A DNA stretch of 39,094 nt, taken from assembly GCA_028066695.1 (NCBI GenBank), contig JALCBG010000019.1:1-39094 (forward strand), written 5' to 3'. The translations under genes and the position numbers were made by a program. The notes under the pieces were generated by a model. It made no database searches, had not been told where the DNA came from, and saw nothing but the letters and a program-made list of their open reading frames with translations. This DNA is from Gammaproteobacteria bacterium (GTDB lineage: Bacteria; Pseudomonadota; Gammaproteobacteria; Arenicellales; Poriferihabitantaceae). This document shows positions 1 to 39,094 of the stretch, piece after piece (position 1 is the stretch's first letter; the number at the start of each line of letters is the position of its first letter).

Positions 1-934
1 TTTGCCAGGCGCCGGCGGTCTGCGCGCCGGCGCCGTCCGGGTCGGCGGTGCGCCAGGTCGCCCGCCAGCCCTGCGCGTTGTGCGGCGCTTGCGACAGGTA
101 ATTGACGCGCAGCGCGGCATCCAGACCGTCAAGCGTCACCGTGGGCGCCGGCGGCGCGACGGTTGCAGTTCCCGGATTCAAGCGCGAAACAAGTATATTG
201 ATCAGCGGGCCCAACTGGCCGTCGCCGGTCTCCGCTTCAATCGCCTGAAATGAATTGACCGGCGCCAGCGGAATCACCTCCGTGCTCGCGCCGCTGGCGG
301 CGCGCCTGCGGTTCGCCACCGGGCCAAATTGGAAATCTCCGCCGCCCAGTGTGGTCGCGGTCGCCGCAATGCCGTCCACAAAGGACGACACAGTGCGCAG
401 GGAGTGGCTCGTTCCCGTTAGGTCGATCACTTGGGAGCGAAACAATTCGCTTCCGACATACAGGCCCAAGGTCAGCGAGGTGAGCGAACTGCTGCCGACC
501 ACGATGCCGGCCGAGGCAGACCAAGCGGTCGCGCCGGAGACTTCGGCGCCGACTTGCACGTCGTATCGCCCGTCTGCCAGATTGCCCGGGAAGTCTTCGT
601 CCTCCGGCTCGGTTATGGTGTAACTGAGCGTGCCGGCGGCGACGGAAACGCCGCTTGCGCCGCCGGTGTTGACCCATGCGGTGGAGCCGGCGCCTTGCGC
701 CCAGCGGACTTTGTATGCGGTGACCGTGCCGGAGGCCGGCGCCGCCCAGCGGACTTCTATCAAACTGAAGCCGCCGCTGCCGCGGTGGTTTTGCTCCAGT
801 TTCACCGAAGTCGGCTGCGCCAGCGCATCTTGCGCCGAAAACAGCGCGGGCAGGCAAAAAACCGCCGCGGCAAACAACGCCGCGCGCGGGCGGAGAAAGC
901 GTCGGATTTTCGCGGGCATTTTTCGGCTCGTCAT
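1..934 (-). CDS. Secreted FN3-domain protein, N-terminal part (continues off left edge)
   Basis: An open minus-strand frame runs from an ATG at 934 to the window edge (311 codons). Residues 1-40 look like a Sec signal peptide: a basic start (MTSRKMPAKIRRFLRPR), a hydrophobic alanine/phenylalanine core, and a likely cleavage after ALA in QDALAQ. An FN3-like module follows, with the local signature KVRWAQGAGSTAWVNTGGAS and the strand pattern YDVQVGAEVSGATAWSAS. The remainder (about residues 150-311) is beta-rich and low in recognisable motifs. It belongs with the other FN3 proteins of this window, but its C-terminus, where a dockerin-like pair would sit, is outside. An internal ATG at 919 is an alternative start; neither has a clear Shine-Dalgarno sequence. 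A perfect TATAAT lies 21 bases upstream of the first ATG. Export is inferred from the signal peptide; the binding partner is unknown. Confidence 0.8.
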   Translation of the reverse strand, partial: MTSRKMPAKIRRFLRPRAALFAAAVFCLPALFSAQDALAQPTSVKLEQNHRGSGGFSLIEVRWAAPASGTVTAYKVRWAQGAGSTAWVNTGGASGVSVAAGTLSYTITEPEDEDFPGNLADGRYDVQVGAEVSGATAWSASAGIVVGSSSLTSLTLGLYVGSELFRSQVIDLTGTSHSLRTVSSFVDGIAATATTLGGGDFQFGPVANRRRAASGASTEVIPLAPVNSFQAIEAETGDGQLGPLINILVSRLNPGTATVAPPAPTVTLDGLDAALRVNYLSQAPHNAQGWRATWRTADPDGAGAQTAGAWQ

Positions 935-955
935 TAATTCAAGAAGAGAATGGAC

Positions 956-961
956 ATTATA
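956..961 (-). promoter_or_regulatory. -10 box for the leftmost FN3 gene
   Basis: The minus strand reads TATAAT here, 21 bases before the ATG at 934, so a transcript would have a short leader. No good -35 hexamer is present at 16-18 bases. The gap 935-1002 is shared with the divergent gene starting at 1003. Confidence 0.4.
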
Positions 962-1002
962 CATGCGCCGCCGGGGTAACATGCGGGGAGCAGGAGGAAA
1001 CA

Positions 1003-1551
1003 ATGAAATTTTGGGACAGGGAGCAAGCCGCGCAACTGGCGCGGCGGATACGGCGCGCGCTGCGGCGCGGCGAGCGGCGCGCCGGGCGCAGGCGGAAGGC
1101 GATCGCGGAGAATTTGGCCGGCGATGCTTTCGCGCGGCTGTGGCGGCGGACGCCGCTGATGCCGGCGCAAGCGGATCAGAAGAAATTCCAGGACTTGGCC
1201 GGCCGGCGCGAGGTGGAGACGCCGGTCGCGGTGATGCCGGACGAATTAAGCGCCGAGGGGCGCAACGATTCGGCCTGGCTTTCGCAGCAGACGATTGGCA
1301 AGATCAAGGCGCGGCATCCGCATGTGTCGCCGGCGGACATATTGCTTGTGCAAAAGGCGGTGGATGGCGCCGATGTGTTCTATCAGGGCGGGGGGCGATG
1401 GACCGGCTTCACGCACATCTCCGCGGAAAAGCCGTGGGCAATCGGTTGGAAGCGGACTGCCGGCGGGAAGATTTACATCACCACCTTTCACCGCGCACAG
1501 CCGGCGCAATTGCAACAGGCGGAGAAAAAATGGCGGAAAGTGAAAAAATGA
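1003..1551 (+). CDS. Probable phage-derived protein with a PBECR/barnase-like nuclease C-terminus
   Basis: A 182-aa ORF with an ideal ribosome site (AGGAGG about 7 bases before the ATG). The first 40 residues are strongly basic (many Arg). Residues about 95-170 carry the pattern LSQQTIGKIKARHPHV ... ADILLVQKAV ... YITTFHRA, which resembles small nuclease-like domains at the end of phage head-morphogenesis or Mu F-like proteins (the barnase/EndoU/colicin/RelE-like 'PBECR' group). That assignment comes from remembered pattern, not a search. No other phage structural gene is in the window, so this would be an orphan. Its stop overlaps an ATG (ATGA) of a doubtful 100-aa ORF inside a degenerate direct repeat. 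Function in the present cell is unknown; a toxin-like nuclease or a decaying prophage fragment are both possible. Confidence 0.6.
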   Translation: MKFWDREQAAQLARRIRRALRRGERRAGRRRKAIAENLAGDAFARLWRRTPLMPAQADQKKFQDLAGRREVETPVAVMPDELSAEGRNDSAWLSQQTIGKIKARHPHVSPADILLVQKAVDGADVFYQGGGRWTGFTHISAEKPWAIGWKRTAGGKIYITTFHRAQPAQLQQAEKKWRKVKK

Positions 1552-1818
1552 GCGCCTGGGGGTGGGCAAATCTCCCCTCATGGCTCAAGGCCGGTTATGC
1601 CGCTGACTCAAGCGCTCGCGAATATCTTACCGCCCTGCTCCGCCGTGTCAAGCGGATTGTGGAAAAAAGTTCGCCGGTTTTTGCGGTTTTTGGGCGGCTT
1701 TTCCTTGTGCGCCGCCCTTTGCAGCGGGTAAAAAATGAGCGCCTGGGAGGCGACAACGCGATCCTCCACGGGTCACGCCCGGCTATGCCAATGGCTCAAG
1801 CGCTCGCGAGCATCTTAT
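1543..1818 (+). repeat. Imperfect direct repeat, two copies of about 88 bp
   Basis: Copy 1 is 1543-1630 and copy 2 is 1730-1818, offset 187. Both start with AAAAAATGAGCGCCTGGG and both end with CTCAAGCGCTCGCG followed by an ATCTTA segment; the middle is diverged with small indels. The 440-base stretch 1552-1993 otherwise holds an AT-richer spacer and the aminotransferase promoter. It may be the trace of a small duplicated gene start or a mobile fragment. Confidence 0.6.
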
Positions 1819-1850
1819 CAATTTGTATAACTATATCAACCGGTTTGTAA
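1548..1850 (+). CDS. Doubtful 100-aa ORF overlapping the phage-like gene
   Basis: The ATG overlaps the preceding stop as ATGA. The product begins MSAWGWANLPSWLKAGYAAD and then becomes basic and featureless. The ORF spans both copies of an 88-bp imperfect direct repeat, and the second copy is read in a different frame from the first. That argues for a decayed or chance ORF. I recognise no family. It is listed because the overlap geometry matches real coupled genes elsewhere in the window. Confidence 0.2.
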   Translation: MSAWGWANLPSWLKAGYAADSSAREYLTALLRRVKRIVEKSSPVFAVFGRLFLVRRPLQRVKNERLGGDNAILHGSRPAMPMAQALASILSICITISTGL

Positions 1851-1880
1851 AAAACTTCACCATTTTTCTTTGGCAATTTT

Positions 1881-1918
1881 CGGGCAATTTTGCCCGGTGC
1901 CCCGAAATGCGCTACACT
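1881..1918 (+). promoter_or_regulatory. Aminotransferase promoter with an overlapping dyad
   Basis: A perfect dyad, CGGGCAA-TT-TTGCCCG, occupies 1881-1896. Its right half provides a -35-like TTGCCC (1890-1895), followed by a 17-base spacer and a -10-like TACACT (1913-1918). The start codon is at 1994, giving a leader of about 70 nt. A repressor bound to the dyad would block the -35 box, so local control is plausible. The regulator is not identifiable here. Confidence 0.45.
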
Positions 1919-1993
1919 TGCGGCGGAACATTTCGCGGAAAAACAAAGATCCGCCGCATTTTTCAGACAAACGCCCGCCCTCCCCGCATACCG

Positions 1994-3391
1994 ATGCCCT
2001 CCGCCTACGACACCACCGCCATTCAGCGCCGCGACCGCGCGCATCATGTGCATCCGTGGACCGACTTCGCTACGCTGCACGAAAGCGGCGCGCTGGTGTT
2101 GACCGAGGCGAAAGGGGCGCATGTTTTTGATTCGGACGGGAACAAATATCTGGATGGCATCGGCGGGCTGTGGTGCGTCAATGTCGGCTACGGGCGCGCC
2201 GAGATTGCGCGGGCGATGGCCGAGCAGGCCGAGAAGATGGTGTATTACTCGCCGTTCGGCGCGCACACTTCGGTGCCGGCGGCGGAACTCGCGGAGAAAC
2301 TGGCGTCGCTCGCGCCGCGCGGACTCTCGCATGTGCAGTTCGGCACCGGCGGCTCCATGGCGAATGACACCGCGGTGCGGATGATTCACTTTTATTTCAA
2401 CCGCCTGGGCAGGCATTCCAAAAAGAAAATCATCACGCGCCACGATGGCTACCACGGCAGCACCTACCTGGCGATGTCGCTGACCGGCGTCGCCTTTGAC
2501 CACCAGGGCTTTGACATCATCGGCGAAGAACTGATAACGCGCGTTTCGGCGCCGAACACCTACCGCAGGCCGGACGGAATGACGCCGCCGGAATTTTGCG
2601 ATTATCTGGTGCGCGAGTTTGAGGAAAAGATCAATCAACTCGGCGCGGAGAATGTCGCGGCGTTTTTTGCCGAGCCGATCATGGGCTCGGGCGGCGTCAT
2701 AGTCGCGCCGCCCGGCTACCACGCGCGCATGGCAGAGGTGTGCAAAAAATACGAGGTGCTGTATGTCGCCGATGAAGTGGTGACCGCTTTCGGCCGGCTC
2801 GGGCATTTCTTTTCATCGGAAAATGTGTTCGGCATGATTCCCGATTTGCTGACCTGTGCGAAGGGAATGTCATCGGCGTATGCGCCGCTTTCGGCGACCA
2901 TCATGTCGGAAGCGTTTTACGAAGTGATCAGCGTGCCGCAGGCGAAGGGCGCGCTTTTGACGCATGGCTTCACCTATTCCGGGCATCCGGTTTGCTGCGC
3001 GGCCGGTTTGAAGAACATTGAAATCATGGAGCGCGAAAATTTGTGCGCGCATGTGCGCGAACTGGGCCCGTATTTGGAAGCGCAACTGGCGGCGCTTTCC
3101 GACCTCCCCATCGTCGGCGATGTGCGCGGCAGTCATTTCATGATGTGCGTGGAAAATGTCGCCGACAAGAAAAGCAAAGCGCTGTTTCCGCCGGAGGCGC
3201 AAATCGGCGAGCGGATTGCAAACGCCGCGCAAAAACGCGGCGTGCTGGTGCGGCCGATCGGACATTTAAATGTGCTGTCGCCGCCGCTGATTTTGACGCG
3301 CGCCGACATCGACACGCTGGTCGCGGTGCTGCGCGAATCCATAGAAGAAACCGCCGCCGAACTGGCGCGCGACGGTTTGTGGAGCGAATGA
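1994..3391 (+). CDS. Class III PLP-dependent omega-aminotransferase
   Basis: 465 aa from the ATG at 1994, the usual length of the omega-amino acid:pyruvate / polyamine aminotransferase group. It starts like that family (HHVHPWTDFATLHESGA, then GIGGLWCVNVGYGR). Visible family motifs are HDGYHGSTYLAMSLTG for PLP binding, EPIMGSGGVIV, VADEVVTAFGRLG (the Asp contacts the PLP ring), the catalytic lysine at about residue 290 in CAKGMSSAYAPLS, and THGFTYSGHP. The usual GSEAND loop reads GGSMAND, losing the Glu. The enzyme should move an amino group from a terminal amine (putrescine, beta-alanine, GABA or taurine are family substrates) to pyruvate; which one is not decidable. The ORF is open further upstream to 1823, but a likely promoter lies in that stretch. 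It may feed the redox/CoA cluster at 13-21 kb, though two FN3 genes intervene. Confidence 0.9.
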   Translation: MPSAYDTTAIQRRDRAHHVHPWTDFATLHESGALVLTEAKGAHVFDSDGNKYLDGIGGLWCVNVGYGRAEIARAMAEQAEKMVYYSPFGAHTSVPAAELAEKLASLAPRGLSHVQFGTGGSMANDTAVRMIHFYFNRLGRHSKKKIITRHDGYHGSTYLAMSLTGVAFDHQGFDIIGEELITRVSAPNTYRRPDGMTPPEFCDYLVREFEEKINQLGAENVAAFFAEPIMGSGGVIVAPPGYHARMAEVCKKYEVLYVADEVVTAFGRLGHFFSSENVFGMIPDLLTCAKGMSSAYAPLSATIMSEAFYEVISVPQAKGALLTHGFTYSGHPVCCAAGLKNIEIMERENLCAHVRELGPYLEAQLAALSDLPIVGDVRGSHFMMCVENVADKKSKALFPPEAQIGERIANAAQKRGVLVRPIGHLNVLSPPLILTRADIDTLVAVLRESIEETAAELARDGLWSE

Positions 3392-3426
3392 ACCGGTTTT
3401 GACCGCAACGCGGCCCGGCAGCCTCC

Positions 3427-6400
3427 TTACCCCCCCGGCAGCAGCCGCGTGATGTTCGCTTCCACTTTGGCGCGTTCGGCCTCGTCGGTGATGGAGAAGC
3501 CGGCGAAAAGTTCGTCGCCGCGCAAGCCGAAGATGTGGCGGGCGATGAGGATGCCGTCGTCGCCGTCGGCGTCTCCGTCGCCGTCCACATCCAGCGCGGT
3601 GGAATCCACGCCGTCTTTCAGCGCGGATTCGTGGGCGGCGACATTGCCGGCGCTTTGGCCGTGCAGCAGCGAGGCGCCGCGCACGCCGAGCAAATACCGC
3701 GCGGTGATGATGCCGTCGCGCGCGTTTGCCGCGGCTTCGGTGTCGGTGTCGGCGGTGTCCAAATCCAGGTCAAAAGAGACCAGGCGAATGTTGAACACCA
3801 GTTCGTCTTTGACCGTGTCCGGAGTGGAAGCGTCTTCGGCGGTGAAAGTCGCGGCGACGGTAACCGGCAGTTCGCTCAGCGTATACGGCACCATGCTTGC
3901 GTCGCCGCTGTTGTCCCCGGGGGTGCCGCTGAGTTGGCGGGTTTCAGAATCAAAATCCAAACCGATGAGCAGTTTGTTCAGATTGCCGTCCGGATCCGCC
4001 AGCGCGTAGGAAATCGGCGCGCTGCCGCCGCGCGCCTGCGGCAGCGTTACCGGCTGTGAAAGCGGAATGCCGAGCGCCAGCACCACTTCTTCCTGCGGTT
4101 CAACAAAGGTCAGCACGTCGGTCGGCGTGGACTCAATCGCCGCCCATGAGCCGATGCCGACGTTGTTTACCGCGGCGACTTCCACATCGTAGTTCATGTT
4201 GTTGTTCAGGCCGGTGATGGTGTAACTGGCGGCGTCAAAGGCGAGCATTTCGCCGCACATGTTGTCGTTTTCCATGTTGGTGTCGTTGCATTCGGCGTCC
4301 ACGCCGCTTGCGTTGCGCCAACTGTCGACGGCGCCGTCGCGCTGCCAGCGAATGCGGTATTCGGTGATGTCGTTGCGCGCCAGCGGAGTCCAACTTATGC
4401 GCAGCCCCTCGTTGATCGGGCGCGCCGCCAGATCTTCCACCGTCGGCGGAAGCGCGCGTTCCACTATCACTTCCAGCGGCGAGCGCACCGTGCCCGAGGC
4501 GGCGCCGCGCGCGCCGAGCAGATCCACCGCGCGGTAGAACAGCGATTTTGTTTCGGCGGTGGTCGGCGTGCCGGTCAGCATGCGGGTTTCGCCGTCAAAC
4601 TCCAGTCCGGCCGGCAACTCGCCTTCCAGCACATAGGTATACGGCGCGAAGCCGAGCGTCAGCGCCGGAAGTTCGGCGCGCAACGCGGTGTTGATGGTCA
4701 GCGTCATCGCGGCCGGCGCGGCTTCGGACAGCACCGGCGGCGGCGCCAGCGACAGCGGAAACTCATAGGAACTTTCGCGCGGCGGCCGCGCCGAGTCGCG
4801 CACTTTGTAGGTGAGTTTGATTTCGGTCAATTCCGAAACGGTCGGCGGTCCGTCCGGAGCGGCCGCGGTTGCCAGCCGGCGCGTATTCGGAGTGTAGGCC
4901 AGGTAGGTCGGCACGCCTTCCAGCAAATGCGAGACGCGCCCGACCGCGCCGTAGGCGCGCGGCAGCACGACTTCCGAGGCGACATTTCCGTCGGCGTGAA
5001 AGCGCACCCGCGGTTGAATCGGCGTCAGCAGCGGAAGCATGGCGCGGGTCACGGTGACCTGGTAGGCGCGCGTGGTTTCGCCGTCGTCGGCGGTGACCAC
5101 CACTGCAAAGACATTTTCGCCGGACGACAGCGTGAAGTCGCGCGAGGCGATGTTGTTGCGCCCCATCCAGCGTTGTCCGCCGGTTTTGCCGATGGTGAAA
5201 CTCGCGAACTGCCCTTTCGCCTCGGCGGTGAAGCGCATGCGCTCCACTTCGCTGCCGACTTCCATCGTGTATTCGGTGGTTTCCGCGTCAAAGTTCGGCG
5301 AGATCGTTCCGGTGGAGGGGCGCATCGAGAGCAGCGCGGTTTCGGCGCTGCGCCGCGGCGTCGCCGAGACCGAGGCGGTCCATTCGCTGACTGCGCCGGA
5401 GGCGCCCCGGTGCATCGCGGCAACCTGCACTTCGTATTCGGTGTCAAGTTCCAGCGGACCTATCAGGCCCTCGGTCAATGCCACCGAGCCCAGCGCCACG
5501 CCGTCCTCGCCGCCCGGCCCCTCCCAGGTGTTGTCGGAGCCGCCTTTGACATCGTCGTCGTCGGACCAGCGCACACGGTAGTTGCCAATCCTTTCGCCGC
5601 CGGCGCGCTCGGGCGCCTGCCAGTTCACCTTGAGTTTTCGGCCTTCGGCCTGGGTAACGCTCAGAAAGCGCGGTATGCCGGGCAGCGTCACAGGCACGCT
5701 CGCGGCGTTGGCGGCAAGGGTGCTTTCCTGCGCGATGCGCGACCACTCGCTGTCGCCGATGCCGTTGCTTGCCCGAACTTGCGCATCGTATTTGGTTGTG
5801 CCGGCCAGTCCGCTGTAAATGTATTCGGTCGGGGCCGGGGTTCCGGTGATGGTGACGGGAGCCTCCCATGCGCCGGCGGCGGTGTCGCCGACCGCGGAGG
5901 TGCGAACACGCACATCATAGCCGGAGATTCCGTCGCCCCTTTCAAACGGCTTGCTCCACTGCACCAGCAGAGAGGGAACCGTGCCGGGTCGCTGAGTAAG
6001 GATCAGATCCTGCGGGGCTTCGGGTGTGGTCGCGAGGGTGATCTCCCAGGCCGAGTAGTCACTTCGGCCGCCGGGCCCTTCCGCGGCGAGTTGCACGCTG
6101 TAGAATGCGCCGTATTGCAGCGCGCCGGCCGGTATCGTGTAGGCGCGCGCGGTGGCAGGCAGGCGAACGCCGTCTTCGCCGCCTTCGTTGGTAAATTCGC
6201 CGTTGGGAAGAACCCGCCAGCGCACCCGGTAGTTGCTGATTTGCGCCTTCGCGGCATTGGGCGGCTGAGTCCAGGTCAGGTCAAAGTTGGCGTCGCCGCC
6301 GAATGCAACCGCAAAATTGCCGGGGAAATTGGCCGGCGGAATCAGTTCCGGCGTGGTCGGCTGCGGCGGAGTGGTTGTGGCGGTCGCCGACCAGACGCCC

Positions 6401-8148
6401 GATCCGCTGCTGTTGCGCGCGCGAATGCGCACCGTGTATTCGGTGCCGGGGGTGATGGTCAGCCCGGAGGCGGTGCTGTTGTCAAACACCAGCGGGCTTC
6501 CGGTGGAAGCCGCCCACATGTCGCTTTGCTTGACGCCGGGGATGTTGTAAGTCCCGGTGTGCGTGTTGCCGCTTTCGGTGAGTTCCCACTCGTATTGAAA
6601 AATGGTGGAGCCGCCGTCGTATGTCGGCGGAAACCACCGCAGCGTCATGGTATTGTGCGTGGAAGTGAAGGAAGTGAGGCGCGGCGCCCCCTCCGGCACC
6701 ACGGTGCGCGGCCGCGCCGAGGTGGTAAGACTGTTGGACCAGTCTCCGGTTTTGGCTTCGTTGAAAGCGCGCACCTGCGTTTGCGTGCCGCGCTCGGTCG
6801 GCAAATCGGTTACCAGAAAACTGTGCGCCAGGCGCACGCTGCGGCCGTCCGCGCTGCGCTCGGCGCGCGCGCCCGGATTGAGATAGGCGCCGGACGGCAG
6901 GCCGAGGCGCGGCGGATCAAATACGCGGAATTCATAGCCGAGAATTTCCAGCGCCGGATCGGCCGGCGGCGTGAAGTGAAACATGACCTGGCGGTTGCGC
7001 TGCTGCGCGAACTGCAGGGTCGGCGCGCCCGGCGCGTCCTGCGACTGGCCCCTGGAGCCGGCGGTGGATTCCGCCGTGTTGGACCACTCGGACTGCAGGT
7101 TTTGCGCGTTCACCACGCGCATTTGGTAGCGGACGACATGCCGGCCGTCAATGCCGGTGATGGTCAGCGAGTTGCCGCCCTGAATGCGAATAAAAGTGCC
7201 GTCCGCGCCGCCGCCGCCGCTGTGCCAGTTGGCGGTGTCCGCGACGCTCAGGCCGGGGCCGGAGACCAGCCGCCAGCGGTAGACCACGCCGATGATCGGC
7301 GCGCCGCCGTTGTTGGCGAGCGTCCAGTTCAGCAGCATTTTGTTCAGGCGCGGCTGCAAACTCATCACCGGCGTCGCCGGATTGGTGTAGGGCATGCTCT
7401 CCACCGAATCCGACCATTCGCCGAGTCCGCGGCGGTTGTAGCCGGCGATTTGCACCGCGTAGGTCTGCCCGTTGGTCAGACCGGAGATGACGTGGTCGCG
7501 GCGGTCGGCGATGCTGACTCCCGCGGAGGCCGGAATGCGCACGCCGAATTCGCCGCCCGGATTGATCCAGTCGGTGGAGCCGGCGCCGCGCGCCCAGCGC
7601 ACCGCGTAACCATCCGGCTGCTGCTGCGTGGCGCTGGAGGTGAAGCCGCCGAGCCAGTTGACCTCAATTTTGCCGTTCATCGGTTTCAGGTGCAGGCCGC
7701 TCACTCGAGGCGGCGTGCCCACGCCGGTGTTTGCGCGAATCGCGGTTCCGCTCCACCGGGTGACCTCGGCGCCGGACACCATTTTGGACGAGCCGAGTTC
7801 AATGTCGTATCCGGTGTTGGGAATGAGTTGCGCCAGGCGAATGCCGGTCGCCGCGGTTCCGCCCGGCACCACCAAGCCGTTGATTCCGCCCGGGTTGAGC
7901 CAGGTGCCCGCGCCCGGCGTGGTCCAGCGAATGCGGTAGTGCAAAAGTTGTCCGGCGTTGGCCGCCGGCGTCCACGCCCAGGTCAGCGTGGTGAGGTCGG
8001 CGCTCCATACGACCGCGCTCGGCAAATCGGCCGCGGCGGCGTTTTGCGCGCGCGCGGCCGGCGAGGCCGCAAACGCGGCAAGAAATCCGGCGGCAAGCAG
8101 CGCGGCAAGTTTCGCGGTGATTTTCATGTTTGCGCGGGCGGGTTTCAT
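3427..8148 (-). CDS. Giant secreted FN3/cadherin-like/putative-Ig protein with dockerin-like C-terminus (1573 aa)
   Basis: The Sec signal peptide is residues 1-35 (MKPARANMKITAKLAALLAA, cleavage near ARAQ). About eight FN3 modules follow (residues 36-930), with FN3 patterns such as GLTNGQTYAVQIAGYNRRG. A cadherin-like beta-sandwich module (about 934-1034) has the typical ISPNFDAETTEYTMEV and ends TRAYQVTVTRA. Putative-Ig (He_PIG-like) modules at about 1035-1225 show GLEFDGETRMLTGTP. Then come a ninth FN3 (1230-1345), another putative-Ig module, and a dockerin-like pair (1459-1573): DGIITARYLLGVRG and DVDGDGDADGDDGILIARHI. The start ATG overlaps the TGA of the upstream paralogue (ATGA), which supports translational coupling; a second in-frame ATG at 8127 is an alternative. 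There is no sortase motif or transmembrane tail. It is probably an extracellular or surface binding protein; the ligand is unknown. Confidence 0.9.
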   Translation of the reverse strand: MKPARANMKITAKLAALLAAGFLAAFAASPAARAQNAAAADLPSAVVWSADLTTLTWAWTPAANAGQLLHYRIRWTTPGAGTWLNPGGINGLVVPGGTAATGIRLAQLIPNTGYDIELGSSKMVSGAEVTRWSGTAIRANTGVGTPPRVSGLHLKPMNGKIEVNWLGGFTSSATQQQPDGYAVRWARGAGSTDWINPGGEFGVRIPASAGVSIADRRDHVISGLTNGQTYAVQIAGYNRRGLGEWSDSVESMPYTNPATPVMSLQPRLNKMLLNWTLANNGGAPIIGVVYRWRLVSGPGLSVADTANWHSGGGGADGTFIRIQGGNSLTITGIDGRHVVRYQMRVVNAQNLQSEWSNTAESTAGSRGQSQDAPGAPTLQFAQQRNRQVMFHFTPPADPALEILGYEFRVFDPPRLGLPSGAYLNPGARAERSADGRSVRLAHSFLVTDLPTERGTQTQVRAFNEAKTGDWSNSLTTSARPRTVVPEGAPRLTSFTSTHNTMTLRWFPPTYDGGSTIFQYEWELTESGNTHTGTYNIPGVKQSDMWAASTGSPLVFDNSTASGLTITPGTEYTVRIRARNSSGSGVWSATATTTPPQPTTPELIPPANFPGNFAVAFGGDANFDLTWTQPPNAAKAQISNYRVRWRVLPNGEFTNEGGEDGVRLPATARAYTIPAGALQYGAFYSVQLAAEGPGGRSDYSAWEITLATTPEAPQDLILTQRPGTVPSLLVQWSKPFERGDGISGYDVRVRTSAVGDTAAGAWEAPVTITGTPAPTEYIYSGLAGTTKYDAQVRASNGIGDSEWSRIAQESTLAANAASVPVTLPGIPRFLSVTQAEGRKLKVNWQAPERAGGERIGNYRVRWSDDDDVKGGSDNTWEGPGGEDGVALGSVALTEGLIGPLELDTEYEVQVAAMHRGASGAVSEWTASVSATPRRSAETALLSMRPSTGTISPNFDAETTEYTMEVGSEVERMRFTAEAKGQFASFTIGKTGGQRWMGRNNIASRDFTLSSGENVFAVVVTADDGETTRAYQVTVTRAMLPLLTPIQPRVRFHADGNVASEVVLPRAYGAVGRVSHLLEGVPTYLAYTPNTRRLATAAAPDGPPTVSELTEIKLTYKVRDSARPPRESSYEFPLSLAPPPVLSEAAPAAMTLTINTALRAELPALTLGFAPYTYVLEGELPAGLEFDGETRMLTGTPTTAETKSLFYRAVDLLGARGAASGTVRSPLEVIVERALPPTVEDLAARPINEGLRISWTPLARNDITEYRIRWQRDGAVDSWRNASGVDAECNDTNMENDNMCGEMLAFDAASYTITGLNNNMNYDVEVAAVNNVGIGSWAAIESTPTDVLTFVEPQEEVVLALGIPLSQPVTLPQARGGSAPISYALADPDGNLNKLLIGLDFDSETRQLSGTPGDNSGDASMVPYTLSELPVTVAATFTAEDASTPDTVKDELVFNIRLVSFDLDLDTADTDTEAAANARDGIITARYLLGVRGASLLHGQSAGNVAAHESALKDGVDSTALDVDGDGDADGDDGILIARHIFGLRGDELFAGFSITDEAERAKVEANITRLLPGG

Positions 8149-11100
8149 GGCGTCAGCGCCTCCAGATGCGTCATGGCCGCGGTGCGCTCATCGGCGCCGG
8201 TGAGAAAGCCGCCGAAAAGTTCGTCTCCGCGCAAACCGAGCAGGTATCTGGCGATGAGGATGCCGTCGTCGCCGTCGGAATCGCCGTCGCCGTCCACATC
8301 CAGCGCGTTGGAATCCATGCCCTCTTTCAGCGTCGCTTCGTGCGCGGTGACATCGCCGCCGCTCTGCCCCTGCAGCAGCGAGGCGCCGCGCACGCCGAGC
8401 AAATACCGCGCGGTGATGATGCCGTCCTGCGCGGTCGCCACGGCCTCGGCGTCGTTGTGGGCGGCGTCCAAATCCAGGTCAAAGGCGACGATGCGAATGG
8501 TGAATTCCAGTTGGTCGGTTACCGGAGTGGCCGCGCTGTCGGTGGCGACATAAGTGGTCGCCACATCAAGCGGAAACACCAGCGTGCCGCCGCTGTTGTC
8601 GGTGATCGTGCCGTGTATCTCGCGGGTGCTGCCGTCAAAATTCAGCCCGGCAAGACCGGTGGAATCGGCCGTTATCGTATACGTGACATCGCCTTCGCCA
8701 TGCTCCACCGCCGGCAGCGTCACCCGCGGGCGAATCGGCACATCCAGCGCAACGACCAAATCTTCCTGCGTCGCGGCAAACGCCAGCACCTCGCTCGGCG
8801 TGGCCGTGACTTCGGCCGACCATTCGCCGGGGCCGAGGTTATTTTCCGCGGCGATTTGCACATCGTAGGCGGTGTTGTTGGTCAGGCCGGTGACGGTGTA
8901 GTTGGTTTCGGTGAAGCCGCCGGTGGAGACGCCGTTGTCGTCGGCGCCGTTCCACGCGCCGGCGGCGACATCGTCGGCGGTGCCGGCGATGCCGTCGGCG
9001 CCGTTGGTGGTCGCGGTGCGCCAGCGCGCGCGGTAGTTGGCCAGATCCAGGCGCTCCAGCGCGGTCCAACTCAGGCGCAATCGCCGGTCGGCCGGGTTGG
9101 CGGCCAGCCCTTCCACCTGCTGCGGAAGCGCGGTGTCCACCGACACTTCCACGTCGGCCTGTAGCGCGCCCGAGGCCGTGCCGCGCGCGCCGAGCAGGTC
9201 AAAGCCGCGGTAGTTCAGCGATTTGACCTCGGCGGCGGCCGGCGTGCCGGTCAGCATGCGGGTTTCGGTGTCAAACTCCAGGCCGTCCGGCAACTCGCCC
9301 TCCAGCACATAGGTATACGGTTCAAAGCCGCCCTCCAGCGCCGGAAATTCCACGCTCACCGCGGTGTTAATGGTCAGCGTCATTTTTGCCGGCGCCGCTT
9401 CGGAAAAAATCGGCGGCGGCGCCAGCGTCAGCGAAACCGGCTGCGTCACTTCGCGCGGCGGGCGCGCCGAGTCGCGCACCGTGTAGACCATGCTGACTTC
9501 CTCGGTCTCGGTGACCATCGGCGGCTCGGCCGGGTCGGTGGACAGGGTGCGGGTCGCCGCGTTGTATGCGAGATAGGTCGGCACGCCGGTGAGCAGATGC
9601 GAAGCGCGCCCGATCGCGCCGTATGCGCGCGGCAGCACCACTTCGGACTGCAGCGCGCCGTCGGCGTGAAAGCGCACCGGCGCCTGCACCTGCGTCAGCA
9701 GCGGCAGCGCGGCGCGGGTGATGGTGACGCGGTAGGTTTGCGTGTCCTCGCCGTTGTCGGCGGTGATGATGACATCAAAGACATTTTCGCCGACCGCCAG
9801 CGGAAACTCGCGCGACGGCGTGTTGTCGCGCCCAACCCAGCGTTGTCCGCCGCTTTTGCCGATGGTGAAACTCGCGAACTCGTCCTTGGCGGTCGCGGTG
9901 ATGCGCAGGCGCTCCACATGGTTGTCGACCGAGGCCGCATAGGCGCTCAACTCCGAATCAAACCCGGGGGAAATTCTTCCGTCGGAAAGACGCAGCCCGA
10001 TCAGCGCGGTTTCGGCGCTGCGCCGCGGCACCGCCGAGACCGAGGTGGTCCATTCGCTGAACGCGCCGGCCGCGCCGCCGCCGACGATCTGTTCGGCCGC
10101 GATTTGCACTTCGTATTCGGCGCCGACCGTCAGCGGCCCGAGCAGGTATTCGGTCGCCTGCCGCGAGGTGATGGCGGTGCCGTCCGCGCCGCCGGGCCCC
10201 TCCCAGGTGTTGTCGGAGCCGTTTTTGACATCGTCGTCGTCGGACCAGCGCAACCGGTAGCCGCTCAGCGCGCGGCCGTTGGTGCGCTCCGGCGCCCGCC
10301 AGTCCACCTTGAGTTTTCTGCCTTCGGCCGGGGTAACGCTCAGAAAGCGCGGCAACGGCGGCGCGGAATGCGCGCTGTTGGAGGTGGTTTCGCCGGAGGT
10401 TTCCGAATACGGGCCTTCCGTGCCGGGAATGGCGGCGCCGTATATCACGGTGACGCGCACATTGTATTGCACATTTGCCTGCAGTCCCGACAAAATATGA
10501 CTGGTGGTATCCGGCCGGCCGCTGGTGGTATGGGCGGTGGTCCAGCCGGTGGAGCCGGACCTTTGGCGCTGCACCCGGTAGCGCAGAAAGTTGCTGCCGT
10601 TGAAATCGGGCCGAGTCCAGTGCACATCAATTCGGGTGGCGCTGACGCGCGTCAGCGAGACATCCTGCGGAGCGTCCGGCGGCGCCTCCAAAAAGACCTC
10701 GGTGCTGACCCAGTTGCTGCGGCCGTTGGCGCCGACCACGGCGATATCCAGGCGGTAACGCCGGCCGTATGGCAGATCGGCGCCGGCCTCGGTGGTGTAG
10801 GCGTTTCGGGCGGAATCCACGCGAACGCCGTCGGCGCCGCCTTCGTTGAGCCACTCGGGGAAAAACCCCTGGCGCTTCCAGCGCAGCAGGTAATGGCTGA
10901 TTTGCGCCTCGGCGGCGTTTGCCGGCGGCTGCCAGGCCATGCGAATGTTGTGGTCGCTCGGCGTGGCGTTGGTTGCGGTGAAGGAATTCACCACTCCGGG
11001 CGCCGGCACCGGCGGCGCCGGCGTCGGCGGCTGCGGCGCGGTGACCTTGGCGTTCGCCGACCAACTGCTGTATCCGGTGCTGTTGCGCGCGCGAATGCGC

Positions 11101-12815
11101 ACCGTGTATTCGGTGCCGGGGGTGATGGTCAGCCCGGTGGCGGTGCTGTTGTCAAATACGAACGGACTTCCGGTGAAAGCGGCCCACTCTTCGCCGCGGC
11201 TGACGCCGGGGATGTCGTAATCCCCGCTGAATTCCCAGTCGGCGTCGGCGTCGTTGGAGAGTTGCCATTGGTATTGCCAAATGGTGGAGCCGCCGTCGTA
11301 TTTCGGCGGAAACCACCGCACCGTCATGGTGTTGTGCGTCGCCGTGAAGGAAGTGATGCGCGGCGGCCCGCCTTCCGGCGCCACGGTGCGATCGCGCGCG
11401 GCAGTGTTAAGAGAGTCGGACCATTCGCCGACGCCGGCTTCGTTGAAAGCGCGCAACTGCGTGTCGGTGCCGCGATTGGTCGGCAATGAGGTCACCAGAA
11501 AACTGTGCGCTTCGCGCACGCTGCGGCCGTCCGCGCTCAAAGTGGCGCGGGCGCCCCCATTGAGATAGCGCCCGTTTACTTCGATGCCCATCTTCGGTTG
11601 CCACACGCGGAATTCGTAGCCGAGAACTTCCAGCGCCGGCTTGGGATTCGGCGGAGTGAAGTGAAACATGACCTTGCCGCCGCGCTGCTGCGCGAATTGC
11701 AGGGTCGGTTTGCCCGGCTTGGCCTGCGACTGGCCGCGGGAGCCGGCGCTGGACTGCACTGCGTTGGACCAATCGGACTGCAGGTTGCGGGCGTTGACCA
11801 CGCGCAGTTGGTATAGAGTGGTGTGGTTGGCGTTAATGCCGGTAATGGTCAGCGAGTTGCCGCCCTGTATGCGCACAAAGGTGCCGTCCGAGCCGCCGGC
11901 GTTGCTGTGCCAATCCATGTCAAGGGAGCCGAGCCCGGCGCCGGCGGTCCACCGCCAGCGGTAGACCACGCCGACTATCGGCGAGCCGCCGTTGTCGGCG
12001 AGCGTCCATTTCAACGAGACTTTGTTTTGGCGCGGCTCCACCGTTATCACCGGCGCCGCCGGATTGGTGTAAGGCGCGGTTTCCAACGCATCCGACCACT
12101 CGCCGACGCCGCGGCGGTTGTAGCCGGCGACCTGCACAACATATGTCTGCCCGTTGGTCAGGCCGGTGATGTTGTGATCGCGGCGGTTGGCGATGGCGAT
12201 TCCGGCCGAGGCCGGCACGCGAAAGCCGAATTCGCCGCCCGGGTTGATCCAGTCGGTGGAGCCGGCGCCGCGCGCCCAGCGCACCGCGTAACCGGTCGGT
12301 TGCTGCTGCGTCGCGCTGGAAACAAAACCGCTGAGCCAGTTGACTTCAATGGCGCCGTTGCTCGGTTTCAGGTGCACGCCGCTCACTTTGGGCGGCGCGC
12401 CCAGCCCGGTGTTGACGCGCAGCGCGACTCCGCTCCATCGGGTGACGACCGCGCCGCTGACCATCTTGTCCGAGCCGATTTCAAAATTGTAGCCCTTGTT
12501 GGGCACAAGCCCGGTGACGCGAATGCCGGTGGCGGCGCCGCCGCCGGGAACCGCCAGCCCGGTGTTCGTGCCCGGATTGAGCCACGAGCCGGTGCCCGGC
12601 AGCGTCCAGCGAATGCGGTATCGCAGAATATTCGCGGCGTTGTTCGCCGGCGCCCAGTAGGCGGTGACGGTGCTGTGATCGACGCTCCATACGATGTTGC
12701 GCGGCAAATCAGCGGCGGCGGCGTTTTGCGCCTGCGCGACCGGAGCGGCGGCAAGCGAAGTCAGCAACAGTGCCGCTTTTGCGACGAATCCAAGGGAGGT
12801 TCGTTTGGCGGACAC
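8145..12815 (-). CDS. Giant secreted FN3/cadherin-like/putative-Ig protein with dockerin-like C-terminus (1556 aa)
   Basis: A paralogue of the next gene downstream, with the same module order: signal peptide, about eight FN3, cadherin-like (ISPGFDSELSAYAASV), putative-Ig modules (GLEFDTETRMLTGTP), FN3, putative-Ig, dockerin-like pair (DGIITARYLLGVRG; DVDGDGDSDGDDGILIARYL). I chose the GTG at 12815, giving VSAKRTSLGFVAKAALLLTS and a signal peptide cleaved near AQAQ. The frame stays open to a TTG at 13049, but a good promoter (12862-12890) and a tandem array lie inside that extension, so the longer start is unlikely. No Shine-Dalgarno sequence is visible before the GTG. The stop overlaps the next ATG. 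Predicted role: exported scaffold or adhesin-like protein; partner unknown. The protein has strong similarity to its neighbour in all modules, so it arose by tandem duplication. Confidence 0.9.
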   Translation of the reverse strand: MSAKRTSLGFVAKAALLLTSLAAAPVAQAQNAAAADLPRNIVWSVDHSTVTAYWAPANNAANILRYRIRWTLPGTGSWLNPGTNTGLAVPGGGAATGIRVTGLVPNKGYNFEIGSDKMVSGAVVTRWSGVALRVNTGLGAPPKVSGVHLKPSNGAIEVNWLSGFVSSATQQQPTGYAVRWARGAGSTDWINPGGEFGFRVPASAGIAIANRRDHNITGLTNGQTYVVQVAGYNRRGVGEWSDALETAPYTNPAAPVITVEPRQNKVSLKWTLADNGGSPIVGVVYRWRWTAGAGLGSLDMDWHSNAGGSDGTFVRIQGGNSLTITGINANHTTLYQLRVVNARNLQSDWSNAVQSSAGSRGQSQAKPGKPTLQFAQQRGGKVMFHFTPPNPKPALEVLGYEFRVWQPKMGIEVNGRYLNGGARATLSADGRSVREAHSFLVTSLPTNRGTDTQLRAFNEAGVGEWSDSLNTAARDRTVAPEGGPPRITSFTATHNTMTVRWFPPKYDGGSTIWQYQWQLSNDADADWEFSGDYDIPGVSRGEEWAAFTGSPFVFDNSTATGLTITPGTEYTVRIRARNSTGYSSWSANAKVTAPQPPTPAPPVPAPGVVNSFTATNATPSDHNIRMAWQPPANAAEAQISHYLLRWKRQGFFPEWLNEGGADGVRVDSARNAYTTEAGADLPYGRRYRLDIAVVGANGRSNWVSTEVFLEAPPDAPQDVSLTRVSATRIDVHWTRPDFNGSNFLRYRVQRQRSGSTGWTTAHTTSGRPDTTSHILSGLQANVQYNVRVTVIYGAAIPGTEGPYSETSGETTSNSAHSAPPLPRFLSVTPAEGRKLKVDWRAPERTNGRALSGYRLRWSDDDDVKNGSDNTWEGPGGADGTAITSRQATEYLLGPLTVGAEYEVQIAAEQIVGGGAAGAFSEWTTSVSAVPRRSAETALIGLRLSDGRISPGFDSELSAYAASVDNHVERLRITATAKDEFASFTIGKSGGQRWVGRDNTPSREFPLAVGENVFDVIITADNGEDTQTYRVTITRAALPLLTQVQAPVRFHADGALQSEVVLPRAYGAIGRASHLLTGVPTYLAYNAATRTLSTDPAEPPMVTETEEVSMVYTVRDSARPPREVTQPVSLTLAPPPIFSEAAPAKMTLTINTAVSVEFPALEGGFEPYTYVLEGELPDGLEFDTETRMLTGTPAAAEVKSLNYRGFDLLGARGTASGALQADVEVSVDTALPQQVEGLAANPADRRLRLSWTALERLDLANYRARWRTATTNGADGIAGTADDVAAGAWNGADDNGVSTGGFTETNYTVTGLTNNTAYDVQIAAENNLGPGEWSAEVTATPSEVLAFAATQEDLVVALDVPIRPRVTLPAVEHGEGDVTYTITADSTGLAGLNFDGSTREIHGTITDNSGGTLVFPLDVATTYVATDSAATPVTDQLEFTIRIVAFDLDLDAAHNDAEAVATAQDGIITARYLLGVRGASLLQGQSGGDVTAHEATLKEGMDSNALDVDGDGDSDGDDGILIARYLLGLRGDELFGGFLTGADERTAAMTHLEALTP

Positions 12816-12861
12816 TTGGGGTTTTTTGCAGCGGTCGTTGGCGAATCGCAAAATTTCAGGG

Positions 12862-12890
12862 ATTAAAAACCGGGTGGCGCGGTTTGTCAA
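12862..12890 (-). promoter_or_regulatory. Sigma70-like promoter of the giant FN3 gene pair
   Basis: On the minus strand TTGACA (12890-12885), a 17-base spacer, and TTTAAT (12867-12862). Transcription would begin near 12855, about 40 nt before the GTG at 12815. An imperfect tandem array sits immediately upstream of the -35 box. Confidence 0.65.
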
Positions 12891-12900
12891 TAGTAAAAGT

Positions 12901-13011
12901 GGAAAAATCTGCGGAAAATCCCGGTGAAAAACCCTTCGCCGAAAAAGTCCGTCGGAAAGTTCGGGGAAAAAGTCGGTCAAAAACCCGCCGAAAAAAGTCG
13001 GCCGGAAAGTC
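12901..13011. repeat. Imperfect short tandem array upstream of the FN3 promoter
   Basis: On the plus strand about nine units of 11-15 bases follow the pattern GGAAAAAGTCGGYC, for example GAAAAAGTCCGTC, GGAAAAAGTCGGTC and GAAAAAAGTCGGCC. A-tracts thus recur roughly once per helical turn, which would favour curved DNA or several copies of one protein site. The array fills most of the gap between the acetoacetyl-CoA synthetase gene and the FN3 promoter; I see no gene in 12816-13077. Confidence 0.55.
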
Positions 13012-13077
13012 ACTTTTCCCCTGAGAAAACGCTTACAAAATCGGTGCAAAAACTGATGAAAACTAAGCAGAATTCCT

Positions 13078-15036
13078 TCACTCCTCCTGCAATTCCGGCA
13101 AATCCCGAAAACATTCCAGCGCGTCCGGATTGGCCAGCGCGGCGCGGTTGGCGACTTTTTCGCCGTGTACCACGCTGCGCACCGCCAGTTCCACGATTTT
13201 TCCGCTGAGAGTGCGCGGAATGTCGGCGACCGCGAGGATTTTCTTCGGAATGTGGCGCGGCGAGGCGTTTTCGCGCAAGGCGGCGCGAATGCGCGACTTT
13301 AATTCTTCGCTTAAAACTGCGCCCTCGCGCAACTGGACGAACAGCACCACGCGGACATCGCCGCCCCACTTTTGCGCGATGCAAATGCTTTCCAAAATCT
13401 CGTCAAATTTCTCCACCTCGCGGTAGATCTCGGCGGTGCCGATGCGCACGCCGCCGGGGTTTAGCACCGCGTCGGAGCGGCCGTGAATGATGAAGCCGTC
13501 GTTTTCGGTGATCTCGGCGAAATCGCCGTGCGCCCAGGTGTTTTCGTAGCGCGAAAAATACGCGGCGCGATATTTTTCATTCTCTTCCGGCGCATTGGTG
13601 CCCCAAAACCCGAGCGGCATGCTGGGGAAGGCGCGCGCGCAGACCAGTTCGCCGCGGCTGCCGGGCGGCGCGGGCGCGCCGCCGGCGTCATACACGCGCG
13701 CGTCCATGCCGAGTCCCGCGCCCTGAATTTCGCCGCGCCACACCGGGCGCAGCGGGTTGCCCAGCACGAAACAGGAGACGATGTCGGTGCCGCCGGAGAT
13801 GGAAGCGAGATGCACATCCGTCTTTATCTCTTTGTAAATGTAGTCAAAACTCTCCGGCGCGAGCGGCGAGCCGGTGGACAACACCGCGCGCAACGCGCCG
13901 AGGTTAAAGTCGCGCGGGCGGACGCGGTGCTTGGCCAGGGCGGCGATGTAGCGCGCGCCACCGCCGAAAATGCTTATCCGCGCGCGTTCGGCGATCTCCC
14001 ACAGATGCGACGGGCGCGGATGAAACGGCGCGCCGTCATACAAGACCAGCGCGCAGCCGCTGGCGAGGCCGCTGATCAGCCAATTCCACATCATCCAGCC
14101 GCAGGTGGTGATGAAAAAAAACACATCGGTTTCGCGCAATCCGACATGGAGTTGATGCTCTTTCAGATGCTGCAGCAGCGTGCCGCCGGCGCCATGCACG
14201 ATGCATTTCGGCGCGCCGGTGGTGCCGGAGGAATAAAGGATGCAGAGCGGGTGATCAAAGGGGAGTTGGGCGAAGAGGAGTTTTTCGCTTGCATTTTCCT
14301 TGGCGAAATTCGCGTAAGAAAGCATGCCCTTCCCTACTTCCGTGTCCTGCGCATCAAATGGAACGACGATGACATGTTCAATGCTGTCCAGTTCGCGCGC
14401 GATGGTTTGAACCGAGGCGCGCATGTCAAAGTATTTTCCGTTGTAGGTGTAGCCGTCCGCGGCGAACAAAATGCGCGGGCGGATTTGTCCGAATCGCTCC
14501 AGCACGCCGGCCGCGCCGAAATCGGGCGAGCACGACGACCACACCGCGCCGATGCTTGATGCGGCGAGCATCGCCACCACGGTCTCCGGCGTGTTGCGAA
14601 GGTAGCCGGCGACGCGGTCGCCGGCGCGCAGTCCCAATGCGCGCAGACCGGCGGAGACGCGCGCGGTTTCTTTGTAGAGTTCGGCGTAGGTTAATGTTCG
14701 CGACGAACCGTCTTCGCCGTAAAACAAAATCGCCGGCGCGTCATCGCGGCGGCGCAGCATGTTTTCGGCGAAGTTTAATTGACTGCCGGAAAACCACTTT
14801 GCGCCGGGCATTGCGTCGCCGTTTTGCAAAATATTTTCCGGCGCGGATTTTTTGCTCGCGATAACGCCGGTGAAATCCCACACCTCGTTCCAAAACTCGG
14901 CGCGGTTTTCAATGCTCCATTTGTAAAGCGCGTCGTAGTTCTCGGCGAAACCATACCGCGCCGCAGCGCGTTGCATAAACGCGAACATCGCGCTTTCGCG
15001 CATCGCCGTTTCAGTCGGCCGCCACAGAGGCTGCAT
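13078..15036 (-). CDS. aacS: Acetoacetyl-CoA synthetase (AMP-forming)
   Basis: 652 aa from the ATG at 15036, the normal length for acetoacetate-CoA ligases. It begins with the family-type [20 protein letters not shown] and has [16 protein letters not shown] and [17 protein letters not shown]. The ANL-superfamily phosphate loop is [16 protein letters not shown] (about residue 267), and the C-terminal hinge and lysine regions are [20 protein letters not shown] and [13 protein letters not shown]. The reaction is acetoacetate + ATP + CoA to acetoacetyl-CoA, in the cytoplasm; related short-chain acids are possible. Its ATG shares one base with the ferredoxin stop (TGATG), so it is the last gene of the cluster. 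The longer open frame to 15240 runs through the ferredoxin gene in another frame and is rejected. Confidence 0.92.
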
Positions 15037-15359
15037 CAGTATTGCGACTCCGGCACATGCACGATCAAGCCGTCCATTTCCGGCGCGAGTTTGATCTGGC
15101 ACGCGAGGCGGCTGGTTGCGTCCACGCCTTCGGCGAACTCCAGCATTTCCGTTTCCATCTCTTCGGGCGGCGGAAGTTTGCCGAACCATTTTGCGTCCAC
15201 ATGCACATGACATGTCGCACAACTGCAGACGCCGCCGCATTCGGCGAGGATGCCCGGAACTTCGTCGCGCTTGGCGATGCGCATTAACACATCGCCCTCC
15301 TCCGCTTGCGCTTCACGCGAAGTTCCGTCGGCGAGTTGGAAAGTGATTTGAATGCTCAT
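15036..15359 (-). CDS. [2Fe-2S] ferredoxin, adrenodoxin type
   Basis: 107 aa, starting MSIQITFQLADGTSREAQAE. The cluster ligands follow the adrenodoxin pattern C-x5-C-x2-C in ECGGVCSCATCHVHV, with the fourth cysteine in SRLACQIKLAPEMDG; an extra cysteine lies inside the first loop. The C-terminus GLIVHVPESQY is typical of the family (Fdx/ThcC/terpredoxin-like). It should carry single electrons between a reductase and an oxidoreductase. Its ATG overlaps the LysE-family stop (ATGA) and its own stop overlaps aacS, so it is made with them. The likely partners are the two Rieske-fused enzymes upstream, but no ferredoxin reductase is encoded in the window. Confidence 0.92.
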   Translation of the reverse strand: MSIQITFQLADGTSREAQAEEGDVLMRIAKRDEVPGILAECGGVCSCATCHVHVDAKWFGKLPPPEEMETEMLEFAEGVDATSRLACQIKLAPEMDGLIVHVPESQY

Positions 15360-15961
15360 TGTGCGAACAGCACCGGATAGAGCGTCGCCACCAACAGCGC
15401 GGCGATGGTGTAATTGAACACGCGCAGTTTCACCGGGTCGGAAAGCCACCGCCGCAATTGCACGCCGAGCACCGCCCAGGCGCTTACCGACGGCAGAGTG
15501 ATCGTCCCGAAAATGACGGCGACCAGGACCACGCCAAAAAGCGAATGCGACGGCGGCGTGAACGCGCTGATCGCGGTCAGCGCCATCACCCATGCTTTCG
15601 GATTGACCCACTGAAACATCGCCGCCTGAAAAAAACTCACCGGCTTCCCGCCGCGCTGCGAGGCGTCTCCGGACGGCGGCGCCGCAGTTGCGGTCTTCCA
15701 CGCGAGGAACAGCAGGTAGCAAATGCTGAGCGTTTTCAGCACGAGATAACTGAGCGGATAGGCGTTGAAAACGCCGATGAGCCCGGCGCCGACCAGCGCG
15801 ATCATCAAGGTAAACCCGCCGCACACGCCGAGCACCACCGGCCAGGTGCGCCGCATTCCAAAATTCACGCCGGAAACCAGCACCATCAGGTTGTTGGGGC
15901 CCGGCGTTATCGACGAGACAAACGAGAAAAACGCCAGGCCGGCGAGGAGTTCCGGAGTCAT
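15356..15961 (-). CDS. LysE/RhtB family amino acid exporter
   Basis: 201 aa of mostly hydrophobic sequence with five or six membrane segments. The N-terminal family signature SITPGPNNLMVLVSGVNFGM is present, followed by GVCGGFTLMIALVGAGLIGV and NPKAWVMALTAISAF, both standard RhtB positions. Members export amino acids or close analogues by proton exchange across the inner membrane. The gene starts 15 bases after the Rieske-ThDP gene and overlaps the ferredoxin start. In this setting it may remove an amino acid or a toxic intermediate made by the cluster; the substrate is unknown. Confidence 0.9.
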   Translation of the reverse strand: MTPELLAGLAFFSFVSSITPGPNNLMVLVSGVNFGMRRTWPVVLGVCGGFTLMIALVGAGLIGVFNAYPLSYLVLKTLSICYLLFLAWKTATAAPPSGDASQRGGKPVSFFQAAMFQWVNPKAWVMALTAISAFTPPSHSLFGVVLVAVIFGTITLPSVSAWAVLGVQLRRWLSDPVKLRVFNYTIAALLVATLYPVLFAQ

Positions 15962-15976
15962 TTGCAGGCGGCGTTT

Positions 15977-17953
15977 TTAAATCAAATCCGCGTCGGACAT
16001 GATTTCCACCAGCGCCGGGCCGTTGTGCGCCAGCGCTTTTTGCACGGCGCCATCCAGTTTTTCCGGCTGCGTTACGCGCTCGCCGTGCGCGCCGCACAGG
16101 CGCGCGTAGGCGGCGAAGTTCGGGTTGTGCAGTTGCGTCTGCCAGACGCGCCATTCGCCGGCGCGCTGCTCCTTGCTGATCTTGCCGAGTTGCTCGTTGT
16201 TCAGCAAAAAGTGCGTGATGTTCATTTGGTACTTGACCGCGGTGGTCAGTTCGGCGAGGTATTGCCCGAAGCCGCCGTCGCCGCTGATGGAGATGACTTG
16301 GCGGCCGCGCAGGTGTTCCATGTCGCGCGCCGCCGCCCACGCGCCCATCGCCGCCGGAAAGGAAAAACCGATGGAGCCGAGGTAGCCGGACATCAGCACC
16401 GACTGCTCGGCGCATTCAAAATAGCGGCCGAAGGAATAGGTGTTGTTGCCGACATCCACGGCGATGATCGCGTCCTTCGGCGCGAGGCGGGTCAGCGCGT
16501 CAAAAATCACCGCGGAATTGAGACCGCGTCCGCGGTCGTCGGCGCGGCGGTTGGCTTTTTCCGCGCGCCAAATTTTCCAGCGCTCGGCGATTTCTTTGCG
16601 CTGATCAATGGTGTCCGGTTTGCCGGCGGCGTCGCGCAACAATTTTGCGGTCGCGCCGATTTCGCCCCACAACGGAAGTTCCACCGGATGAAACTTGCCG
16701 AGCGCCATCTGTTCAAAATCCACCTGAATGATCGGGCGCTTGGTGGTGATGCCGGTGTGGTCGGAGAACGACGAGCCGAACGCGAGAATCAGATCGCATT
16801 CGTTCATAAACCAACTCGCAATCGGCGTGCCCGAGCGCCCGAGCACGCCGGCGGCGAGCGGATGCGCGTCGGAAATTTGCCCCTTGCCTTTGAAAGTGGT
16901 CAGCACCGGCGCGTTTAAGGTTTCGGCCAGCGCAATCACCTCATTCATGGACTCGCGCGCGCCGTAGCCGGCGATGATGATCGGGCGGCGGTATTTTTTC
17001 AGCATGTCGGCGGCGCGCGCCAGCGCCTCGGGCGGCGGCGTGATCTGTTGCGCGGCCAGCCGCCCGGCCGGATGCGCGGCTTTCGCCTCGCCGGCCTCAA
17101 TCGTCTGCACATTGTCCGGAAAAATCAGATGCGCCGGCACGCGGTTTACGATGGCGTTTTTGCAGGCGAGGCTCATCAACTCGGCATGCTTGCTGGTGTG
17201 CAGCGCGGTCTGGCTGAAATCGGCGACCGATTCAAACGCCGCGGCCAGGTCAATTTCCTGAAACGCGCCGGGCCCGAACACCTGCACCGCGACCTGCCCG
17301 GTCAGCGCGAGCGCCGGCGCGCGGTCCACTTTCGCGTCCCACAATCCGGTCAGCAAATTGGTCGCGCCGGGACCGGCGATGGTCAGGCAGGCGGCCGGTT
17401 TGCCCGAGAGTTTGGCGTAGCCGCTGCAGGCGAAGGCCGCGGCGCCTTCGTGGCGGATGCCGTAATAGGCCAGGTTGCCGGCGACTTCCTGCTGGCGCAG
17501 CGCCTCGGCCAGGCCGAGGTTGGAATGCCCGACCATGCCGAATACCGTCCGAATGCCCCAATTGACCATGGTCTCGGCCATCACATCGGACACGGTGCGC
17601 GCGCGTTGCGGCTCTTTTTCCAGGCCGAGGTAAATGCCGTCTTCGCGCACTTCCAGCGGATAAATCCGCTGCCCGGAATCTTCGTGGCCGCCGGGCGGTT
17701 TGCCGGTCTGCGGGTCAAAATCCCAGCCGTGCCACGGGCAGCGCAGCCAGCATTTGCCGTCCTTGCCGGTCTCAATGGTGCCTTCGCCGAGCGGCCCGCC
17801 CTGATGCGGGCAGCGGTTGTCCATCGCCGTGTAGCGCCCGCCGACATGGGTCAGCGCCACGGTTTTGTCGCCGGCGACCGCGCTTTTTACGCGGCCCTCG
17901 GGGAGTTCGTCAATCTCGGCGATTTTGTGCCAGTCAAGTTCGGGAGAGTTCAT
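15977..17953 (-). CDS. Rieske domain fused to a ThDP-dependent pyruvate oxidase/acetolactate synthase-like enzyme
   Basis: 658 aa. Residues 1-110 are a Rieske [2Fe-2S] domain with CPH at 48-50 and CPWH at 72-75. From about residue 120 a full ThDP enzyme follows: RTVSDVMAETMVNWGIRTVF, the catalytic Glu near 168 in GIRHEGAAAFACSGYAK, GPGATNLLTGLWDAKVDRAP, a central domain, and the ThDP/Mg motif GDGGFGQYLAEL...NN near 555-585. This group is close to pyruvate oxidase, acetolactate synthase and sulfoacetaldehyde acetyltransferase. It should cleave a 2-keto acid or act on an aldehyde; the Rieske domain could take up the electrons. The fusion is in frame with no stop or repeat at the joint, so it looks genuine. 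It follows the Rieske-GltS gene after a terminator-like hairpin and precedes lysE by 15 bases. Confidence 0.9.
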   Translation of the reverse strand: MNSPELDWHKIAEIDELPEGRVKSAVAGDKTVALTHVGGRYTAMDNRCPHQGGPLGEGTIETGKDGKCWLRCPWHGWDFDPQTGKPPGGHEDSGQRIYPLEVREDGIYLGLEKEPQRARTVSDVMAETMVNWGIRTVFGMVGHSNLGLAEALRQQEVAGNLAYYGIRHEGAAAFACSGYAKLSGKPAACLTIAGPGATNLLTGLWDAKVDRAPALALTGQVAVQVFGPGAFQEIDLAAAFESVADFSQTALHTSKHAELMSLACKNAIVNRVPAHLIFPDNVQTIEAGEAKAAHPAGRLAAQQITPPPEALARAADMLKKYRRPIIIAGYGARESMNEVIALAETLNAPVLTTFKGKGQISDAHPLAAGVLGRSGTPIASWFMNECDLILAFGSSFSDHTGITTKRPIIQVDFEQMALGKFHPVELPLWGEIGATAKLLRDAAGKPDTIDQRKEIAERWKIWRAEKANRRADDRGRGLNSAVIFDALTRLAPKDAIIAVDVGNNTYSFGRYFECAEQSVLMSGYLGSIGFSFPAAMGAWAAARDMEHLRGRQVISISGDGGFGQYLAELTTAVKYQMNITHFLLNNEQLGKISKEQRAGEWRVWQTQLHNPNFAAYARLCGAHGERVTQPEKLDGAVQKALAHNGPALVEIMSDADLI

Positions 17954-18020
17954 GGTTTTGCCGTTTTTTCAAGGGAAATCAAGTTTTTGCGGGTGAAACT
18001 CAAAAAGTCCCGCAGTAATT

Positions 18021-18045
18021 AAAAAGTCCCGCGGAAACCGCCGGG
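18021..18045 (-). terminator. Intrinsic terminator between the two Rieske-fusion genes
   Basis: The minus strand reads CCCGGCGG-TTT-CCGCGGG, a seven-pair GC stem with one bulged G, then AC and five T. It begins 8 bases after the TAA of the Rieske-GltS gene. A second GCGGGACTTTTT without a left arm follows at 18013-18002. The terminator may be partial, setting a lower level for downstream genes. Confidence 0.55.
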
Positions 18046-18052
18046 AAGCGAA

Positions 18053-19663
18053 TTATGACCCAACCCCGCCGTAGCGGACGCCGGTCAGCGCCGCCATGTC
18101 GCGGTCAAAGGTGGTCAGATCTTCCGCGGAAAATTGCCCGAGGTGGGTGTGCCCGCAGGCGCGCGCGAGGATTTGCATCAATTCCACCGAGGATCGCAAA
18201 AACCGCCCGAGCCGCGCCGCGGCGTCCTCCACCGGCAGGCGCGCGCGCAAATCGGCGCGCTGCGTGGCGATGCCGACCGGGCAATTGTTGGTGTGGCAGG
18301 CGCGCATGCCGAGGCAGCCGATCGCCTGCAGCGCGGCGTTGGAAAGCGCCACGCCGTCGGCGCCGAGCGCCATCGCCTTGGCGAAATCGGCCGGGGTGCG
18401 CAGGCCGCCGGTTGCTATCAGCGTGACCTCTTTTTTGCCGCAGGAATCCAAGTGCCGCCGCGCGCGCGCCACCGCGGCCGTGGTCGGCACCGAAATATTG
18501 TCGCGGAAAATCAGCGGCGCCGCGCCGGTGCCGCCGCCGCGCCCGTCCAGAATGATGTAATCCACGCCGACTTCCAGCGCGGCGTCAATGTCGGCCTCAA
18601 TGTGCTGCGCCGACAATTTGTAGCCGAGCGGAATGCCGCCGGTTTTTTCGCGCGCCTCGTTGGCGAAATCGCGAATCGCGGCGGCGTCCTGCCAATCGGG
18701 AAAACGCGCCGGCGAAATCGCGTCTTCGCCCGGTTTCAGGCCGCGCACTTCGGCGATTTTCCCGAGCACTTTTGCGCCGGGCAAATGTCCGCCGGTGCCG
18801 GTCTTCGCGCCCTGCCCGCCTTTGAAGTGAAACGCCTGGCAGCGCTGCACTTTGTCCCAGCCAAAACCGAAGCGCGCCGAGGCGAGTTCGTAGAAATATC
18901 TGCTGTTTGCGGCCTGTTCTTCGGGCAACATCCCGCCTTCGCCGCTGCAGATGCCGGTGCCGGCGAGTTCCGCGCCTTTTGCCAGCGCGATTTTCGCCTC
19001 CTCGGAAAGCGCGCCGAAACTCATGTCGGAGACGAACAGCGGAATTTCCAGCGTAAGTGGCTTCGCCGCGCGCGGCCCGATGACCAAGTCGGTCGCGACC
19101 GGGTCATCGTCCAATCGCGGCGGACGCGCCAATTGCGCCACGACGAATTGCAAATCATCCCAACTCGGCAAGTCGCGGCGGCTGACGCCCATCGCGCCCA
19201 CGGGACCGTGGTGGCCGGTCTTGCTGAGGCCGTCGCCGGCGAGTTGGCGGATGTATTTGACATGCGGCTCGTCGGGCGTGCCGACCGGGTCCTGATACAT
19301 GCCCTGATACGCGCCGCGGTGGTAGGGCTGCGGATGCGCGCGCTCCCATTGCAAAATTTCCTCCTCGTCCACCCACACCGCATCGTCCTCCACCCACGCG
19401 GAAAACTTGCGCAGCGTTTCGCTGTTGTTGTATTCGCTGACGCCGCTGTCCAGCCGGTAGTCCCAGCCGTGCACGCCGCAAATCAAATTGTCGCCGTCCA
19501 CATGCCCGTCCGACATCAGCGCGCCGCGGTGCGCGCAACGGCCGTATAACACCGACACTTCGTCGTCATAACGAACGATCACGAGGTCCACATTGGAGAC
19601 CAGCGCATGCGCGGGCGCGCGGTCGCGCAAAGATTTCCAGTCGGCGATGCGGAGTTTTTTCAT
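18053..19663 (-). CDS. Rieske domain fused to a glutamate synthase-like FMN domain
   Basis: 536 aa. Residues 1-100 form a Rieske domain (CAH 43-45, CGVH 62-65). From about residue 130 comes the FMN-binding, TIM-barrel part of glutamate synthase: FVSDMSFGALSEEAKIALAK, GICSGEGGMLPEEQ, HFKGGQGAKTGTGGHLPGAK, YIILDGRGGGTGAAPLIF, and the [3Fe-4S] ligand motif C-x5-C-x4-C in CLGMRACHTNNCPVGIATQ (about 449-460). It lacks the glutaminase domain, so glutamine hydrolysis is not expected. Stand-alone members of this family make or break C-N bonds on glutamate (N-methylglutamate synthase is one example). The role here is inferred: transfer of ammonia or an amine to 2-oxoglutarate with electrons from the Rieske centre or the cluster ferredoxin. 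The start overlaps the antiporter stop (ATGA). Confidence 0.9.
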   Translation of the reverse strand: MKKLRIADWKSLRDRAPAHALVSNVDLVIVRYDDEVSVLYGRCAHRGALMSDGHVDGDNLICGVHGWDYRLDSGVSEYNNSETLRKFSAWVEDDAVWVDEEEILQWERAHPQPYHRGAYQGMYQDPVGTPDEPHVKYIRQLAGDGLSKTGHHGPVGAMGVSRRDLPSWDDLQFVVAQLARPPRLDDDPVATDLVIGPRAAKPLTLEIPLFVSDMSFGALSEEAKIALAKGAELAGTGICSGEGGMLPEEQAANSRYFYELASARFGFGWDKVQRCQAFHFKGGQGAKTGTGGHLPGAKVLGKIAEVRGLKPGEDAISPARFPDWQDAAAIRDFANEAREKTGGIPLGYKLSAQHIEADIDAALEVGVDYIILDGRGGGTGAAPLIFRDNISVPTTAAVARARRHLDSCGKKEVTLIATGGLRTPADFAKAMALGADGVALSNAALQAIGCLGMRACHTNNCPVGIATQRADLRARLPVEDAAARLGRFLRSSVELMQILARACGHTHLGQFSAEDLTTFDRDMAALTGVRYGGVGS

Positions 19664-20964
19664 CGTGATTTGGCGCGCACTTTACCGCGAACCTCGCGCG
19701 TTCGCAAAAAGCGCTCGCCGCGTTTGCGGTGCTCTTCGTAGCCGTGAAATTCGGCCGCGGCCGCGCCGTAGAGTTTCGCCAGCGGCGCCGCGCTCAGGCC
19801 ATGCAAAAAGATGCTGAGCAGGACGGTGATGAACACGATGTTCACCAGCGTTTCGGCGTGGGTCAATTCGGTTTTGCTGATGACCAGCAGCACGAACAAC
19901 ACCGACGCAAGTCCGCGCGGCCCGAACCAGCCGAGAAAAAGTTTGGTCTGCATTTTTAAATGCAGTCCGGCCAGCGACAGCGCGATCGGCAGCATGCGCA
20001 GAACGGTCAGACTCAGCGCGCCGTAAAGCCAGTGCCACGGATTAAACGCGGCCAGCGCCGGCGGCAGCAGCAGCGCGCCGAAAATGAAAAACGAGCCGAG
20101 CGTCAGCAACTGCCCCTCGGTCTCCACGAATTCAAACAGGTATTTGCACGGGCGCTCCAGTTTGTTGCCGAACACCAGCCCGCCGAGGAATGCCGCGATG
20201 AAGCCATTCCCCTGCAGCGCCTCGGCCGCGAGAAAACAAATGCCGGCGAGAACCAGCGAAAAAATTCCCTCGCCCTCCTCCGACATCCAGCCATGCGCAT
20301 CGGCGCGGCTCAGCAACTTCGCGCCGGCGTAACCGACGGCGATGCCGACCGCGGGTCCGAACACCAACTGCAGCGCGGCGAAATGCACCCAGTTGGTCAT
20401 CTCATGGCTCGCCATCGCGCTGGCGACGCTGGCAATAATTAAAATCACCGGCAGCGCGATGCCGTCGTTCAGGCCGCTTTCCACATTGACGCTGCGGCGG
20501 ATTCGCTCCGGGACTTTTTCGTCGTTCAGCACCGCCTGCCCGAGCGCGGCGTCGGTCGGCGTCAAAATCGCCGCGAGAAGCATGCCTTCAAACGGGCTCA
20601 GCCCGAGCGGCAGCACATAAGCGAGCGCGCCGCCGAGCGCGATGCCGAGCGGCATGCCGAACAGCAGCATGCGCTGCGGCACGATGTGATCGTTGATCAG
20701 GCGGCGCAAATTGATGCGCGCGGCGTCGCTGAACAGCACCAGCACCAGCGTCGCTTCCGGCAAGATGAGCATCCAGCCGCCGTCGCCGCCGGCGTGCATA
20801 TGTTCAACCGGAAAATGCACGGCGCCGAAAAACATTTCGCCGAGCAGCAGTCCGCCGCCGGCGAACAGCATCGGCGGCGTCACCGGCGTGCCGGCGATGC
20901 GCTTGGACACGAGGCCGAAGCACAGAAACAGCAGGAGAATGAAGAGGACGGAATGGTGGTCCAT
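19660..20964 (-). CDS. CPA1-type Na+/H+ antiporter (NhaP-like)
   Basis: 434 aa with about 12 hydrophobic segments and a basic cytoplasmic tail of roughly 35 residues. Family motifs are visible: VLVLFSDAARINLRRL, AILTPTDAALGQAVL, the ion-site region RRSVNVESGLNDGIALPVIL with the conserved Asn-Asp, and GWFGPRGLASVLFVLLVI. It should exchange Na+ (or K+) for protons at the inner membrane. It is first in the minus-strand cluster and is joined by ATGA to the Rieske-GltS gene. That coupling suggests that ion or pH balance matters for the pathway, or that the substrate enters with sodium; neither can be shown here. No convincing promoter or ribosome site was found in the 65-base divergent gap. Confidence 0.9.
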   Translation of the reverse strand: MDHHSVLFILLLFLCFGLVSKRIAGTPVTPPMLFAGGGLLLGEMFFGAVHFPVEHMHAGGDGGWMLILPEATLVLVLFSDAARINLRRLINDHIVPQRMLLFGMPLGIALGGALAYVLPLGLSPFEGMLLAAILTPTDAALGQAVLNDEKVPERIRRSVNVESGLNDGIALPVILIIASVASAMASHEMTNWVHFAALQLVFGPAVGIAVGYAGAKLLSRADAHGWMSEEGEGIFSLVLAGICFLAAEALQGNGFIAAFLGGLVFGNKLERPCKYLFEFVETEGQLLTLGSFFIFGALLLPPALAAFNPWHWLYGALSLTVLRMLPIALSLAGLHLKMQTKLFLGWFGPRGLASVLFVLLVISKTELTHAETLVNIVFITVLLSIFLHGLSAAPLAKLYGAAAAEFHGYEEHRKRGERFLRTREVRGKVRAKSR

Positions 20965-21015
20965 TACGGGAGTCGGTGTTTGCGGGTGATTTGTTTGTCG
21001 CGGCGCGCGGGGTAT

Positions 21016-21021
21016 TACAAT
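21016..21021 (+). promoter_or_regulatory. -10 box close to the rhomboid start
   Basis: TACAAT lies only 8 bases before the ATG at 21030. If used, transcription would start at or next to the ATG, giving a leaderless mRNA. No clear -35 hexamer is seen. Confidence 0.3.
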
Positions 21022-21029
21022 GCGGCGCG

Positions 21030-21920
21030 ATGGCGCATTTTAATACGAAACCGCGGCGGCGCGGGCGAACTCGCATGCTCGGGCGAAGCCGCCGCGGCAT
21101 GTCTTTTCGCGGGCATTTTCGCGCGCGGTTGCGCGCGCGCATTTCCGCGCGGCGACCGGCACAACCCAAAGCACAACATTCCCCGCGGCGATTTTTGCCG
21201 GGCAAATCCCGCCCCGGCAATTATCGCGGACATTTTCGCCGCCGCCCCCCGTTTCGCTCCCAGGGTTTTGGCGCGCCGCATTACCCGGTTCCGCTGCGCC
21301 TCGCGGTGCTGCCGGCCGCGGCGTTTACGCTGGTGTTGTGGCTGGTGCATTTGACCTCGGAATTTCTGCTGCCGTCGGCCGCGTCCGCCGGAATTTATCC
21401 GCGCCGCGCCGAGGGGTTGCCGGGGATTTTTTTCGCGCCGCTTTTGCACGCGTCTTTTGATCATTTAATTTCCAACACGCTGCCGCTGCTGCTGCTCGGC
21501 GGCGGCATGCTGTATTTTTACCCGCGCGCGTCAAAAATCGCGCTGCCGTTTCTCTACCTCGCGCCCGGAGCCGGCGTGTGGCTGTTCGCGCGCGGCGCAT
21601 GGCATCTCGGCGCGAGCGGGCTTTCCTACGGAATCATGTTCTTCGTCCTTTCCGCCGGGTTTTTGCGCAAGGACAAAGTTGCCGCGGGATTTTCCACGGC
21701 CGCGCTGTTTTTATACGGCGGCGGAATGCTCACCGGACTTTTGCCGGAAGATTCCGGAGTTTCCTTTGAATATCATCTGTTCGGCGCGCTCACCGGCGTG
21801 TTATGCGCGTTCGCGTTGCGCCGGCGCGACCCGCTACCGCCGCCGCCAAAAAGTCCGGCGGAAAATGCCGAAGAGGAGGAAGACGACATTATCGGCGACC
21901 AGTGGAAATTGCCGCGATAA
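21030..21920 (+). CDS. Rhomboid-family intramembrane serine protease
   Basis: 296 aa from the ATG at 21030. The membrane core (about residues 88-275) has the rhomboid layout: HASFDHLISNTLPLLLLGGG (His and Asn of the family), the catalytic serine in HLGASGLSYGIMFF, and the catalytic histidine in FEYHLFGALTGVLCAF. The enzyme would cut single-pass membrane proteins within the lipid bilayer. The first 87 residues are odd: more than a quarter arginine, low complexity, and encoded by GC-rich DNA with repeated TTTTCGCGCG words. The tail is acidic (ENAEEEEDDI). A later start is possible, for example the in-frame ATGs around residues 16 and 24, but none removes the basic region. It is convergent with the third FN3-dockerin gene, with 16 bases between them. 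Confidence 0.85.
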   Translation: MAHFNTKPRRRGRTRMLGRSRRGMSFRGHFRARLRARISARRPAQPKAQHSPRRFLPGKSRPGNYRGHFRRRPPFRSQGFGAPHYPVPLRLAVLPAAAFTLVLWLVHLTSEFLLPSAASAGIYPRRAEGLPGIFFAPLLHASFDHLISNTLPLLLLGGGMLYFYPRASKIALPFLYLAPGAGVWLFARGAWHLGASGLSYGIMFFVLSAGFLRKDKVAAGFSTAALFLYGGGMLTGLLPEDSGVSFEYHLFGALTGVLCAFALRRRDPLPPPPKSPAENAEEEEDDIIGDQWKLPR

Positions 21921-21936
21921 ACCGCAGTCATGTTAA

Positions 21937-24189
21937 CTACGGTTGCGGCAGCGCTTCAATTTTGGTTTTGACCGTGGCCGCCGCGGTCGCGCTCATACCC
22001 GCGGTCAATGCGTCCAAAGTTGCGCCGCTCGCGCTCGCCAGCCCGAGCAGGTAATACCGCGCGATCATCACGCCGTCGGCGACGGTGGTTCCGTTTGCGC
22101 CGTCCACATCAAAAGAGTCGGCCAGCACGCCGGCGTTGACGCGGTCGCCGATTGCGGCCGCGCCGCTCAGATTGAGTCCGGCGATCAATGCGTTGCCGCG
22201 CACGCCGGCGAGATACCTCGCAATCAGCACGCCGTCCTTCCAATCCACCGCGCCGCTTCGGTCCACATCCATGTTGAAGCCGCCGGTGGTGGCGCGCACC
22301 GGCGCGGTGTAAGTCCCGGTGCCGGCGTCGTTGCGCGCGGCCACGCGCACTTCATAGACCGCGCCGCCGGTCAGTCCGCCGAGTTCGTAGGAGGAGTGGG
22401 AGACGCCGGTCGCCACCGTGGTCCAATTGGTTGTGCCCGCCCCCTGCGAATGCTGCACCGAATATTCCTCGATGGCGTCGCCGCCGTTGGAGGCCGGCGC
22501 GTTCCACTCCAAAGAAAGCCGGCCGATGCCGGCCTGCGCGCGCAGGTCGGTCGGCACGCCGGGCGGCGTCGCCGGATTGTCGCTGGTCTCCGCGAAATCG
22601 CCGGTTCCCTCGGAATTGACCGCGGCGACTCCGATGGCATACGAGACGCCGTTTGTCAAACCGCTGATTTCGCGGCTGGTCCCGGTGGTCACGCTCTCGC
22701 CGGCCGCGCCCGACGGGTTGATGTAGGTGTCGGGAGTCGCGGCCTGCGCCCAGCGCACCCGGTATCCGCTGACATCGGCGCCGCCGTTGTTTGCCGGCGC
22801 GCTCCACGACACCGTGATTTTTCCGTCGGCGATGGCCGTGCCGAGCGACTGCGGCCGCCCCGGAACGGTGCGCGCTGTTTCGCTCTTTGAAACGAAGGAA
22901 CTGGTTCCGGCAAAGGTGTGGGAGGCGACCTGCACTTCGTAGCGGGTGCCGGCGGTCAAACCGGTGACCGTATACGGCGTGGTGCCGCGGTCGCCGGCGG
23001 CGCCTTCGGGATTGAGCCAGGCCGAGCCGCCGTCCTCCCGCCAGCGCACCAGGTATTCCAAGGCGGCGGACACGCCGCCGGTGTCGGTCGGCGGGTCCCA
23101 TTCCAGCGTCACGGAGGTTGCGGTAACCTCGGTGAAAGTAAGCGCGCTCGGCGGTCCGGGCGGTCCGAGCGGAGTTCCGCTGGTGGTTTCCCAGCGGCCG
23201 ATGACGAAACTGGTCTCGGCGGCGACATCCACCTGGTAGCGGGTGCCATTGGTCAGCCCGGTCAATTCATAACTCCGCGCGCCCGCGCCGCCGGTGATGA
23301 GTTGGCCGGTCTCGCCGGGCGGATCCACCCAGACCGGAGCGGACGCGGACGGCGCCCAGCGCACCCGGTAGTTCGTGACCACCGGAGTGTCCGCCGGGTT
23401 CGGGAATGCGCCCGGCTCCGACCATGACACCGTCAGTTTTTGGTCGCCGCGGTCCGCCACCAAATTGCGCGGCCGGTTCGGCGCGCGAAAAGTCCGGCCG
23501 GTCACCACATTGGACCAGAGGCCGGTGTCAAAGGCGTTGACCGCCGCGACCTGCACATGGTGCGTCAGGAACGAAAAGACGACAAAACTGTGGGAGCGCG
23601 CATCGGCGCCGCCGGGAATCTCCTCGCCCGAACTGCCGATGCTGTTGGTGAAAACACTCGGGTCGTCGGACAGCGCGTGGCGGTATCTGTAGCCGGTGAT
23701 CGGGCTGCCGGAATCGCTGCTCGGCGGACTCCAGTTTATTTCCAATTCCTGGTCAACGGAATCGGAGGTGATCGAGTTCAGCGTCGGCGCGCCCGGACCG
23801 AAGCCGAAATACACGGTGTAGGATTTCGGGTTGTCGCCGATGGTGGTGATGGTGACCGTCAGCGGCAGTGTAAAGGCATTGTTTTTCCTTACGATTTCAT
23901 GGGTGGTTCCTCCGCCGGTGGTTTGATGCACCGGCGTTACCGTGGCTGCTATGTCGGTGGTGGCCCACAGAGCATCAACCGTGCGCGGCGGCGCCGCCCA
24001 GTAGGTATAGACGCTCGGGCTGAACACCGGCGTGGGGTCAAATCCCACGGTCGGGCAACTGCCACTGGCGCAAAGCTCCGGCGCGCCGTAACGCAGAGTC
24101 AAACTGCCCAGGTTCTGCGCGCTCGCATTCCACGACGCGAAAAGCGCGGTCAATGCGGCGGCGAGGAGGAGGGATTTTTTCATGGGCAT
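21937..24189 (-). CDS. Secreted FN3 protein with dockerin-like C-terminus (750 aa)
   Basis: The signal peptide [20 protein letters not shown] ends near NASAQ. Residues about 26-130 form a beta-rich cadherin-like module ([20 protein letters not shown] ... [12 protein letters not shown]). Five FN3 modules follow, with repeated [15 protein letters not shown]-type strands and the WLNPEGAAG-type loop shared by the other FN3 proteins here. The C-terminus has two dockerin-like repeats: [20 protein letters not shown] and [20 protein letters not shown], about 55 residues apart. The ATG may be 24189 or 24183; neither has a Shine-Dalgarno sequence. The gene lies 31 bases after tRNA-Ser on the same strand with no clear promoter of its own. 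It is probably a surface or extracellular binding protein. Confidence 0.9.
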
Positions 24190-24220
24190 TTTTGGGGGGC
24201 GGAAAAATTCCGGCGAAAAC

Positions 24221-24310
24221 TGGCGGAGAGAGAGGGATTCGAACCCTCGATACGCTTACGCGTATACACGCTTTCCAGACGTGCTCCTTCGACCGCTCGG
24301 ACATCTCTCC
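24221..24310 (-). tRNA. tRNA-Ser (anticodon GGA)
   Basis: A 90-nt serine tRNA including the encoded CCA. The acceptor stem GGAGAGA pairs with TCTCTCC, the D-arm has CCGAGCGGTCGAAGGAG, the anticodon loop reads CTGGAAA (anticodon GGA), a long variable arm pairs around TACGCGTAAGCGTA, and the T-arm is GAGGGTTCGAATCCCTC. It reads UCC and UCU codons. A strong promoter precedes it, and an FN3 gene follows on the same strand. Confidence 0.96.
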
Positions 24311-24321
24311 GCGCGGTTCCT

Positions 24322-24349
24322 AGCATAGCGCAGGCGGAACCATTGTCAA
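24322..24349 (-). promoter_or_regulatory. tRNA-Ser promoter
   Basis: The minus strand has a perfect TTGACA (24349-24344), a 16-base spacer, and TATGCT (24327-24322), ending 11 bases before the tRNA 5' end. The PdxH stop codon lies just upstream. Confidence 0.75.
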
Positions 24350-24359
24350 GCGGGACTTT

Positions 24360-25004
24360 TTAAGGCGAAAGGCGGCGAATTTCCCAGCCGCCCTTTTCGC
24401 CGGCGCGGGTGTAGAGGAGGCGGTCGTGCAGGCGGTGCCGCCGCCCCTGCCAAAACTCCATGCGCCGCGGGCGGATGCGGTAGCCGCCCCAGAAATCCGG
24501 CGGCGAAATTTCGCGCCCGTCAAAATCCGCGGCGATTTTTGCCAGGCGTTTTTCCAGAACTTCGCGCGAGGTTAATTCCGCGCTCTGATGCGAGGCCCAT
24601 GCGCCGAGTTGCGCCTCGCGCGGGCGCGAATGAAAATACGCCCGCGATTCTTCGGCGGGAATTTTTGCGGCGCGCCCTTCCACGATGACCTGCCGCGCCA
24701 GCGCGATCCACGGAAAAAGCGCCGCGACATTTTCGTTGTCGCGCATTTGCGACGCTTTTCGGCTGGTGTAATTGGTGAAAAACACCAGGCCGTCATGGTC
24801 AAAGGATTTCATCAGCACGCAGCGCACCGACGGCGCGCCGTCCGCGTCCGCGCATGCGAGCGTAATCGCGTTCGGCTCGGGCAGGCCGGCGGCGCGCGCC
24901 TCGGCGAACCATTTATCAAATTGCGCCAGCGGATCGGCCGCAACATCGGCGCGCGCCAGACCCGCGGCGCCGTATTGCGCGCGAAGGTCTTGCGGGTCGG
25001 GCAC
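24360..25004 (-). CDS. pdxH: Pyridoxamine 5'-phosphate oxidase
   Basis: 214 aa from a GTG at 25004, the standard PdxH length. The enzyme oxidises pyridoxamine- or pyridoxine-phosphate to PLP with FMN and oxygen. Visible family motifs are DPLAQFDKWFAEARAAGLPE, the FMN-binding RCVLMKSFDHDGLVFFTNYT and SRKASQM, QVIVEGRAAKIP, SRPREAQLGAWASHQS, PDFWGGYRIRPRRMEFWQGR with HRLHDR, and the C-terminal WEIRRLSP. It lies 17 bases downstream of ssb on the same strand. The PLP it makes would serve the aminotransferase at 2-3.4 kb, among many others. No oddities. Confidence 0.96.
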   Translation of the reverse strand: MPDPQDLRAQYGAAGLARADVAADPLAQFDKWFAEARAAGLPEPNAITLACADADGAPSVRCVLMKSFDHDGLVFFTNYTSRKASQMRDNENVAALFPWIALARQVIVEGRAAKIPAEESRAYFHSRPREAQLGAWASHQSAELTSREVLEKRLAKIAADFDGREISPPDFWGGYRIRPRRMEFWQGRRHRLHDRLLYTRAGEKGGWEIRRLSP

Positions 25005-25021
25005 GCGCCGGGGGTTTCCGT

Positions 25022-25501
25022 TTAGAACGGAATGTCGTCGTCAAAATCGTCGGCGGCTTTGTCGGCCGCTCCCGATTTTTTGCCGCCGCCGGAAGGCGCG
25101 GATGCGGGCGGAGCGGATTGGTCGTATTCGTCGCGACTTCCACTGCCACTACCACCGCCGCCACCGCGGCTGTCAACCATTTGCATGTTTTGCGCGACGA
25201 TTTCGGTGGTGTAACGCTCGTTGCCGTTTTTGTCCTGCCACTTGCGCGTCTGCAAGCGTCCTTCCACATACACGAGCCTGCCCTTTGCCAGGTACTGCCC
25301 GACGATTTCGGCGGTGCGTCCGTAAAAGGTGACGCGGTGCCATTCGGTGCGCTCCTTTTTTTCACCGGTTTGCTTGTCGTTCCAGAACTCAGTGGTTGCG
25401 ATCGTGGAATTAACCACGGCGCCGCCTCCTTCGGGAAAATGACGAACTTCCGGGTCTTGTCCAAGACGCCCCAGCACGATTGCTTTGTTTACATTTGCCA
25501 T
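25022..25501 (-). CDS. ssb: Single-stranded DNA-binding protein
   Basis: 159 aa from the ATG at 25501 ([20 protein letters not shown]). It has the OB-fold core ([58 protein letters not shown]), a glycine/serine-rich linker, and the acidic tip DDFDDDIPF that binds partner proteins. It coats single-stranded DNA in replication, repair and recombination. The frame is open 13 codons further upstream, but MANVNK is the conserved start. Its closeness to uvrA (separated by an MFS gene) is the arrangement known from Pseudomonas. Confidence 0.96.
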
Positions 25502-25536
25502 GATCAATAATCCTGTTTTGAATGATGGAATGAAGT

Positions 25537-25551
25537 GCACTCTCCGAGTGC
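25537..25551. other. Perfect dyad in the ssb leader
   Basis: GCACTC-TCC-GAGTGC, six pairs with a 3-base centre, lies 36 bases before the ssb ATG and after the MFS stop. It has no T-run, so it is not a typical terminator. It could be a leader hairpin or an operator. Confidence 0.35.
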
Positions 25552-25575
25552 CCGGCTAGTCTACCAAATATTCGC

Positions 25576-26793
25576 TCAGCGCGGACCGGCCCGCGGAAAA
25601 ATTTCCGCGCCCTCCCCGCCTCCCCCGCTTCCCTTATGCGCGGCGGCGGCGGCGGCGAACCAAACCGCCGCCAGCGCCGCGCAAAACCAAAATACGCCGC
25701 CCGCGCCGAATCGCCCGCTGAGCGCGCCGCCGCACAGGCCGCCGGCGAACATGCCGAGGAATTGGCAGGTGGTGTAGACGCCGATGGCCGCGCCTTTGGC
25801 GCGCGCCGGCGCGAGGCGCGAGACCCGCGACGGCAGCATCGCCTCCAGCGCGTTGAACGCGGTGAAAAACACCCACAACGCCGCCAGCACGGCCGGCAAC
25901 GCGCCACTTCCGGCAATCCGCGCAAGTCCGGCGCAGGCGACCGCCAGTAACGCGACCGCGCACAACAATGCAATCCGGTGGTGGCGCGCGGACAGCATCA
26001 ACAGCGGCGCCATCGCGACCGCCGACGCGGCCAGCACCGGCGCGTAAATTTTCCAGTGCGAAGCGAGCGGCAACCCGCTTTGCTCCTGCAGCATGCCCGG
26101 CAATTCCACGAACATCGCGGTCAGCGCCGCATGCAATGCGAACGCGCCGAAATTTAACTGCAGCAATCGATGATCTTTGACGATTCCGGAAAATTGCGCC
26201 GGGTTTCCATGCGCGGGCGCCGACATTGCTTTTGTCGGCGGCGCGGACGGCAGCGCGCCCCACAACAACGCGACCGCGCCCAGCCCGAGCGCCGCGCTCA
26301 GCCAGAAAATTCCGTCCACGCCGATTGCGCTTTGCAGCGGCGGCGCGCAAATCAGCGACAGCAAAAACACCGCGCCGATGCCGACGCCGAGAATCGCCAT
26401 CGCCGTGGTGCGCTGCTCGGCGCGCGTCAGGTCGGCGGTCAACGCCAGCGCCGCGGCCGAGACCGCCCCGCCGCCCTGAATCGCGCGGCCGAGAATCAGC
26501 ATTTCAATGGACTCGGCCAGCGCCGCGATCGCCCCGCCGAGCGCGAACACCAGCAACCCGGCGGTGATTACCGCCTTGCGCCCGAAGCGGTCGGAGGCCA
26601 TGCCGAAAGGAATCTGCAGCGCGCCCTGTGTCGCGCCATACACGCCGAGCGCGAGTCCGATCAACAGCGGCGAACTCTCCGGCATGCGCGCGGCATGCGG
26701 CGCGAGCACCGGCAGCAGCAAAAACAGGCCGGCCATGCGCAGCGCGAAAATTCCGGCGAGCACGGCGACTGCTTTGCGCTCGGCGGCGTTCAT
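25576..26793 (-). CDS. MFS transporter, drug/sugar exporter type
   Basis: 405 aa from the ATG at 26793 ([20 protein letters not shown]), the usual 12-segment length. The loop 2-3 MFS motif is [20 protein letters not shown], preceded by [14 protein letters not shown], and the motif-B-like region is [20 protein letters not shown] matching loop in the second half is [20 protein letters not shown]. It should move a small molecule out across the inner membrane by proton antiport; the substrate is unknown. The position between divergent uvrA and ssb is a conserved gammaproteobacterial order. The longer open frame upstream crosses the uvrA start and is rejected. Confidence 0.92.
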
Positions 26794-26820
26794 GGGAGTG
26801 GGGGTCGGGGGGAGGAAGTT

Positions 26821-26856
26821 GCGCGGCTTGCCGCGCCGCGGCGTTGCGGGTATAGT
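26821..26856 (+). promoter_or_regulatory. uvrA promoter with an overlapping dyad
   Basis: TTGCCG (26828-26833), a 17-base spacer, and TATAGT (26851-26856). A perfect dyad GCGCGGC-TT-GCCGCGC (26821-26836) overlaps the -35 box. I see no LexA-type CTGT-N8-ACAG site in the divergent gap. Confidence 0.5.
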
Positions 26857-26890
26857 AGCAGGTTTGCACACCGCCACAGGAGGCGGGCAA

Positions 26891-29758
26891 GTGAGCATCC
26901 AAATTCGCGGCGCGCGCACGCACAACCTTCGCGGCATAGACCTTGACCTGCCGCGCGGCCGGCTGATCGTCATCACCGGGCTGTCCGGCTCGGGCAAGTC
27001 GTCGCTCGCCTTTGACACCATCTACGCCGAGGGCCAGCGGCGTTATGTGGAGTCGCTGTCCACTTATGCGCGGCAGTTTTTGTCCATCATGGCGAAACCG
27101 GAAGTGGATTTGATTGAGGGACTCTCGCCGGCGATCAGCATTGAACAAAAATCGTCGTCGCACAACCCGCGCTCCACGGTCGGCACCGTGACCGAGATCT
27201 ACGATTACTTGCGCCTGCTGTTCGCGCGAGTCGGCGAGCCGCGCTGCCCCGAGCACGATGTCACCCTCAGCGCGCAAAGCGTCAGCCAGATGGTGGATCA
27301 AGTATTGGAATTGCCGGCCGGCGAGCGGCTGTTGCTGCTCGCGCCGGTGGTCATGCAGCGCAAAGGCGAATTCCGCGAACTCCTCACCGAACTGCATTCG
27401 CAGGGTTTCGTGCGCGCGCTGATAGACGGCGCCACTGTGGAATTGGAATCGCCGCCGAAACTGGACAAGCGCTTCAAGCACGACATCTCGGTCATCGTGG
27501 ACCGCGTGACCGCGCGCGAGGAAAACCGGCAGCGCATCGCCGAGTCGTTTGAAACCGCGCTCGCGCTCGCCGACGGCGTGGCGCGGATTCTGCGCCCCGA
27601 CGCAAAGGGTCATGCCGCAAAAGGCGGGGCCGCGAAAGAGATGGTTTTCTCCGGCAAATTCGCCTGCCCGCATTGCGGCTACGCGCTCGACGAACTGGAG
27701 CCGCGGCTGTTCTCGTTCAACAACCCGGCCGGCGCCTGCGGCGAATGCGACGGCCTCGGCCAGCGGCAGTTTTTTGACCCGGAGCGCATCGTGCAGGACG
27801 CCTCGCTGTCGCTCGCGGCCGGCGCGATTCGCGGCTGGGACCGGCGGCACGGGTATTTTTTCGCGCAATTGGCGAGCCTGGCGCGCCACTACAAGTTTGA
27901 TGTGGACACGCCGTTTTCCAAACTCAGCGCGAAAAACCGCGCGCGCATTTTGCACGGCAGCGACGGCGAGGAAATCACTTTCACCTATTCCCGGCCGGGC
28001 CGCAACTACCAAAAAAAGCAGGCATTTGAGGGGGTTATCCCGCACTTTGAACGCCGTTACCGCGAAAGCGAATCGGCCGGCGCGCGCGAGGAACTGGCGA
28101 AATGCATGAGCACGCGCAGTTGCGAAAAGTGCGGCGGCAGCCGCCTGCGCCGCAGCGCGCGGCATGTGTTCATCCGCGGGCGCGCCATTCACGACCTCGC
28201 CGAGTTGCCGGTCGCCGACTGCCTGGCGTTTTTCCGCGGCTTAAAACTGCCCGGGCGGCGCGCCGAAATCGCCGATAAAATCGTCAAGGAAATCAACGCC
28301 CGACTTGGGTTTTTGATTAATGTGGGTTTGAATTACCTGAGCCTCGCGCGCGCCGCCGAAACGCTGTCCGGCGGCGAGGCGCAGCGCATCCGGCTGGCCT
28401 CGCAAATCGGCTCCGGGCTGGTCGGCGTGATGTATGTGCTGGACGAGCCGTCCATCGGCCTGCACCAGCGCGACAACGCCAAACTCCTGGCCACGCTGTT
28501 CCATTTGCGCGACCTCGGCAACACCGTCATCGTGGTGGAGCACGACGAGGAGGCGATTCGCCGCGCCGATCATGTCGTGGATCTCGGGCCCGGCGCCGGC
28601 CGGCACGGCGGGCTGGTGGTCGCGCAGGGCGCGCCGCGCGCGATTGAAGCCTGCCGCGAATCGCTGACCGGGCAATACCTGAGCGGCGCCGCGCGAATTG
28701 AATTGCCGAGCGCGCGGGTACAGCCCGACATGAAAAAAATGCTCGTGGTCAGCGGCGCTTCCGGAAATAACTTAAAGCGCATTAACGCCAAGTTTCCGGT
28801 CGGCCTGCTCACCTGCGTCACCGGCGTTTCCGGCTCGGGAAAGTCCACACTGGTCAACGGCACGCTCTACCCCGCCCTCGCCCGCCACCTGAAACTGCTG
28901 CGCGCCGGCGCGCAGCCGCATCAGGAGGTGCGGGGACTCGCGCATTTTGACAAGATCATCTCCATAGATCAGAGCCCGATCGGGCGCACGCCGCGCTCCA
29001 ACCCGGCGACCTACACCGGCCTGTTCACGCCGATTCGCGAACTCTACGCCGGCACGCGCGACGCGCGCGCGCGCGGCTACCACCCGGGCAGGTTCTCTTT
29101 TAATGTCAAAGGCGGCCGCTGCGAGGCGTGCAGCGGCGACGGCCTGCTGCGCGTGGAGATGCACTTTTTGCCGGACATTTACGTCGCCTGCGACGCCTGC
29201 GGCGGCGCGCGCTACAACCGCGAGACGCTCGGCATTCGCTACAAGGGCAAAACCATCAGCGAAACGCTGGACATGACCATTGAGGACGCCGCCGGATTTT
29301 TCTCGGCGATTCCGGTGATCAAACGCAAACTGGACACATTGCTGGATGTCGGCCTTGGCTACATCACGCTCGGGCAAAGCGCGACCACTCTGTCCGGCGG
29401 CGAGGCGCAGCGCGTCAAACTCTCGCGCGAACTTTCCAAGCGCGACACCGGGCGCACCATGTATGTGCTGGACGAGCCGACCACCGGCCTGCACTTCCAC
29501 GACATTCGCCAGTTGCTCGGCGTGCTGCACCGGCTGCGCGACCAGGGCAACACCGTGGTGGTCATTGAACACAACTTGGATGTGATCAAAACCGCCGACT
29601 GGGTCATTGATCTCGGACCCGAAGGCGGCGAAGGCGGCGGCAAAATTGTCGCCTGCGGAACGCCGGAGCAAGTCGCCGCGGTCAAGGCCTCGCATACCGG
29701 GCAATATTTGAAACCCATGCTGCGCCGCCCGGCGCGCAAGCGCGGCGCGGCCGCGTAG
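26891..29758 (+). CDS. uvrA: Excinuclease ABC subunit A
   Basis: 955 aa from a GTG at 26891, with AGGAGG 8 bases before it; the open frame continues upstream but without homology. UvrA is the DNA-damage sensor of nucleotide excision repair and works with UvrB. Both ABC ATPase halves are complete: Walker [10 protein letters not shown] at 30-38 and GVSGSGKST in the second half, and the signatures [18 protein letters not shown] with [14 protein letters not shown] and [17 protein letters not shown] with [14 protein letters not shown]. Zinc-finger cysteines are seen in CPHCGY...CGECDGLG and [10 protein letters not shown]...CDACGG. It is divergent from the MFS gene. It looks intact and ordinary. 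Confidence 0.97.
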
Positions 29759-29796
29759 CCGAGTTGCAGTCGCTATGCGCAACAGCGGCCAGCGGC

Positions 29797-29802
29797 TACA
29801 AT
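29797..29802 (+). promoter_or_regulatory. -10 box close to the tupA start
   Basis: TACAAT ends 7 bases before the tupA ATG, with no room for a Shine-Dalgarno leader. The spacing is nearly the same as before the rhomboid gene. Confidence 0.3.
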
Positions 29803-29809
29803 ACGCGCG

Positions 29810-30628
29810 ATGAAACCGTTCCGCCGCATCGCTCCCCTGCTGCTCGTTTGCGCCGCTGTTTTTGCCGCGCCGGGCGCGTTTGCGTCGGAAACGCTCGTTC
29901 GCCTCGCCACCACCACCAGCACCGACAACTCCGGCCTGTTGCGCCATTTGCTGCCGCAATTTGAGCGCGAGAGCGGCTACCGCGTGCAGGTGATTTCTGC
30001 CGGCACCGGCAAGGCGCTGAAACTCGGCGAGAGCGGCGATGTGGATGTGGTGCTGGTGCATGCGCCGAAAAGCGAGCGGCGTTTTATGGACCTCGGTCAC
30101 GGCGTGGACCGCCGCACCGTGATGGAAAACGATTTTATTTTGGTCGGCCCGCGCGCCGACCCGGCCGGGTTGCGCCGCGCCGCGTCGGCCGCCGACGCGT
30201 TTCGCCGCATGCACCGCGCCGCGCATGCATTCGTCTCGCGCGGCGACGATTCCGGCACACACAAAAAGGAACTCAGTTTGTGGCGCGCGGCGCGCGTGAA
30301 TGTCGCCGATGAAAACGCGTGGCGGCTGGAAGTCGGGCGCGGCATGGGCGCGAGTTTGCAAATCGCCGGGGAATTGCAGGCATACATGTTGATAGACCGC
30401 GCCACCTGGCTTTTCGCCGGCGCGCAAAGCGAATTGCAGTTGCTCTACGAAGGCGGCGCCGAGTTGCGCAACCCCTATGGCGTCATCGCGGTCAACCCGG
30501 CGCGCCACCATGTCAATTACCCCGGCGCGCGCGCGCTGATTGAGTGGCTGGTGTCGGAGCGCGGACAGTCGGCCATCGGCGGCTACACCGCCGGCGGCGC
30601 GCGGCTGTTCACGCCGTCGGCGCGATGA
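29810..30628 (+). CDS. tupA: Tungstate ABC transporter substrate-binding protein
   Basis: 272 aa with a signal peptide (MKPFRRIAPLLLVCAAVFAA, cleavage near AFAS). The oxyanion site carries the TupA signature LATTTSTDNSGLL, then GTGKALKLGESGDVDVVLVH, ENDFILVGPRADPA and SRGDDSGTHKKELSLW. TupA members bind tungstate tightly; molybdate or vanadate cannot be ruled out by eye. The gene overlaps tupB by ATGA and heads tupABC-mobA. A -10 box sits just 7 bases before the ATG. Confidence 0.93.
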   Translation: MKPFRRIAPLLLVCAAVFAAPGAFASETLVRLATTTSTDNSGLLRHLLPQFERESGYRVQVISAGTGKALKLGESGDVDVVLVHAPKSERRFMDLGHGVDRRTVMENDFILVGPRADPAGLRRAASAADAFRRMHRAAHAFVSRGDDSGTHKKELSLWRAARVNVADENAWRLEVGRGMGASLQIAGELQAYMLIDRATWLFAGAQSELQLLYEGGAELRNPYGVIAVNPARHHVNYPGARALIEWLVSERGQSAIGGYTAGGARLFTPSAR

Positions 30629-31326
30629 ACACGCTCGGCGCGGCCACGCTGGAGGCGTTCGCGCTTTTGTTTCGCGGCGACGCCGGGCTGTGGGAGATCA
30701 TCGGCATTTCCTTTCGCGTCTCGTGCGCGGCGATCGCCATCGCCATTCCGCCGGCGGTGCTGGCCGCGTTCGCGCTCGCGCATTTTGAATTCCCGGGGCG
30801 GCGGCTTTTGATTTCACTTTCCAACACATTGCTGTCGCTGCCGGCGGTGGTGGTCGGGCTGACCGTGTATTTGCTGCTGTCGCGCCAGGGTCCGCTCGGC
30901 GACTGGCGGCTGCTGTTCACGCAGCCGGCGATGGTGCTGGCGCAAATTCTGCTGGCCTTTCCGATTTTGGTGTCCATGGGGCATGCCGCGTTTCAGGCGG
31001 CCGACCGCCGCGCCTGGGAGACCGCGCGCATGCTGGGCATTCCGCCGGCGCGCACTTTTTTCATGGTGGTCGGCGAAGTGCGCTTCGGGCTGCTGGCCGC
31101 GATGCTCGCCGGTTTCGGGCGCATCATCGCCGAAGTCGGCGCGTCCATGATGGTCGGCGGAAACATCCTGCACCACACGCGCAACATTCCGACGGCGATC
31201 GCGCTGGAAACCAGCAAGGGAAATTTTTCGCAGGGCATCGCGCTCGGCATCGTGCTGCTCGTAATGGCGTTTGTTCTGAACATGCTCCTTCAATATTTTC
31301 AGGGGCGCGGCAGAATCGCGTTATGA
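30625..31326 (+). CDS. tupB: Tungstate ABC transporter permease
   Basis: 233 aa from the ATG at 30625, which overlaps the tupA stop. It has five or six membrane segments and the permease EAA-like loop around AWETARMLGIPPARTFFMVV followed by GFGRIIAEVGASMMVGGNIL, typical of TupB/ModB-type proteins. It forms the inner-membrane channel with TupC and receives substrate from TupA. Its stop overlaps tupC (ATGA). No oddities. Confidence 0.93.
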   Translation: MNTLGAATLEAFALLFRGDAGLWEIIGISFRVSCAAIAIAIPPAVLAAFALAHFEFPGRRLLISLSNTLLSLPAVVVGLTVYLLLSRQGPLGDWRLLFTQPAMVLAQILLAFPILVSMGHAAFQAADRRAWETARMLGIPPARTFFMVVGEVRFGLLAAMLAGFGRIIAEVGASMMVGGNILHHTRNIPTAIALETSKGNFSQGIALGIVLLVMAFVLNMLLQYFQGRGRIAL

Positions 31327-32051
31327 GCGAAATCCGCATCCGCTACACCGAACTCGGCAAGTCGTTCGCGCGCCGCCGGTTGTTTGAAGATTTGTCGCTG
31401 TCGCTGGAAAGCGGCGCCGCGCTGCTGCTCGGCGGCGAAAATGGCGCCGGCAAGACCACCCTGCTGCGCATTCTCGCCGGCTTGGAAAAACCGTCGCATG
31501 GCCTGGTGGATTTCGGCGCGGGCGAAGTCGCCTGGCAGCGCTGCCGAAAAATTCTGCAGCGGCGGGTCATGTATCTGCACCAGGCGCCGTATATGTTTGA
31601 AGGCAGCGTCGCGCGCAATCTGGAACTGGCGCTGCCGCGCGGCCTGTCCAAATCGCGGCGCGACGAAAAAATCCGCCGCGCATTGGAATGGGCGCGCTTG
31701 GACGGCCTCAGCGGCGCGCGCGCCAAAACTTTGTCCGGCGGGGAAAAACAGCGCGTCTCGCTGGCGCGCGCCTGGCTGCGCCAGTCAAAAATCCTGCTGC
31801 TGGACGAGCCGGCCGCCAACATGGACCGCGAATCGCAACTGCGCACGGCCGCGCTGCTGCGCAGGTTAAAGGCGGCGCGCGTCGCGCTGGCGCTCGCCAG
31901 CCACAACCACGAAGTGTTTGACGAATTGATAGACCGCCGCCTGCTGCTGGAGGACGGCAAACTGCATGCGGCGCGCGCGCCGGCGCTGCCGGAAAATGTG
32001 ACCCGCCTGGCCGCGGGCCGCCTCCGCCGCGCCGCAAAAGCCCGGCGCTAA
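31323..32051 (+). CDS. tupC: Tungstate ABC transporter ATP-binding protein
   Basis: 242 aa. Walker A is GGENGAGKTTLLRIL, the Q-loop region is MYLHQAPYMFEGSVARNLEL, the ABC signature is LSGGEKQRVSLARAWL, Walker B is ILLLDEPAANMD, and the switch histidine is in LALASHNHEVFDEL. It powers TupB. It is shorter than ModC because it lacks a C-terminal molybdate-sensing TOBE domain, as expected for TupC. It starts on the tupB stop, and mobA follows after 4 bases. Confidence 0.93.
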   Translation: MSEIRIRYTELGKSFARRRLFEDLSLSLESGAALLLGGENGAGKTTLLRILAGLEKPSHGLVDFGAGEVAWQRCRKILQRRVMYLHQAPYMFEGSVARNLELALPRGLSKSRRDEKIRRALEWARLDGLSGARAKTLSGGEKQRVSLARAWLRQSKILLLDEPAANMDRESQLRTAALLRRLKAARVALALASHNHEVFDELIDRRLLLEDGKLHAARAPALPENVTRLAAGRLRRAAKARR

Positions 32052-32055
32052 AAAA

Positions 32056-32643
32056 GTGCCGCCCGCGTCGCTGACCGCGGTCGTTCTCGCCGGCGGGCGC
32101 GCAACGCGAATGGGCGGCGCCGACAAAGGCCTGCGCGAGTTTCGTGGGCGGCCGCTGGCCGCGCAAATTTGCGAGGCAATCGCGCCGCAAGTCGCCGAAG
32201 TTTTAATCAGCGCAAACCGCAACCACGCGGAATACCGCGCATTCGGCTGCGCGGTCATTGAAGACGAATTGTCCGGAAGCCTCGGCCCCCTCGCCGGCAT
32301 GCACGCCGCATTGCGCGCGGCCGCGTATCCGTGGCTGCTCACCCTGCCCTGCGACAGCCCGTTCGTGCGTCCCGACTACGCCGCGCGCATGCTGGAAGCC
32401 GCGCGCGCGCAAAACGCCCAACTCGCGGTCGCCCACGACGGCATGCGCGCGCAGCCGGTGCATATGCTGCTGCACCGCGAATTAACCGCCGACCTGGAAA
32501 ACTTCCTGCGCGAAGGCGGCCGAAAAATAGACCAATGGCACGCGCGCCACAATTGCGCGACCGCGGATTTTTCCGGCGAGACGCGAATGTTCCTGAACGC
32601 CAACACGCCGGAAGAATGGGCCGAGATGGAGAAGATGGAGTAG
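32056..32643 (+). CDS. mobA: Molybdenum cofactor guanylyltransferase
   Basis: 195 aa from a GTG at 32056. The nucleotide-binding motif LAGGRATRMGGADKGLREF is near the N-terminus, followed by EDELSGSLGPLAGMHAALRA and LLTLPCDSPFVRPDYAARML, all standard for MobA. It joins GMP to molybdopterin to form the bis-MGD type cofactor. Its place behind tupABC suggests that the imported tungstate (or molybdate) is meant for a bis-MGD enzyme such as a formate dehydrogenase; no such enzyme is in the window. No clear ribosome site is seen, so coupling to tupC is likely. It is convergent with the FN3 gene ending at 32666. Confidence 0.93.
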   Translation: MPPASLTAVVLAGGRATRMGGADKGLREFRGRPLAAQICEAIAPQVAEVLISANRNHAEYRAFGCAVIEDELSGSLGPLAGMHAALRAAAYPWLLTLPCDSPFVRPDYAARMLEAARAQNAQLAVAHDGMRAQPVHMLLHRELTADLENFLREGGRKIDQWHARHNCATADFSGETRMFLNANTPEEWAEMEKME

Positions 32644-32659
32644 CGGCGCGTTGCTCCGC

Positions 32660-33952
32660 CGCGCGCTACTGCACCAGCGCTTCAATGTTGGAAATCACCG
32701 TCGCCTCGGCCGTGCCGCTCATGCGGGTGGTGATTCCGTCGCCGGCGCGCATGCCGAGCAGGTAGCGGGTCAGCATGATGCCGTCGGCGAGGGTTGTTCC
32801 GTTTGCGCCGTCCATGTCCAGGTCGCCGGCGGCGACCCCGGCGGCGATGTGTGCGGCGACATTGTCGGCGTTCAGGTTGGTGCCGCCCATGTCGGCGATA
32901 AGGTTTGCGCCGCGAACGCCGGCCAGGTGGCGCGCGATCAACACGCCGTCCTGCCAAGTGACCGAGGAGTCGCCGTTGATGTCCGGGTCAAACTCCGGCG
33001 TGACGCTTTGGACGGACGCGGTGAAAGGTCCCGGTCCGGCGCGGTTGCGCGCGGCGACTTGAACTTCATAAGTGGTCGCGCTTTTTACGCCGGTCAAATC
33101 GTAGGCGAGATTGGTGGAAGCGGTCGCGAGTCCGTCGTCATCGGGCAGCCAGTTGCTGCTGCCCGCGCCTTCGGAGTAGCGCACCGCGTAATCGGTCAGC
33201 GCCTCGTCTCCGGTGTTCGCCGGCGCGACCCAGGAAACCTGCAGCAGTCCGGCGCGCGTGGACACAGTTACACCTGTCGGCGCATCGGGCGGCGGCGCGA
33301 CCGGGCTGGTTTGGTGCGAGGCCCAGGCGCCCGTGCCGAGCGCATTGACCGCGGCGACTTGGATTTCATAGGTCGTGCCGTTGGTCAGGCCGCTGATTTC
33401 GTATTCGGTTTCGGTGGCGGTCGCGCCGTCGGCGTCGGGCTGCCAGTTGCTGCTGCCGGCGCCTTCGGAATGGCGGACGCGGTATCCGCTGATGGCCGCG
33501 CCGCCGTCGTCGGCCGGCGCGGCCCATGCGGGCGTAATCGTTCCGTCTCCGACGGTGGAAGTCAAATTGCGCGGCGCGCCGGGCAATTCGCCGGGGACGC
33601 TTTCGCGCGCGAATGACCAGTGCGCATCGCCGCCGCCATAGACCGCGCCGACTTGGACTTGATAGGTCGTGCCGTCGGTCAGCCCCGAGACGGTGTAACT
33701 GATTGCCGTTGCGCCGCCGGGAACATCCAGCCCAGATTCTTCACCGGTGTTCAGGTAGGAACTCGCGTCGCCGGCATCCGCCCAGCGAACTTTGTAGGCG
33801 GTATGCACAGTCCCCCCGACCTCCACCACCGGCGCGCGCCAAGTCAATGACAACTCGCCGCTGCTCGCCGCCGGCGCGGAAAGCGACGGCGCGGCGTCTC
33901 CAATCAAAAGTTCACCGGTGAAGGTGATGGTGTCGCTGCCGTTGTTGCTGCC
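32660..33952. repeat. 1.29-kb direct repeat, copy 1
   Basis: Matches 37555-38847 with no mismatch that I could find (offset 4895). It covers the last three FN3 modules, the dockerin-like pair and the stop codon of the FN3/Calx-like gene. Beyond 33952 the similarity drops at once to about 90 percent (25 differences in about 245 bases by hand count). Confidence 0.92.
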
Positions 33953-36900
33953 GGCATCGACGCTGACGAAAGTTCCTTTGCCGCCGCATGCGGCGGTGGC
34001 GGTGAGCGGAATGCTTTCAATGTCGTTGTCGTTGTCCACCACCGGCGTAATGGACAGAGTCGCATCGCCGGAGGTTTCCCGGCCGGAAATCGTGACCGCC
34101 GGCGCGGTCAGCGTTCCGGTGTAATGCGTGCTCGCCGCTGCGAGTTTGTCGCCGCGCGTGCCGGTGATTGCGCTGCTGCCGATGCTCACGGTCAGCGCGC
34201 AATTCGCGGGCGGAGCGATGCCGCCGTCTATCTCGGCGGTGATGGTCGCCGTCTGCGCGCCGCCGCCCTCGCGCACCGCGCCGGAAAGTTTGCCGGTAGT
34301 CGCGACGGTGTCGTCGTCAGTGATGCTGAAAGTGAACATTGAGTTGTCGGTTTGGTTGTAAGGACCAAACCCCCGGGCTGTGGCTGCGCTGCAGTAGTGC
34401 CCAATGGTGCGGTCCCCTTCGGCGACGTTGTCGTCGGGTTCAGCGACGCCGATGGCGCGCCCCAGATTCCAGTCGCCGGCGTCGCCGCCGGTGACTCTCT
34501 TCGCGATGGTCACTACGTCCGATACTGACCGGCCGTCCCATACCGTGTGAGTGCCGTCGTTCCCCGAGCAATTGAGTTCGGGCGTCGCGCCGGGGTCAAA
34601 TACCGCCGGGTCGAGCGGCAACGATATGCAGACCGTAACGGGGATGCCCTCAGTCACCGGCAGGGGCTCTGCAATCGGGTCGTTGTGCGTCGCCGGGCAG
34701 GTGCCGTCGGCGTCCGCCTGCGTGAGCAGAGGCGCGATATTGAGTATCAAAATTTCCGCTTCCGCAAACGCGATGTTTGTCGCGCCGGCGCAGGAAGCCG
34801 CCGCCCCGGAAAAAGGAATGCTCTTCTTGTCCTTGTCGGGGTCATCAAGGGTGGCAATGTCAAATGCGGCGGCGCCGGAGAGCGAACCCGCCGGAATGGT
34901 GATGCTCGGCGCGGTGAATGCCTCGTAGTCGGTTCCTGCCACCGCGAGCGCGTCGCCGCGCGTGTCGGTAATCGCGGCGGTGCCTTTGGTCAGCGTTACC
35001 GTGCAGTCCTCCTGCGGCGCGATGTCGCCGCCGAGCGTGGCGGTTGCGCGGACAGTGTCAAAACGATGTTCGGACATATGAGTGAAAGACAGCGTGGCGC
35101 CGGCGGCGGCTATCGTGTCGGGAGCGGTGTCGTCTTTGACGGTGACGGCAACCTCGTCGGTGAGGCCGCTGTATCCGGTCGCGGCGTCCGCGACGGCGGT
35201 GCAGGTGAGCGTGTCGGTCGGCTCCATGTTGGCGGCGAACGCGAGGTTGTTGTCCACCGCGACTATCGGGAAAGTCTGCTCGGTTTCGTGGTTCGCGGAA
35301 GTGAAAGTCCCGGTCTGCGCGGAAGTGAGCACCGCCGGGTCGGCCGCGCCCGAGCAAGTTACGGTGACATCGGCGCTTGGCGCGATTCCGTCCAATTTCA
35401 CGCAGATGTTTTCGGCGGCGCCGCCCTCTTCCAGGTCCAGTGTGGTGATAGCGTTGTCGCTGCAGTCGGTGATGACAACCTCGGCGTCAAAGATCAGCAC
35501 TTCGGTCGCGGTGAAAGTGATGTTGCTGCCGCCGCAGGAGGCGGCGGTGGCGGTGAGCGGGATGCTCTTGGTGGTGTCGGTGGCGCTGCCTGCATTGGGC
35601 GTGATGGAAACCGTCGCGCTGGCGGCGCTTTTGCCGGCCGGAATGGTGATGCTCGGCGCGGTGAAGGCGGCGTAGTCGGCGGGCGCTGCGGCCAGCGCCG
35701 CGCCCTGCGTGTTGGTGATGGCGGCTGCGCCGATGGCGGTGGTCACCGTGCAGTTCTCGCCGGGCACGATGGAACCGCCGAGCGTCGCGGTGATTTCCAC
35801 CTCCTGCGCGCCGCCGCTTTTGCCGATGCTGCCGGAGACGCCGAGCGTGGCGCCGCTGGTGGAGACCGCGTCGGCGTCGGTCACCGTAACTGCAAGCGAC
35901 TCCGCCACCCCCGAATAGGCCGAGCCGATGCTGCCGGCGGCGTTGCAGTTCAGCGCGGTCTCGGTGTTTGCGCCGAATGCCGAGTTATTGTCGGGCGCGG
36001 TCAAAGCCAGCGCTTGTCCGCGCGCATGGTTGGCCGAGGTGAATGACAACTTCGCCGGAGTGGCGGAAACCGCGGTCTCGCCCAGCGCATTTGGCGGCGC
36101 GGCGCAACTGACCGAGACGGTTTCACCCGGGTCGCTTTTCAGCGAGATGCACACGGTTTTTGCGCTGCCGGCCTCGGCCACCTCCAAACTGGTTACCGCG
36201 GCGTTGGCGGTGGCCGGGCAAGTGTTGTTGGAGTCGGGCGCGGTGAAGTTCACGCCGGCATCGGCGATCTGCAAAAAGGTTCCCTGCAATTCCTGCGTGA
36301 AGGATCCCCCCAAGTCATCCGCGGCAAGACCGTCGTAGTCTGCGATGTCGCTATCCAGGGTGAATCGGATGTTGATGCGGCCGCCGTCGCCGGAGGCCTT
36401 CGGCGTGATAGCAAATACCTCCGGATGCGTATGCGACCGCAATACCTCAAATGTGGTGTGATTGCTGGAGAAGCTGGGCACTGCGCCGTCCGTGTCAGTG
36501 TTCGCGACCAGCGGGTTTGCCGGGTCATCGCTTGCTTGCAGGATGGTTTCGTGGTGCCGGCCGGCAGTGGTGGCTTTAAAGAAAAACGCGCTGATTTCAA
36601 ACCGCTGCTCGCCGCTCGCTGATTTGGGGATGGTGTAGCCGTTGCGCGCGGCTGCAATGCAGGCGTCAAAATCGGCCGGCGGCGCGCCGACCGGGTGAAT
36701 GCAGATTGCGGCCTTGATGCCGGATTTGACCGGCACGACGCGTTCTTGCACTTCCGACCAGTCGCCGTCGCCGATGGAATTGACCGCCCGAACCTGCGCC
36801 TGATAGGTCGTGCCGGCGGTCAGGTTTTCCAGCACATATCTGCGCGCGTTTGCGCCGCCGCTCGCGTCAACGCCGCTTGCGCCACCGGTGTTGAGATAGT

Positions 36901-37518
36901 TTGCCGGTGAAGCCGCATCGGCCCAGCGCACTTTGTAGCCGGTGATGTCGCGGCCGCCGTCATGCGGCGCGCCCCAGCGCAATGCGAGGCTGTCGTCGGT
37001 GCGGGTGAACAACTCGGCGGACGGCGCCGATGGCGCAGCCGCCGCAGTTGTGCCTTGCGCCGTCGCCGACCAAGGGCTCTGAAATGCGTCCGCGTCTAAT
37101 GCTTTCATGCGCACTTGATAGGTGGTGCCCGGCGCCAAACCGATGATTTTTGTGGCGGTGGCGCCGGGACTAATGGCAAGACCGTGTTGCAAGCCGCGGA
37201 GAGACTTACGCCGGCGGGCAGTCGGTTTCTGAATGCGTCTTCGCTGGACCACTCGGTGCCAAACACGCGCACAGAGGCGGTGTAATCTCCGGGTCCCCCG
37301 CTCCCCCATGAACTCGTCGCGGTCCAAGTCAAATCCAGCGAAGTGGATTCGGCCCCGGTGGTCTGCGTGAGACTCAGGTTGGTGGGGGCGGCAACTTGCG
37401 CCCGCGCCGCGGACGACGCGCCAAACAACATCGCAAGCGCAAACGCCGCCGCAAAAAATTTCCCCGCGGTGATTTTCCCGCGAGGGGCGAAAACTTCGCT
37501 GGTCGTGGTGGGTTTCAT
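32666..37518 (-). CDS. Secreted FN3/Calx-beta-like protein with dockerin-like C-terminus, frameshifted near the N-terminus
   Basis: The reading frame from the ATG at 37518 gives a signal peptide (GKFFAAAFALAMLFGASSAA, cleavage near ARAQ) and the first half of an FN3 module, but it loses similarity near 37190 and stops at 37105. The rest of the protein continues in the frame displaced by -1 (or +2) and is open to 32666. Restored, it would be about 1615 aa: two FN3, an unrecognised module of about 170 residues, three alternating pairs of a cysteine-bearing module (VCISLKSDPGETVSVSC type) and a Calx-beta-like module (DYAAFTAPSITIPAGKSAAS type), three FN3, and a dockerin-like pair (DINGDSSVTWQDGVLIARHL; DMDGANGTTLADGIMLTRYL). 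The stop is 22 bases from convergent mobA. The frame error could be a true mutation, making the protein unexported, or an assembly error. Confidence 0.8.
37183..37195 (-). other. Probable frameshift site
   Basis: Upstream frame: LPAGVSLSAA is FN3-like, then the product turns to nonsense. Downstream frame: GLAISPGATATKIIGLAPGT resumes the FN3 pattern. The switch falls within about 13 bases here and needs one missing or two extra bases. I see no slippery heptamer. Confidence 0.65.
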
Positions 37519-37554
37519 CGGTTTTCCCCGGTTGGTTGCTGTTTGTGATTCTGG

Positions 37555-38847
37555 CGCGCGCTACTGCACCAGCGCTTCAATGTTGGAAATCACCGTCGCC
37601 TCGGCCGTGCCGCTCATGCGGGTGGTGATTCCGTCGCCGGCGCGCATGCCGAGCAGGTAGCGGGTCAGCATGATGCCGTCGGCGAGGGTTGTTCCGTTTG
37701 CGCCGTCCATGTCCAGGTCGCCGGCGGCGACCCCGGCGGCGATGTGTGCGGCGACATTGTCGGCGTTCAGGTTGGTGCCGCCCATGTCGGCGATAAGGTT
37801 TGCGCCGCGAACGCCGGCCAGGTGGCGCGCGATCAACACGCCGTCCTGCCAAGTGACCGAGGAGTCGCCGTTGATGTCCGGGTCAAACTCCGGCGTGACG
37901 CTTTGGACGGACGCGGTGAAAGGTCCCGGTCCGGCGCGGTTGCGCGCGGCGACTTGAACTTCATAAGTGGTCGCGCTTTTTACGCCGGTCAAATCGTAGG
38001 CGAGATTGGTGGAAGCGGTCGCGAGTCCGTCGTCATCGGGCAGCCAGTTGCTGCTGCCCGCGCCTTCGGAGTAGCGCACCGCGTAATCGGTCAGCGCCTC
38101 GTCTCCGGTGTTCGCCGGCGCGACCCAGGAAACCTGCAGCAGTCCGGCGCGCGTGGACACAGTTACACCTGTCGGCGCATCGGGCGGCGGCGCGACCGGG
38201 CTGGTTTGGTGCGAGGCCCAGGCGCCCGTGCCGAGCGCATTGACCGCGGCGACTTGGATTTCATAGGTCGTGCCGTTGGTCAGGCCGCTGATTTCGTATT
38301 CGGTTTCGGTGGCGGTCGCGCCGTCGGCGTCGGGCTGCCAGTTGCTGCTGCCGGCGCCTTCGGAATGGCGGACGCGGTATCCGCTGATGGCCGCGCCGCC
38401 GTCGTCGGCCGGCGCGGCCCATGCGGGCGTAATCGTTCCGTCTCCGACGGTGGAAGTCAAATTGCGCGGCGCGCCGGGCAATTCGCCGGGGACGCTTTCG
38501 CGCGCGAATGACCAGTGCGCATCGCCGCCGCCATAGACCGCGCCGACTTGGACTTGATAGGTCGTGCCGTCGGTCAGCCCCGAGACGGTGTAACTGATTG
38601 CCGTTGCGCCGCCGGGAACATCCAGCCCAGATTCTTCACCGGTGTTCAGGTAGGAACTCGCGTCGCCGGCATCCGCCCAGCGAACTTTGTAGGCGGTATG
38701 CACAGTCCCCCCGACCTCCACCACCGGCGCGCGCCAAGTCAATGACAACTCGCCGCTGCTCGCCGCCGGCGCGGAAAGCGACGGCGCGGCGTCTCCAATC
38801 AAAAGTTCACCGGTGAAGGTGATGGTGTCGCTGCCGTTGTTGCTGCC
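37555..38847. repeat. 1.29-kb direct repeat, copy 2
   Basis: Identical partner of 32660-33952, in the same orientation. It lies in the upstream tandem gene and again spans three FN3 modules plus the dockerin-like pair. Confidence 0.92.
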
Positions 38848-39094
38848 TCTACGGACGTCGACGAAAGTCCCTTTGCCGCCGCATGCGGCGGTGGCGGTGA
38901 GCGGAATGCTTTCAATGTCATTGTCGCCGTCCACCACCGGCGTAATGGACAGGGTCGCATCGCCGGAAATTTCCTCGCCGGAAATCGTGATTGCCGGCGC
39001 GGTCAGCGTGCCGGTGTAATGCGTGGTCTCCGCCGCGACTTTGTCGCCGCGCGTGCCGCTGATTGCGCTGCTGCCGATGCTTACGGTCAGCGCG
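37561..39094 (-). CDS. FN3/Calx-beta-like protein with dockerin-like C-terminus, C-terminal part (continues off right edge)
   Basis: The minus frame is open from the right edge to a TAG at 37561 (511 codons visible). It begins inside a Calx-beta-like module (SSAISGTRGDKVAAETTHYT, then PAITISGEEISGDATLSITP), followed by three FN3 modules (for example YTVSGLTDGTTYQVQVGAVY) and two dockerin-like repeats (DINGDSSVTWQDGVLIARHL; DMDGANGTTLADGIMLTRYL). Its last 425 or so codons are identical to those of the downstream gene, while the Calx-like part differs. The gene ends 42 bases before the ATG of that gene, same strand, so they are probably co-transcribed. The N-terminus is not in the window; the full protein is presumably similar in size to its neighbour. 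Confidence 0.9.
   Translation of the reverse strand, partial: ALTVSIGSSAISGTRGDKVAAETTHYTGTLTAPAITISGEEISGDATLSITPVVDGDNDIESIPLTATAACGGKGTFVDVRRGSNNGSDTITFTGELLIGDAAPSLSAPAASSGELSLTWRAPVVEVGGTVHTAYKVRWADAGDASSYLNTGEESGLDVPGGATAISYTVSGLTDGTTYQVQVGAVYGGGDAHWSFARESVPGELPGAPRNLTSTVGDGTITPAWAAPADDGGAAISGYRVRHSEGAGSSNWQPDADGATATETEYEISGLTNGTTYEIQVAAVNALGTGAWASHQTSPVAPPPDAPTGVTVSTRAGLLQVSWVAPANTGDEALTDYAVRYSEGAGSSNWLPDDDGLATASTNLAYDLTGVKSATTYEVQVAARNRAGPGPFTASVQSVTPEFDPDINGDSSVTWQDGVLIARHLAGVRGANLIADMGGTNLNADNVAAHIAAGVAAGDLDMDGANGTTLADGIMLTRYLLGMRAGDGITTRMSGTAEATVISNIEALVQ

Follow-up and report, generated by a model that had tools for sequence, protein, structure and literature searches.

Identical 3' ends in a tandem pair of FN3 genes from a metagenome: probable recurrent 3'-biased gene conversion in a lineage-specific family

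How can two neighboring genes be indistinguishable over their last 1.3 kb and then abruptly differ at about 10% of positions? The genes in question, which we call A and B, lie in tandem at the right end of the window, that is, the whole stretch of DNA that we analyzed: a metagenome contig (C46) of 39,094 nt. It comes from an assembly of 89 contigs and 2.08 Mb, with a completeness of 92% and a contamination of 0.06%. The features of the pair are:

32666..37518, minus strand: gene A (open reading frames 32666-37327 and 37105-37518, in different frames; identified with Pfam domains)
37561..39094, minus strand: gene B, 3' part only (a 510-aa open frame that runs off the contig)
32660..33952, minus strand: block copy 1, the 3' end of gene A; exact match to 37555-38847
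37555..38847, minus strand: block copy 2, the 3' end of gene B; exact match to copy 1
33008-33286, 33320-33577 and 33605-33883, minus strand: FN3 domains in copy 1 (Pfam domain matches)
37903-38181, 38215-38472 and 38500-38778, minus strand: FN3 domains in copy 2 (Pfam domain matches)
32669..32992, minus strand: tail in copy 1 (gene A, 108 aa; profile search)
37564-37887, minus strand: tail in copy 2 (gene B; profile search)
38848..39094, minus strand: diverged stretch past the edge of the block, 89.9% identical to 33953-34199; ends with the contig

The two copies of the block agree at all 1,293 positions, at an offset of 4,895 nt. Each copy holds about 23-25 amino acids of the preceding module, three FN3 domains, a dockerin-like tail, the stop codon (at 32666 in gene A and 37561 in gene B), and 6 nt more. 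On the left, identity stops 6 nt after the stop codons and is at chance level from there on. The two flanks are unrelated sequence: gene A borders on the end of a mobA-like gene, and gene B on the start region of gene A. To the right of the edge there are 25 mismatches in 247 nt, 8 of which fall within the first 22 nt, and no indels. Seven of the codon differences in this stretch are synonymous and 11 are non-synonymous. The reading frames of both genes are unbroken across the edge. Our estimate of about 10% background divergence between A and B rests on these 247 nt, as the 5' part of gene B is off the contig, and we found no continuation of it on the other contigs of the assembly.

A preliminary description of this locus had reported a 1.29-kb match without mismatches, an abrupt fall to about 90% identity, and direct repeats 4.9 kb apart, and all of these stand. 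It had also placed the edge inside a Calx-like module, but 33902-35401 has no match to Pfam Calx-beta even at E ≤ 10. The repeats had been called the 3' halves of the two genes. They are indeed the 3' end of each gene, but gene B is cut 247 nt past the edge, so a half of it cannot be defined.

Gene A begins with an ATG at 37518, and 42 nt separate this start codon from the stop codon of gene B. Its layout is a signal peptide, FN3 domains, beta-sandwich modules, three FN3 domains, and the dockerin-like tail. As assembled, gene A has a frameshift near 37,190, so that the frame with the signal peptide does not continue into the body of the protein. The site is within the first FN3 domain and outside any homopolymer, and we recognized no homopolymer or short-repeat switch there. 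The gene may be decaying or may truly vary at this site, or the assembly may be wrong there. Just beyond the 3' end of gene A, at 29810-32643, is a tungstate-type ABC transporter operon followed by the adjoining mobA-like gene (these were identified by reading their translations only).

Genes with this kind of tail also occur elsewhere in the window:

21937..24189, minus strand: third tail gene, with five FN3 domains and a tail (751 codons)
3427..8148, minus strand: tail gene of a second tandem pair
8145..13049, minus strand: its tandem partner; the 3' regions are 86% identical over 322 nt, and elsewhere the two are mostly 75-79% identical where aligned

The frames of the second pair overlap by 4 nt, and this pair is older than the A/B pair. 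The left end of the contig (window 1-1003) is also inside an FN3-type gene, and many of the contig breaks in this assembly are inside genes of the FN3/tail family.

To survey the family we used a profile built from eight tails. This genome has 47 hits to it, and 23 relatives, three congeners among them, have none. Among 369 genomes of the class, only four others match (1-5 matches each). Of the 398 phylum genomes searched, nine others do, and a single genus supplies six of these nine, with up to twelve matches per genome. (This genus is g382, with loci L205, L206, L208, L209, L210, and L213; its members could be informative on a spread of the tail by horizontal transfer.) The genome thus has about 45 large genes of secreted type with this tail. 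We extracted 45, whose frames total 167 kb or 8% of the assembly. The tail (about 107 aa) is at or near the C-terminus of the 45 extracted genes, and by a crude test, 30 of the 36 complete frames have an N-terminus that resembles a signal peptide. The number of modules differs between members. Contigs C79 and C20 join coherently into a tandem array of at least 10 tail genes, spaced mostly about 3.1 kb apart. These FN3/beta-sandwich tail genes are a lineage-specific family, and our search of the literature for FN3-dockerin families in sponge symbionts found nothing.

In the alignment of the tails, two dockerin-type motifs (of the type DxDxxGxxxxxDGxLxxRYLLG) are seen at the C-terminus. Pfam's Dockerin_1 (PF00404) matches 26 of 34 tails at E ≤ 0.1, with a best E-value of 2.7e-10; the tail of gene A scores 15.7 bits, which is under the curated cut-off of 22.9. 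The PDB sequences that are matched by the tail profile are mostly dockerins, while an NCBIfam search gave only matches far under the cut-off. A structure model of the tail is confident (pLDDT 90.6), and a fold search of the PDB with this model returned no significant match: the best dockerin folds had probabilities of at most 0.54, E of about 0.2, and TM-scores near 0.5 by target length. Like PF00404 of cellulosomal proteins, the tail has paired dockerin-type motifs at its C-terminus; it differs in that a much longer spacer separates the motifs and that an additional helix is present at the C-terminus. And unlike in the cellulosome's cohesin-dockerin system, no cohesin was found: PF00963 has no match at E ≤ 1 in this 92%-complete assembly. 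We would describe the tail as dockerin-like and do not assign it to a cohesin-dockerin system. The tail may have a role in display or binding.

A conserved gene in the window has its nearest named matches in two Gammaproteobacteria MAGs, STY4_bin_4 (81%) and SB0677_bin_2 (79%), which we take to be of sponge origin. The bacterium itself probably lives in a sponge. Another SB0677 genome has been used for sponge microbiomes (PMC12203066). Sponge symbionts are known to be enriched in eukaryotic-like domains, FN3 among them (PMC9531527). The FN3-rich proteins described here resemble these, and are from a gammaproteobacterium whose closest named matches are uncultured gammaproteobacterial MAGs. What sets them apart is their number (at least 150 FN3 matches, versus 0, 0, and 2 in the three congeners) and the C-terminal tail that they have in common.

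If recombination made the ends of A and B alike, then other members of the family might show similar tracts. The exact tracts of at least 100 nt between family members are of 1,293 nt (A/B), 637 nt (a pair on C79), 533 nt (C20), and 466 nt (a pair on C52), and of 284, 200, 196, 174, 161, 152, 147, and 116 nt. Besides A/B, five pairs have exact tracts at their 3' ends: 637 nt (C79), 466 nt (C52), 200 nt (C20), 196 nt (C11/C35), and 147 nt (C20). Tracts tend to overlap the last 330 nt of the genes. This was the case for 7 of the 12 tracts of at least 100 nt (2.3 expected by random placement, P = 0.0007) and for 11 of the 27 tracts of at least 55 nt (3.9 expected, P = 0.0002). The enrichment persisted if we used one tract per pair (P = 0.003) or if we left out A/B or the truncated genes (P = 0.002-0.009). 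It could come in part from the tail being the most conserved part of these genes, which would make both chance identity and recombination likelier there.

In codon-aligned profiles, identity at fourfold sites is 100% within the long tracts and mostly 40-95% elsewhere, so selection at the protein level alone does not explain the tracts. The sequence past the stop codon is unrelated in each pair. Two of the patterns expected of concerted evolution are seen: near-identity that includes silent sites and is bounded by diverged homologous sequence, and recurrence in other members of the family. The nearest third tail to A and B (C42:17558-17838, or L032:7559-7839) is 93% identical to them over the last 94 nt and 78% identical over 281 nt, which is a mosaic pattern. 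A peptide-pattern search of genome contigs found no relatives of the A/B 3' end, and a DNA search of 39 related genomes gave only short matches of 25-53 nt. We also note that a further gene, at the end of contig C69 (L033:3958-4012), has a near-copy of the end of the A/B tail, with 41 exact nt, and that this contig stops after exactly 55 nt.

We think it likely that recurrent 3'-biased gene conversion across the tail family explains the A/B block. Conversion of the FN3-dockerin end had been suggested in the preliminary description, and the same 3'-biased mosaic in several other pairs, along with the unrelated flanks past the stop codons, supports it well. A and B would be tandem paralogs within a family of secreted FN3/beta-sandwich proteins that had already diverged by about 10%. 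A recent homologous recombination, most simply a non-reciprocal gene conversion, would have overwritten about 1.3 kb at the 3' end of one gene with the sequence of the other. At the stop codon the tract would stop where homology itself runs out, and its other boundary would fall within the coding sequence. Such events would recur across the family, with a bias towards the 3' end, and the conserved tail is a likely seed for the pairing. If pairing is seeded by the tails, then the tails would be homogenized while the upstream modules keep diverging. We infer the mechanism, and any direction of transfer, from these patterns of identity. As the A/B copies are identical and the C42 tail is too distant, donor and recipient cannot be told apart. 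Also, given a single genome and three congeners that lack the family, conversion would look the same as other kinds of recombination.

One concern is the assembly. Exact 55-mers are common to several contig ends and flanks of N-gaps: the window's first 55 bases are C30:7551-7605 reversed, and the end of C79 (L180) and the start of C20 (L178) have a terminal 55-mer in common. These shared 55-mers indicate de Bruijn assembly with k=55 and suggest that a metaSPAdes-type program was used. Such assemblers collapse SNP-scale or strain-level bubbles, and pairs of short reads span less than 1 kb (PMC8021871). We examined 18 exact paralog tracts of at least 60 nt, and no neighboring run beyond a mismatch reached 55 nt. 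No isolated SNP with long identity on either side survives in the tracts, which is what the collapsing of bubbles would leave. "Identical" is therefore to be read as an upper limit: the A/B block could truly have any identity from about 98 to 100%. A tandem layout of the form R-x-R-y could come from a loop in the assembly if no reads span R. The gene order is plausible, and we suspect that the number of x-R units (that is, of copies of gene A) is not fixed by the assembly. At the extreme, similar 3' ends of paralogs (perhaps 98-99.9% identical) would have been merged and written twice, and neither the exact identity nor the sharp edge nor the copy number would be real; FN3 genes at both ends of the contig would fit with this. 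We consider this quite unlikely as the explanation. Merging presupposes near-identity and cannot make identity jump from about 90% to 98% or more. The four junctions differ in sequence, with the frame kept, and the pattern is also seen in the five other pairs, where some of the tracts are short enough to be spanned by read pairs. A pure assembly duplication is unlikely, and we reject it as the main explanation: the flanks differ on both sides, the frames are kept, and the pattern recurs.

Real events other than conversion could also have left a block like this one. A whole gene might have been duplicated in tandem recently, with the upstream part of one copy then altered by module exchange or fast divergence, so that the 3' ends were never converted. 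The tandem arrays of the family (as on C20 and C79), the variable number of modules, and the majority of non-synonymous differences past the edge (11 of 18 codons) would fit with this. Such a duplication should have extended beyond the stop codon, yet only 6 nt of the sequence after it are identical. Given this, and as the genes are still collinear past the edge at 90% identity with no indels, we view this scenario as unlikely. Another idea is that the repeats are there to delete, amplify, or exchange genes, giving copy-number, phase, or antigenic variation. Direct repeats of this size and spacing could cross over to leave one intact gene with the body of gene B, so that gene A would be cleanly lost or multiplied, and tails common to about 45 genes would permit exchange among many partners. 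On sequence grounds, phase or copy-number variation via these repeats is possible. With identical repeats, such recombination would alter only the copy number of gene A and leave the protein from gene B unchanged. But the frameshift in gene A does not lie at a recognizable switch, no dedicated recombinase was recognized among the translated ORFs of the window, and ordinary homologous recombination accounts for the pattern. That these repeats serve as a variation system seems very improbable to us.

Recurrent 3'-biased conversion, which we favor, has a parallel in Helicobacter pylori. According to two papers (PMC2795765 and PMC4552749, citing Pride and Blaser 2002), the 3' segments of homA/homB and babA/babB are under concerted evolution by gene conversion, and their 5' segments diverge. 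They too are paralogs for surface proteins, homogenized at the 3' end within a genome and diverging at the 5' end. There the pattern was shown with many strains; here we have one genome. The family here is also different, with about 45 genes, an unrelated kind of protein, and a dockerin-like tail.

A broader proposal, which we put forward tentatively and regard as rather doubtful, is that the roughly 45 giant FN3 proteins carry the tail as a lineage-specific tag for display or docking, with a partner other than cohesin. Recombination seeded by the tails would keep the tag uniform while it shuffles, deletes, or amplifies the exposed modules, and this would be a large-scale surface-diversification system that has not been described before.

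For families such as this one, copy number and exact identity are not readable from short-read metagenome assemblies. The dockerin-like tail, with no cohesin found in the assembly, may have some other kind of binding partner. If confirmed, our reading would mean that in a probable animal symbiont, an entire lineage-specific family of giant, adhesin-like proteins is subject to 3'-biased conversion.
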